From positions 8,122,001 to 8,186,000 of the forward strand of contig OY744462.1 in NCBI GenBank assembly GCA_963556145.1: a stretch of 64,000 nucleotides of DNA, written 5' to 3'. The stretch comes from Hygrocybe punicea. Its lineage: Eukaryota > Basidiomycota > Agaricomycetes > Agaricales > Hygrophoraceae. Position 1 is the stretch's first letter. Each line of letters starts with the position of its first letter. The position numbers and the translations under genes were made by a program. The notes under the pieces are model-generated. The model saw only the letters and a list, made by a program, of their open reading frames with translations, was not told the origin of the DNA and did not search any database. Shown here one piece after another: positions 1-64,000 of this stretch.

Positions 1-655
1 CGACTCCCCAAAGAAGCTAAACAGTTTGGCGTCGGATGGAAAATGAAATTGGTGAAATGTTCTCACTCATCTTTCGAGTGTTTCTGAGATGGGCATAATG
101 GGCACGTACAGTCGTCCATACTCTCATTGTCCACCTATACTGCAATGGGAAGCCTCTTAGCCAGTCCTCGCTGAAACTTCGTCTCACAGCGTGTAAACGT
201 TCCTCCGCTCTCTCGCCGTCTTTTCCCCTGTACCTGTTATCCCATCCCATCAGATAACCTTCTTCATTCTTCGTGCATCGCAACATGGGAGGTGTCAAGT
301 AGGCAGTCGGCTATTGTGGTATAATACCTTTCTCTCAGGCAATGCCCTGTTTTGAACCTAACCTGAAACACACTCCACGATAATCTGGATACTTTGTAGA
401 CTTCATACTCTTCACAAGTACTGCATTTCCATGCCACCTCCATTGCCCCCAGCAGGATTATCCAGGATACGAGTATTCCTGGACGCAGGGAAGCAGGCGA
501 TAGTGATAATCGTCACGATAGTAACGACACAGGTGGGAGTAAGCGGGGAGAAGCAACCATGATCAATACGCTTGCTTCGTTGCGAGTTTGGTTTAAGACT
601 GATAACTTCCAACTTTCCACTAGTTCTGACCCCTGTTCTGGTTATAGATTTTGCA
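1..655. other. No gene recognised
   Basis: Short overlapping frames occur on both strands here, but none shows a recognisable domain, a convincing start or a splice pattern. It is probably the decayed flank of the pseudogene that follows. Confidence 0.5.
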
Positions 656-1444
656 ATGGCAAACTTAATCCGCTCTGCCAAGTCAGGCAGCGACTGGTCA
701 GCGAACGAGTTATTGGCTTACAACATAGGCGTTCGTGTCCAGAACGCTTTAGGATTCTTTGGTCGAGAGCTCGGCTCAATCGATCATTTAGATTCCAACC
801 TCTGTTCCACCATCCATCGCCACCAATTTCTCGAAGGAGACCTATCGTTTTCTCTCATATTTGGACCTTGCGTCGCGTGCTAACTCCGGCAAGGAAAGCG
901 CCATCGATGACTTCGGGAGGAGCGTGCTTGAGGTGACGGGCTTTGACGAGATAAGGACGGTCATACGTTCGCGCTTTAGCATTCCCTTCACCATCTGTGG
1001 TGATCCCGGAAGGGCTGCCAATATGGATGTCTGCCTTGTTCATCTTAACTCGATGATTCTTTTGGTCGTTCAAGGAGACAAGACGACCCAGAGCACACGT
1101 GTGTCTGAAGCCCAAGTCATTGCTGAGGCAATCGCCACCTTTCAGTATAATAACGCAAAGCGTCCCGACCTCGACCTCCAACCTCTTGACTCCATGACCA
1201 TTCCTTGCATCACCATGGTAGGAACACGGCCATTCTTTTACAAGGTGCCAGTTACAATGTCAGTGATGCCATTATTACCAGACAATATCCCCAGCACCCT
1301 ACCATCGTAACTCGTTGCGCTCCGCCCGCCCGCCGTCGAGTGTCAGAAGGCATGGAGGTTGCAGATTATCGTAAGGTTGCCTTGCAATACTATGATGCGT
1401 TCCGCGGATTGGCGAAAGACTGTTGGAGTGCATTTCCTGACTGA
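656..1444 (+). pseudogene. PD-(D/E)XK-like fungal protein, frameshifted
   Basis: Three consecutive frames make one protein if two small frameshifts are bridged: ATG at 656 to about 848, then about 849 to 1255, then 1255 to the TGA at 1442. The first break lies in a run of T at 847-850, where one extra T would explain it. The middle block (NMDVCLVHLNS..ILLVVQGDK..AEAIATFQYNN..ITMVGTRPFFYKVPVT) resembles a large family of hypothetical fungal proteins. That family has an Asp and a Q/E-x-K strand arranged like a PD-(D/E)XK nuclease core, so a nuclease-like fold is an inference from this pattern only. The closing VSEGMEVADYRKVALQYYDAF also fits the family's C-terminus. No substrate is known. The gene sits just left of a Crypton-like remnant and could be host-derived or transposon cargo. 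With two frameshifts it is not expected to give a full protein. Confidence 0.6.
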
Positions 1445-1591
1445 CTTTAAGGTACAGTGGCGAGCCATAAATCCGACTGGTTAACAAGGCTAACAACGTG
1501 AAATAGGGGAAGGGGGGCCAATTGTATCACAGATCATCCCAAATCATTCCACTGTAAAGTCTCCTATGTACAAGTTAGCAGTACTATATAT

Positions 1592-4090
1592 ATATAGAGT
1601 ATACGCTGGGGTCGGCCTAGGCCCCGGTTACCTTGCCGGTAACCCCTCGTTGCGGTAACCAGGGGTCACCAACGCCAAACACAGCATATACAGGCGTAAA
1701 GCAACCGGCATCTGGCCGTCCCCATGAAATTTGAAATATTGGAACTCCGCAAACCTTCGTGTTCACGTCGCTGTCACCCACCCCCCCCTCAAAAGACTGC
1801 CCTGCTCGCGCGACAAACGCACGCAGCATGTGCCAGTGAGCTGCTGGCTAGCATTGATTTCAAGTACACTATAGCCCTCTAATACACCAGCCTGAGCCCC
1901 CTCTCTCACACGCATTTTTCAACGTTCACCCACCCCCTCCCTTCACCTTTGCGGCGCGCCGGCGCCCCTTGGATCTGAGCGATCCCATCTTCCAACCAGG
2001 TCCCTGTGTCCGCTTACACCTCCGAGACAGTGTCATTGGCTGAATAGATCAACTTTGGGCCACGCGGAACGCTTCTCTCAATTAGTGAGTGTCCCTTTCC
2101 ACATCTTGCTTCCATCCGGCCCTTTTTTGACCTTTGCTCATCTATAAAAGACGGCCAGTAGGCATCTCATGTCCCCTCTCAAGACCCCCCCCCTCCCTCA
2201 CCTGTTGGCCATCAGCGAGACCTCGCGACTCGCCGTTTACATTGTTTGTAACCCCCCCCCTCCTTCCTCACCCAGCCGTGTCATTTACCAGCCCCACAGC
2301 GTCAACCAGAGGCCATCGGACATGTTGGAACCATTGCAGGCCCCCGTGGAGTGTCCGTCATTGCCCGTTGCACCTAAGCGGCGCCACCTTGATGCCGTGA
2401 TATGCCAAGATGACATTGGAGAGGCGCGCCATGCTTTCGACCCATTGGCTCCCTCCCCAATCCTGTCGCAGCCCATGTTGGATGACAGCACCATGGAAGG
2501 CCGCCCCCTCTCGCCCTTGCGGCAATCGGTGTCCCCAAATGGGGTGAGCGCACAGAGCCCTGTGCCCTTGATTGGCCCACCTGCATGCCCTGCTTCTCCG
2601 CCTCGTGAGACCATGGCATGCCCCATCTCGCCACGCACTCAATGGTCAATGGACGTCCTCGAGAAAGATTCTCATCGGCTCCGCCTTGAGATGGTTCAGC
2701 AGGAGCAGAGTGGGAAACAGACCAAGAAGACTTATGACCGACACCTCAAGAGCTATCGGGATTGGTGGGAGCGAACGCAGGCTGAGATTGCCGCTGGGGA
2801 CTCAGCATGAGTCCCTCTTCCTGCCTTTCCGATCACGGCTACCAAGGTCGCACATTTCCTCCAATATGAGTCTACGCGAGGGAAGGTACATATACCTTTT
2901 TGACATGTTGCAGGCTGGTGCTGACATTTTCCCATGCAAGCGCAAACGTGGCAGTAACGAGATGATCGCTGGCTCCTCTGTTGGGGTGTCACACGTCAAA
3001 GGGGTTGTGTCGGCCCTTGAATTCCACCGATTCCACCACCAGCATGAATACCCGCATGATTCTGCTGCTCAGATCAGCCTCCGCTCGGATAGCCGTATCA
3101 CCGCTTTTGAAAAAGCTGTTCAGCACAATGAGCCTAAACGCGCCGATGATGCCCAGGTCCTCAAAGTGGCAGGGAGCTCATCAGGTGCGTGCCCCCCCAT
3201 TAACCCAATGTGTGCAGCGGTGGCGACTGACACATCCTTCCAGACACTTACTCGGCGAAGGAGCTTGAGAGCTGCTCCATTTGGTGCCTAACCAATGCAG
3301 CCAGCAGCCGTGAGCGGCTGTTCATTGCTATTCGGGATCGGGCCATGATGTTGCTATCAAGCCAGACAGCATTCCAAGGTGAGAGTGCTCGGATGCTGCT
3401 CTGGTCTGATTTGTTTCAGACCATGATCCCCTTCAATGATGTTGCGCCTGGGTGTCAGATTCCGGTGAGTGATGTTTTTGAATATGCAAGGTGGGAAGAC
3501 GAAGGCTCACCGTTACTTACGATTTATTCAGGCCTTGGCGGCGCTCACAGACAATGTGAAGCACTACCTGTACCCAGAGGTCACAAGCATCACCGCCATC
3601 TGGGAGGAGTGGGCAAATGGCCTGGATGGCTACCTCTCCACACGCCAACTTGAGGAGCGGTGGGGGGCAAAGTGGAGACGGAATCTGCCCACCTTGAAGA
3701 CACCCCACGCATGTCGGAAGAAGGTTGTACGGCTGGTACAGGAGCTGTCAAACCGGCACCACTGGGACACGAAGCTTGCCCTTCGCTTCTTGCGTGAGAA
3801 ATATGAACCGCACTTTTCGGCTCGGAAGTTCTGTGAGTATCTCCAGAAGAAAGGAGGGACTGGGTGGGAAGATGTTGTGTCTGCCGCAGGAGGGTACACT
3901 TGATAAATATGCTTAATTCTACTTACTATTTTGTAATATACTAGCCATATTGAAACTGGTTCCCTCAATACATGCAGCCAAAGTCGCAAGGTAACCAGGC
4001 CAAAGACGGAAGCGTGAGAACATGCTCATGTGATGAGTAAACGGCAGTAAACCGGTGGCCACCGGACCTTTTATACATATATATATCACT
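1592..4090. mobile_element. Possible element enclosing the Crypton-like gene
   Basis: Both edges lie in TATATA runs (1587-1598 and 4074-4087). Just inside are GC-rich sequences that pair imperfectly in inverted orientation: a GGTC..CCGGTTAC block near 1610-1628 on the left, and on the right at 4048-4070 the complement of a GGTCCGG..CCGGTTTAC block. The design (TA-rich target, then GGTAAC/CCGG-rich termini) resembles the ends of the large element at 25.3-45.1 kb. Cryptons normally lack terminal inverted repeats, so the gene may have been caught inside another element. The borders are approximate. Confidence 0.3.
2321..3904 (+). pseudogene. Crypton-like tyrosine recombinase, decayed
   Basis: The N-terminal part (about 2650-3180) reads TKKTYDRHLKSYRDWW, then PITATKVAHFLQYEST, then VGVSHVKGVVSALEFHR, HNEPKRADDAQVLK and DTYSAKELESCSIWCLTN. 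These blocks characterise agaricomycete proteins related to the CBF3/Ndc10-like, Crypton-type tyrosine-recombinase family. The C-terminal exon (about 3530-3903) reads ITAIWEEWANGLDGY..WGAKWRRNLPTLKT..RKKVVRLVQELSNR..ALRFLREKY, matching the GCR1_C DNA-binding domain found at the end of these proteins. The central catalytic region with the Arg..HxxR..Tyr residues was not found between about 3480 and 3530, so it appears deleted. An in-frame TGA at 2808-2810 replaces what is probably a Trp codon. The frame also changes near 2886, where the only GT..AG pair would give an intron of 28 bp, too short to be credible. The ATG at 2321 was chosen because it opens the frame; ATG 2169 is an alternative. Confidence 0.7.
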
Positions 4091-4198
4091 CGATCTGGAG
4101 AGGGTCAGGTTAGTTACTGTACCTAGACGTAGCCTGAGGCGTGAGATAAATGTGATCCAAGTCTGAAGCGTGGTTGGAACGCCGAAGTCTTGTTATTA

Positions 4199-4923
4199 CT
4201 GTACCAATCCGGTCAATTCGCCAGGCCATGTGACGCGTGACATGAAAGGTGAATCTGCCAATTTGCCACAAACGGTCATGACGCGTGACAGGGGAAATTT
4301 TTACCTCCTAAGTACTTAGATGGACGCAATATATCCAAATTTCTTTCTCTGAGGATGCTTGAGCTCAATATTCCACCTGAAATTCTCCAGCACACCCTCC
4401 CGAATCAAAATTTGTCCATCAATGCCTTTGTTGCCTTCAAGATCCCACTGGCACCACTAAATAATACACCTCCCGAGCATCACTTGAAGCTTCACACATT
4501 GTCATTGTGGCCAAACACACCCAAATGTTGTCAACGCATTGGCACATGTGAGAATGGTGGCTTGATGGTGACAGCGGAAGCAGAAGACATAAATGTGGTA
4601 CCAATATCCACCAAAAGAGTGGGGGAGGATTCGGAGGAAGGTGAAAAGGAGGAGAGTGAAAAGGAGGTGGAGGTGGGCAGAGGGAAGCGCAAGAAAGTCG
4701 CGAACAGGCTGTACCGTTTCTCAGACTTCACAACGCACGCCGATGTCGATTGAATCATTCATTACCATAATTACTATATTTAGACATATAGCCCATAAAT
4801 GGAAATGGTCTGGCGAATTCACTGATATCCTAGGTGACACGTGACAAGCGTGACAAGCGTGACATTTCGCCGTTTTGGAAACCTGTGTGACACGTGACAG
4901 GCGAATTGACCGGATTGGTACAG
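4199..4923. mobile_element. MITE with 24-bp terminal inverted repeats
   Basis: The 24 bases at 4199-4222 (starting CTGTACCAATCC) are the exact reverse complement of 4900-4923 (ending GGATTGGTACAG). Both outer ends abut TA, the target duplication expected of the Tc1/mariner superfamily. Inside each end the similarity continues more loosely through GTGACgCGTGACA-type motifs. At about 725 bp and without a transposase, it is a non-autonomous element. Its perfect termini suggest fairly recent movement. Confidence 0.85.
4355..4753 (+). CDS. Hypothetical protein within the MITE
   Basis: A 132-codon ATG-to-TGA frame lies wholly between the MITE's inverted repeats. The first half is unremarkable (LNIPPEILQHTLPNQN). 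The second half is acidic and basic by turns (EDSEEGEKEESEKEVEVGRGKRKK), looking like a nuclear linker, and it ends in LYRFSDFTTHADVD. No domain was recognised. It may be captured host sequence or a residue of the parent element. Expression is doubtful. Confidence 0.3.
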   Translation: MLELNIPPEILQHTLPNQNLSINAFVAFKIPLAPLNNTPPEHHLKLHTLSLWPNTPKCCQRIGTCENGGLMVTAEAEDINVVPISTKRVGEDSEEGEKEESEKEVEVGRGKRKKVANRLYRFSDFTTHADVD

Positions 4924-5529
4924 TATATCCAGAACTAGCTGTCATCCGAGGAGACATATCCATCAATATCCAGACTTCGACTTTAGTTATAATCATTGTC
5001 ATTCTCTGGATAGAACTATTATCCTTCTCTCATTTACATCTGTTTCGAGCATCAGGAAAGTGAGGGGAGTATGATAAGGCCTTAACATCCTTTATCGAGT
5101 TTAAAAAATAATTTTACTCAAGTCTAATAGATGAGAGCTTTTCTGCTATGCATCACATTGATACTGCAAGCATCCTGCTCACGCGATTTTGCCATATCCC
5201 CTTCAATGGAGTAATTCCCTCACACAGGCGTACCTCCTTTCTGACAATGTGTAACTCTACTCTCATCCCTCTACCTTTCTCTGTAGGCCATACTTACCAC
5301 ATTGACTCACCACATTGGTTCACCCAGGAGTAAAGGATTATTTTTTATTCTCTTTTTCATCTCTGAATAAATTCCATCAAATATCTTTTTATGACTTCTC
5401 ATACCAATGTGGACTCAGGGTCTTTGCAGAGACAGACCAGAACGGAATTGTTCACACACACATCAAATTCACAAGCACCATTGCAGCTTTCCAGTCAAGC
5501 ACCATGAGAAGAAGCTATCTCTTCTGAGG

Positions 5530-6420
5530 CGAATGTATCTACAACCCCAGAATTCCTTGCTAGGCTGGATATCACTCAACAATGGGAACTCATTCTCAAT
5601 GCTTTCAGGAGAGGAGCTACCACCAAGTCCAACACTTTCCTTGCTCTCGCAGATACAATCCCTGGATCTAGGGAACTCGACAGCGCAGGAAGCAGTGCTC
5701 TCGCATCCTACCTCAACATGCTTGACAGGTATGACTCAGCAACCAACACCATTCCTGGACCAATTATCCGTGACAAAATCGACTCACCATGCCCCATTTC
5801 TCCGTGAGCGGATAGGGCTCACACTGTTGGACTGGATAAAACCCACATTATTGGACAGGATAAAACCCACGCTGCCAGACCGGATGCATCTCGCACATCC
5901 TTGGTGGAACGAGACAACAAACCAAAATGAAGGAGAGTCAATGACTCCGCCCTTCCTTGGACCATTGCGAATCTTATCAGGGATGCCATACTCAAACCCA
6001 AACTCGCCAAGACACGTCGTCTCCTTCTTGAATTCTCAAAGGACTTCAAATATGTCCTCAGCTCACTCCTCAACTCCACGAGCCATATCTCCTTCCCAGA
6101 GTCTGAGTGGACTGCTCTCATCAAGGGCCAATCTATCAACCTTGACAAGGTCATCACCCACCACCACTCTGTCTCTCACAACACTCAGATGTCCCAAAGA
6201 CTCAGTGATGGCATTCAACTCTGCTTCAGCTTGTCCGACCCTATCAAGTCTGTCAAGACTGTCGGGGAATGGGTCATGGCCTTAGGCAAGGCCTCAGAAG
6301 TGACCCTTTGGGTGTTTCCCCACTGGGAGCAGGAACTGCAACATTATCAACACTACGTTGTAGTGATCGCAGCCTGTGTAGGTGCGGAATCGTGTTTGCG
6401 AGCACTGTCAATGGAATAGA
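5530..6420 (+). pseudogene. Retroelement gag-like protein, broken
   Basis: Reading TTPEFLARLDITQQWELILNAF onward from about 5535 gives a protein-like frame. It passes a TGA near 5806 and another near 5927, then runs open as LPWTIANLIRDAILKPKLAKTRRLLLEF.. SEWTALIKGQSINLDKVITHHHSVSHN.. VGEWVMALGKASEVTLWVFPHWEQELQHY to a TAG at 6418. The phrase pattern (PESEW, then a G-x-x-x-NLD segment, then W..A..A..FVFPH) is one I associate with gag-like proteins of tyrosine-recombinase or DIRS-type retroelements in basidiomycetes. No zinc finger or reverse transcriptase follows. A ten-residue phrase repeats around 5820-5880 (LD-I-KPT and D-IKPTL units). It is a truncated remnant. Confidence 0.45.
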
Positions 6421-6696
6421 AACTCAAAACTCAACTTGTTTGTAACTATGTACACAAGCCACTATAGAGGTACTGTATAGTATCTATAAATGGACTGTGG
6501 TGAAGAAATGGTGAAGTGGGATTGTAAAGAAGATAATAAGAGAATATGCATGCAGAGAGATATCAATCTCTACATCCACTAGGGACACTAATAGAGACTG
6601 TCCTCAGTTGCACACAAGGCAAGGAATAACAAAATGAATGAATAAAAGGGTGGGAAGGGAGGCAAGGGACAACACAGAAAAGAGCAAAGAAACAGA

Positions 6697-6733
6697 AAGA
6701 AAGAAAGAAAGAAAGAAAGAAAAAAAAAAAACT
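6697..6733 (+). repeat. (GAAA)n / poly-A microsatellite
   Basis: A run of GAAA tetramers passes into a pure A run. On the minus strand this lies just downstream of the Ser/Pro-rich frame ending at 6741. Confidence 0.9.
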
Positions 6734-6740
6734 AATCAAC

Positions 6741-8147
6741 TCAACAAGAATCTTCCAACACATAATCTTCCAACTTCTCTAACTGATCAGCCAACTTTAC
6801 CATCTTTTGCTCCAAAACTTTGATGGCCTTAAGAGATAACAATGCTGACTCAAGAGCACACAGGGTTGCAGTGGGTATGTCGTCAATGGCAAAGGACTCC
6901 AGCTTGGATGGTGAAGAGGACATGACCTCAAATAGGCCAGTGTGAACTTGTGGATAGGGACTGTCATGGAGGCCATTTTCAAAGGGGGAGGACACATGGG
7001 GAGGTGATGAGGATGAGGGAGACAACGAAGAAGGCCTATTTGGGGACCACAGGGATGATGGCGACAATGTAGGTAGAGATGGGGGCCAAAACAAGGGGGA
7101 AACAGGGGCAGAAGCATCAATATGCACCAGGCTGCATTTCTCCAGGGCCAGTGCAGATGCGGACGGTGACGGCATGTCGATACCTGATGCCAGTGATGAC
7201 AGAGAGGGCATGGATGCAGAGGGCAGGTGAAACGGAGGCAAAACGGGGTCGGATATGGTGGATTTGGTCGAAAACAAGGCATGTTGGGTGTCGATGTGGT
7301 TTTCTGGGGACGGTGTGGGCTCAGACAGCGGGGGTGTGTCACGGTCCATGTCTGGGGATGACGGTGAGGGCATAGATGGTGATGGCAGATGAAATGAGAT
7401 GGAAACGGGGGCGTATGCGTCGATACGCATCGAAAATGGCATCCGTTGGGTGTAGGTGGACATAGACGGGTGTACGAAGTCATGGAGCAGCGGTGCATGG
7501 GCGTAGCAGGATGGGGTTGAGCGTGGGGTCATGGTATGGGCTACCAATTGGGCCTGCGAGGCTCTGTGGGGTGGATCGTGGGTGTGCAGGGTTGACTGGG
7601 GTAGCGGGTGACATGGTGTGTTGGGGGCATCGAAGAAGGATGGGGGTGGACTCGTTTGGGATGGGAGGGGGCCATACAGAGGCGCGGGGGCGTGAATGTG
7701 GGTGTAGGGGCTGGTCTATGGGTCCAACATTGGTCCTGGATGGTGGAACGCAGGGGCCAATGGTGGGGCGATGTGGGATGGCGTTGGGGGCTTGAACGTG
7801 GTGGGGGCAGCTTGTACGGCATCATGGAGGGTGATATGGGGGTCCTGGTGGTGGTATGCAGCTGCCAGGGGTCGAAATGAGAGCAGAACAGGGGTGGATG
7901 TGTCAATATGCACGTGGACACATTTTCCTGGGGCTGGCATGGGCACAGATGGCGACGGTGTGTCATGGTTGGCCTCTGGGGATGACAGCAGGTATGTAGG
8001 TGCAAACATTGTCAGGGACCTTGAAATGCTGAGCTTGAGCCATACCGAAGGGTCAGCAGGTGAAGAGGATGAAACGGGCAGTTGAAAAGAGTCCACTCGC
8101 ACAAGACCAAGTGAGTAGTATGCATTTTTGACATCAAGTCCATTCAA
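6741..8147 (-). pseudogene. Ser/Pro-rich repeat protein with one internal stop
   Basis: On the minus strand one frame runs from ATG 8147 to the TGA at 6741 for about 468 codons, broken only by a TAG at 7718-7716 (a CAG Gln codon is a likely ancestor). The protein is low-complexity, rich in Ser, Pro, Thr and His. It contains at least three diverged copies of a roughly 60-residue unit marked by HIDASAPVS.. and a PSPSMPSPSS-like run. The C-terminal 50 residues (LCALESALLSLKAIKVLEQKMVKLADQLEKLEDYVL) form a plausible coiled coil. The conserved frame over 1.4 kb of biased composition suggests a protein that was translated until recently. Its function is not recognised; retroelement gag N-termini and fungal transcription-factor linkers can both look like this. 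Confidence 0.45.
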
Positions 8148-8171
8148 CTAATGTAACTCTCAATGTTGCAA

Positions 8172-8665
8172 AAGATGCCATGACTGATGGCCGACTTATA
8201 CCTGCATCAAAGGCAGGGTCACTGCTTGTACCGAATGCCACCAGGCGAAAGTCAAGTGCATTTGGCTGGAGGATGATGAATGGTCTGGCATTGGGGAAGC
8301 TGGCCCAAGCCAGAAGAAGTTGAAGACAGTACTGAAGCAAGCACCAGTGCTGAGTTTCAAGAAAATCTGAAAGGTGACCTTGAAGTTGACGATGCCAGTG
8401 GAACAAGGGCCAGGGCTGAACTCAACTACATCTATGATGGATCTTCAGCCCCAAAAATCAACCATCCATACACTGAGCCTGAGCCCAAGATTGACACTGA
8501 TGGACTCCCCACTCTCCCCAATCCCTTCTGAATTGCCATCACCAAAGCTTTCTCCCCCTCATAATCGGGCCCAGTTGAAGAAAGCCAAAGGGAAGGGCAA
8601 AGAGGTGGTGAAGGTTGGTGAGAAGTCAGTGAAATTGGGTATACCGGAAAGATGTAAGCACTTTA
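8172..8665 (+). pseudogene. Zinc-cluster-like remnant
   Basis: One frame reads CKRCHD, a stop, then YTCIKGRVTACTECHQAKVKCIWLEDDEW. Its Cys spacing resembles the compact Cys motifs (CxxC..C..CxxCxxAKxKC) of fungal zinc-cluster-like proteins. A Ser/Pro-rich and Lys-rich tail follows in a second frame (SPIPSELPSPKLSPP.. KKAKGKGKEVVKVG). A stop in the Cys cluster and a frame change near 8370 make it non-functional. Such small Cys-cluster proteins are often found beside basidiomycete transposons. Confidence 0.35.
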
Positions 8666-8817
8666 TCTATTTTTTTACACTTAATTGACTCATGGTGCCT
8701 ATATGTAGCTACCTTATACCCATTGGTTTTCTATCCTCAAAGGATGGATGTCCTTGGTGAAATGAGCAGCACCAAGGTTATGAATGGTGATGGGCTGGCT
8801 GTTATGGATCACTTCTG

Positions 8818-10446
8818 TGACGGGCTCCGGCAACAATCAACTTAACTAGGGATCGGATTCCAGAGAAGAGGACAGCAGTTTTCATTGTTGCTTATAGCTG
8901 AGACAACACTGCTAAGAAGGGGGGGTCAAGGTCTAATGTCATTGCGAGCCGTGGGGGTTACCCAAAACAAGATGAGTCTGCCCCAAGAACCAGACTAAAC
9001 GTAAAGAAAGGAAAAGAAGAAAAAGTCCGAACCAACAACAAGGACAGTAGATATAGTGACTGGTCTTGAGGGGAGGTAAATAGAAATACAACCATGAAGC
9101 CACAACATGTCCAACTCTACCATGTGTTCACCATGAGGCATACATGAGGCGTCCTCATGTCGATGTTCTCGCGATCCAACTGGAGGCCCGGGTGTCATTG
9201 AGGATAGAAGAGGTCTGGATGACTCGGATGATTTGTCATCAGATCATGTGATGTGCAGAATTGCCTATTCAGGGTCTACACTTGCTGTAACAGGCAAGTG
9301 CGCAGTCTGGCAAGTGCATTGCACAGTCGGGTCGAAGATGGGTATCGTCCAGTGTGGGGTTGGTGATCAGAGTGTCTTGAGGTAGCATGGATAAAGCGAC
9401 AAGGTTGGTATAAAAGAAAATGAAGGAATGTATGGAAGGAAAACCAACTAGGACAGTGGGCTAGTCGAGGTCAGACATATGGAACAGCATAAGCTGTACC
9501 GGATGACGATGTCTGTGTCAATGACGTATCGAGGAGCGATGTCTTGTCCTGTTTGTGGAACAAGAAGGTCCACTTGATGTTGGTATTTGTCCAAGAAAGG
9601 GTATCATTGTAAACGAGTGTGGGAGGTATCAAGGTCATAGATGGAAAAGGATAAATGAACGTGGGTCCAGGTTTCGAGTCATGGCATGAGTGACAAGCTG
9701 TGGGAACAAGTCGTCGGGTACTGCATTGAAGCGGTGTCGTGTGAACAATATACGATAGGGGTTGGTTCACTGTTTGGGAAGTCGTATGGTCTGTGGTCGA
9801 AGTCCAAAAGAGTATGCTCCGGCAATGGTCGGATTAGAGAGAACAGTGAAATGTCTCGTGATCGGGGATTGTTCAGAGTTCGCATGCAGGTGAGGAATGT
9901 TGTCGGATCGTCAGGGAGGATAATGGTAGGCACAGGGTATGAATATGGAAACCAAATATCCGGGAATGGCAATTGTCAATTACGTGTCGATATATTGTCG
10001 AGGTGGAAGTCAGAAGTATCAATGGCGGAAGGGTTTCGGTGCCGATGCCAAAGATAGATCATAACAAGGTAGAAACCGATCAGGAAGGTGATGGCAATGC
10101 TGCCAATAACAATTACGGTAATGAGCTGTGTCGGGAGTACAGCCATTGTGATCGGTTTGTCGTGGGATAGCGTAAACAAGATATCGAAGGGAAAAGACAA
10201 TGTCAGTGATGTCCATCGGCAAGGAGACTATTCGGTACAACAAGGTCACGTGGGATATGTCCATGGTTGGTCTGGATTGTTCTAGAAGAAGAAAGGATAA
10301 AAAGAGAACAAGGACAATAATAAACAACGATGTCCAAAAGAAGACAAAAGGTAAAAGGAAACGAAAAAGGAGGGTATGGTAAAGTGGAATTGTCATCGTG
10401 GGTAGTGGAGTCGGAATCGGAGTTGCGGAGTTGAAAAATGTAACAC
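8818..10446. repeat. Long inverted repeat, left arm
   Basis: This arm, reverse-complemented, matches 14268-15905 along its whole length, including the encoded proteins described under the right arm. The inner end (GTGTTACATTT) and the outer end (CGGCAACAATCAACTTAA) are shared by both arms. Divergence is moderate and looks like scattered point changes. Confidence 0.9.
9471..10200 (-). pseudogene. Membrane-protein-like frame (left-arm copy)
   Basis: The frame starting at 10200 encodes a segment with one strong transmembrane helix (TQLITVIVIGSIAITFLIGF) followed by a basic stretch YLWHRHRNPSA. After a TGA the same frame continues as PFPDIWFPYSYPVPTIILPDD.. to about 9679. A second TGA and LETWTH.. 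follow. The same two TGA codons occur in the right-arm copy, so they predate the split of the two arms or arose by the same CGA-to-TGA change. No family was recognised. Confidence 0.35.
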
Positions 10447-10667
10447 TGGCACTCAAGGCCAGGGTACAAGCATTGGAGGCCAAGGTGCAAGGGTTGAAAT
10501 TGATGATGGAGACATTCCGGGAAACAATGACTCAAGGTCACCATCATGAATTGGAATGGGGCCCAATCCTGCTGGAAGCGACACCTCACCCAGTGGAGGA
10601 AGAACCAATTCCTGTTCCCATTCAGTTAGCAAGTTTCCTGCAAGACCTGCCAGAAGAATGGCAGTGA
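10398..10667 (+). CDS. Short coiled-coil protein fragment
   Basis: An 89-codon ATG-to-TGA frame. Its N-terminal half (ELKNVTLALKARVQALEAKVQGLKLMMETFR) has a regular heptad pattern and should form a coiled coil. The remainder is Pro/Glu-rich. It straddles the inner edge of the left inverted-repeat arm, so only its start belongs to the repeat. The same sort of short heptad block occurs in the Ser/Pro-rich frame ending at 6741. Function is unknown. Confidence 0.3.
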   Translation: MGSGVGIGVAELKNVTLALKARVQALEAKVQGLKLMMETFRETMTQGHHHELEWGPILLEATPHPVEEEPIPVPIQLASFLQDLPEEWQ

Positions 10668-10978
10668 TCCTGGCCAGGCTCCAGCAAGGATCAGCACACT
10701 TTGGCCCCACAAGAAACTTTAGCCACCAGGGTGTCTACATCATCTTTGAAGAGAGACTGGTTGACCATAACGCTGTTGGTGCTGATTGGGGATGTGATTA
10801 GGTCCCCATTTTTATTATCTCCTTCAAAGTCACCAGGGAAGATCCGAACATCCACTGAATTGTCGTCCTGAGCTGTATCATGTTTTTATATATATATTGT
10901 TGTACATAATGATTTTCAGTTTAATATATACCCAGCCATAACATTAGTCTGAAGATAAAATATGTTAATCTCAACCAC

Positions 10979-11135
10979 AATCAATGTCTCTGTCAATGCT
11001 GAGGTCAATGCTGAGGTCAACACCGAGTTCAATGCCAGGTTCAATGCCAAGGTCAATGCTGAGGTCAACGCCGAGGTCAACACCAAGATCAGAGCCAAGG
11101 TCAACACAAAGGTCCACGTTGATCTCAATGCTCCT
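10979..11135 (+). repeat. 12-bp minisatellite (VNAE-type)
   Basis: About a dozen units of the form GTCAATGCTGAG with point variants; they would encode VNAE/VNTK repeats. The tract stays open in the plus frame from 10962 to 11420, but nothing around it looks like a real gene. Confidence 0.8.
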
Positions 11136-12068
11136 GTTGAACATCAATATTCAGGCCATTGTTCAAGCCAATCAGTAGGTTTCGGCCTCAGTCACTCCAT
11201 CCAATCAACAACCATACATTGTTATGTGATGATTAAACATGAAAATGTCTACCGAGTCTTTTTCCTGCGGCTCCTCTGCTCTGTGACATCTTTGCTCTTG
11301 CCTGATGTTCTTTCCCCAACATTTCTTTTCTTCCTCTCTTTATCTCCAGCTTCACTTGGGGCCCTCCATTTCAATGATGTCAGGCCAGAACTTAGCTCCA
11401 AGCATACCGATAGAAGCTGAGGTCAGACTTCCAGAAATTTGAGCTTTGTGTTAACAATAAAATCATCAACAACAAGATTCTCAGTTGCAGGATCTGGTTC
11501 ATTGCCCGAAAATTGCCAAAGCCACATGTCATGGCTGAGGAGGCTGATGCTGAGTAGCATTCCCTCAATATAAAGTTGGCTCTGATATGTTCCATTGGTT
11601 TTGAGATATGGTCTTTGCTCCAACCATTACAAGTATGTTGTAGCTGATGTGACCGAGGAATGGATGTTTTTGGGAGCGGTCATCTTTTTATATTTCCAAG
11701 TCGCCCACATTGGAGTCATTTTCAGGAGAGGAGCTGGCCTATCATTGATCTATGTCAAATTTTACCTGGGTCAACTCAGAATGTACATGACAGAGAAAAT
11801 AACTCACAGGAAGTTTATTGACAGCTTCTAGACAGGCTTGATATTTGCTGTCATCGGATAATGAACAGAGGTACCTGAACCTGTCTTTGGGATCCTCAGT
11901 GTCTGGAAGAGTTAATAGCATCAACTTTGGAGGAATCTCCTTTGGAGGAGACCCCCAAACATCCTCATCATCTTTGAGGGAGAGGCTACGGTCATCTTTA
12001 TTGTATTCCTCGTCCAGTTGGACATCTTCATTGGCCTTCCCCTTCCCTTTGCCCTTGATCCGAAGTGT

Positions 12069-12828
12069 TCATCTCACTGGTGACTTGGGATCTGTATCAG
12101 AAGATGATGCTGATTCCGAGTCATTATTGGCATTGGCATTGGCATCCGAGTCATCGTCTTCATTGACAATGTCAATTGAACTTCGTGTTGGTTTTGACTT
12201 TTTTCCTTGTCGCTTTCGAGATGCGCTGAAACTGGAGGGGCCAGATTTGTCAATTTGGCCATGTTTCCCTTTGAAACCCCAGAATTCAAAGGTCATTGTG
12301 ATTTTCTTATTGTCCTGTCTCTTATACCAAAAATCCAACAGAGCAGTGACATTGTGTTTCACTAGTTTGGATGGATCTTGGAGTTGAAATCCGGCTGGCA
12401 GATACTCCTGCGAGATGTATTTGTCCTGTTGTAGACTAATGTCATCCCAAGGCACCAATGCCGATTTATCTCCTGATAGTATCATTGCCAAGAGTGTTAA
12501 GCCGCCCAGAATGTTCCACAGATGGGCACTCCAACCCTCCATAACCAATGTGGAGCTTGACCCCAATTTCAATCAACCATGCTGGAGCAAAGTAGGTCCC
12601 TGTCCATCTTTCCACCTGATGGAACAGTAGCCTTCAATGAACGTCAGCACAACATTTTTGGCAATAGACTGGGTTACCAAAACATGTTGTGCATTTCCAT
12701 GTGCCTTCAGCAATTGAACAACTGAGACAGGCCTGATTTTCAGGAGGTGCTTCCCTGGCAAGAATATGATCTAAATACTCGGCTTGATGGGACAACCATT
12801 CTTTCATGTAATTGTTTGATGACTCCAA
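12069..12828 (-). pseudogene. KDZ-associated remnant with Cys cluster and tail domain
   Basis: The part at 12828-12640 encodes MKEWLSHQAEYLDHIL.. CLSCSIAEGTWKCTTCFG..YCQKCCADVH. This is the same Cys-cluster arrangement as residues 111-147 of the intact KDZ transposase at 26118-29681. A second frame at 12600-12490 adds FAPAWLIEIGVKLHIGYGGLECPS, continuing the same N-terminal region. Next, 12490-12100 encodes YISQEYLPAGFQLQDPSKLVKHNVTALLDFWYKRQ. This aligns with YIEDIYFPSHVELREPWKMK..IHQFWLQRQ of the five-exon gene at 41279-43147. So pieces of two different genes that both lie in the large KDZ element are joined here, with frameshifts and stops. The tail (about 12230-12070) is Ser/Asp/Asn-rich. 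It looks like the ruin of a related element. Confidence 0.55.
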
Positions 12829-13173
12829 AATTTCACTGTCAGTCTAGAGTATTGGAATATAATATAATATTTACATTACTGTCCTTTTGAATGACTTCAC
12901 CATTATGGGCAATGAGTGAGAAAAATGAGAATGGACAAAAAGTCAATAAAGTGGGTTAGGCACAGAAAATAGGATGGTGTAGAAAATAGGATGGTGACAA
13001 TTCCACAAATATGTTGTAGACACTGAAAGTGGACAGGAAACTAATTATAGGGCCATCAAATTCCATTTAAGTCAGGTCTCAATATTTAAACAGGCTATAG
13101 TCAAATTTGGGAAAGTTGACTACTTGTTACATATAATTCATCCCGAATATCCCACTCATCTCCTGCTCAAAAG

Positions 13174-13650
13174 ATGCCTGAAACCACATTTACCACCCAG
13201 CAACTGTCCATGCTCAGAGCTCAACTTGAGGATTTTCGGGCAGCAACCAAAAAAGACAGAGTGAAGATCGTGAGAGAGGTACATCAGAGGATTGTTGGTG
13301 CACAAGGGAGGTCTGAGTCCCCCTTGGAATACATGGCTAGTAAAACTTTTACATGATTTTAAATATGCTCATGGCAGTCTGTAGAAGATAAAGGAATGGT
13401 TCTACAACCATGGACATTGAAAGACTCGCCAACACACAACTACATAAAGAATTGGACTGTGAAGAAAGTTGTAGCTCAGGAGAGAAAGGATGAGGTAGAT
13501 GAGAAAGTAACTGAGCTTTCGAATTCAACTGCAGGGTCCAAGGAGTGGATGGCAAAGTACCAGGCTGGGAGTTGCCCTGCTCCATTTCTGACCTCGCAAG
13601 AGAGCCGCACATGTCAATTGACATGGCCAGCCTCATCACAAGGTGGGATT
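13174..13650 (+). pseudogene. N-terminal fragment related to the 43.1 kb gene
   Basis: MPETTFTTQQLSMLRAQLEDFR.. KKDRVKIVREVHQRIVG, then after a short gap IKEWFYNHGH, KNWTVKKVVAQERKDEVDEKVTEL and GSKEWMAKYQAG. The same order of blocks (RIRVLKGIRKLL, IQTWYHNHRSK, KWNARLVIREKMTKEIDARTVEL, KPGYIKRYGKAW) occurs in the gene at 41279-43147. This copy and the tail fragment at 12.1-12.5 kb lie on opposite strands, so the locus has been rearranged. It has stops and frame changes and is not expected to be functional. Confidence 0.5.
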
Positions 13651-13721
13651 GGGGAGCAGGGGACTGCAAGGCCCAGTCCTGGCAAAATGCATGCATACAA
13701 CACGTGCATTCCACCTTGGTT

Positions 13722-14112
13722 GCATCCAGGTGGTGGTGGTGGTGTCCCAATGCATCATACATGTGATGACAGGTGGGTCAAACCCTTTTCGGTGGTTGTA
13801 TAGTGGCAATGGTGGTGGTGATGGTGACAACGGTGTGGTGGTGCAGTGTCATGTTCTGTATTATGATAATAAAATCAATGAAAGAATTTGATGAAAAACA
13901 ACATACCATGAAGCAGCGGGGGTGGATGCACCACCCCCTGCTGCCTGTTCTGCCCCAATCCACCTCACCCACCTTCATTTGTGCACACGTGCATTGGAGG
14001 CGTTGGCATGTCCAGTGCAGTGTTGATGGCTGCTGTTGTGGTTGTGGCCATCGTTGTGGCAGTCGCCATCATCGCCATCGTGGTGATGGTGGTGATGGTG
14101 GTGGTGGTGTGT
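13722..14112 (+). repeat. (GGT)n-rich simple repeat
   Basis: Repeated GGTGGTGGT, GTGGTGATGGTGA and GTTGTGGCCATCGTTGTGG blocks with intervening unique sequence. Long frames on either strand here are products of the repeat. Confidence 0.7.
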
Positions 14113-14267
14113 CAACCTGTAATTTGTTAAAGCATTAGTTAAGTTTGAATAAATAAAAATAAAAAACATACGCAGGTGGCAGGGAGTATCCTGCCGCCCG
14201 TTTTGTTGACCTCGGGTGCTCCATCGTCCTCATTTGGTGTACATTGGGGATGTTGTTGGCGGGGGTT

Positions 14268-15905
14268 GGTGTTACATTTTACAACTCTACAACTCCGATT
14301 CCAACTCTGTTACCCCACCATGACGATTCCACTTTACCACACCTTCCTTTTTCATTCCCCTTTGCCTCTTGTCTTCTTTTGGACATTGTTGTTTATTCTT
14401 GTTCTTGTTCTCTTTTTATCCTTTTGTCTAGAACAATCCAGACCGACCATGGACATATCCCACATGACCTTGCTGTACCCGAATAGTCTCCTTGCCAATG
14501 GACATCATCGCTATTGTCTTTTCCCTCACCCTGACATATTGTTTACTTCATCCCACGACAAACCGATACACAATGGCTGTACTCCCAACACAGCTAATTA
14601 CTGTAATCATCATTGGCAGCATTGCCATCACTTTCCTTATCAGTTTTTACCTTGTTATGATCTATCTTTGGCGTCGGCACCGAAACCCTTCTGCCATTGA
14701 TACTTCCGACCTCCACCTCGACAATATCTCACCACGTAATTGACAATTGCCATACCTGGATATTTGGTTTCCACTTTCGTATTCTGTGCCTACCATTATC
14801 CTCCCTGATTATCTGACGACATTCCTCACCTGCACACATGCCCTGAACAATCCTCAATCACAAGACATTTCACTGGTCCTTCCAATCCGATCATCACCAA
14901 AGCACATTCTTTTGGACTTCGACCACAGACCATACGACTTCCCAAACAGTGAACCAACCCCTATCGTATATTGTTCGCACGACATCGCTTCATTGCAGTA
15001 CCCGACGACTTGTTCCCACAGCTTGTCACCTATGCCATGACTCGAAACCTGGACCCACATTTATTTATCCTTTTCCATCCATAACCTTGATACCTCCCAC
15101 ACTCGTTTACAACAATACCCTTTCTTGGACAAATACCAACAGCAGGTGGACCACATTGTTCCACACACAGGACAAGACATCACCCCTCGATACGTCATCG
15201 ACACAGACATCGTCATCCAGTACAGCTTATGCTGTTCACATGTCTGACCTCGACTAGCCCACTGTCCTATTTGGTATTTTCCTCCATACATTCCTTTGTT
15301 TTCTTTCATACCAACCTTGCTGCTATATCCACACTACCTCAGAATGCTCCCTTCACCAATCCCACACTGGAAGATACCCTTCTTTGACCCGACCATGCAT
15401 TGCACTTGCCAGACTGCGCACTTGCCCGTTACAGCAAGTATAGACCCCGAATTGGCAATTCTGCATGTCACATGATCCAATGTCAAATCATCCGAGTCAT
15501 CTGGACCTCTTCTATCCTCCATGACACCCAGGCCTCCAGTTGGATCGTGAGAACATCGACATGAGGATGCCTCATGTCTGTCTCATGGTGAACACATGGT
15601 ATAGTTGGACATGTTGTAGCTTCACGGTTGCATTTCTATTTACCTCCCCTCAAGACCAGTCACTATATATACTGTTCTTGTTGTTGGTTCGGACTCTTTC
15701 TTCTTTCTTTTCCTTATGTTTAGTCTGGTTCTTGGGGCAGACCCCCTTGTCTTGGGTAACCCCCACGGCTCGCAATGACATTAGACCATAACCCCCCCTC
15801 TTAGCAGTGTTGTCTTAGTTGTAAGCAACAATGAAAACTGCTGTCCTCTCCTCTGAAATCCGATCCCTGGTTAAGTTGATTGTTGCCGGAGCCCCCTGCA
15901 GAAGC
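14268..15905. repeat. Long inverted repeat, right arm
   Basis: This is the partner of 8818-10446. The unit begins GTGTTACATTTT and carries pyrimidine-rich stretches and a block ending in GTAAGCAACA, so it could be a long terminal repeat or a non-autonomous element. No pol gene lies between or beside the arms. The two arms face outward around about 3.8 kb of other remnants, so the structure is either two independent insertions in opposite orientation or one palindromic duplication. Confidence 0.9.
14492..15257 (+). pseudogene. Membrane-protein-like frame (right-arm copy)
   Basis: In one plus frame 14492-14743 encodes a hydrophobic N-terminus and a second helix (TQLITVIIIGSIAITFLISF) followed by YLWRRHRNPSA. 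After a TGA the frame is open from 14747 (PYLDIWFPLSYSVPTIILPD..DHRPYDFPNSEPTPIVYCSHD) to a second TGA at 15038-15040. It then continues LETWTHIYLSF.. for a further 65 codons or so. An overlapping frame from 14317 (a good ATG context) is also hydrophobic. The close copy on the left arm keeps the same frames and the same stops. This could be one membrane protein of about 280 residues with two nonsense changes, or two or three small proteins. No homologue was recognised. Confidence 0.35.
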
Positions 15906-16087
15906 AATCCATACCATTGGTGACTTTGGGTGACTTTCGAAGTCAGCCAAGTAACCAATTTTGGACTGTCAGTTTGCGGTTCAAACTGAGTTTGAAACCG
16001 TTTCAGCCCACGGCCAAACCTCCCAAACCAAGACCGAACAGTTCGGTCTCCGCTAGAAATTCCCAAACTGGGTTTGGATATGGTTCA

Positions 16088-16793
16088 CATTTGGGAGTAT
16101 AATCAGGAAGGGCAGGGAAGAACACGGAAGGAAGAGCACTCACCATGATATATTCCAGCCAATGCAGGAATGACTCTTTTGTCAATGACCCTTCAACTGA
16201 CATCCCCACAATTAATCCATCAAGTGTAAGACATGCAATAGTCAAAGTACGCTGTCTATGAACAAAAGGCTGCATGGCACAGGCCCAGTGACCACATTTG
16301 GACCAACCATAGTGCCTGCCAATTGAACATTCATCCTTGGAAAACTCATCAATGAATTTGAGTTCCTTGGGAGTGTATTGTGCAATGTGTGATATGAAAG
16401 CTGCCTGAGCTTCTTCGTTATGTTCAGTGGTAATCCTACGAAGGCATTTGCATGAGAGAGTGGCATGGTAGAGTTGTTGTGAATGGTCATGTAGTAAAGA
16501 GAGATGAAATGACTGGTTCAGAGAAGGTGCAGCAGCTTGTCAAGGAAGGATTGAGGATTGCGATTGATAAGAGCACAGAGATATTGGACATCTTCACCAT
16601 GGAGAAGGTGAACTTTCCCCCAGAGTGACTGGGACTCAACTATCACATCACCTGTGGTTCTCCAAAGAGCCAGCATATGGAAGAAGGTTGCACATGAGAT
16701 TTTGAGGTAGTCAAGAATATCAGAAAGATCAAGAAAGTAGTGTTCATAGAGTCGAACAGCAAACTTGAGGTCACAGCTGATAGGATGGTACAT
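16088..16793 (-). pseudogene. Tc1/mariner-type transposase, truncated
   Basis: From ATG 16793 the minus strand reads MYHPISCDLKFAVRLYEHYFLDLSDILDYL..FFHMLALWRTTGDV (helix-turn-helix DNA-binding part). It continues with a HLLHGEDVQYLCALINRNPQSFLDKL linker and YYMTIHN, then LKFIDEFSKDECSIGRHYGWSKCGHWA, with the first catalytic Asp in FIDEFSKDE, and QRTLTIACLTLDGLIVG..EGSLTKESFLHWLEYIM. Two lesions are visible: a TGA at 16520-16518 and a frameshift near 16460. After LEYIM a plausible intron donor (GTGAGT, 16128) starts, but the exon with the second Asp and the final Asp/Glu is missing. The sequence below about 16085 is unrelated. The enzyme family cuts and pastes DNA at TA; this copy is dead. 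Confidence 0.75.
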
Positions 16794-16904
16794 GATGACT
16801 GAGAATCCAACAAAAAAATGACTAAGTCCATAATTCCTGAAAGAGTAGTTTTCTGTGGCAAGTCTCACAATCAAGGAAAATGGCTGTAAAGTCAGCCAAG
16901 TCAC

Positions 16905-18128
16905 GTTACAGCCATTTGGGTAATTGTTGTCAGCAACTCAGCTTTTTTCAATAAATTAAGAAATTTGGACTTGGTAGAAATTTGAGTGCTCTAGTTTTTA
17001 TCTTATGAAGTACTGCATGGATTGAGATGGTTATAGAGGGAAAGTTGTACTATTTATTGAGGGCTATCTACTCCTGTAATTACATTTGGACAATATTTAA
17101 TGTATGGTGAGTTATGGATTCTCCCCATTGAACCTCCCTTTCTCGCAGATACAGCCTCCTTCAGAGCCCACATCACCTTCACCGCTCGCCACAGTAAACA
17201 CCGGTGCCGCCACCCGTCACCTCACCTGCTCCCTCAATGCCTCCGTAGATGCGGGAAATGACGCCCATCTGCTCATCACAGAGGCCCGCCTTGCTGCAGA
17301 TGAAGATGTTGGTAGGAACAAGACCATGTCTGCCTTTCAACTGCATATTGCAGCAGGGTGGGTCTGGGTCAGACATCAACGTTCTAACTGTCTGCAACAA
17401 TGGTTCCCTTGCGACATCTGTATGCATTTACTGTGGATTTCGTCAACCCCACCGTACACAGGGATATGGCACAGCTCACATACTTCTACGAGTCCAGTCA
17501 CTATGTACTACACGCAGACCGCAGGGTTCGCGGTATGTCTCATTTCTCAACCTTGTCTGCCGATGAACTAACGATCCCAGCTCAAGCTGAAAGCACTCAA
17601 CATATATACCTTCTGTCATGATCTGTGACACCATGGTCAGCTCTCTGTTTCAATACCACAACATCCACGCCGTCAGCCAGTTTCCCATCCCCTATCTTCT
17701 CTTTTGACTAACTTTTCCACAGTTGTTGGCATAGACAGGATGCCCCAAAATAGCAAAATCCCCTTCATCGTAGTTGCACTCGTGTGCACTGTAGACCTTG
17801 ACATTGCCAATGGATCTGGGTAAGCGACTCATGCCCACACACACAAATGCCTGGAAATCTCAACATATTCTAATTCCCAGCATTCCCATTGAGCACAGCG
17901 TGTCTCACAATGGTGCCCTGCACCCAGTGCTAAACACAGATAACACGACCATGCAACCCATGGCAAATCCTTCAGGTCGTTTTTATTCGACGTATGCTGA
18001 TGGTGTTTATCAATATTTCTATGAGTAGGGACAGCTCTGTAGGTTCACGCCCATATATGATTGGTTTACACAGTTACCATAAATGATAAATATACGATAA
18101 ATCCCAACATTTTACTGTTTCACCCTGA
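16905..18128. other. No recognisable gene; short decayed frames
   Basis: A short hairpin (AAATGGCTGTAA..TTACAGCCATTT, about 16877-16920) and an AT-rich stretch are followed by overlapping plus-strand frames at 17104-17620. These look coding by length (155, 105 and 73 codons), but no single frame is convincing and no domain was seen. A frame at 17798-18028 is also unassigned. Confidence 0.4.
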
Positions 18129-19480
18129 ATGGCTACACTCAACTTGAAGCTAGTCTGGTGTTCGCATGGCCATACAAAGCCAATAAACTATATTTCCTTC
18201 TCTGAGGATGGTAGGCTCCTTGCTAGTGGAGGTATGGAGAAATTGTGTACACTGTGATTTGGCTGACCTTTTCATTCCACAACAAAGCAGATGATGGTCA
18301 CATCGTCATATGGTCTTTGGTGGATGGGTCAATCATGCAAAGAATCAGCGCTAAGCAGGGACCTGTTGTCGCTGTTCAATGGTTACACTTGCCTCAGGCT
18401 CCGCGATCTTTCTTTTTGATATCTGCATGAGCTGATGGAACGATTACCTTGTGGAATAAACCAACTCCTTGGGTTCGCTTGTTTAACTCTCGACTGGTTT
18501 GGCTAATGATACCATCTCTTCAGGATATATTCTGCTGCATAGGAATAACGACTCTATGTAATGGTCCAGTGGAGAATATTGACTTGTATGAGACTTGCCT
18601 TGCCACTGTAGGCATGGGAAGATTGTCAATTTTCAAAATTCATACTGAACAGAAAGGTGAGCTTGATTACCAGCTCTCTACATGCCTATATCAATATCCC
18701 AGAAGACCCCTTTTGAATGATTATTTCTGAACCTCCTCCCTTGCAATTGCCATGGCCAGCACTGCCACATGGGGTCCACTTCTTTAACAAAGGCCATTCC
18801 ATAACGGTTTGCTTTCTTGACGCCCAAGAAATGTTTGTTGCCAATATTTGACTTCTTGAAGTATTCTCTCACACCATTCTTTGAAAGAATGGCGTAGGAC
18901 CTAAATCCCTGGAAACGATTATGGCGTCATAAATTGATGACTCGGATGTGTGTAGTTAAGTCATGCTCTGAGGGTTACTAATGGATTAAACGTCAGTGGA
19001 AATACTGGATGGTCATCAATAATAAAGTGCCTCCTGGTATGAAATCTTCGTGATGGTGTTGATGTCTACCAGATCAAAGAGAGGCCTGTATTTTTCCGAA
19101 AGCTGCCATTGAAGATACTTCAGAATGATGTTAAGCAAGTTACTTTTGGATGGCTTGGAGAACGTGTAATCAGTGGTGGCAACAACGGGGAGGTAAACAT
19201 CTGGGATATGAATTCAGGAAAGCTGTGTCAGATCTTGGAGCATGGCCCTGGTGAGTTATTTGTGGCCCAGTATCTGACAAACGCTAAAATGCTAAGATAG
19301 AGCTCCACATTCATTCAGACAATATCGGTATGTGACATAACTTAATATTCTGATTAGAATCCTTTTCCAACACATTTCCTAGTATCATTCCCCTCGACAT
19401 GGCCGGCACTTCATAGCAAGCGCTTCATTGGGTCAATGCGATAGCCACCCTTTCGTCAAGCTTTGGTCATTACTTCCTGT
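18129..19480 (+). pseudogene. WD40-repeat protein, broken
   Basis: ATG 18129 opens MATLNLKLVWCSHGHTKPINYISFSEDGRLLASG. After a likely intron (18232-18287) the protein continues DDGHIVIWSLVDGSIMQ, a full WD40 blade, then ADGTITLWNK after a TGA at 18428-18430. Later blocks keep the same family order: GPVENIDLYETCLATVGMGRLSIFKI, LPHGVHFFNKGHSITVCFL, DGVDVYQIK (19059 on), VISGGNNGEVNIWDMNSGKLCQILEHG (19150-19250) and SPRHGRHFIASAS..FVKLWSL (about 19390-19465). This matches a basidiomycete WD40 family with the signature (LV)DG(I/V)DVY. Several stops and lost exons make it a pseudogene. It carries no transposon signature of its own and may be a displaced host gene. Confidence 0.65.
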
Positions 19481-19992
19481 GGCGTTGTGTCTTATTTCAT
19501 ATCCCAGGTTTATTTTAATTCAGTGTCACAGGATGATCGTGTGTGTGCACCAACACAAGACGAACTGCATGCATGCCCATTCCTCAGGAACCTAATTTTT
19601 GTCTCTATCACTGCCGCCATCTTGTGTAGCTTTTGGTATCACGATCTACTCTATCTCACTACTTCCCAAATGTACGCAATGCCGGCTTGGGTGGCTCAAG
19701 CGTTCGGGATGAATACAAGCGATGGATACATATAATACACATGTTGATAATACGTATGATTTTGTCCAACAAAGGGCAAAGTCTGTCTTTGTTCGTGGTT
19801 GGCCCTCCATGCCTCTAGAAGGTTTGTACAGCTACATTAATATTTATCTCGAGCCATGTACTACAATCGCTACTTCCCTCCCATTACAAATCGCCAGACT
19901 TTCACTCTGGAATGCAGTCCAAGTCCATCCCTTGTCAATGATTTGATCATGCCACGCAAAGTTTTTGACGTTGCAGAAATTCTTGTCGATGA

Positions 19993-20105
19993 TTCTGGTG
20001 GCAATGAGATCGATTCCGGTGGCAATGAAATCGATTCTGGTGTCAATGACATCGATTCCAGTGTCAATGAGATCAATTCTGGTGTCAATGAGGTCAATTC
20101 TGGTG
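19993..20105 (+). repeat. 18-bp minisatellite (DSGGNEI-type)
   Basis: Six to seven units of a GATTCTGGTGTCAATGAG-type repeat encode DSGVNEI-like hexapeptides inside the frame 19856-20254. That frame lies directly upstream of the hAT C-terminal exons and might be a linker of the same element. Confidence 0.8.
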
Positions 20106-20303
20106 TGCCAGATAATATGAGTAAGTCACACACAATTTATTTCACTGACACAATCTTATCATTTCCAGCTGTAGGTTCACACAACCACAATGGGGCAGCC
20201 TACCACCTGGATTCAGGACCCACCCGTGCAAAGAATCGTAGACCCGGTAGGTAATTAATGTGTTCTTTTTTTATTGTTATAATTTGTCAATTTATTACTT
20301 TAG

Positions 20304-20705
20304 ATGTCCGAATCTACACATCCAACGCTGTTCAACATGGCGCTGGATTACTTACCAATCCAGGCGTCTGCTGTGCCGAGCGAGCGAGTGTTTTCTTCCA
20401 GTGCCGAAACGGATACCGTCAAACGCAACAGAATCCATCCCTATTTAATGGAAGCATTGCAGATGCTTAAGTTCGGTGTGTACTGCATTGCTTTTACTGC
20501 TTTCCTGATAATCTTATGTATGGATGCAGCACTCAAGAAAACACGCCTCGATTTCACCAAGGGTTGGATCACGGAGGAGAAAGAAATGACGGAGGTGGTC
20601 GAGCCCGATATTGACATGCTTGCATTGATGTTGGAAGATGACGGAGATGCATCATTTGATGCTTTACTAGCGGTCCTGGGGGGAAATGATGGTCAGGATA
20701 TGTAG
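20304..20705 (+). pseudogene. hAT transposase C-terminal (dimerisation) fragment
   Basis: The sequence THPTLFNMALDYLPIQASAVPSERVFSSSAETDTVKRNR..LMEALQMLKF is the conserved dimerisation region of hAT-family transposases. A 54-bp intron (20476-20529, GT..AG) restores the frame into ALKKTRLDFTKGWITEEKEM and an acidic tail ending at TAG 20703. An acceptor just before ATG 20304 (TTTAG) suggests an upstream exon. However, the catalytic core (the RNase H fold with its Asp, Asp and Glu) was not found upstream: the sequence there is the 18-bp repeat frame and the WD40 pseudogene. What remains is intact in frame but is only the last fraction of the enzyme. Confidence 0.85.
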
Positions 20706-20769
20706 TATAAATGTCCTGTGTATGTCCCATGCAATGTAGCATGGTTTTGTGGTTTTGGAAGTGTTCAGT

Positions 20770-20900
20770 CGACTAATTAGCCCCGGCTAGCTGATAGCCA
20801 TGGCTATTGGCTTCGACTAAGGAAAATTTGAGTATTAGCTTAGCCATTAGTAGCGGCTAGTCTAGTCGGCTAATGGCTAGCCTAGCCGCGGCAACACTAG
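20770..20900. repeat. hAT-type subterminal repeats and element end
   Basis: A dense array of GGCTA/TAGCC motifs in both orientations ends in GCCGCGGCAACACTAG at 20885-20900. Read inward this starts CTAGTGTTGCCGCGGC, which resembles hAT termini (short TIR with a central GTTG). It lies 65 bp after the hAT C-terminal fragment and in the expected orientation, so it is probably the 3' end of that element. A similar array is at 51455-51572. Confidence 0.6.
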
Positions 20901-21589
20901 ACACTTCACAATCCTTCCAATGCCAAAATCCTGACAATTGCTTGAGATTTCGTACCATAGTAAGTGTTAATGCTGTAGCTTGTGAACGTATCCCATGTTA
21001 ACTGCTTGAAGGCAAGGCAGAAGTTCCCGTTTCTTCGGCGTTACATGTCTGACTGGCCTGTAGAAGATTTTGCCACAATGTATCTGAAGAATACATCAGC
21101 ACAAATGAGACAGAAACAAAAACATACATTCTGTAATGAATAAAGCTTTTACAAAGATTGTTGTTATAATTTAAGTGACTGTGAGTTGAACCTGTATTAA
21201 TGCCACCACATTGCGGCGATTAGCCTAGTAGTGGACGACAGTATTTACATTACCAAACAAAGTTCAGAGTAGAATCGCAGACATTGTCCTATACATCCAT
21301 GTGCATAGTGTAGTCTACATTTCCTTGTCATTGTGCTCTCGAATTATGGAGTAAGTGTCCTCTGAAAGCATCATAGTCCCCGGCATAGAGATCAGATTCC
21401 TCACGGCAAGCTTGGTGGCAGGACTGGCTGTCTTGGTAGTGATAATAGTGTGTGGTAGAATTCGCCGAGAGGGTTGGTTGTTGTGACGAAGAATGGTGTG
21501 AATGCCCGATTGAGCCAAGAGAGCATCTGCCATCACATTGTGGTGGAGATAAGGATGACAGAAGATGTGGTGCCTGACCTTGGCCAACT

Positions 21590-22260
21590 TGGCGAGCCGA
21601 GCGAGCCTCTCCTTCTGGAATTTGGTAAGATGTTTGTTATGCGTCGAGGTGAAAGTGACAAGTTCTGGTACAGAAGTGTTCCGTTCTTGGGCAAGGCAGC
21701 TACCTTTCCGACATACCTTTTGAGAGCATAGCAAATCCACGATTAATTCCATATATCTACAGAAAAGTTCATTGATTGCTGTATGACCCAGAGCGAGGCG
21801 TTGGGAAAACCGTCCCCGGAGAGTGTCTGAGGGACCGAATAAGTTCTCACCTATTATACCAACAACGAAATCTCATCTTTGCAGCTCCCGTAGTTTTGCA
21901 ACCGTCATACAGATTGAAGGAGGCACATTTATAATCCCATTGTCATCCTCAGTGTGATCTCCCCATTTTCAGCCCTTGATACTTTGCATCCTGGCTTGAG
22001 TAAGCGTATCATAAGCATCCGGCTACAAATGACTGTCCAACCTCAGCTCTGCGAATGTAGCGGAGAGCTGGAGCGATGTTGGCATTGCACTGGAGAGTTG
22101 GCGTTGCGCTGGAGCGTTGGCATTGCACTGGTGTTGACGTTGCGCTGATCTGATCACCAGCTCAGCTCAAAAAATGTGGCTGGTCTTTTGAATTTTTGCT
22201 TGACATTCGTGTGGCAAGGCTATGCTTCAAACTCGAAGCTTGGGTAAGATTCGAGTATAA
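21590..22260 (+). repeat. Dispersed repeat, copy 1
   Basis: Large stretches match 56895-57445 in the same orientation: an AATTTGGTAAGATGTTTG block, a CATAGCAAATCC..ATTAATTCCATATATC block, CATCTTTGCAGCTCCC and CCTCAGCTCTGCGAATGTA, a run of GGAGAGTTGGCGTTGCGCTGGAG repeats, and a final CAGCTCAAAAAATGTGG. The short minus-strand frame at 21315-21752 overlaps it; its NKHLTKFQKERLARLAKLAK segment is shared with the other copy. The nature of the repeat is unknown. Confidence 0.8.
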
Positions 22261-23830
22261 ATTGACACTCAAAGGGATCAGTGGGTGGTCGTGAAATACT
22301 TGCACCTTCTGGGAGGTCTGAGTAACCGGGGGTAACTGAGGTTGCAACTGAGAGTCTCATTGCTTGAATCGACCGAGAATGAGCACTTCGCATGCTGAAA
22401 TTGTTTGGAACGGTAGGGTCAAAATGGTGTGATAGATTCTGCTGTTGTGCAGGTTGGGAACTCGTAGTGGGACCTTGATCATGAAGTTGTGAACGAGTGA
22501 GAACTGTGAGCAGCAGAAGGATCATGATTAATTTGTCCTGACGGTGGGTTCAGCAGCTGTGATTGAAAAAATACCGTGTATGCTGCAGGATGAACAGCGA
22601 TGGAGCAATCCTCTGAAGGTGTATTCTGCAACTGTGATCCCATAACATGTGTATATTGATGGGACTGATATGATTGCTCGGCTGCAGTGTAGGTCTGAAG
22701 CTGCGACTGCGAATGTAACCTGAATGGGCTAGGGTCAGCGACTGTCGCCGACTGCTGAGGGATCTTGATTATGTTGGCCTAACGACGGCTGGTGCAGTTG
22801 TGGTGGCGGTTCTATAGAATCAGGACATGGTATGGCATAAGTAGCCATCATAGAGATCTGATTGAGTTGTTGCGGCTGCAGATTTGGTATCTGCAAATGA
22901 GAAGGTTCCGAAGGATGAATAGGTTTAACAGGTGAATTTGACTGAGCAATCAAAGCTGAGCAGCTGAGAGAAATCGGGAGAGTATGCTCGTGAGAAGATG
23001 AGGCTGCTGTTCCAAGGGTAACAGACCGTTCTTGGCCAGCTATCTGTGAATTTGAAGATGGGTTCTTTTGTTCCAGGAGTCGCACAGAACGTCACGAGGG
23101 ATGGTGTCTAGGTGCAGGTATTTTCACGCCCTCTGACTGGCTTTCCACGTTAGATCGCTCCTAGAAGGTGAATTTGGTCAATTCATTGAGAAGAAATTAT
23201 AATTGATGAAAAATACACCTGAGCAGGAGCTGAATCAGGATCGACATAAGGCTGTACAGTCTGTTCCACATGAGTACCGGAAAAGGTATGACATGGTTGT
23301 TTTACAGCTTGCATCTCAGGCAAATTATTATTTTGGAGAACTGCATCTGAATGTATATTTGGAGCTGATGAAGCAGAATTCTGGACAGCGGGGGCATGGC
23401 AAGTGAGAGTGGGAGATCAAACTGTATCCCAAGATTTTACCTTTTCAGGAGTTGACAGTCCTGGGATGTAATGTCTCAGAGTAGTAAAGATACTGGATGA
23501 AACCAATCCTGGAGGTGGGGACGGAGCAGGAGCAGGAGCCTTGCCTTTCTCTTTTGCGTTTTGTAATCCCGATGTGCGCTTGTGATGGATTAATGAAGTG
23601 AGAGGCAGTAGAGGACATAATCATACCGGTGGTTCAGAAGTCTAATCAATCAATATCAGATGATACATGATTCCATAGATATGGTACTAACTTGAATCTG
23701 AGCAATCTCTGAGGTCTTGGGACTCTTTGGTTGGTGGTACAAAGTAGGCCAATTCCGCTGCGATCACCACTTCTTTACAACGGACTCAGCTAACTCTTCA
23801 TCAGGAATCATGCGATGGAGTGACAGAAGG
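22200..23830 (-). pseudogene. Ser/Gln-rich protein remnant
   Basis: The minus strand gives a succession of frames with consistent character: IPDEELAESVVKKW near 23800, NAKEKGKAPAPAPSPPPGLVSS near 23550, a Gln/Pro/Ser-rich block at 23085-22735 (IPNLQPQQLNQISMM..IEPPPQLHQPSL), and DPFECQFILESYPSFEFEA at the end near 22225. Several stops and frame changes separate them. It looks like one decayed gene for a Ser/Gln-rich regulator-like protein. No domain was identified. Confidence 0.35.
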
Positions 23831-24895
23831 TGAAGAAAGGGAAAGGACAGAGACCATGAGATGAGAGAGTGTGAAATCATTTGAGTTTGTGTCCTTTGTT
23901 GGCAAAACTACAAAGACAGCCAACGGCTAGGAGAAAGAGATAATGGTGGAGATACCGCAATACAAGCCGATCGTAAGAGAGAGTTGCATGGATAGACACA
24001 TGTCTGGCCCATGTGTGCCGAATCATAGCATGTAGTACTGCTAGTAGTCAACCCATTTGAGGATTATGTAAAAAAGCTGAGCAAGATGTTACAGGGAAGC
24101 AATGTAGATAAGGATGCCTGGTCTTGTTCTGTTGATAATATCGGTAGCCACATCTCATGAGTAGACAAAGAGCTATCAATCGCAATTAGTCGACTGTTAA
24201 TGTTTGCCGCCGCTATAAGTATGACTCATCATGCATCATGCATCACAAATGAGTCAATCAACATGCACACACAGACTTCACTTTGACCTTCAAGTTTGAC
24301 CTTTGACCTTTGCAGGATGTTGGCCCTGATCCAGTGAGTAGTGTGCCATATGAAACCAATTGAGATGCTCAGGATAACCTTAAAGAATCTTCAAAGGGTC
24401 TGTTTCTCTGTAACTTGTGGCTTTATCCTTTATTTACTGACCAGATAGATCAGTCAAGGTGGGCCAGAGAGGAACTGTTGGAGAATATCATAACATGTCT
24501 CATTTGGATGAAACCGCGCTTATATGTGATCACAAGTATGGCCTTTGCTTTGTATCTGAAGCCATGATCCATCCAACACATCATGTCGTTCACATCTTCG
24601 CAGAGAATTTCCCTGCTCGGTGCCATCTACTGTCATAGCTTCATACTGTAGCGCCAGCCTTAGGGCATGGGCATGCTGCACACCGGGTGGCTCTGGGAAA
24701 ACAAGGGACCAACAGTGGCGGAGGTAGCTCCCCAACCATTCGGCTGCTTGGATGGCTGAACGAGGAAGTACTTGATGTCGAAGGTACCTATGAGAGGAGG
24801 TAAAAGGAAAGGTGTACACCGTTCTGCTTGTCACCAAGGACTATCCAGAGGGGGACACCAGGGTCAACATTCAACGCATAAAGAATGCATGGTGA
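23831..24895. other. No recognisable gene
   Basis: Contains a CATCATGCAT microrepeat (24229-24245), GACCTTTGACCTTT repeats (24279-24315) and one 105-codon minus frame (24837-24520) with no domain. Nothing can be assigned. Confidence 0.4.
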
Positions 24896-25016
24896 ATGGC
24901 CATCTCATTGCGTCTGGGAAATTGGAGTAAGTTTGTTACAGTTTGTTACATCGTCACGGTTGCTTGCAACACCTCTAATTCTCATACCCAATACAAACAC
25001 CGCCAACCTCCTGTCA

Positions 25017-25205
25017 TGTCCCATCTCTCCTTCTACAACGTGACATTCAATAATGTGGCCGGAGATCAATTTAATATAACTTTAATCACCTTTCCTATCG
25101 TCAATATTACTGTGCATCTACCCTTTGGCCCCACCCCAAAGTCTTCCACCCCTAGCCGATTCATGGTTGCAGTGTGGTGGCTCAGGCGAATGTTTAAATG
25201 GTAAG
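25017..25205 (+). CDS. Short NLR-type N-terminal fragment
   Basis: ATG 25017 opens MSHLSFYNVTFNNVAGDQFNITLITFP. The FNNVAGDQFNI phrase resembles the FNN(V/I)xGDQxN motif near the N-terminus of many agaricomycete NACHT/NLR-like proteins. The frame ends after 62 codons, with a possible intron donor (GTAAGC) at 25201. No NACHT or repeat domain follows, because the large element starts at 25336. It is probably a gene 5' end cut off by that insertion. Confidence 0.35.
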
Positions 25206-25335
25206 CCCTTCCTTATCCTCTCTTTTCTTTTCTTTTAGTTCATGTCTTTTATAAAGATCCAAAGGCCGCCTGCAGCAAACTCCTCAAGCAGAGGTCCAGA
25301 TGGAAGAAATGGTGAGTTATATACACTATATACAT

Positions 25336-25460
25336 AGGGTTGACCACGGGTTGACCACGGGGCCCAGATTGGGACACCGCACCCGTACCCGCCAAACCCG
25401 TACCCGAGGCGGGTAAAACCCGCACCCGCACCCGTTTGACCACGGGTTGCGGCGGGTTGT
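25336..25460 (+). repeat. Left terminus: TIR and ACCCGY hexamer cluster
   Basis: AGGGTTGACCACGGG repeated once as GGTTGACCACGGGG, then GGGACACC and a run of ACCCGTACCCGCC and ACCCGCACCCG hexamers. It matches the inverted right terminus. The GGGACACC..ACCC..TACC phrase also occurs at 58342-58365 in the same orientation. Confidence 0.7.
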
Positions 25461-25542
25461 GAGGGAGCACCCAGAAGTCGTCACAAACACCTAGCACACG
25501 TCTATTGACGTGGCGCGGTGTTCTGTGATGGCCACACCTTAC

Positions 25543-25985
25543 AGCATATCTTTTCCACAAGACATGGCTCAGCCGAGAGGGACAATTCCCACTCCGAGTG
25601 GGCCAGCCAATCTCGGCCGACCAATATCTTTCTCCAGGGGAGATGGCTTGGCCGAGGGGTCTATGTTCTGAGGGACATGAGTTGGCCGAAGCAGGGGGAT
25701 ATATTGGCCAACCGGTCTGGATATTTTGGCTGGCCATGGGAGATGGATTGGCCGATCAGTCTGGGTATCTTGGCAGGCCATGGAACATGGATTGGCTGAC
25801 AGCCCAGGGTAATTTGGCTGGCCATGAAAGGTGGATTGGCTGACATGTCTGGGTATTTCAGCTGGCCATGGAACATGGATTGGCCGACGGGTCTGGGTAT
25901 GTCGGCTGGCCATGAAAGGTGGATTGGCTGACAGGTCTGGGTATTTCGGTTGGCCATGGATTAGCCAATCCTGGTTAGTATACCG
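25543..25985 (+). repeat. 44-bp minisatellite, copy 1 (plus orientation)
   Basis: After a unique lead-in (CAGCATATCTTTTCCAC.., then CAATATCTTTCTCCAGGG) come about six units of GGCTGGCCATGGAACATGG / ATTGGCCGACGGGTCTGGGTATTTC. The unit of 44 bp is not a multiple of three, so each strand reads through all frames, giving repeating peptides such as GHGTWIGR and FGWPW. Confidence 0.9.
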
Positions 25986-26117
25986 TCAGCCATGGGACAT
26001 GGGTTGGCAAATACCATATATTGGCTTGCTGGTCATTCTTGGCAGATGGTTATGGTCCAGTTGGTTAAAAATATATTACTTTCTTCTGTTCAACTATATC
26101 TTCTCTAATAATATGTA

Positions 26118-29100
26118 TTACTCCATCTTGTTGGAAAAGGCAGTTTCTGCTTGTGCTATCATATTCCTCCACATTACCATTTGTTTTTCCGCATAACAGA
26201 TGTGCCCCCTCAGTCCCAGACCAACTTTGTCACGATGTGCTTCCCATTGCACCTTCTGGTGTTGCAGCCAACGAATCACGTTACCCATTTCTGACTTGAC
26301 GCTTTGCAATTCTTCAGACCACCGATCATATCTGGCCTTGCCACGGAGCCAGTTTACACGATACACTGTATAGCAGTAAGATCTTCCATGAATTGCTGTA
26401 GCAGAACCATTCACCTTCTTGCATCCAATCGTTGTCACCAGTATTATTCCTTTCTTTCCTCCGCCAGATCCAGGGCAGCTTGTGACTCCTCTGGCCCACT
26501 CTATTCTCCTCAAGCATATCACCACTCATCTTGATATCCTCCTGCCTCAGCACTTTGAAACGATCCAAAATGTCTGCATTCCCCCCTAGATTGACCAATG
26601 CTCGACGAGCCTGCCTGTAGCTGGTGGCATATTTACCAACTTTTTGCTGGATGGCATGTATGTCGTCCCATGCTCGAGTCTTCTTCTTCTGGCTGTTTGC
26701 TCCACGAACAGAGGTTCGAAAGATTACCATTTTCTCACCCAGTGTCATCCTCAAGTTTTCCAAACAATCGTTTGCTTGGCCCACCCTGAGTTCCACCTCC
26801 TGAGCCACCAAATTTTCCAAACCCAGCCGAGCACATTCCTCCACTCCTAAGGTCGATGGCATTGTGAGTCGGCAATTTTCTGGCCATTCTGCAACATGGT
26901 CATCATCTTCTTCGTCTACCCCACCCTCCTCATCCACATCCACAATCCAGTCATCAGCAGTGGGATCATAATTGACCAGATTACACTCATCCACATCTTC
27001 ACCAAGTATTCCTTGTATTTTTCTGTGGAACGAGTCGATCCGAGACTGCAGTCTATTTCGCCGATCCTCCAGATTTGCCTTGTCTGTGAAACTGCCTGTT
27101 TTTTGAACAGCACGAGCCATTGTTTTCAGAGTATTCCTGTAGGGTAAACAAATGTCAAAGAGACGATCGATGAGAATGAGGATACATCCTACTGTGCTTG
27201 TTCTATGTTTATTCCTTCATTTAAGATGGTCACCCGACCAGCCATTACATCTTTGGGATTCCCTGTCATCAGTCTCAACCTGATCTCAGCCTGCGATGGT
27301 GCTGGTGAAACATCATTACCGTGTCCAAAACACCAACACTTTACAAGACAAACCTTTCTCCATTCTGACGTCGAATACCCTCAAGTAGTCACCACGGAAA
27401 TCCATTGCCCTTCTTTCTTCTTCATTCCACTCCGCCAGCACTTGCTCATCCACAGTTTTGGAAAGCTCCTCAAAGGCTGCCTTCATTTCCTGCATTCCAT
27501 CTACTGCTTTATCATATCGTTTCAACAAAGACCGAACTGTGTGACAGCTATGGTGATGATATGTATTGATGACATGCCTATGAATCACCTACCCATTCCT
27601 ACCAACCTCTTCCAATTCGAATCCCTCATAAGGTCATCCAAGATCTCACGTCGTTGGGATTTTGACATGAAACGAATAAAACTGGAAATCTTGTTGATGA
27701 TAGCCCACAGTGTCTCCAAAATTTCACCATCCTGCTGACCAGCACCACGAACGAAGTTGAGACTGAATAGGGCAAAACACTTGGCAACATGTGCACCAAG
27801 ATGAAACTTGCCCACAGCCCCAATGATCTCAAGCGCCTCAGGGAGAGTGAGGTGGTCGGAATCGGAAACCCTTTTAGCAAAATTGATCAGCCAACTGCAG
27901 GCAATATCATATTCCACCAGTGCTTGGGTGATACCACTGTGGCACAGCCTATTGAGAGCATTGCATATCGAATAATCAACGTTCATGTGTCTGGTGCAGA
28001 CTCTTTAATAAATTTGTCACGATTCATAGCTCAAAATACATGACTAACCGTTCACCCTTCTGGAAGTCGACGACACTGTGGGGTACAAAGCAACCATGCT
28101 TGGCACATGCACATGCACCGATGCCAGTAGCATATAAGTTATGACGATTGGCGTTTGCTTGGTTGACGGCCTTGTGATTGGAGCACTGTGACCTCTGATA
28201 CATGATCATTGATTTAGCATTCACGAAATTCACAATTCGATAAATACCTCTTTGGACTCCAGGGAAGCTCCCAGATGAGCACGATAAGGTGCATCCTCAA
28301 CCAGATATCCTTGTCCATCGATAAGCCCAACGTCGTCATCAGGCTTCCGCATGTTAATCTGCTCAGCTTTGAAATTGCCATCAACGACGATGCTGGGCCT
28401 GTAAAGCCACCTGTTTCCCTGTTTGGTGTGGAACTACATGAAAGCTGATCAGAATGACCCACTGATGCGGTCTATCCATCCAGTTCTGCAGAAGATTTAT
28501 CCCTGGCTGGGGACATGCAGGGCAAAACAATGCCAGATCACCATTACCAGGCTCCCTCTCAGTGTCATGCCCAAAGCCAAATCGTTTCTTGAGGTGCAAG
28601 TATCGCCACTGTCTTGACACCCTCATTAGCTCACGATAACGATCCTGAACACCATAACTCAGTACTCCGTTCTGTATGCACAATGTAACAAAACAACTAG
28701 TATATCACGAACCAGCAATGTATCTGGAAATGCATTGGAAGACAGTCTCCTTAACTTGTTATAAAAGTTGTTTGCAGACGTTTTGCACTCCATCGAATCA
28801 ATGTAGAAATGATCCAGGAGCTGGAAAGTGAATGCTGACGACGGCCGTTTTGCTGTTGCAGGATACAAATGCATTCGAAGTAGTTGAATATCTCGAGTGG
28901 GGGCATCTGGGCAGGAGCACCATCGGATTCGACGTCGGTAAATTCCATTCGTATGAGTGACAGTTATGATATCTTCCTCGGCGTGAACTGCCAAAGCCGG
29001 ATCCAAATTGTCCTCCTCACCACCACCTGACATAAGAACATCATGCAGATATGTATCTTCGACAGATGGCTGGGGGCCATCTTTTCTGTATGACGGACAA

Positions 29101-29681
29101 TCGCCTCCACCATGGCCAAGACGCATGACCAGGCCAATCATATTAAGGTCATGTTTCAGGAAACATCTGCCGTTCCATATCTCAATTCTGTGGAATGGAT
29201 TATGAATGTGTGTCTGCAAACAACAACGCTGGCAGAATGAAGGGCAACCATAGCAATCAGGGCAACGAATGGTGATATCGGCCATCAGACATGACTGGCA
29301 TGTAACATCAGAAGGGGGGGCCTCAGATGATAAGAGTTCGGAGAGGTATTGCTTGTGAATCGCTTTCCAGGCTTCCATTTCATCATTCTGTGTCTAATTG
29401 ACATGCAATCAAAATCAAGTCGTACAGATAATAGTTGTGTCAACCTTTCCACGCTTATTGCGATGTCTCCTTGTCTGAGGGTCCTCCTCTTCCACAAACG
29501 ACGTTGAGGGCAAGGGAAGATCTTCACTCCTATGTGATTGTTTTACAGGACTTGGCGGACGAATAACTGGACGAGCCTTGACTGTCTTTCCACCTCGTTT
29601 CTTTTCCACCACCATAAATTCAACCTCTCTGGCAAATTCCTTTTTTTTTCCCAACCGGGAAATGACTTTTGATTTCGGCAT
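26118..29681 (-). CDS. KDZ (Kyakuja-Dileera-Zisupton) transposase, intact
   Basis: Ten exons can be read on the minus strand: 29681-29445, 29393-28713, 28644-28463, 28410-28248, 28194-28049, 27990-27593, 27536-27354, 27301-27193, 27136-26415 and 26365-26118. Every intron is 49-68 bp with GT..AG. All phases join, and the total is 3069 nt, or 1022 residues plus stop. Domains in order: a basic N-terminus (PKSKVISRLGKKKEF); a zinc-binding Cys cluster at about residues 111-147 (CQSC..CPDCYGCPSFCQRCC..H, then NPFHRIEIW); IRWCSCPDAP; the RNase H-like core with Asp377 in IVVDGNFKAE, Asp498 in EYDIACSW and Glu559/Glu562 in DGEILETLW; then a long helical region ending in VNWLRGKARYDRWSEEL. The CACAKHGCFVPHSVVDFQKGER motif is characteristic of the family. 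The enzyme should cut and paste its own element. No stop or frameshift was found, so this copy may be active. The ATG at 29681 was chosen as the first in the exon that reads into MPKSKV. Confidence 0.92.
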
Positions 29682-29824
29682 GGATGAACAATAGTTAGAT
29701 GAGTGTGGGAAAAGTGAGAAAATGACACGCCTTATAAAGACCAATACACGAGGCAAAACACATGGATAATAATAAAGATTATTACGTCGCTTGATATACA
29801 AATACATTTGAGGACAGGAAAATG

Positions 29825-31637
29825 TTACAAATCCGATGAACTGTCAGAATCTGATACCATAGTTGGGGCCTCAAACCAACCGGGGACCAATTTAACATCA
29901 CCAGATGAACCCTCCTTTCCTTCCAATACAACCCTTTCCAGCGCATCACCCTGAATGCAATTACGAACAGCTTGCCTGCGCAACGCCCCCTGGAGTTCCT
30001 GACGGAGCGTGGGTATCCGCCCGTCTTGCCATGGATCTTTGGCAGCTCTGATAGCGATCTCGTCACCCAGCATGATGTTCATCATTTCTATTGGGTTTTC
30101 TAAGAAGATTCGGAGGAAGTGCAGCATGTAGATGCCGCAATCATCAAAATTCGGCTGGACAGGTACCTGAAAACAAACGTTCAATTCATTTGCAACACGG
30201 AGGTTAGACGTGGTTCACCTTGGGGGTGATTCTCTTGATAGGTGCCAGCTTTTTCACCTGTCTGGTGTTCTTCGCAATGCAGGCTAGCCATGCATGAACC
30301 AGGGATATATCTTTTTGATGGTGTGCTGGGGGCAGTGAATCGAGAACAAATGTTACGCTAACCGACGATGAGTAAGTTCAATGCAAAGCTGAAATGGATA
30401 ACTACATGTGTAGTCCATCAGGAGGATTTTCTAACAAACATGCAGCAGGATTTGCCACGATAATCAAATACCAGTGGTCACTGATGGTGAAGTGAGATGT
30501 TGCCTTCACGAAAACTGACTACACTCACCCAGTGGGCACAGGAAAGACCAAGTATGGGAGCGAAAATATGTCGATTGCCTTCGTCCACCTCTTCAAACTC
30601 TTCACCCCGTTCTTCCTATGACCAGATTCAGAGGAAATGAAGTTATATGAACAACCAAGCAACGTGCACCTCAATTTCTCCATGAAAAAAGTAATGAATA
30701 TGTGTATGTTTGCCGGCAACTCCGGCTGATGGATTGCTGCTTGCTGCAGAGCGTAACTGAAACGGGGAATAAGCTACTGCACTGGAGGGTTGAAATGTAC
30801 CTACTGGGTACCGAAATTAATCTAGCCAATCCTTTTCCAAACGTTGATATGACATCCACGGAACACCACCCCGCTCTGAGTATTTTGCAACAGTACACGT
30901 GTTTTCAAACCTAGAACACCTGAGGTGAGTGACGGGCCTGGCCATGGCAATGTGATGTACATGACCGCATCTGGCCTTTCATTCAACTGCAAAAATCGGC
31001 CATTGGTTTCGATGTCATTTCTGTTGAAGTAGAGATTAGTTGTGGTATGATGAATGTGTGATACTCACTGTAAATACTTGATGCTACTTTCGCCCAGTGT
31101 ACTGGTGAGCAAACTGAGCAAATCCGCATACATATCTGATGTCCAGGATGCATGCTCGTTGTCGAAATAAATGCCAATTTGATGTTTTGAAACAATCTCT
31201 GAGTATCAATTGCAGTCACATGTAAGCTTATTGAAATGGTGGCGTACCATTGTTCTCTCTGCCTAAAAACACACATGTGGCTTTATCCACATGCCGAGAA
31301 ATAAGCACATACAATACCAAGCCGCATATCTGCTCTTCATTTGGTTTGGTGGCCTACAAAATTACTTGAATATCAAGGGTGGGCTGTTGAAGACTGACAA
31401 TCACCTGGCAACTGACAACATCGCGTTCCACCAATAGTTGCATGGTCACAGAGCTGTCCTCTGTCAAAATACAACAAACACTTGTATACAACAGTGAGTG
31501 ATGATTAGGATGCTGAACATGATGACTTACCATGATCCTTTGCATTCAAACTCGACAGATGTGGTCCCTTCCGGAGATTTGTGGTAGGTGTTTCCACCAG
31601 AGACCGTGAAAAGGACGGGGAATAGGAGAGATGGCAT
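29825..31637 (-). pseudogene. Ulp1-type SUMO protease, one nonsense codon
   Basis: From ATG 31637 (MPSLLFPVLFTVSGG) about ten short exons join in phase to the TGA at 29825. The N-terminal 200 residues (..KHQIGIYFDNEHASWTSDMYADLLSLL..) are unassigned. The C-terminal half is a Ulp1/C48 cysteine protease. It reads ERGGVPWMSYQRLEKDWLD, then YALQQAAIHQPELPANIHIFITFFMEKL, then KNGVKSLKRWTKAIDIFSLPYLVFPV, with the catalytic His in GDHWYLIIVANP, the Asp in FVLDSLPPAHH, and the Cys in QPNFDDCGIYMLHFLRIF. The single lesion is a TAA at 30819-30817, directly after WLD, where family members have several more residues before the next helix. A small deletion is likely; an unrecognised splice site cannot be excluded. 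SUMO proteases of this kind remove or mature SUMO and often accompany KDZ and related transposases. The stop codon lies 144 bp upstream of the transposase ATG, on the same strand. Confidence 0.75.
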
Positions 31638-31737
31638 ATTCGATTGATGTGAGGTTATGCACGTGATGGTTGAGAACAAAGAGAGCTGTTCAATCATGTG
31701 ATGCCGGGTCACATGTAATGTGGTCCCGTGACATCAC

Positions 31738-32475
31738 ATGTGTGATGTCATGCCGCTGTTGGACACATTTAACGCAGTAGGGAAATTGGATAGCAAAGCA
31801 GAGGTAATAGCAGTGCTGCACAAATTGCACATCCTCTATGAGATTGCTCATTCCCCACGTAGCCATTATTCTATGTTTTCTAGTAGATATGATACCCTAA
31901 AATGGGCATTTGTTTTTATTTGGTCAGAAATCACCTTATTCCATCACATCCTGAGTCGCACCATCAACGTTGGCCAAGGTAATTTCTCTTGATTCCAACA
32001 CACTACCATCTTTCTGCATGGCAATAATCACTGGTACGGCAGCAAATGACAGCGCCGTTGTATCCTTGGTAGGGCGCTGTTCCAGGGAAATGTGGAACGC
32101 CGCATTTACGGCGGTTCTTGTTGATGTGCGGCCTGGTAAAGCTGCTGCTTTTCACGACATTGAATGCTTCCCCCAGTGTGTTTACAACATTACACTGACC
32201 CCACTTTTGATTGTTTAGGATGTGCCTGAAATCTATTCGTGTCTTTTCATGCGGCCATCACTGAACAAGAACAATATTCTGTCCGATGGCTCGGCATGAT
32301 GCGATCGGAAGACGCAGGCCATGCACGAACGCCGTTCCTGAAAGGAGGCTGGCCACACATGTTTGGTGTGGACGAAAATGTTCGTATGCGTATGGGATAT
32401 TTCGTTCACCTAGCCACTAGGTTTGTTGCAGGTGTGCTACATCCCTTGATTGTCAGTGAAACCTGTGAACGTTAA
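31738..32475 (+). other. Unassigned open frames between Ulp1 and Tet genes
   Basis: Three plus-strand frames (31738-31992, 31970-32218, 32239-32475) may be exons of a small gene. The middle one reads MAIITGTAANDSAVVSLVGRCSREMWNAAF..PGKAAAFHDIECFPQ, followed by GTGTGT..TTTAG, a possible 43-bp intron. No domain was recognised and no convincing full model emerged. It starts within a spacer shared with the divergent Ulp1 gene start at 31637. Confidence 0.25.
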
Positions 32476-32732
32476 TTTTCACCAACCGCCCACATATACA
32501 GTTGAAATCAAGGCAAAGGTGTTCATTATTCGGCAGCGACGCTGTAATTAAACATCTGTGCAACAAAGTGCCATTCACAAGCTTCCTGCCCAGAGCATGA
32601 ATTTCAAATGTAACAATATACAGTACTGACGTTTCCGTAACTACGGGCCTTCGTAACTACGGGCCTTTGCAACACTGCCATTTACGACTTTCCTAGCCAG
32701 TATATGAATGCACACAACAACGAGTCGCGCCT

Positions 32733-32768
32733 GTGATGTCACGTTTGGATGTCCAAACGTGACATCAC
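32733..32768. repeat. 36-bp near-perfect palindrome
   Basis: GTGATGTCACGTTTGGAT is followed directly by its reverse complement with one mismatch. A related, longer palindrome with the same CACGTT core is at 62664-62740. Each contains two TGACGT-like bZIP/CRE half-sites (GATGTCACG / CGTGACATC) facing one another. Confidence 0.85.
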
Positions 32769-32839
32769 GGATGTGACTTGTCACCATCCAAACAGCTTCC
32801 TGCCAAGGTTTCCACATGCATTAATTGTGGAATCAGTAC

Positions 32840-33277
32840 GTGCCAAACCGATGGTGGCCGGTCCTCGGACATGGGTGCTTGCTGCTGCCAGTCAACCTGG
32901 AATGAAGAGGTGGGTGAATCTCACCGATTTGCTTGCCAGGCAACCTCCTTGCAACAGGCCTGGCGGTATACCCGTTTGCATCCAAGGTGTGTGTCTTCTC
33001 ATTTTAATATTGCGCTTTTAGTAGTGATTCACTTTCATTACAGCTTCTCTTTCCATCATGTTTTGTGGCGGTGAATAGGCTTACTGACAATTTTACTGCG
33101 TTCAGATAAGTTATCCATGAGCGCGAGTTGTGGCATCAGTGCGTGCCAAACCGGTGGTGGCAGGTCCTCAGACATGGACGCTTGCCGCTGCCGGTCAACC
33201 TGGAATGAAAGGGTGGGTGAATCCCCCTGATTTCCTTGCCAGGCAACCTCCCTGTAGTGGGCCTGGTGGCCTTGTTG
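32840..33277 (+). repeat. Tandem pair of approximately 140-bp units
   Basis: Copy A (32840-32975) and copy B (33137-33277) share ATCAGTgCGTGCCAAACCG, GGTCCTC, GTCAACCTGGAATGAA and TTGCCAGGCAACCTCC. In each, one plus frame is open and encodes SVRAKPVVAGPRTWVLAAAGQPGMK and a DFLARQPPC..GPGG tail. A third copy lies inverted at 62165-62310. The preserved peptide suggests a duplicated exon, but no gene could be built around it. Confidence 0.75.
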
Positions 33278-33547
33278 ATGTCAAGAAAAGTAAGTCTTGC
33301 TGTACTTTTGACTATTCTATCATTCACCAAACGGCACAGGTATCAATCAGCTTATAAATGTGCATGGTCTGTATATGTATATACACTGAATCTGCTCGGC
33401 ATTGCCATTTTTTGTGCTATATTGTGTGTTATATCATAGTTTGTCATTCTTGTGACATGGCGAAATTGCTGTATGCAGCAAATTATTAAATGCTAAAAGT
33501 TCTAACCATAATAACACCTTATTAAATTGTACCGCCTCAAGGCCACC

Positions 33548-35162
33548 ATGTGTACTAAAACCGACCTTCCCAATTCTCAACCAATCTCACTTCTCAACCA
33601 TTATGTATGCAGACAGAATCCCCTCAAAGAATGCACAATCCAAGGCAATGGAAGCCTCGCTTTCCGTCAACATGAAAACAAAGGATTGTGGTCTGGCTCC
33701 AAATCTAAAGAAACATATGTGGACGAGGCTGAGAAGAATCCTCTCAAACACTACATCGTATTATAGGAAGTCGGGCATGCACCCTCCGAAGTCTCCTGTA
33801 GAGGAATGCAAACGGCTGAGGTCAGATCCATGCTGCTTCAATGTCATATCTTACATGTTTTGTAGATCACGTTTGATGATGCTGAGGGATCAGCTTCCAG
33901 TTAGCAAGGGCTTGGGAGATTCGGCCCCAGATTGCAAAACATTCTCCAAGTCGGACATGGTCTCAGAATCTGAACTGGAGAGGGTTCTCCTCACTGTGGC
34001 AGCCGCGATTTTGAACCCTAGTACGTTGCTGCCATGAAAGTCGGCATATTTAGACTGACATCTTGCCTCAAAGTAATTGTGCCCTTGGATGCGAATAGAC
34101 TGGCAAATCGAGTGAAGAATATCAAGGACACTTCGGATGCTGACAATGAAAACCTACTCAGGTTTTTCAGGAGATTCACATTGGACATGTGAATGAACCA
34201 GCTACAGTAATTGACACGTGTGGTTCAATTTTGGTCTGGTATCTACCTGATGTTGTAACTCCAAGACGTATTGTGAGTCACTTGCCCCCTGGAAATATGG
34301 TTTTTGACAGTACCCACTGCGACACAGGAGGAATTGAATGTCAGTGCTGAAATGATAACCGAAATTCTGGAAGAATCCTATTCAGAGTCCCTCAAAAAAC
34401 TTGAGAAAGGGAAAGATCCGCAATGGAGGAAAGATCCAAACATTTTCTTTCCACCTCCAAACCCACGATTTCACCCAGGATCAGTGGATTTCGCTGCAGC
34501 ATGGTTTGCTCAGGGTAGAGAGGTAACACCTTTAGTTAGTCGTCTGTTTTACATGAGCTGACCGCCTGTTTTTTCAGCGACTTACCGATAGGTTGATCAC
34601 GTCGACAACTCTTCGAACAACTGAAGCCACCATGTGGATGGCTGCAATCGAACCCAGCGAGCTGATCTTCAACGCAATTACTGTGTTAACCCATCAGTCA
34701 TTGTACACAGCTGGCCTTCTGGCTGTGACGAAAATCCGGGACGGCGAAACGATCGAGAACGTGGAAACACACGAAAATGCTAAGGAGTGGACATCTGTTT
34801 ACACTGGAATCGCCGTTATCGTTAACAGGATTACAACTCGACACAGAGATGCTGGAGGGTGTCCAGAATGGTATGATTTGCTGGCAAGTTGTGGGACACA
34901 TACGAACGCGGAACTAGCCATCCCTGAGTTGGATGCTACGTTCTCTTATTCGCCAGGAACCGTCATCGAAATTTGTGGCAAGGTTCTCAGTCACAGTGTA
35001 GGCAGATGGGAGGGCGGTGAAAGAATATGCATGGCGCATTATATGCGAAACATGGTACATGACCGTCTCAACATTGACAAGCCCACCTGGAGCCGACACA
35101 ATGTGTTTGCAAGGGAGATGAATGCCAAGTTTCGGGCATCACAGGAATGGAGATGGAATTAG
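33548..35162 (+). CDS. Tet/JBP-like 2OG-Fe(II) dioxygenase, intact
   Basis: Seven exons join in phase: 33548-33551, 33613-33820, 33866-34020, 34074-34111, 34171-34272, 34328-34522 and 34578-35162. The total is 1287 nt, or 428 residues. The catalytic double-stranded beta-helix is in the last exon: IVNRITTRHRDAGG places His323 and Asp325 of the HxD iron motif; LAIPELDATFSYSPGTVIEICGKVLSH places the distal iron ligand at His373; and GGERICMAHYMRNMVHD supplies the 2-oxoglutarate-binding Arg383. The preceding TCGSILVWYLPDVV block is typical of the basidiomycete members. This superfamily includes TET and JBP enzymes that oxidise 5-methylcytosine or thymine in DNA, so this protein probably acts on methylated DNA in the nucleus; its substrate here is inferred. 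In basidiomycetes these genes have been reported linked to KDZ transposons, as seen here. The start at 33548 has a GCCACCATG context and needs a tiny first exon; ATG 33603, contiguous with exon 2, is the alternative. Confidence 0.88.
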
Positions 35163-35555
35163 CTATTGTGCCAAGGGAGATATCATCCTAACGTAAAAGT
35201 ACGACGGCTACTGTTGCATGCTTTGTACGACTGTAGTCAGAAACCTCTGTGGAACTAAATCTCGTTATCCTCATTCATGGACAACGAAGGCCTATGAGTT
35301 TCAACTAACAGATAGCTAGACAGTGTTAGACAGTGTTCGGAGAATTTCCATGGCTTTACATTGATAACTCTGTCACATTGACAACTCAGTCAATTCGAAA
35401 TGTGTACTTAAATGTGGCAATTCACGTGATGTGGTCACACGTGATCACAGTAAACCGTGACGCGTCATTTTTTTTTTTACCTTCTGCACCCTTATCATCT
35501 AGCCTCAGCCTCTCTTGAATTGCTCTCAGATACACTCAAATTGAACATTTTGGCA

Positions 35556-38500
35556 ATGTCGTCATCAGCAAGCACCTCGGCGCTGTCAATTGCTTCTCTA
35601 CATGCGTCTGTAATGTCTGGCAGTAATTTCCGAAGCATGAATGTGTTCCAGGACTTCCCGTGGGTCAATGGCACGCCTCTTGCTGAAGATTCACTTGAGA
35701 AGGCTATCGTAACCTTAATTGGCAATCAGTCTGCTCTAGGAAACACACCGTCCACCTTGGCTGTGATGGTGCGTCAAATCTCCCACCTTGTAACATTGAC
35801 GGTCAACTTGTCTGCTAGGCCCTGGCAAAGCAATTGGATTATGTGAATCCCACAGGTGAAATCTCACGTAAAGCCCAAACCATCCAAGAATACCTCTCTG
35901 CTGATGGCTCTGCTATGCGTGATGTGGCAAGGTGGACTACTGTGTACCGGAATGACCTCCTGGTAGCGGCTCACTCAATCCTTCGCTATACCCTGCTCGA
36001 TAAGCTCATGGACGCTGTTGGGTTGCCTCGTCATCCAAGTTTCAAAGTAATTCGGAGATCAGCGAAACCAGAGATGAGCGAGAAGTTGACCAAGGTGAGT
36101 TCACCATTCACATTTGGGCAGACGTTTTAAGTTGACGTTTGCACACCGTCTTGAAGCTCTACAAATTTCTGAGAGACTGGAGTAAGCCGATCACGAAGCT
36201 TCGTATGACATGCAAAAGTCTATTAATCACGCAACAAGATCAAGAAGTGGTGGGTGTTTCAGCCATGGCAGTGCCGCAGAAAGTGGTGTCCAGTATGGAC
36301 ACCATCCCTATCTTTGCAGTCGCTCTCCCAGCACACTTGACACCAGCCCAAAAAGAAGTAGAAATGAACATCCGGATCCTTTACCGTGCATCTGTCAACC
36401 TCGAATCCTCCGACGTCAACCAGATCCTCCTCAATCTAGAGCTTCTTGCATTCTCATTCACGTGGTTTGGCCAGGTATGTGACGTATGTCCTATATGAAA
36501 CGTGTGTCAGATTTTGTACAAAAACAGGGCAACTCATATGTAGACTGCGACTTCACAACATGGGTGGAGAAGCTACAGAGGTTGGGATTGCATTACAATC
36601 ACATTACGCCTGCCGCAAATAAATAATTCACATGGTTTCAGGATGGCCAAGAGTGTTGATCTACCGTTGCAAGACTCATTTGTCAATGCCCTCACCACCA
36701 AGTCTTTTGGAGGTTTAATGTATGATCGGATGAGAAATCTATTCCACCTAAGCCTCACACTGTCACCCATAATTACTCTTCTCCCACGACGTTTCAATCA
36801 TGAATCTCATGCACGGCCATCTCTCATGGCAGTGAGTCCATTATTTGTGCCAACTTGGACGTAGTTGACATAAGGAAAAGATCACGTTTGCCTTGGGCAA
36901 TGAAAGGCCTCCATTCCTTGCCAAAACGGAGAGGGCGCTTTGGAGGGCCATTACAAGAATATGTTTAGGATCTTCGGCGATGCAGGAGCTGAATGTATTC
37001 CTCCAAGAATACGATTTGTTGGAGGACAGCGTCCAGGGAACGGAACAGGGCTTCAGTTGGTTTTGTTTTGACAGTACGCCGCCTGTCTCTACATTTATCG
37101 CTGGGACTGACAACAGATGTTGCAAGATAAGGAAGTGGATGACCTGACCAACTCTGCTAGTCAGCTTACGGTGGCAACGAAACAAAATGTTCCAACAGAC
37201 CCCAAGGCAAAGAATGACAAGCCTGCGTCAGACAACCCTCTGTCCAGCGATGATGAACCGCTTCAATTGAAATTAACAAGGAAGAAGAGGGGTGGACCAT
37301 CGAAGGAGCTTGCTTCAGGTGGACAGAGCTTCATGTTGACCCAAAGCCAGGCCAAAATGTTGGACAAGGTTGGGGACTCTTCGAAAGGGAAGGAGAAGCA
37401 GAAGGCAGAGAAAGTCCAGAAGGAAGAGAAAGTTGTGGTTGTGCCGGGGAGGTCCTATCGGAGGAAGAAAAGATCCACTCGCTGGTCGACAAGAAGTTAT
37501 CCCAAGTCCAAGAAACGTGATGATCTTGAGGATGAAGATGACGATGATGACGAGGATGACTATAAGAAAGCGCCAGAGAAAGTGAACGTGATCATCGACC
37601 TTACTGGAGATGTAAGTGATTCAAGAACGTGTCATTTGTCATGAATGAATATTTTGATAGGATTATGGGGAACCTGATTTGCTCAGCCGTCCAGCACCCA
37701 TTGTGTGTCTTTTGTTGTTCGATAACGTGCCACCCCACTGATGATTCATAAAGCAAGCATCAGAGGGTGTTCATCTCACGATGTATGATGGTGACGCTGT
37801 ACATGAACCCGTTGAACATGTGCACTATTCACCATCCGTCGTTGTACGTTGATGTCTGATTTTTGTACCGTTTGATTGTTAACTGGTAAGCACGATACAG
37901 GCAAAAGTGGAACATGCATTGTTGCGGGAAACATATGAAATGATCCGATCCAGTTACATTGATGGGGTTCCTCCACATCGGCTGCCCAGTGCAAGAGAAC
38001 AAATGTATGATCCTCATGCATCATGTGTGTTCGTGGTGGAATGGAACATCTTCAAGTCGATGGATGCTGCAACAATTCAAGGAATCTTTCGTCATCGTCA
38101 CATCCTCGTGCTCAATGCCCCTGTAGAAACAGTGGAGTTTGATAGGGAAGGTTTGGAGACATTGGGGTCTTTGTCATCCATTCATTCAGTGCAAGGTCCG
38201 TTTCCGGAGCGATGTCTGGGCATAGCGACTAAAGTGCCTTTGTTAGTTGCTGAATTGCGATTGGTGCCTAATATCGAGAATATGAACAAACCTGGCACAT
38301 TGGAGACATTATATCAGCTTGCGCTTGACCCTGACAACGAAAGGGTTTTCAATTTCCTCGACCTTCCCATGGGTCATATGATGTTGGACCCACCTCCAAA
38401 ATTTCGGTGAGCAACCTTGTTTTGAAGATCGAACACGAGATTTACCTGTCTATTCGTGAAAAGGTCCTTTTCATCATCTGAGGTTGCTTGGCACGAAACC

Positions 38501-40641
38501 CGCGGCCGACTGGGGTTTGTCCGCGAGCAGCCTTTAAATGACGATTTGGCTTGGGGAACGGCAGCGACAGCTCGAGCCATTTCTTGGACACACGTAGATG
38601 ATGATGGCTTTGGCATGGTGGTTATTGTCAGGACTGGCGCAAAGTACTGGGTCCTCATGAGGCCTCGAAGGGATGCCGAATGGGATCGCAAGGCGGGCAA
38701 TCTTGCGACTAACAAGGCCTATCCTCAGGAGTGGGAGCCGAGAAAACATGGTGGGAAAGGCTTGTGGGAAGCAGAAGGATTACTGCTCACAAAGGGTTCA
38801 GTGCTGTAAGTGGGAATATATTTCGTGACAACTCGGATGTGTGCTGAAACACACAGTTACATGAGGCCGTGCACCCCACATTATGTCCTCGGTGTGGAGC
38901 ACTCCATTGTGAATGGGCGTCATCTCTATGCGACATCAACTATACGGGATACCTGTTATGGGATTATCCATACTTTCGTGATGAGTCATACCATCACAAA
39001 CGCGGAGCATAATGTGACACGTACATTTCTGCGCCGACTTCTCACCATGTGGATGGAGTACTTCACGGGGAACCACGAATCATCATGTGAGCTACTTTGG
39101 GCGAGGTTTACAAATTCCTGAAGATTAAAATGCTCACTGCACAGCTACTGTCTTCACCAAGTCTCATATGCCCAAGATCGAAACCGAAGACGGCTTCCTC
39201 GACCTTGTGATTGTGGGAAACCTGATTGAGCTTGCGGATATCATCAACAGGAAGTTCTACACCCATACCATATCGGCTGACATTCATGAGGAACAGAATA
39301 TTGCACGATGCAGATATAGACGTTTCCAAATCTGGTTTGCGGAACATTTTGTTGTCTTCATGGAAGACCACTGGATCAGCCCCTCTTACATTTTCCAACG
39401 AAGTCTTTTGGAACTATCTGCTGCGATTGTTGGGTATAAATGGGACAAGGATGGGGTTGTGAAGGCACCAGCACATTGCACAGCGAAAGCTGTTGAGTCA
39501 GTGGTCCGCCGACATTTTCAAAACGATTGGCCAGATTTGGTGCCAAAGCTGAATGAGCTGCTTCAGATCCCACCATCGGAATTCTTCTGGACCGGCCCCA
39601 AAATACACATTCAGACCCGTCCAGTGGAACCCATCAGTCCCATTCTTGTTGAATGCTTAGATTTTCCACCTCATCCAATTCTGCTCATCAACACAACTAC
39701 TGGTGAAGGCGAGGTACAGGATGACACAGATACACGGGAAAAGGCGAAAGACAATGAGCGTGACAAAGGGGAGGGCACCGATGGTGAGGAAGAGGCGGAT
39801 GATCCATCTAGGAAGGTGGGAGATTTAGTGGATGCAGCTGGCGAAGAGGTAGCCACAGAGGAAAACCAGGATCCACCTGCAACGGTTGGATGTGCAAATG
39901 ACATGGCTGTGGACACTGAGAGGGAAGAGGATCCACCTGTAACGGTGGGAAATTCAGCCGACGTGGCTGGGGAAGATGCGGGAGAAGAAATGGACGTCGC
40001 TGGCCCGAATGAGGAGGATCCACCTGAGCAGGTGGGAAATTCAAATGACACAGCTTCGTGGAATGAGGACGGTCTAATCATGCCCCTGGGTATGTCAAAT
40101 GAGGAAGATGTAGACCGTGACGAGGGGAAGCAGCAGGAAAAGAAGGGGGGGGAGGAGGGCGCGGTGCAGGGCAAGGGGGTGCAGGCGGGGGAGGTGCAGG
40201 AGGAGGGGGAGGAGGATGAGGAGGGGGAGGAGGAGGAGGAGGGGGAGGAGGAGGAGGAGGAGGAGGAGGAGGGGGAGGAGGAGGAGGAGGAGGAGGAGGA
40301 GGGGGAGCTGCAGGAAGAGGAGGAGGAGACGGATGGGGATGGGGCAGAGGAGGAGGACGAAGAGGAGGAGGATCGAAATGAGATGGTGGGGAAGTTAAAT
40401 GCCCAGAGTGTGGACAGTGACGAGGGAGAGGATGACGATCAAATGGACATCTCATCTGGCAGTGATGCAGTGTATAATGATTTCGATGGATCACCCCAAC
40501 CCCCGACACCCCCTGTGAAACGTCCTCGGAGGGAAGACTCGGGTACAATAAATTGCCTCAACAGCTTGTATATACACTGATATGATCATTCACACAGATT
40601 CACCACTACGTTCCACAGACCTGAAACGCCGTCGTAAGTAG
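35556..40641 (+). CDS. Large JmjC-domain protein, intact
   Basis: Fourteen exons join in phase: 35556-35768, 35819-36094, 36157-36474, 36528-36580, 36642-36831, 36875-37073, 37127-37611, 37661-37702, 37754-37843, 37901-38406, 38464-38805, 38857-39086, 39145-40542 and 40598-40641. The sum is 4386 nt, or 1461 residues. Residues 1-410 or so are unassigned, with a YRASVNLE..FTWFGQ block. Residues 417-577 are Lys/Glu-rich with KKRGGPSK and RSYRRKKRS basic patches, nuclear in character. The JmjC core is at about 680-980: WTHVDDDGFGMVVIVRTGAKYWVLMRP gives the iron ligands His834 and Asp836 and the 2OG-binding Lys851, and YMRPCTPHYVLG gives the distal His913. A tail of about 480 residues contains DPP(V/A)TVGNS repeats and a long Glu tract from GGA codons. 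JmjC proteins hydroxylate or demethylate histones; the residues needed are present, but this agaricomycete subfamily has no known substrate. It lies 394 bp after the Tet-like gene, same strand. Confidence 0.85.
40142..40380 (+). repeat. (GGA)n tract coding poly-Glu
   Basis: A run of GAGGAG/GGGGAG triplets lies inside the last large exon of the JmjC gene. It is in frame as Glu/Gly, so its length may vary without breaking the protein. The opposite strand gives a spurious poly-Pro frame. Confidence 0.9.
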
Positions 40642-40963
40642 CTGGGAGGATCATATCATTCATACTGCTTCCTACTCATGTATATTCCTGACATCGCAAT
40701 GCATCATCTGCCTCCTCTGCTGTTAAATGTATTCCTTGTAATAAACACCGAACCATTGAGAGGCATGGGTAGAGGAAAATGTTATGTCACGTTGGGCCTT
40801 GCACAAGTGACATGTCACAAGTATTATATATTTATGATTTATTCCACATATCACCTTTTTAGGCACATTCAACAAAGCCTATTTCCGCCGTGTAGAACGT
40901 CGCAAGGGTTGACTGCTTGTGGTAATGCAAATTGTGAGCTGCATCCCCACAAACGGGATAGCT

Positions 40964-41290
40964 TTACCTCGCATTTTTACCAGCATTTCTTGAGCTGTCC
41001 AACTTCCCTGGGCATCTTTGTTGTGCAACATCACTCTCCCGTGCCTCGTTTGTCTCCCTCTCCCGCGCCTCTCGTGCCTCCCTCTCCTGGGCATCTCGTG
41101 CCTCTTTCTTCCGGGACTCCTCCCGGCCCTTTCGTGCGTCCCTCTCCTGTGCCTCTCGTGCCTCCCGTTCCGCCCTCTCCCGCGCCTCTCGTGCCTCCCT
41201 GTCCTGTGCGTCTCGTGCCTCGCGTGCCTCCCCTTCAGCCCTCTCCCGTGCCTCTCGTGCCTCCCTCTCTTGGGCCTCTCACGTCTCCCG
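40964..41290 (-). repeat. EAREARERE-type coding minisatellite
   Basis: About fifteen variants of an 18-30 bp unit (GAGGCACGAGAGGCACGGGAGAGG) form the would-be tail of the preceding gene. The repeat stays in one minus-strand frame throughout, apart from the single TGA at its beginning. The peptide would be a long, highly charged single helix. Confidence 0.8.
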
Positions 41291-43147
41291 CTCTTGTACT
41301 TCTTGTAACTGTCTTGCCATCTCTCGGTTCTGTGCTGCTACCTGTTCTGCTTGCTCCTTTTGCTTTGCTTGTCTCTCCATCTTCTTTTTCATCCACAGAA
41401 GCTTCAACGTCGATGTATCGTCATCCATCTCGCTGTCGCCACCACGTCCATCAAAGCTACCACTACTTGCACTCTCGTCACTCCAACTATCGTCGCCCTC
41501 TTCACTACTGACTGCTTTCTGTTTTCCCTTGCTGGAATTGGCGGCATTTTCTGTTTTCTTCTTGGGGTGGACTGTCTTTAATGCTGGAACATTCAATTTG
41601 GATCTGTGAGGTCTGATAGCATTCGATTGTGCAGCTCCCATAGCACTCGATTGTGCAGCTCCGGCAGCAATAGATGTCGTTTGCCTACTGGAGTTTGATG
41701 GCGCCGAACGATCGGTCCTGGCCAAAGCAGCAGCAGCATGGAACTTCTTTTTTTGCACGAATGCATTTGGTGCTCGCTGGTTGGTCTTCAGGACGGTTTT
41801 AAATCGGAATGGTTTTTCACCGAGTTTCTGCCGTTGCAACCAAAATTGGTGGATGGTCCGAAGTTCATCGAGTTTCATTTTCCACGGTTCCCGTAGTTCT
41901 ACGTGAGAGGGAAAGTAGATGTCCTCGATGTATTGGTTTCGATTTTGTCCAATTTTTCCCCATGGAACAGCGACGACGCTGTTGTTGCACATCTGACCTT
42001 CAAATGAATATGAGTACAGTAAGCTTGGCCAACGTCGAGGTACGTACGATATGACATGGTCATCAGTGATCTAAACATGTTTCTTACATCGACCAATGAC
42101 ATAGTTGACACATTTGGTACCATAGGAAAACCGTCCTCATCGATCTCAAGCTTGAATGGCAGGCTTTTGTCATATCTGGTCGTTGGACCACCATCATCGT
42201 CTTCACTGTCGGTCTTCGCTCCATCGGATTCATCTGGAACACATTACATGGGAAAGATGGAACAATGGCTAATCGTACCGTCATGATTAAAAAGGGACCC
42301 CAAATGTTCATCCCATTTGGTCCAAATGTCATCCCCGTTATTTTTGAAGACGCTGATGAACTTCCTGTGTACCGGGGCCGGTGTCTCGAACCTCACAGGA
42401 AGGGAATATAAGTACGTGATTGACACAAAGCAGGAATCGACCCACTTTCCTTTGGTTACAGTCCCATCTTCGTCTTCATATCCCACCAACATGAATATTT
42501 TTACTCCCATCTGCTCATCTATGTCCTTCATAAACTTCATCGCCGTCTTACCGAAACCTTTTGCTGCTCGGCTGGATAAGGTAGAAGATTAGCATCATGC
42601 AGACGAAAGAAGATTATTAGTACCGTCGTTTGACTTCCAAGGGTGGACCTTGCTGGTTCCAGGCGTCGGCAAGAGCTTCAAATTCTTGTTTGTTCTCTTC
42701 GGTCAAGGAACCGTAAATATCACTCCACGCTTTGCCATAGCGCTTGATGTAGCCGGGCTTTCCTCCGGTTTCTCCAGACAGCTCCACCGTCCTAGCGTCA
42801 ATTTCCTTGGTCATCTTTTCTCTTATAACCAACCTTGCATTCCACTTCTTTGTATATTTCGGAGCATCCTCAGTGTCGCTCTCCAATTTTGACCGATGAT
42901 TGTGGTACCAAGTTTGAATTTTCTGTATTCATGGTATAATGCTGTTAGGCTTATCTGAAGGGTAGTATTAGAATATACAGACCTGTTGCATATTTGGGGG
43001 CCATTGTGTGTTGGTTTGTTGTGCCGATTTTTTTAAAAGTTTCCTGATCCCTTTCAGGACACGAATACGATCTTCACCAGTGGATCTCCTAAAATTAGGA
43101 TAACCGTCCTCGAGGATCTTAGTAAATTCTGGGGTGATCCACTTCAT
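41279..43147 (-). CDS. Five-exon cargo protein with truncated helical tail
   Basis: From ATG 43147 exons 43147-42983, 42922-42624, 42571-42279, 42233-42048 and 41997-41279 join in phase (1662 nt, 553 residues). Blocks: MKWITPEFTKILEDGYPNF; RIRVLKGIRKLL; IQTWYHNHRSK; KWNARLVIREKMTKEIDARTVEL; KPGYIKRYGKAWSDIYGSL (an HMG-box-like feel, not proven); KFMKDIDEQMGVKIFMLVGYEDEDG; YIEDIYFPSHVELREPWKMKLDELRTIHQFWLQRQ; then a Ser/Ala-rich basic linker and MKKKMERQAKQKEQAEQ. The TGA at 41281-41279 cuts a charged helix: the same frame goes on for 104 more codons of (E/R)A(R/Q)ERE repeats to a TAA at 40966-40964. The stop is in an ACG-TGA context consistent with a CpG change from CGA. Related pieces occur at 12.1-12.5 and 13.2-13.6 kb. 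It is convergent with the JmjC gene. I know no function; it may be a DNA-binding or structural partner of the element. Confidence 0.7.
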
Positions 43148-43507
43148 TTAGGCAAAAACTGAGGAGAATGAAGGCAAATGTCGTTGTCTGGAACAAAGGC
43201 AGAACGTCGTTGTCCGGAACAATGGAAGAATGCCTCGTGGTGAACATGAGGTGATGACAAATCACGTGATTGATGGCAACAAATAGCAATGTGGATTACA
43301 AGTAGATGACTCAGGGGATTGCAAGTCGGTGCAGGACGTGATTAGGAGAATATGATGAATTGTGAATATTGATAAATTCCAGAACACAAGGATAGAGGAG
43401 CAAGTACCAAATCTGTGGCACATGGCAAGGGGTGGGTAAGAGTCCAAAGATGTAAGGTGGGTATGTTCAGAGCAGGCTGAATGAACAGATACAACCCACC
43501 TGTTGCA

Positions 43508-44012
43508 TTTGTGGCAACACTGTTCCATGGCCAACCAAAATACCCAGACCCGTCGGCCAATCCACGTTCCATGGCCAGCTGAAATACCCAGACCTGTCGG
43601 CCAATCCACGTTCCATGGCCAGCCAAGATACCCAGCCAGGTCGGCCAATTCATGTTCCATGGCCAGCCGAAATACCCAGCCAGGTCGGCCAATCCACGTT
43701 CCATGGCCAGCCAAGATACCCAGCCAGGTCGGCCAATTCATGTTCCATGGCCAGCCGAAATACCCAGACCCGTCGGCCAATCCACCTTTCATGGCCAGCC
43801 AAGATACCCAGTGCAGTCGGCCAATCCATGTTCCATGGCCAGCCGATATATCCCTCTGCTTCGGCCAACCCATGCTTCTCCGAACATGGAACCCTCGGCC
43901 AAGCCATCTGCCCTGGAGAAAGATATTGGTCAGCCGAGATAAGCCAGTCCACTTGGAGTGGGAATTGTCCATCTCAGCTGACCCATGTATCATGGAAAAG
44001 ATATGCTGAAAG
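43508..44012 (-). repeat. 44-bp minisatellite, copy 2 (minus orientation)
   Basis: It has the same unit and lead-in as copies 1 and 3 but is inverted, with its lead-in (CAGCATATCTTTTCC) at 44012 pointing toward the right terminus of the element. About seven units. Long frames are open on both strands. Confidence 0.9.
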
Positions 44013-44019
44013 GGCTCTG

Positions 44020-44924
44020 ACGGCTTGGTGGTCCCTCCGACACCTCACCGTCGTGTCGTCGTCTTGTCTTCGTGTGGTCCCTCAACTGACCAGCCGGCAC
44101 CTCGTCGTCGTCGTGTCATCGTCATCATGGCCTGACCAGTAGGTCAGAGCCGATGTCGACGACGCTGTCGACTGGTGGTGGTCCTCGTGTCCTCGTGTCC
44201 TCGTCATCCTCGTTGTCGTTGTTTTCACCGTCGTCATCGCCATCGTCACGTAATTGCCACAACGAATTTATTTGTTAGCACTGGATGGACGAGAGAGGGA
44301 CAGGGCACATACCTGGAGGCTGGGTGGTGGGAGCACCACCTCCCAGCCGTTTTCCCTCCATGGTTGACGTTGACGCGGTTGAGGTCTTTTTGCCGCCTGC
44401 TTGGTCGTGGTCCTGGTCGTTTGAGTTGGTGGTGGTGGTGACCAACCCGTGACTTCGCATACACGTCGGCTCGCGTTTCGATGCCGTTAGGCCACGGGGC
44501 TCGCACTTGCGACGTCTTGGCGGCGGCGTCGTGGCTTTGAGCTGGTGTTGGTTGGGCATTGGTGCCAGCGTGGTGGTCTGGGACGCGTTTAGACGTGTTC
44601 TCTTTCACGGGCGTGGGGTTTTGGGTTGGCATTCGCATGGTCCTTGGTTGTGGTAGTATGGGCGTTTGGAAGTGTGTTTGGGCCGGGGTGGAGCATTCGG
44701 ATGCGTTTTCAGCGGGGGTGGTGGTTCTTGGGAGAGTGTTGAGGCTTGCACGTTTGTTTTAGGTGAGTGGGAACGCGTTGGCGGCTGTTTGAGATGCTGT
44801 GGGCGTGTTTTTTTGCATCGTCTCTGTCTGCACTGATTGTCTAAGAAAATATAGTTAGTTTAATGTTGAATTACAAAATAAACTTACCTCAGGGCACATA
44901 GCCCAGTCGTAGTTGCCAATCCGT
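44020..44924. other. GTC/CTC-rich and GTGG-rich low-complexity spacer
   Basis: Runs of CGTCGTC, CCTCGTGTCCTCG and GGTGGTGG make long but meaningless frames on both strands. A splice-like GTAATTG and a CAAGTGCGAGCC..GCCGCC block were noticed, but no gene could be supported. Confidence 0.4.
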
Positions 44925-45051
44925 CAAGAACCGCGGTGTTGCGGGTGCGGGTCACGGTTTGGTTGCGGTTGCCAAATTTGGCAACCGTACCCGTACCCGC
45001 ATCACCCGTGACCTAAAAACCACGGGTGAACCCGTACCCGTGGTCAACCTT
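44925..45051 (-). repeat. Right terminus: TIR and ACCCGY hexamer cluster
   Basis: Read on the minus strand from 45051: AAGGTTGACCACGGG, GTACGGGTTCACCCGTGG, then GGGTACGGGTACGG hexamers and a palindromic GTTGCCAAATTTGGCAAC. It is the partner of 25336-25460. The flank outside is (TA)n. Confidence 0.7.
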
Positions 45052-45059
45052 ATATATAT

Positions 45060-48050
45060 ATGATATCTCTATCTGATCCCCACCTAGTAGGGGTGCTTTG
45101 ACGCATGAGCTGGAGGTTCCACACCTGTAGATAGATGTAGCATATCTTGCTGGAGGATGAGGGCCGAATTGCGGACAAGGTAAATTTTTATATGGAGATA
45201 TGTGGTTACTGTCTAATATCTGTGCGATAGGACGTTTGATGCTTAAATGGACCCCTCCACCGTTGTAAATAAACATTTTAAATATCCGCTCTCTGGCCAT
45301 TAAGCTATATAAATCGATCCCCAGGCATTGCTCTTGTGTACTCATCCCTGGCACCCTCATCGACCCTCTTTGCCGTTCCAATATTGTCGAAATTGAAGTG
45401 GTCGATTTTAGGTGATAACCAACCTGCAATTCTGCAACTTGCAGTGCAAAAGATGCGGATTCCAAGGTCATATCAGGGTGCCCAAGAATGCTGGTGAGTC
45501 GTGTCCCACTTATAACTGGGCTGACGCTTGTACACTTGGTATTTTGACAGCGGCACACTATCTATTCATTCGACGATGTGTCTATAGTGAAAATCTATAC
45601 GATGTAGAATTTGCATCAGGAAAACACGGGTTTACTTAATCTGTATTAATTCTGATTTAATCCGACTTTATTCCATAAATTAAGGCTTTTTAAGCGATTA
45701 AGTGGGATTAAGAAGGTCCATTTATTTTTATGAATAAAATTTTAGTTTTAATAAATGACTGGTACTACTAGGCTACACTACTAAGCATTACTGGTTCTAG
45801 TGGAAATCCTGCGCTGGTCCTGGCACCGTCGCTGGTGCTGGTGCTGGTGCCTGTCCTGATCATTTTTGAGTTTTCCAGAGGCGAGAAGGGCGAGGGCGGT
45901 GGGGTAGGTGTTTGCATATTGGAATGAGCCGTGGACATTGACTTCTTGAAGGGCGGCAGCAGAGAGGGGAAGCAGTAAGTTATGAGAGCCCATGCCTGCT
46001 AGCCCCCCATAATAGCAGCCTGAAACAAAATTGACCAGTTGATGATTCCACAGAGAGCGGGTTGATAAAAGCTTACGAAAATAGACTCGGATGGCGGGTG
46101 CTGGTTCTGCTGAGACTAGTTCTGTGCCGGTACTGGTGTGCCATCTTTGCTAGTGCTGGCGTGGGGCTGGTATTAGGTTCTGCATCAGTGGTAGCGCTGT
46201 CGCTTGTTCCCGTGCTGATGCTGGTGGAGGTGTTGATGCCATGCTGGTACTGACATGGCAACTGGCACCGTTGCTTGTGCTAGTGTCAGGGTGAGTGCTG
46301 GTGCCGCTGAGCCATTGCCGCTGTCCTTGTCGCTGTCCCTGCTGTTCTCGTCACCGTCATTGTCGTCCTCATTGTTGTTTCTGTCATCGTCCTTGTTTCC
46401 ATCATCCTTGTCCTTGTGATCACCACTGGCCCTGACACTGTCGCTGGTGCTGGTGCTGTCATTGTGCCATGCTGGTGTGGGCGCTGGCACCGTCGGTGTG
46501 CCGTGCTGGTACTGGCACGGGTGCTAACACCAGCCATTCTTGCTGTCCTTTCCGTCACCATCATCGCCGTCCTCGTTTCCACCCTTGTCATCATCCTCAT
46601 TGTGGCTCATCCATGTCGTCATCCATGTCATCCCCATCATGGTGCATTCTACAAGAAACCTGAGAGGGACACGTCAACGGGAAGGAATGGGGGATTTCTT
46701 ACTAAGATTGTGGGGAAAAGGTCATACGCAGGGAAATATAAATCCCGGCATATGGCATTGTTGCCAACATTGCGCTCAATGGCTTGGGCGATGCCCAATT
46801 GGTATTCATGCCTGAAACTGGTACCGGCAACTTCGCGAATATTCGCCTGTATTAGCGCTCATAATTTAACTGGGACTGTGAGACGCTCGCCTCAAGGTAT
46901 GGATTTCGCAATGCATGCTCAGCCTCTCAAGAAATGATACGCTCTCATGTTAGTGGAGTCTTAACTTTCCTATTACGGTCTCCCTCGTCTACAATTGAGC
47001 ATTCTTGGTCATCGTTAGGACATCCCGAAGCCAAGCAGATCTGGTCAGATCCCCATAGAACGATCGCTCAAATAACACACCTGGATGGTAGCTTTGGGTT
47101 CAAGATCCGGAACTGGCACAGTATCATTTGAGATGATTGAGGAATCCTCCAGTGTAGTAGTTGTGCCTGGTCAGTCACGTGATCAGGTTCCCATGGTTTG
47201 ACCTAGTTAGTAGCCTTCCAGATGTAGTAGTTAGTCCATCCATCCTATCCAGTCGACTTCCTGTCGAGTCCTGCATGAGCCCCCGGAGTGGTACCTTGGT
47301 ACCACTCCACTGGGACCTGAGGAGCATTGGTGGGGATCGAATTTTTGCACCTGATGGCTCGGAATGACGTGATGAACCGTTGTGCGGCCAGACTGGACCA
47401 TTTGTCCTGGAATGCGTTGGGCTAGACTTCTAGGACCGTTCAGTGGTTTCACTGTGTGTTTAAAGTGAAGAACCTACGAGGTCCTCCATTTCCCAACAGT
47501 AGGAAATCTGTCGATGTGATGCATGCTGAAAGCCTCTCTCCTCAATTTGCCAGAGCAATACTGGGTGGGATGGATTCCGGAATACGAATGTAAAATGGGA
47601 AGTCTTGCTAGACGAAGGATTCTGTCAAACAGGAAGAGGCTAGTGGGATACTTGGATACCAGACACAATTTATGAGGTAGCGATGGAGGACACTTACCAT
47701 GACCATCACCCAATATCTGTGTCCTCACATGGTTACTGAACAAAGGACCAAACAAATGTAAAGTGTGGACTTAAGCGTTTTTTTGCACGCTGCACTCTCG
47801 ACGTTACAATGGCAAGCGATATGGCAAGGGTTCTAGTAGCAAGAGAAAAGGTTAGTTGTCCCAATAGTTTTGCCTCGTCCTAGCCGCCAGCACCCGCACC
47901 ATGGCACAACACCAGCATGGCACCAGGACCACCAGTAACTATCACAGTGATGGTAGTACTACCTAGTGCCGCTAATATATAAAAGTTGAAATTTTATGCA
48001 TAAAATTAAGTAGTTAAAATTCTGTTTTTAAAATCATCTTAAGTCGTTGA
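45060..48050. other. Intergenic, with minisatellite; no gene recognised
   Basis: A 181-codon minus frame (45558-45013) has no identifiable domain and runs into the (TA)n and element end. AT-rich sequence at 45640-45780 is followed by GCTGGTGCTGGT-type repeats (45815-45860 and 46085-46520). A frame at 46700-46940 and another at 47755-47474 are unassigned. A hairpin of 11-bp arms (GGAGTGGTACC / GGTACCACTCC) lies at 47285-47308. Confidence 0.4.
46085..46530 (+). repeat. GCTGGTGCTGGTG / GTCGCTGTCC simple repeats
   Basis: Imperfect 9- and 12-bp units with CTGGT and GTCGTC(C/A)T cores. The minus strand would read Ser/Thr/Asp-Asn-rich peptides. Similar units reappear at 45815-45860. Confidence 0.7.
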
Positions 48051-48051
48051 T

Positions 48052-48665
48052 TATTGCCATTTTCAGAAAGGTTGTCACATCACATGTAACACGCGACTTT
48101 TGTCACTCTGGCACATGAAACATCGGTGAGCCGTTTCTCATCCAATTCTCAACATTTCTGTCTAATTCTTTCCGTTCTGTCATCCCCTCATCCCTCTCCA
48201 GGTGCACAACCAACTTTCAGGCCCCATTTCTCAAGTATGGGCATGATCAAAATTTGGGTCTTGTCACCCTCTCAGAGTACATTTCTGGTGCATCGTGGGG
48301 AGATACCAAGCTGCAATTGGGCCAAAATAACCCAGATATGTCCTCCCCAGATGCCCATGTAGTTTTTGTGCTGAATCACTTGATTTTTCACCATAGGAAA
48401 ACCCAGATGTCACCCAATGCTGCCCTGACACTGTGAGCATATCTGCATTACCTAGTGGAGAGATGTTGTCCAGGAACTATATGGAACCTTTCATGGTATG
48501 TCTACCCCAGGTGCATGCATCGCCATAAGCTGACTACACTCAGTACTCGGCTTTACAGGCAGCTTGGAACCTCTGTACTACACTATCCACCTCCGGCCAT
48601 TTTTCTCGACATCTATCTGTTCAGTTTGTGCACAGCTAGTCTATTATTTGTATATGAGACCTGTA
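48052..48665 (+). repeat. Inverted repeat of the 6.2 kb structure, left arm
   Basis: Starting at ATTGCCATTTTCAGAAAGG and running past CTATCTGTTCAGTTTGTGC, this matches the reverse complement of 53675-54288 almost base for base. Even a spurious 78-codon frame is shared. Similarity stops abruptly at both ends. Confidence 0.92.
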
Positions 48666-48771
48666 TGATGTAGTTTTTACCTGAATAATGATCCCTTCAC
48701 CGTTGAACTTGACACTGCCATATTAGGTATCCAAAGCCAATGTTGATCTTCTGAAACGACTCTGAATCACT

Positions 48772-49966
48772 ATGCTGCGAGGCAAACAAATCTCTGAAGA
48801 CCTACGCTGGGCAATTGTTCGGATGGCACCATGTGAAGATCTCGACAAAATCACCACTTACACTGGCATAAGCCGACGACAAGTTCTCAGGATTCTGGCT
48901 CAACATCGCTCAACTGGCCGAGTTTCTAAGCCATTGGTGGACCAGCGGCTGGTCAGAAGGCATCGTCATTTGACCTCTGAGGAGGTTTCAGTATGTCATC
49001 GCTTGAGATCATTGATGTATTGACCAAAATTCCCATCAGTTCCTCCAAGGTTGTATTGATGATAACTGTGATGTGTATCTTGAAGAACTTCACGACCAGC
49101 TCCAGCTGAGCACCCAGAAATCAGTATCCTTATCCACGATATGGAGAGCCTTGCACCATAGTGGGCATACTATGAAAAAGGTCGGTTTCCCTTTGTTTTA
49201 GCTATTCTAACTGACGATTTTGATAATTCTACACAGCTGATGAAGGTAGCTATTGAGAGGAGCGCTCTGCTGCATGCTGAATATATACAAAGGGTTGTTG
49301 GCCTTCAGTATCAAGCCAAGCAGCTAGTATTTGTAGATGAGAGTGCCTGTGATTGGCGCACAATGTACTGGGGCCACGCTTGGGCAATTTGGGGCCAGCG
49401 TGCTGTCAGAAAAGCCTTTTTCATTCAGGGCAAATGGTATTTTGTTTCTTTATCTATTCAAGATCAGTAACTGAGACCAGTGATTCAAGATATTCCATAC
49501 TTCCTGTCATTTCCCTCGATGGGATATTGACCATGAAGATTGTCGAAGGGTTATTCAACACGTCTCGCTTCACCGAATTCATTGAAGAGCTGCTTGAGCA
49601 GATGAATCCTTTTCCCGAGGTCAACTCCGTCATTGTAATGGATAACTGATGCATCCACAAGTCCAATCTAATTGCCAAAATGATTGAGGAAAGGTATGTC
49701 ATTAATCCTGCTTCCTTGCAGGTACTCATTGGATTTTAGGGGTATGTGAATTGAGTTTCTCCCCCCATACTCACCAGATTTCAACCCAATTGAACTGGCA
49801 TTCTCAGCAATCAAGTCTGATATCAGGCAGAAGGGCAACATAGTGCGTGCTGTGATGGAAACACCTGACCAGCAGGCTGAGGTCTTTTGCCAACTGTGGG
49901 AATCGGTGCACACAGTGACAGCAGAGGATGCGGAGGCTTTCTATCATCACTGTGGATATTTGTAGC
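48772..49966 (+). pseudogene. IS630/Tc1/mariner-type transposase, broken
   Basis: ATG 48772 opens a helix-turn-helix region (KQISEDLRWAIVRMA..TYTGISRRQVLRILA). It is followed, across an intron or gap, by EELHDQLQLSTQKSVSLSTIWRALHHSGHTMKK (about 49075-49179), an intron at 49180-49239, and LMKVAIERSALLHAEYI. The catalytic residues are visible: Asp in LVFVDESACDWRT, Asp in SVIVMDN, Glu in DFNPIELAFSAIKSD. Lesions include a TGA after VMDN (49647), a stop near 49737-49752 and frame changes. Length and order fit a near-complete but inactive copy. It lies 107 bp inside the left arm of the long inverted repeat, so the arms are probably the ends of its element. Confidence 0.8.
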
Positions 49967-50214
49967 TACATCTGGCAAGACTGATGTATGAATATTTTGT
50001 TGTACCCTGTAATTGTGGAATCATCAATGTCTTTCTTTGACATCTGTTGAGGGACTTCATTGCTTTGTAACCTTTGTGGAGGGGTTGAGACCTTCATCAG
50101 CAAATCCTGGTTTTGTTTGCATAAAATTGTGCATTGATAAGGATTATTCTATATGGCTGCCTGGGAAGCTGGACCCTAGTTTCCTTGTTGAGGGGAGTAG
50201 CCAGGAACAAGTAT

Positions 50215-50745
50215 CAAAGAGCATGACTTCCATTCATTTGCATGGAAAAGGAGTTGGCACCAAGGCCTACCAACAATACAACAACCAGCTCATCAATTGC
50301 AGTCAGTATTGCCTGCTTTGAGTGAAGTAATGGTCTACGATTGCCATACAGGATCGTCAAAGGGCATCACTGCCATTGAGATAAAAGGGGTTGGCACCAA
50401 GGCTTACCAACAATACAACAACCGGCTCATCAATGGGAGTTAGTATTGCCTGCTTTGAGTGAAGTAATGGTCTATGATTGCAATACAGGATAGTCATTGG
50501 GCATCACTGCCGTTGAGTTGGCACCCAGGCCTACCAACAATACAACAACTAGCTCATCAATAGGAGTTAGTATTGCCTGCTTTGAATGAAGTAATGGTCT
50601 ACCAATGCCATACAGCATCATTAAAGGGCATCACTGCCAGTCATAGGAAAGGAGTTGGCACCAAGGCTTACCAACAATACAACAACCAGCTCATCAATTG
50701 CAGTCAGTATTGCCTGCTTTGAGTCAAGTTATGGTCCACGATGAT
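50215..50745 (+). repeat. Tandem repeat, approximately 137-bp unit, four copies
   Basis: Units begin at GAGTTGGCACCAAGGC-type sequence at about 50251, 50388, 50515 and 50652. Each contains CCAACAATACAACAAC, CAGTATTGCCTGCTTTGAG and a GGGCATCACTGCC segment. One unit is about 10 bp shorter. It is non-coding and lies directly after the broken transposase. Confidence 0.85.
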
Positions 50746-51454
50746 ATCCTTGGTCTCTTCTATTGGCCTGGCTACTTTTCCACCTTGGATCATTTTATGT
50801 TTTGCCTGATCTTCCTCTCTACACTTGGCAGTCAGCTAATTGCCTCTACTGTTGACTTGTGACTTTACCAATTTTCACCTTCAACCAACACACACTGTCC
50901 CATCTACATTCAAATTTTTATCCACCCTGCTCATCTCAGTCCACCTAAGTCTCTCATCAATCATGTTGCACCACCCCCTGCTGCTGTAGTCACCAATCAT
51001 GAAACCCCAGCTTCTAGGTCCATTTCTATGTGTCCCCCATTTATATCCTATATTAATCCTGGTCTAAAATAAAGGAATTGAGGTGAGGTGCCAGGCACAA
51101 GATGACAGGGGAACACTCAAACCTGCTGCTGACCTTGATTGAGTTGGTGGTTCACGTTCAGGTTCAAACCATGGTTTTGAACCAGACCTGTCCATCACTA
51201 GGTTCACCCCTCCAAACCTGTTTACTTCCTGTATTACTCATTGCCAGGATGGCAAGATCTACACCACTAGCAATGCACCTGCAGTGGCGTGAATGTTCCT
51301 CAATTGGTTTTTGTTGTAATACCTGCTTTCCCTCTACTCAGTCAGCCAGACTTGACTTAGATCACCATTCAGTTACAGTGAGTTCGTGGTTGATCATGGC
51401 CCATCATCTCACACACGGACCCCTCATCATATCACAAACACAAATGGCCAACAG

Positions 51455-51572
51455 CTAATAACTTGAGGTAGCTGTAGCTGGTAGCTGGTCATCAGCCTTA
51501 GCTTAGCCAGACCTGGGCTAAGCTAAAACAGGCTAGGCTACTGGCTACTAGCCTTAGCTGTGGTAATACTAG
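51455..51572. repeat. hAT-type subterminal repeats, solo end
   Basis: GTAGCTGGTAGC, TTAGCTTAGCC, GGGCTAAGCTAA and GGCTAGGCTA motifs end in CTGTGGTAATACTAG at 51572, similar in design to 20770-20900. No hAT coding sequence is nearby, so it is probably a fragment of a non-autonomous element. Confidence 0.45.
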
Positions 51573-51933
51573 AGCTGGATGTATTATTCCAGGTACTTTG
51601 TAATTCAAGGGACCCATCATTGATGCCAACTTGTAAGGCTCCAGGTAAGAATTCCCCACCCAGGTCAGTGACGTCAACACAGTAGTTGTGTTCAAATTGT
51701 TTGTTTAATAATCCATAGGCCTTAGCTCTATGAACACTCCATCCATTCCATCCTCACCATACACAAGGCAAGCTGTCCCATAATTGCCAAGATATATTTA
51801 ATTTTCAATGATCCCAACTTTCTGCATTCTGAGAAACCAAACAGCAACACTATATTGATAACAACAAGTCTGTTGAAGACATTGTAGGACTATCTACACA
51901 CATACTAGAAAGCAAATGTCTCACTACTGCCCA

Positions 51934-53482
51934 TTATTTCCTGTTGGCCCTCTCAGCCTTCTTGATACAATCCATGTCCTTCTGCGCAAACTTGAGAATT
52001 CGTTTGGCAATTCCAATTGGGATATTGCAAACATTCGAGAACTGGGCAATAGTCTCATTAGCAAGGCCTTCACCGGCGAGCTCATGGATGCGCCTGAACC
52101 CATTTGCCCGGATGGTGTCAGTATACTGGGAAAAACTATCTCCATTGACACCCCAAGCACTGGAATCGAGTGCAGCAAGCCAAGTGGGGATGGCTGGGAA
52201 GACATTGGGGATGTCATTGAAATCCATGCTGTCTGAGCTGGGGATGTGCAGCCCATCACGTTGGGAGCGAGATGATTTTTTGGGTACGGCTGATGGAGGG
52301 GTGTACGGGGAATAGTGGTGCCTCAATCCACCATATGGAGGTGGCATCTGAATGATAATTGGTTGAGCCACACTGCTTGTAGCAGCAACTTGAGCGGGTT
52401 TTGCATTCACGTGCTGGTGAGAGGAAGCATCGCCAAGCTTCAACTGGACAGGTGGTGAGATGGTCGAATCATATGAGCCGTTTGCCTGATGTGGACTACA
52501 ATGAGTCTCGTTAAGCACTAAATAAACGAGAGACTCACGAGAAGCATGCCCCAGAGACTTGGATCAGTTATTTGTAACGTGTAGCGACCGCCCTCTGGAT
52601 ATTTGATATAGGGTGAACAAGACATTTGAGGTTCTCCATAATCTCGGCAATGTAATCGGCGGATGTCTTCAGCATTTTCTTCCCCGATTCAGTGTCGTTC
52701 CCACTCTCCTCATCTGTGTCCACTTGTTTCTTCCTCTTGGCCTTCACCTTGTCCAAGCATGTGGTCAGTCCAATACATAGTATTATCAATTGAAAATATT
52801 ACCTTGTCATTCTTATCGTCTGCCCATCTCTTTCCATCCTTGCGAGACGTTTTGCGTTGATCGATGAGAATAACCTGAAATGCCTTCTTTTTACCTTTAG
52901 CCTTAGCCATCTGATTCAACCCTGTCCATGCGGCATTGAATAACGCAGCAAGGTGAGTTGCTTTGGTGAGTAGGAGAGGTCGCGCCTTGGCAGTCCATGT
53001 GCTGAACTTATAGGCCACCTTGAGTTCGGAACACTGAATATCCATCACATCGGCAACCTCACTACAAAACATACTCCAAGTGATACCAGATGAAAACTTT
53101 TGTACATTGGATGCAGTCCCAATAGGGATATTGAATTCGAGGCAGAGAACATCTGTAAATCAGAATAAGCATAGGAAATATGTGAATAAAAAACCAGAAA
53201 ACCTTCGGGTTCAGAATCAGCATCAGAATCCAAGCTGAAGCCTTTGACAATGTCAATTTCTTTATTGCGTTTTGCGTCCGCAGCCCCAGCTGGCCCAAGA
53301 AGCTCCTTGACAAGGATGTTGACATCGTCGGCGTCTCGCTCATTGTTGGAGCCAGGAGGCGGATTGTATAATTCATCGTGATCTAGCACTTCGACATCTG
53401 GCTCCGAGTTGTCTAGTCCATTGTTGTCGCACACTTTGTAGGCTGGCGTTGGTTTGGGACGTGTTCGAGGATGAGGGGGCAT
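51934..53482 (-). pseudogene. SAM-like-domain protein, nearly intact
   Basis: Exons 53482-53203, 53152-52803, 52747-52539 and 52485-51934 (minus) join with GT..AG introns. One frameshift is needed in the third exon near 52608-52615, between NLKCLVH and YIKYPEGGRYTLQITDPSLWGMLL. The first exon is Pro/Asp-rich (MPPHPRTRPKP). The second contains LEFNIPIGTASNVQKF..EVADVMDIQCSELKVAYKFSTW and a basic KAKGKKKAFQ. The last has a Pro-rich stretch and a C-terminal helical domain (FPAIPTWLAALDSS..FSQYTDTIRANGFRRIHEL..IAQFSNVCNIPIGIAKRILKFAQKDMDCI) like the SAM-like domains of many agaricomycete transposon-neighbour proteins. It lies inside the 6.2 kb inverted-repeat structure, opposite in strand to its transposase. 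The role is unknown. Confidence 0.55.
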
Positions 53483-53674
53483 AGGGCTTTTGCCAGCCTC
53501 AACTGGCAGGTCCTTAGGGACAGGAGCTGCCTGGTGTGCTTTGGGACCTCAGCTTTGTTTTTGTCAAGCATTCCCCATGCAAAGTCACGATGAAGGATGA
53601 TCTTCGGCCATTTCCACGGTAACACACAATTTGATTTGTCTCAAGCAACAAATATATTTATATAAGTACAGCAC

Positions 53675-54288
53675 ATGTCTCATATATGAAGGATAGATCA
53701 GCCGTGCACAAACAGAACAGATAGATGTCGAGAAAAATGGCTGGAGGTAGATAGTATAGTACAGAGGTTCCAAGCCACCTGTAAAGTCGAGTACTGAGTG
53801 TAGTCAGCTTACAGCGACGCATGCACCTGGGGTAGACATACCATGAAAGGTTCCATATAGTTCCTGGACAACATCTCTCCACTAGGTAATGCAGATATGC
53901 TCACAGCATCAGGGCAGCATTGGGTGACATCTGGGTTTTCCTACGGTGAAAAATCAAGTGATTCAGCACAAAAACTACATGGGCATCTGGGGAGGCCTGG
54001 GTTATTTTGGCCCAATTCCAGCCTGGTATCTCCCCGCGATGCACCAGAAATGTACTCCGAGAGGGTGACAAGACCCAAATTTTGATCGGGCCCATACTTG
54101 AGAAATGGGGCCTGAAAGTTGGTTGTGCACCTGGAGAGGGATGAGGGGATGACAGAACGGAAAGAATTAGACAGAAATGTTGAGAATTGGATGAGAAACG
54201 GCTCACCAACATTTTGTGTGCCAGAGTGACAAAAGTCGTATGTTATGTGTGATGTGACAACCTTTCTGAAAATGGCAATAAGTCATGT
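53675..54288 (-). repeat. Inverted repeat of the 6.2 kb structure, right arm
   Basis: Reverse-complement partner of 48052-48665, with only scattered differences. Together the arms define a 6237-bp structure from 48052 to 54288. Confidence 0.92.
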
Positions 54289-55357
54289 TACAGCACGTTT
54301 CATAATGATGTGGAATCCATATCCACAGTCGCACCAAGGTTGTCGCTGTTTGTCCTGGACCCCAAATTAGTACCCAAGTAAAATGTGAGAATGAAAACAG
54401 CCCACTCTCACACCTTCAAGAAAATCGTGGAGGGCTGCTTGAACAAGGACCCAAGCAAACAGTGTGTGTTCTCTCTGTCCTTGTTACTGTTTTGACCCAA
54501 ATTGCCTTGTTCTCTGCTGCAGATCCGACCACTGCACAGCTGCTTGCTAGATCATTCTTCAAATCTGCCAAGCTCTTTGGAAAGAAAAGAAGGTACGCTG
54601 CAAGCGCCACTGTGTTGGTGATTCTTTTAAAACATTTCATTGATTTTTTGTACTAACAAAATTCTAGCTATGCCACAAGGCCAACGAGGACGAGGACGCC
54701 ACAATGGGGACAACAACAGGGATGACGAGAACGAGGCAGACAATGATGACTGCATAGGACCAGTGTCCTTGGTGGTCAGGATGTCGAGCCGGAGAATGAT
54801 CGTCAGCGAGGGGTCAAGCAGGACTGGTATGGGGCAGGATTTGCCAATACCCTGGGTATGGCTTGAGATCGAAGGTGCCGAGGAGTGTGAGTGGGTCATG
54901 ATTGGATTAGGTGGAAGGTTGTTACTGTTTCAGCACTCAATACGATGCTATAGTATCTGTTGTTGCTATACAAATCTATACCATGTTGAGTTTTCAACAT
55001 TGTTGAATGTGAGAAAGTACCAATGAACCAGCAGTGGTATGGCAGGGATTCTGGTACATTCTGGGCCATCTATAAAGTACTCTATAGAGGCCAGCCAAAC
55101 TATGTAGTAATTCATAGGAGTGTGCAAAGCTAGATAGTGCTGTAAATTATAAGACTTCGCTATGGCTGCTATGGGTGCTATGACATCTATGGAATTGCTA
55201 TATATGGCTTGGTAGTGGAACCAAGTTTTGCTGATGAACATCATCCCTTTGAATCCTGATGAAGTGGAAGTGGAAGTGGAACATTGTGTGCAACACTTCT
55301 GATGGTATGATTTGTGTAATTTCAATATATCTATTGAAACATACTGTACTTAATTAG
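54289..55357. other. No recognisable gene
   Basis: Contains short frames on both strands (54462-54656, 54640-55026) without domains. It immediately precedes the polymerase fragment, and none of it could be read as further polymerase exons. Confidence 0.4.
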
Positions 55358-56665
55358 GTTGAAGCCTATCGAGGCCAGATCATCATACCACATAGACACA
55401 ATGAAACCCATGGGAACATGTATGATGGTCACTTATTAACTTCCAAGACATATGTTGGCAGTCATGTGGAAGCTGGCGTGTTCTGGAGTGATATTCCTAC
55501 CAACTTCAAGATAGAACCAGCTGCCATACAACAGGTTTGTTTCCTGCATCTGGAAGTTGTCTTCTCACCCATTCTTGATGTTAATTGATGATCTCGGTGC
55601 CACCTTGATGTTCTGCATTGTTGAGGAATTTCGGACCTCCTTGGAAAATGTCACTGACTATGATGAGATGAGGGCTGAAATTTCCCAGTGGAAAGTCTGT
55701 ACATTAAGATAGTGCAAAATACTTTTATTTCTGATAAGCATATTTGAAAAATATATTTGCAACAATAGCATATTTTTCTCCTTTCAAAAACAATAGTATT
55801 TTGTTTGTGAAACAATGTGGTATAGTACAATATGCTCAGACCCCCTACCCTGTTCCTGCTCCCCATTCTGTTCCGGTTCTTGTTCCCATACCCATTCCGG
55901 TTCTCATTACCACTGCTCAGGATGCTGCTACTTGCGCCGCTGCCTTGATGTCTTGCTTCATCTTCTTGCTCTTGTCATTGTAGTACTACCCAATGTACTC
56001 ATTAGTTTCAACCAATCAAAACTGTAAAGTAATCATACCTGTTTCGTGGTCTCATCAAGCTCCTGCCAGACCTTTTCAAACTTGGCCTATAAAGTCTGGA
56101 TCAATAAGTGCACAAAGGCACCATCTGAACGACTTACTTTGGCATCATTGCCTGTGTTGGATTCATCATGGGACCCTTCTTCATAGGCTTCTCTTTACCC
56201 TTTCCCTTCAATGTGTCAACGGCGGATGAAGAGAAGACAACTGGGGATGAAGAACCAGTGGCGGTACGTGGAACTAGCATGACTAGATTCATTTGTATAG
56301 ATCAAATATAGTAAGCTGAAATAAATTGTTCTGCCCCAAAACTGTACATACAAAGGATTACCAAATCTTCAAAGGAACTTCTCCAGTAACAAAACGACAA
56401 GGAATCTTTTATGGTGTCGACCGGAGAGAGGAATTTCAGTGCTGAAATTCAGTCTCTCTGGAGTTGATCCGTCATAATCCCAAGCGAATGGACAAGCGAC
56501 TTATTTACCATCTAGATGTCGCAGCTATGTATCCGAACATCATGCTGTCAAATCGCTTGCAGCTGGACTCAGTGGCGGACAAATCTACGTGTGCCGTCTG
56601 TGACTACAACTGACCTGGTAAAACATGTGATAGGCAGCTAAATTGGGTGGCGGCGGCGGTAGAGC
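55358..56665 (+). pseudogene. POL2: DNA polymerase epsilon catalytic subunit fragment
   Basis: Three blocks match, in order, the region joining the exonuclease and polymerase domains of the replicative polymerase epsilon. Block 1, 55358-55534: [44 protein letters not shown], which lacks about three residues of the conserved HVESLEAGVFRSD motif. Block 2, from 55581: [28 protein letters not shown]. Block 3, 56475-56660: [21 protein letters not shown], ..[15 protein letters not shown], a TGA, PGKTCDRQLNW. Blocks 1 and 2 are separated by a stretch with a donor (GTTTGT) but no good acceptor. Blocks 2 and 3 are split by about 780 bp of unrelated sequence. The rest of this protein of more than 2000 residues is absent. 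It must be a copy or displaced piece of the host gene, because an organism cannot live on this alone. Confidence 0.85.
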
Positions 56666-56894
56666 AAGGAAAGGAGTGGAATGGGGAGGAGGTCGAAGGG
56701 AGGTGCCGGCGGAAGGAATGAAGTGGAGGGGGGAATGGAATGGGAACGGGGGATGGCACGGGGAGCGAGGTAGATAAATGTTTCTGTGCATTATCGCTGA
56801 GCATCGGACAGTATCGACAGAATCCTGAGAGGGAAATCAATATCATCCAAACAGGCTTGGTGGGTATCATTCTCTCATGATCTGACTTGGCAAG

Positions 56895-57445
56895 CTGAGC
56901 AAGCTTCTCCTTCTGGAATTTGGTAAGATGTTTGTTATGCGTCGACAGAAGCATTTAAGGCAGCTGGACATACCTTTGGAGCATAGCAAATCCGAGATTA
57001 ATTCCATATATCTACAGAAAAGTTCATTGATTGCTGTATGACCCACAGTGAGGCATCTGAGGGACCGAAGAAGTTCTCACCTTTTAACCAACAATGAAAT
57101 CTCATCTTTGCAGCTCCCATAGTTTTGCAACCGTCATACAGATTGAAGGAGGCGCATTTTGTGATCCTAGTGTGATCCTCAGTGCGGTCTCCCCATTTTC
57201 AGCCGTCGATACTTTACAAGTGACCATCCAACCTCAGCTCTGCGAATGTAGGGGAGGCCGGAGAGCTGGAGCGACATTGGCGTTGCGCTGGAGAGTTGGC
57301 GTTGCACTGGTGTTGACGTTGCGCTGATCTGATCACCAGCTCAGCTCAAAAAATGTGGCTGGTCTTTTGAATTTTTGCTTGACATTCACGTGGCAAGGCT
57401 ATGCTTCAAACTCAAAGCTTGGGTAAGATTTGAGTATGAATTGAC
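56895..57445 (+). repeat. Dispersed repeat, copy 2
   Basis: Direct-orientation partner of 21590-22260, starting right after the polymerase fragment and its GC-rich tail (GGCGGCGGCGG, 56650-56790). It shares the terminal CAGCTCAAAAAATGTGG and the GGAGAGTTGGCGTTGC repeats. Confidence 0.8.
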
Positions 57446-58285
57446 ACTCTCCAACATTCTGAGTTACGTCATTGTGTCAGACACGCAAAAATATTAATGG
57501 AATATAAAGTGATAGTTCTGAGTCCACCCGACAATCATGAAGACAAAGAATTAAACTTAATATATGTGATCTTGTCAGCCCAACAGTCCACCAATTTTGA
57601 GGTCTGGATGGTTTTCAGCTCTGCCAAATTTTGACCGAAAGAATAAATTTGAGTCATATATTAGCTAGGACACAACTAACATTCATCTTTGTATTCTAGT
57701 AGAATTCCAGTGGCATTCAGCCGAAGATAATATTCTATGTTCAGTGTGGGTTTTTGATCAGGCAAAATCACTCAAAAAATTAGATTGTTAGTACCAAATC
57801 AGCAAAGCAAATATCTATCTAGAATTTAACACTTCTGTCACATTCATGTCACATTGTCAGCATGCAACAAATAGGCTTTTGCATGTGGTGTGAGTGATGT
57901 TGAATGGGCAATATTCGAGTCTTGCTGAGTCACAGCTTGGCGTTCAAGGTGCACGGTGGAGTGGGTCCAGGGGACCTCACAGAATCGGGGATGGAATCAG
58001 GCAGGAAGGTCAAGGCGGATGGGATCGATCGATCGACTAAGACAGGAATCACTACCTAAGGGAACCCAACCGTGGGACCTGGGTCATGTGACAGCCCAGG
58101 CACCACTACTACAGCAGCCAAAATGAAGAAGCTAAAAATCACACAAGCTTTACCAAAAAGCACAGCATGAAAGGGGACAGGACTTACCAGGCTTGGGAAG
58201 TTGATTATATGTGTCTGATATTGGGTGGTGCACAAGCCCTGAGCGATGTGGGTCGACGTTGAGGACTCGTGAGTTCTGTGCTTAC
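57446..58285. other. No recognisable gene
   Basis: AT-rich unique sequence with a GATCGATCGATCGA run at 58022-58035. The 105-codon minus frame at 58373-58056 has a hydrophobic centre but no recognisable family. Confidence 0.4.
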
Positions 58286-58289
58286 ATAA

Positions 58290-58440
58290 ACCACAATGGG
58301 TAACCGGTAACCCACCAAACCAGGGGTAAGGGTGGCGGTTCAACAGTGGGACACCAGACCCATACCACAGCAACCCGAGGGCCGAAAACCCCAGGTTTAC
58401 CCCTACCCTTGTCCTGCCCTACCTGGTTTACCAGTAGACG
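58290..58440 (+). repeat. Relict terminus like the left end of the KDZ element
   Basis: GGGTAACCGGTAACCC and GTGGGACACCAGACCCATACC, then CCAGGTTTACCCCTACCC. The GGGACACC..ACCC.TACC phrase lines up with 25371-25388 in the left terminus of the large element, in the same orientation. The third minisatellite copy follows 2.4 kb downstream in the matching orientation. Confidence 0.45.
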
Positions 58441-58553
58441 ACCTTGATCTGGAAGTGATCAACCAGATTATGACAGATATACCTCTGTCCCCTTCCCAAT
58501 GATGGGCGCTTGTCCTAGATTCAATTGAAGAAGATCCTCCCCTGGCTGCCAGC

Positions 58554-60427
58554 ATGCCCCCAGCAAAATGTTCATGCAAGGCTCCCTCTAGGTTGACAAC
58601 TCCTGTTACCAGGTCTGCTCGTGCAGGGAAAGGAAAAGCTCCCCAATTGCTTTCTGCTCCAGCTGGCCCTTCTCGTCTCGCAGTGTCTTCTGTGCCACCT
58701 CAATTTATCTTTCTTCCTTCTGTTCCACACCCCTTGTCTCTCGATCCTATCACTCCTTCTCTTCCCACTCCAATTCCAACAGCCTTTTCCTCTATTCCCT
58801 CATCCTCATCCTTGGCTCCCCCTCCCACCTCCATTCCCCCTTCGGCCCCTCATTCCCTGGTCGTGACTGCTCCCGTTCATCTGTGCTTCTCTCCAACCAT
58901 TCTGTCGATCCCAGCCATTCTTCCAACTTCGGGACCACCCAGGGTTTCCTCTCCAGCCTTTCCATGAGCTCTGGCTTCTTCACCTCCTAGTCCTTCCAGA
59001 CAGGCCGTTGTCCATCCTTCGATAGGTTCCCTCGAGCCTAGCCCTCCCATTGATCCCACGGCCTTCCCGGCACCTTTAGGCTCTATCGATCCTGACGTGG
59101 CATCTGCCTTTTCCCTGGCCCTCTCGATGGCAATCGACTCAATAAAGAATGGCATCATACCTGACATGGCTTCGTTGCTTCAGGTCCTCCATAACCCTGC
59201 ATGCACTCGTGCCGCTATCCCAAACCCTACAATCACCCCTGGTGCAATTTTGGCCCCCCACATGTGTCCTAGAAGCCCTGACATTAGGATCAATACTTCA
59301 GGTGAGCACACAGTCCCTCTCGCTCATCTTTCTTTGTGCATATATGCACTGTAGGGCTTTTCACAGCCCTGCTCACTTGTTTTTTCTCGAGTTTTTGCCT
59401 CACCGTATTTCCGGCTGTACCTCCCTTGCTCCGAGCCTATTCCGAGCTGTTGCTCACTCTTTGCTGTTATTCAGCACACCCAGGTGAATTGTTATTGCCT
59501 GGCACGTCTCCGGGTTTTCATATGCTCGCCTCTACGAATGCACAGCTGGACCCGTACGATATTCTCTTTCCTCCCAGTATTATCAAGATTTTGGAACAAG
59601 GCTGGCATAAGCATATTCCTTTGCACCTACTCTCAAATTTGCGGTGCCATATGGCTCTTTATTGCCCTTCCGCTAGTGACACTCTCGCCGTTGTGGAAGG
59701 TAGCTGCCTTCAAATGCAGCAATCCGCTTTAGATGCGGCAGGGGAGCTGGAGATTTCTGTGCCCAATTTCTGGGAGGCTTGGCCTCACCTTTGTGACTTA
59801 ATAGAGCAATACCTCAACTCTCCCCATAAACATCAGATTGTGGATGCATTTCATTCTCACTTTCATTTTATAACTAGTCATCATGACTTCATGGACCTCT
59901 TCTGCCTGTACGTTCTATATGACTCTCGTATTCGGCAGGCTTTCATTCAACGATCCAACTCCTTTTCACTGGCCATGTTCCACTCTCATCTTTGGTTCCA
60001 GATCGTCGATAATGATTGTTCGCACCAACTTGCTGTCATGCGTGGTATGATGGACAGTATCCACTCTGCCCCCTTTCATTCCCAACCACCCAGCACTTTC
60101 AAGGGCACGCCGGCCGGTCAATCTCGTGCCCAAAATCATGCCATCTCCAAGCGCACATCTTCAACTCGTGCAAAATCGTCCGACACTCCCACAGTGTGCT
60201 TCATCTGTCTCTCAGTCTCACACAGCGGCCATAAATGCCCCAAGCCGGGTAATGGCTTTCTCACAAAAGGGGAAGATGGATACTGGAAAGCCCTGGATGA
60301 CGTCCATGTCTGCTTCCATTTCAACGGCCATGCCGGCTGTTCTTTCGCTGACACCTGTCTGTACTCTCATATCTGTTCCTTCTGTGGGTCTACTTCACAC
60401 AATGCACAATCCCACCCTCAGGTCTGA
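58554..60427 (+). pseudogene. DIRS-like retroelement gag protein
   Basis: ATG 58554 opens a basic, then Pro/Ser-rich region. A TGA at 58965-58967 interrupts it, and the same frame continues through DVASAFSLALSMAIDSIKNGIIPDMASLL to a donor at 59302. Removing 59302-59483 joins in phase to GELLLPGTSPGFHMLASTNAQLDPYDILFPPSIIKILEQGWHKHIPLHLLSN. Helical gag sequence follows, then two zinc-finger-like clusters at the C-terminus: CFICLSVSHSGHKCPK (CCHC type) and VCFHFNGHAGCSFADTCLYSHICSFCGSTSHNAQSHP (CCCH type). This order is that of gag proteins in tyrosine-recombinase (DIRS-like) retroelements. The single stop makes this copy defective. It would coat the element's RNA. Confidence 0.7.
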
Positions 60428-60797
60428 GTTCTTTCCTATTGTCACTCCCCTTAAAGCAGATAAATGGCATGAGTTTCTTTTGGCTGCTGGTGTACTGGAT
60501 ATTTTTTCTGATGTCCCTGAAGGGTTGCATTCCGGTTTCCATATTGGCGTTTCTTCTTCAATTTCTGAAGTTTTTTCCCCCTTTAACCATAAATCTGCAC
60601 TGGAGAATCCTTCCATTATCAAATGTTTACATCGCCAACAAGATCAAAGAAGGGAGATATTCTTGTGGATACTCCCCTGGCAAATTTCTGGCCCTTTTTG
60701 GCCCCTACTGCACTTCTCCTCTCAGCTTGTGTTTTGATAAACCGCTTAAACCTCACCTGATTCAAGACCATTCGTTTCCTCGAAACAACCCCTCAAT
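60423..60797 (+). pseudogene. DIRS-like reverse transcriptase, truncated 5' part
   Basis: Overlapping the gag end, SEFFPIVTPLKADKWHEFLLAAGVLDIFSDVPEGLHSGFHIG..FNHKSALENPSII is followed, after a frameshift near 60625, by NVYIANKIKEGRYSCGYSPGKFLALFGPYCTSPL..LIQDHSFPRNNPS. This is the N-terminal segment and first motif (xIxDLSFPRNNP) of DIRS-type reverse transcriptases. The reading ends at about 60797, where the minisatellite lead-in begins. The remaining reverse transcriptase, RNase H and tyrosine recombinase are absent from the window. Confidence 0.8.
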
Positions 60798-60798
60798 G

Positions 60799-61560
60799 AG
60801 CCCTTTCAGCATATCTTTTCCATGATACATGGGTCAGCCAAGATGGACAATTCCCACTCCAAGTGGGCTGGCTTATCTCGGCCGACCAATATCTTTCTCC
60901 AGGGCAGATGGCTTGGCCGAGGGTTCCATGTTCGGAGAAGCATGGGTTGGCCAAAGCAGAGGGGTATATTGGCTGGCCATGGAACATGGATTGGCCGATG
61001 GGTCTGGGTATTTCGGCTGGCCATGAAACATGGATTGGCCGACTGGGCTAGGTATTTCCACTGGCCATGGGAGGTGGATTGGCCGACCGGTCTGGGTATT
61101 TTGGTTGGCCATGGAACATGGATTGGCCGACTGCCCTGGGTATTTCGGGTGGCCATGGAATGTGGATTGGCCGACCAGTCTGGGTATTTCGGTTGGCCAT
61201 GGAACATGGATTGGCCAATGGGTCTGGGTATTTCGGCTGGCCATGGGAGGTGGATTGGCCGACCGGGCTGGGTATCTTGGCTGGCCATGGAACTTGGATT
61301 GGCCGACTTCCCTGGGTATCTCAGCTGGCCATGAAACATGGATTGGCCAACCAGTCTCGGTATTTCACTTGGCCATGGAACATGGGTTGGCCAAATGGTC
61401 TGGGTATTTTGGCTGGCCATGGGAGATGGATTGGCCAACAGGTCTGGGTATTTAGGCTCTGGATTGGCCGATGGTCTGGGTATTTCGGCTGGACATGGAA
61501 CATGGATTGGCTGACCTCTGTTCATTTATTGGCTGGCCATGAGACATGGATCGGCTGACT
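60799..61560 (+). repeat. 44-bp minisatellite, copy 3 (plus orientation)
   Basis: The longest copy, with about thirteen units after the same lead-in as copy 1. Frames of 141-239 codons are open across it on both strands. It ends in degenerate GGTTGGC/TTGGCCA units that trail to about 61810. Its first base abuts the truncated reverse transcriptase. Confidence 0.92.
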
Positions 61561-61844
61561 GTACTGGGTGTAGCCATGGAACATGGGTTGGCAAAAGCTT
61601 TGGTCATATGACATGGCCATAGCACCTGGGTTGGCCAAAGCTCCAGCTACATTGGGATGGCTACAGCTCTAATTACATCAGCTGTCAACATGATATGCAT
61701 TGGCCAACACTCAGAATACATTGGCTGGTCATGGCACATTGGTTGGCTGTTCCTAATGGGTCTCTGGCTGGTTGTGGGTCATGGATTCACCAGTGCCAGA
61801 GATATAATGGCCAGCCATGATACGGCTGACCTTGTGACATAGGG

Positions 61845-62160
61845 TTAGGGTTTACACCGATAAAATGCAATAAATTCCTTCTCAGACATTAACAGCTTAA
61901 CATTACAACAAGTACTGCTACTGTGTCACAAATGCCTCTGAAAGGATAACAAGCAAGACACCAACGCCATTCAGTCTTGATCTCAAAGGAGGAGCTCTTC
62001 TTCTTCTTGATCAAGACTGACTGACAAAGAAAATACTAACAAAAATTTTGCGAACAAATAACCAAAAATGGATACTGAAATCAACTAAACTAACAATATT
62101 ACCTGGTCTCAATGTCACTAAAGGGAGGCTTAAAAGTAATAGTGAGACTTACCTGGTCAA
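61845..62160. other. No gene recognised
   Basis: A GGGTTAGGGTTT stretch (two TTAGGG-like units) occurs at 61842-61853, and a short inverted repeat around GATCTCAAAG..TTCTTGATCAAGA at 61980-62012. Otherwise featureless and AT-rich. Confidence 0.4.
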
Positions 62161-62164
62161 CTTT

Positions 62165-62310
62165 CAATGATGCCACCAGGCCCACTACAAGTAGGTTGCC
62201 TGGCAAGGAAATCAGGGGGATTCACCCGCCCTTTCATTCCTGAAGACCTGTACAGTGACAAGCACTCATTTCTGAGGACCAGACACCAACAGTTGGCACG
62301 CAGAGATGCC
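62165..62310 (-). repeat. Third copy of the approximately 140-bp unit (inverted)
   Basis: Reverse complement of the units at 32840-32975 and 33137-33277, closest to the latter: it shares a long AATCCCCCTGATTTCC stretch and the GGGCCTGGTGG end. The SVRAKP-type peptide is interrupted here. Confidence 0.8.
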
Positions 62311-62516
62311 ACAATGTTCATTCAAGTTGAACAGATAACTTCAACAAAAGATACTGTCAGTAATGGGGTAATACAAATTAATCACTCATCTGGATGCAAA
62401 CATACCAAAGAAGATACCTGACGGTGAAAAAGAAGAACATACCACAATAATCAAGTAGTCCTGTGAAGTGAACAGACGTCAGCAACAAAGCCTGAGGAAA
62501 TCACCTACCAGTTAAG

Positions 62517-62582
62517 ACTATGACACTACAGAATCTCTGGTTGTTGCCCGGTACAATAACCAAGGATCCTGTAGTGTCATCA
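62517..62582. repeat. Hairpin with 12-bp arms
   Basis: ATGACACTACAG at 62519-62530 and its exact reverse complement CTGTAGTGTCAT at 62569-62580, with a second inner pairing (GGTT / AACC). It could be a terminator-like or solo-TIR structure. Confidence 0.6.
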
Positions 62583-62663
62583 AAAGTGGTAGTGGTGGTT
62601 GTGAGGTAAGGAGAAAATCTCAACCGTGTTTGATGGGCTTGTACTTATTTGTTCATGTGACTT

Positions 62664-62740
62664 AACGTGTTTGTTGATCACATGTCACAAAGTGTGATGT
62701 CACGTTGGGCCGTCCAAACGTTACATCACACTTGTGACAT
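62664..62740. repeat. Long imperfect palindrome
   Basis: Centred on GGGCCGTCC at about 62702. The arms (CATGTCACAAAGTGTGATGTCACGTT on the left, written here in two overlapping parts: CATGTCACAAAGTG and GTGATGTCACGTT) pair with ACATCACACTTGTGACATG on the right. It shares its core with the palindrome at 32733-32768. Confidence 0.75.
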
Positions 62741-62816
62741 GTCGCGTCTCATCAATCATGTGACCTGTCGCGTTGCATTAATCATGTGACACATGAGTGG
62801 TAATAATCATCATATT

Positions 62817-62916
62817 CCGAGGGCAGGAATCCTGCCCTCGTCTCACTATGTATAATAGGTACAAAATACAATAATAATGATATAACGAGGGCAGGGAATC
62901 ACCCTGCCCTCGTCTC
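62817..62916. repeat. Twin GC-rich hairpins
   Basis: CGAGGGCAGGA/TCCTGCCCTCG at 62818-62840 and CGAGGGCAGGG/CCCTGCCCTCG at 62887-62913, both followed by TCTCA. They lie about 46 bp apart and stand at the entrance of the CTG tract. Confidence 0.85.
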
Positions 62917-62944
62917 ATTGCTGAGCCACCCCGACGGTCGGGTT

Positions 62945-63024
62945 CATTACCACCGCTGCTGCTGCCGTTGCCGTTGCCATTGTCGTGTCTGCTGCTGCTG
63001 CTGCGGTTCACGCTGCCGTTGCCA

Positions 63025-63056
<32 letters not shown>

Positions 63057-63400
63057 GTTGCCGTTGCTGCTGCTGCTGCTGCTGCTGCTGTTGCTGCTGT
63101 TGCCGTCGCTGCTGTTGCTGCCGTCGTCGTCGCTGCTGCTGCTGCTACCATTGCCGTTGTCGTTGTCGTGTCTGCTGTTGCTGGTGCTGCAGTTCGTGCT
63201 GCTGCCATTGCCGTTGCCGCCGTTGCCATTGCCATTGCGGCTGCTGCTGCTGTTCATGCTGCTGGTGCTGCTGCCATGGCTGGTGCGGCTGCTGTTGCTG
63301 TTCCCGGTCCCGGTCCCGCTGCTGCTGCCGTTCCCGCTCCTGGTCCTGGTCCTGGTCCTGGTCCTGCCGCTGCCTCGCCATCTTTGTTGCTGTCCTCATT
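62945..63400. repeat. CTG/CAG trinucleotide tract with GCCGTT variants
   Basis: Several hundred bases of CTGCTGCTG interspersed with CCGTTGCCGTTG and TGCTGTTGC. All six frames are largely open, giving poly-Ala, poly-Cys, poly-Ser or poly-Gln peptides. The frames of 159, 219 and 247 codons here are repeat artefacts. Confidence 0.9.
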
Positions 63401-63404
63401 GTTG

Positions 63405-64000
63405 TCGTTGCCGTCCACGCTGTCGTCGTTGCCGTCCACGCTGTCGTCGTTGCCGTCCACGCTGTCATCGTTGCCGTCCCCGTGGTTGTCGTTCCGGTCC
63501 CCGTGGTTGTCGTTCCGGTCCCCGTGGTTGTCGTTCCGGTACTCGTGGTTGTCGTTCCGGTCCCCTGCCGCTGCTGCTGCTGTTTGGGCTGCTGCTGCTC
63601 TTGCCATTGCCGTTGCCGTTGCAGGCTTCGCCTCGGCGCAGTAACGACTGCAAGGCATTAGTAGTACATAAAATAAGCAAAAAATCACTGATGACTTACT
63701 GTTGTCATCCTTTTCTTCCTCACCGTCGTCCGCGTCTGGGTCTTCGTCGTCTGGGTCTTCATCATCGTCGACCGCGTCCGCATCTGCGTCAACCCTGTCT
63801 TTGTCTCCGCCAACCCGGTCTCCATCATCCGCGCCATCCCCATACCGTTGTGGATCCCGTCTCCCATCATCGTCCTCGTTCTCGTCGTTCCAGTCCCCGT
63901 GTCCGTCATTGCCGTCCCCGTTCTCGTCGCTCCAGTCTGTCATTCCAGTCCCCATTCCGTTCTCATCGTTGCCGTCCCCCCTCTCTTCGTTCCGGTCCTC
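63405..64000 (-). repeat. Coding-phase 21-bp minisatellites and Asp-rich frame
   Basis: Two neighbouring 21-bp arrays: a GTCGTTGCCGTCCACGCT unit at 63405-63475 (three copies plus variants), and a GTGGTTGTCGTTCCGGTCCCC unit at 63480-63560 (four copies). Read on the minus strand they give GNDDSVD and RNDNHGD heptads. The minus frame 63955-63254 stays open through these and an upstream Asp-rich stretch, broken only by a hydrophobic patch near 63650-63680 that contains splice-like GTAAG and CAG signals. A low-complexity Asp-rich gene running in from the right is possible, but the window ends before any domain. Confidence 0.5.

Follow-up and report, generated by a model that had tools for sequence, protein, structure and literature searches.

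A five-gene KDZ-superfamily transposon of 18.5 kb inserted in a hAT-like MITE of Hygrocybe punicea

In the 64,000-nucleotide stretch of the Hygrocybe punicea genome that was analysed (the window), five genes are carried by an 18.5-kb KDZ-superfamily transposon and move with it as one unit. The element was inserted into an older hAT-like MITE. Its genes encode a KDZ transposase, a Ulp1-family SUMO protease, a TET/JBP dioxygenase, J, probably a JmjC-like 2OG/Fe(II) oxygenase, and G5. It is plausible, and unproven, that this predicted gene set aids the element's escape from host silencing (self-desilencing).

Comparison with other copies and a search for target duplications, both proposed in an earlier sequence-only reading of the window, gave common borders. 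The KDZ element proper is 18,485 bp long (25533..44017, forward strand; 5'-CACACCTTACAGCATATC...GATATGCTGAAAGGGCTC-3'), as defined by alignment limits in six other copies and by end patterns. All six start aligning at 25526-25533 in BLAST. Five of them extend to 44017, and the same right terminus was recovered by motif search in the sixth (copy A4). Six of the seven copies are flanked by 7-bp target duplications, which are exact in four copies and differ by a single CpG transition in two; in copy A6 a duplication was looked for and none was found. In the window the left duplication is TGATGGC (25526..25532) and the right TGACGGC (44018..44024), with one CpG transition between them. The 24-bp terminus patterns gave 107 (left) and 154 (right) matches, versus 0 for reversed controls. 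The outermost 9 bp of the element are not inverted, and a 15-bp inverted repeat (CAGCATATCTTTTCC/GGAAAAGATATGCTG) sits 9 bp inside each end. The element begins with CA and finishes with TC. It shares 7-bp target duplications with Kyakuja and lacks the 5'-CA..TG-3' termini reported for Kyakuja-1_LB and -2_LB (PMC12730594); because its right end reads TC, not TG, it was not filed as Kyakuja proper.

The sequence-only reading had drawn one element of 19.7 kb, at 25336-45051, between matching inverted termini. Inverted sequences are indeed present (25327-25351 and 45036-45060), but they are the ends of a hAT-like MITE of ~1.2 kb and not of the KDZ element. The 8-bp target duplication of this outer MITE is near-perfect in the window (25327..25334, TATATACA; right copy 45053-45060, TATATATA), and 8-bp duplications are likewise present at three other MITE copies. 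The left MITE piece (25335..25532, forward strand), which takes in the left KDZ target duplication, begins with TAGGGTTGACC, and the right piece (44025..45052, forward strand) finishes with GGTCAACCTTA; these had been taken for the left and right termini of the whole. Among the best matches, the GGGTTGACC termini pair at six other places, spaced only 1.2-3.8 kb. They occur there without the cargo because they belong to a different transposon. MITE copies that lack the KDZ element exist and are continuous across its insertion point, and none of the six other KDZ copies, which end at 25533/44017, has the outer termini. The genuine inverted termini with their near-perfect duplication favour a single 19.7-kb element, but its borders are refuted by the alignment limits of the other KDZ copies and by the uninterrupted MITE copies, and we give that version hardly any credence.

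The KDZ element is multicopy, with dozens of copies in the genome. Pairing of the first 100 left-end matches (of 107) with the first 100 right-end matches (of 154) gave 41 pairs. Two of these share their end region with a longer pair that they overlap, and the largest pairs may be mispairings; 19 of the 41 are cargo-less derivatives with the true ends. Such derivatives are usual for DNA transposons. In the same pairing, at least 20 copies traced from end to end carry the gene set. Part of a second element, a derivative without cargo that shares the right end and the 44-bp array, lies at 60798..62315 (reverse strand) and continues past the window edge. Whether the five genes travel together had been posed as a check on the reading, and they do so: of 58 close KDZ matches, 38 are accompanied on the same side by Ulp1, TET, J and G5, in 37 cases in one orientation. 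This grouping used KDZ matches of >250 bp with partners sought on one side only; in the most diverged KDZ group, TET on the opposite side is therefore not included here and was counted in a separate tally. From the KDZ genome search 150 of 219 candidates were scored. Cluster counts used 100 of 123 TET, 93 of 105 J, 119 of 150 KDZ, 70 of 83 G5 and 68 of 73 Ulp matches, those omitted being weaker or split. KDZ was found within 35 kb of 75 of 99 TET matches, versus a random mean of 10 and maximum of 17 (200 draws, with the sizes of three contigs as rounded guesses and one TET match on a small contig dropped). A diverged family, in which KDZ is ~57% and J ~41% identical, retains TET, J and G5 at 11 of 20 KDZ matches, and no Ulp1 exon was detected at those 11 loci.

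A splice model gives five multi-exon genes in the window. The checked exons of KDZ, J and G5 are free of stops and frameshifts, and in the one Ulp exon checked only the terminal stop is present. With these four free of lesions in checked exons and TET frameshifted, the description of five multi-exon genes, four of them open, fits. The last modelled KDZ exon, whose frame contains a stop, was omitted from lesion and selection counts, and the Ulp stop count in the seven copies is an artefact of the terminal stop in the single exon checked. Checked exons were lesion-free in only one of seven copies for KDZ and in only one of seven for J.

The KDZ transposase gene (26118..29681, reverse strand; approximate exon model) matches PF18758 (E 4.1e-39 over positions 5-217 of 217) and PF18803 (E 2.3e-26), and combines the transposase domain of the KDZ superfamily with the associated cysteine cluster (CxC2). 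The TET/JBP gene (33603..35162, forward strand) matches PF12851, and the best solved relative of its predicted product is CcTet of Coprinopsis cinerea (PDB 7vpn, E 2.4e-21), with HRDAGGCPEWYD aligned to HRDTSGPIEGMD of CcTet. It retains the HxD, the residues equivalent to Gly331 and Asp337 (numbering of PMC12730594) and the distal His of AG-type TET proteins. The window copy lacks one base near 34162 that all six other copies have, and is frameshifted there. A TET/JBP gene on a KDZ transposon was recognised correctly from the sequence, as was a SUMO protease. The latter gene (29825..31443, reverse strand; approximate exon model) matches PF02902 (E 8.6e-15) and the PDB entries for ULP2 (5lnb, E 4.5e-8) and SENP7 (3eay, E 3.7e-7), and was classed as a ULP2/SENP7-like member of Ulp1/C48. 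The protein, whose exons were joined by eye, contains HW, D, Q and C in that order; we take them to be the C48 catalytic His-Asp-Cys and the Gln preceding the Cys. DSL and QPNFDDCG align to the corresponding places in ULP2, whereas the HW aligns only in a weak fragment apart from these.

The J gene (35637..40641, forward strand) has 14 modelled exons, an acidic C-terminus and, in the exons at 38464-39086, a JmjC-like HxD...GxKxW...H core. H212, D214, K229 and H291 are invariant in four aligned types down to 42-44% identity (an alignment that excludes the L053 type, in which the HxD is lost). We take these residues to be the JmjC facial triad (HxD...H) and cosubstrate Lys. The HxD is retained in 10 of 12 fetched loci and lost in L053 and L057. 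No Pfam match was above cut-off for J, with one of four members matching PF08007 at E 0.0094, and the best PDB profile match was a cupin-4 protein (E 1.2). The structure model had a mean pLDDT of 33.7 and was not usable; its input was the window read-through with two introns kept, and P0007, being misaligned, was removed from the structure alignment. A first protein search with J and a search of viral contigs gave nothing, and a profile of the four types found six metagenome proteins. Omega for J between families was 0.19-0.25 (two of four fetched A' loci, CpG included), and pN/pS with CpG-type changes set aside was 0.29-0.42 (three of four fetched A' loci). The claim of a JmjC gene is sustained by the conserved catalytic residues but not by a curated domain over cut-off or a usable fold, and J is probably a JmjC-like 2OG/Fe(II) oxygenase.

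The G5 gene (40964..43147, reverse strand; approximate exon model) encodes a protein with a charged repetitive C-terminus. Four to five of its six modelled splice sites are conserved in other copies. No Pfam match was found for G5, searches of PHROGs and PDB were without result, and one metagenome relative was recovered. The structure model of the N-terminus had a pLDDT of 45 and was uninformative. Subterminal minisatellites in inverted orientation, noted already by the sequence-only reading, lie on both sides of the gene block as arrays of 44-bp period (left, 25703..25960, forward strand; right, 43522..43850, reverse strand). The left array is longer in other copies than in the window, the 44-bp units are related between the close and diverged families, and the array core ATTGGCCGA includes a CpG. 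As a guess, G5 might be a reader of these arrays.

CpG transitions in seven copies of the KDZ element reached 0.283 per site versus 0.0137 elsewhere (~20-fold). The control, five copies of the TET-less MITE of which one is from the window, gave 0.272 versus 0.0136. Decay along the KDZ element showed no gradient in bins (the unique end stretches hold only 12 and 8 CpG sites), and protection at the element ends was rejected. With CpG transitions as strong as in the MITE and no gradient, no lasting cis protection is therefore visible. Settled copies appear to carry heavy scars of DNA methylation in the form of these transitions. Apart from CpG changes the seven copies differ little, with 154 singletons at 11,213 sites, which indicates a recent burst. 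Naive dN/dS in family A was 0.35 for TET, 0.38 for J, 0.61 for KDZ, 0.75 for G5 and 0.65 for pooled Ulp, which includes copy A5, where the Ulp region is lost. Because CpG transitions distort these ratios, they were not accepted as evidence of selection; once CpG is separated, the singletons look near neutral.

The explanation that we find somewhat more probable than its contrary is a recent five-gene KDZ transposon with a short burst of desilencing followed by re-methylation. The terminal and subterminal repeats would be the substrate of the KDZ transposase. TET would oxidise 5mC and perhaps 6mA, the ULP2/SENP7-type protease would free chromatin, or proteins involved in transposition, of SUMO, and J would remove or edit a protein mark. 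Combined, these activities would open a short expression window in which the element can move. New copies would then be re-methylated and decay as their CpGs deaminate. A more specific form, possible and rather doubtful, is a multi-enzyme, sequence-targeted desilencing kit (TET, J, deSUMOylase, perhaps G5 as adaptor) directed at fast-evolving 44-bp arrays, as an independent counterpart of VANDAL/VANC and KIU. Such a kit would provide a brief burst and not lasting protection, because settled copies would be methylated again and lose CpGs.

The cargo could instead serve the mechanics of transposition, with Ulp1 and J modifying transposase or repair proteins and TET opening methylated ends for transposase binding to the CpG-containing repeats. 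The CpG in the array core and the undiminished CpG decay of the KDZ copies agree with this, as does the recurrence of Ulp1 domains across several transposon groups, where they have been proposed to act in transposition or repair (PMC2836005). The retained HxD of J argues against it, however. So does the presence of TET plus two chromatin-mark protein types, which by general knowledge exceeds the known needs of transposition, and we consider this account unlikely. Still less probable are passenger genes, trapped once, passively carried and now decaying. The near-neutral singletons of family A, the scarcity of lesion-free KDZ and J exons, and the other KDZ families of the genome, mostly without J and G5 matches, are what passengers would look like; but within-copy decay is expected for any dead copy, J gave low omega and pN/pS between families, and the TET-J-G5 block was retained in the diverged family.

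TET+ Kyakuja transposons of Agaricomycetes were reportedly described by Iyer in 2014. KDZ transposons with TET are already known, as TET+ Kyakuja of this class (Kojima 2025, PMC12730594), and the present element resembles them in its KDZ transposase, AG-type TET with HxD and Gly331/Asp337 equivalents, 7-bp duplications and CA start. It differs in ending with TC instead of TG, in its 15-bp inset inverted repeat and 44-bp arrays, and in carrying Ulp1, J and G5 as well. In the main text of that paper, SUMO, Ulp1, JmjC and subterminal were not found, and the combination of KDZ, TET, Ulp1, J and G5 was not found in the literature searched. Ginger1 with Ulp1 or OTU domains is likewise a DNA transposon with a Ulp1-family protease domain, but in Ginger1 this domain forms part of a fusion with a Gypsy-integrase-type transposase, whereas the ULP2/SENP7-like gene is separate here (PMC2836005). 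Arabidopsis VANDAL/MULE elements with VANC, and their Ulp1-bearing KIU form, also carry anti-silencing genes and a Ulp1 domain, and have noncoding tandem-repeat arrays that diverge fast between related elements (PMC5735166, PMC10398659, PMC13317346). They have an unrelated transposase and belong to another kingdom. To our knowledge, VANC is not an oxygenase.

TET is accompanied in this element by three other genes, and two of these belong to classes whose products act on chromatin marks. The strong CpG-transition bias in repeats was found here in a group, the Agaricomycetes, in which hypermutation is cited as undetected (by Kojima, PMC12730594). The CpG result limits the desilencing hypothesis, in that over evolutionary time the copies enjoyed no more protection than a MITE that lacks TET. 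With a recent family and at least 20 copies of the gene set, the anti-silencing idea can be tested by comparing broken and unbroken cargo within one genome.

The genome assembly (92.2 Mb, 42 contigs; window at C2:8122001-8186000) was searched with the outer matching termini that the sequence-only reading had taken as the borders of one 19.7-kb KDZ element. Matches numbered at least 42 for the left terminus and at least 44 for the right. Among the best matches, six end pairs were separated by just 1.2-3.8 kb, with no KDZ match inside any of them. The two flanks in the window (25335-25532 and 44025-45052) were joined and aligned to copies L002-L007 of a hAT-like MITE of ~1.2 kb. L007 spanned the joined junction gap-free (519 columns, 96.7%), L004 and L006 over ~1,247 columns (94-95%, 11-12 gaps) and L002 over 285 columns; L003 and L005 matched both sides, with ~50 bp extra at the junction spot. 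The MITE ends, TAGGGTTGACC...GGTCAACCTTA, are flanked by 8-bp duplications, read at three copies and in the window (TATATACA / TATATATA). Since the short end pairs lack KDZ and MITE copies align across the junction, the outer termini are the ends of an older hAT-like MITE, interrupted in the window, and fail as borders of the KDZ element.

Six further copies of the KDZ element (30 kb each) were compared. A left limit at window 25526-25533 was common to all six by alignment, and a right limit at 44017 to five by BLAST; in the sixth, a motif search recovered that right terminus too. These limits replace the earlier extent of 25336..45051, and the ends are CACACCTTACAGCATATCTTTTCC...GGAAAAGATATGCTGAAAGGGCTC. 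Target duplications of 7 bp were present at six of the seven copies, window included: four were exact (GATTGCA, ATGCTAA, ATGGACT, TGCAATG), those of the window (TGATGGC/TGACGGC) and of copy A5 (GCATATG/GCATACG) were each one CpG transition apart, and none was seen at copy A6. Patterns of 24 bp from the ends, allowing up to two mismatches, gave 107 left and 154 right matches, and reversed controls gave 0. Pairing drew on the first 100 listed matches of each and yielded 41 end pairs: 20 hold KDZ, TET, J and G5 matches, two hold part of the set and 19 hold none, so cargo-less derivatives exist. A second derivative, which shares its right end and a 44-bp array with the KDZ element, occupies window 60798-64000 and continues to C2:8189809, its left end being 7,012 bp away, outside the window; no cargo-gene matches were found between window 60798 and C2:8189809.

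In the diverged family (KDZ ~57% identical), both copies fetched carry distinct 44-bp arrays at the KDZ end of the gene block, and one copy has a likely terminus, CACACCTTGCATCGG, placed by resemblance to that of family A (the window element and its six copies). The 44-mers of the two families align with a score of 34 (300 shuffles: mean 16.9, maximum 30). Because the period is identical and the sequence related in both families, the arrays suggest a functional binding array. Two other repeats were seen. A 175-bp direct repeat, its copies 303 bp apart, lies inside the element between Ulp1 and TET (window 32792-33269), with additional copies in A3. A tandem repeat at window 50246-50742 has periods of 137 and 264 bp (matches 82-89%).

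Linkage was scored for partners lying to one side of a KDZ match and no more than 35 kb from it. At 82% KDZ identity or more, 38 of 58 matches had Ulp1, TET, J and G5 (37 of these in one orientation), bearing out the proposal that the five genes travel together. At 53-60% identity, TET, J and G5 accompanied 11 of 20 matches, in a single orientation throughout; a Ulp1 exon was detected at none. TET and G5 are reversed in orientation between these two families. The order in the cluster list is KDZ-TET-J-G5. A sizeable family at 46-52% identity had none of TET, J, G5 and Ulp1 at 24 of 28 matches, and below 46% 8/11 lacked all four on the side scored. The most diverged KDZ group (37-41% identical) has TET alone, on the other side and ~4-5 kb off, at several loci (C2:4777522, C3:2956814, C8:1013493 and others), with no J, G5 or Ulp1 match listed in the same cluster; this group is nearer to the two-gene form already published (KDZ and TET). 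Overall, 75 of 99 TET matches lay near a KDZ match, against a random mean of 10 and maximum of 17 (200 draws). At C20:47071, C36:791584, C39:5897254 and C8:6290846, TET (62-63%) and J (45% identity) occur at a constant spacing of ~7.6 kb with no KDZ nearby among the matches listed. One more J match of the 45% type sits close to the start of a contig (C35:8338).

A KDZ transposon with TET and a SUMO-type protease, as read from the sequence, was supported by domain matches. The transposase matched PF18758 (E 4.1e-39, positions 5-217 of 217) and CxC2 (E 2.3e-26). Ulp1 matched PF02902 (E 8.6e-15), its best solved relatives being yeast ULP2 (5lnb, E 4.5e-8) and SENP7 (3eay, E 3.7e-7). TET matched Coprinopsis CcTet (7vpn, E 2.4e-21) and keeps the HxD motif and the equivalents of Gly331 and Asp337, residues whose meaning is taken from the account in PMC12730594. 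G5 had no Pfam match, one metagenome relative and an unusable fold. The J model (1,421 aa) gave no Pfam domain above cut-off and no credible relative in the PDB by sequence. H212, D214, G217, K229, W231 and H291 are invariant across a four-type alignment of its core, the arrangement typical of JmjC oxygenases. HxD is retained in 10 of 12 fetched J loci and gone from L053 and L057. J is a candidate JmjC-like oxygenase by these catalytic-type residues, with weak matches in profile libraries and an unusable predicted fold.

In the exons checked, window TET is one base short relative to all six other copies, no lesions were found in window KDZ, J or G5, and the single Ulp exon has only its terminal stop. 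Across the checked exons, lesion-free copies out of seven numbered one for KDZ, three for TET, one for J and two for G5. When J was compared between families A and A', one exon gave omega values of 0.22-0.25 and the following exon 0.19-0.25 (dS 0.25-0.45, two A' loci). Once CpG-type changes were left out, pN/pS came to 0.29-0.42 (three A' loci), so constraint stays, weaker than in raw omega; family A singletons were near neutral after CpG separation. In four blocks of the KDZ element, CpG transitions numbered 282 over 995 CpG sites, and changes of other kinds 154 over the 11,213 remaining sites. The corresponding counts in the MITE control, with five copies, were 63 over 232 and 13 over 959; the excess is ~20-fold in both elements. 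No decay gradient was seen along the KDZ element. The genome encodes five PF00145 DNA methylase matches, all above cut-off. On the simplest reading of these counts, settled copies would be CpG-methylated and deaminating, whether TET is carried or not. The decay is also compatible with brief action of the toolkit, or with action in trans on both KDZ element and MITE.

PMC12730594 already describes TET carried by Kyakuja and by further transposons of fungi; a word search of its main text for SUMO, Ulp1, JmjC and subterminal found none. KDZ, TET, Ulp1 and JmjC together were not found in the titles and abstract openings searched, subscription papers lying outside. Oxidised 5mC is reported as enriched in transposons of Laccaria and Coprinopsis (PMC8889193). 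Plant VANDAL elements, as described, are close in design to the KDZ toolkit, a likeness of working and not of kinship: their VANC proteins are reported to strip methylation via tandem-repeat targets, which are quick to diverge (PMC5735166, PMC10398659), and some VANC genes to bear an Ulp1 domain (PMC13317346). The toolkit's most likely use would be a short desilencing burst, and the main rival is that it helps transposition itself.
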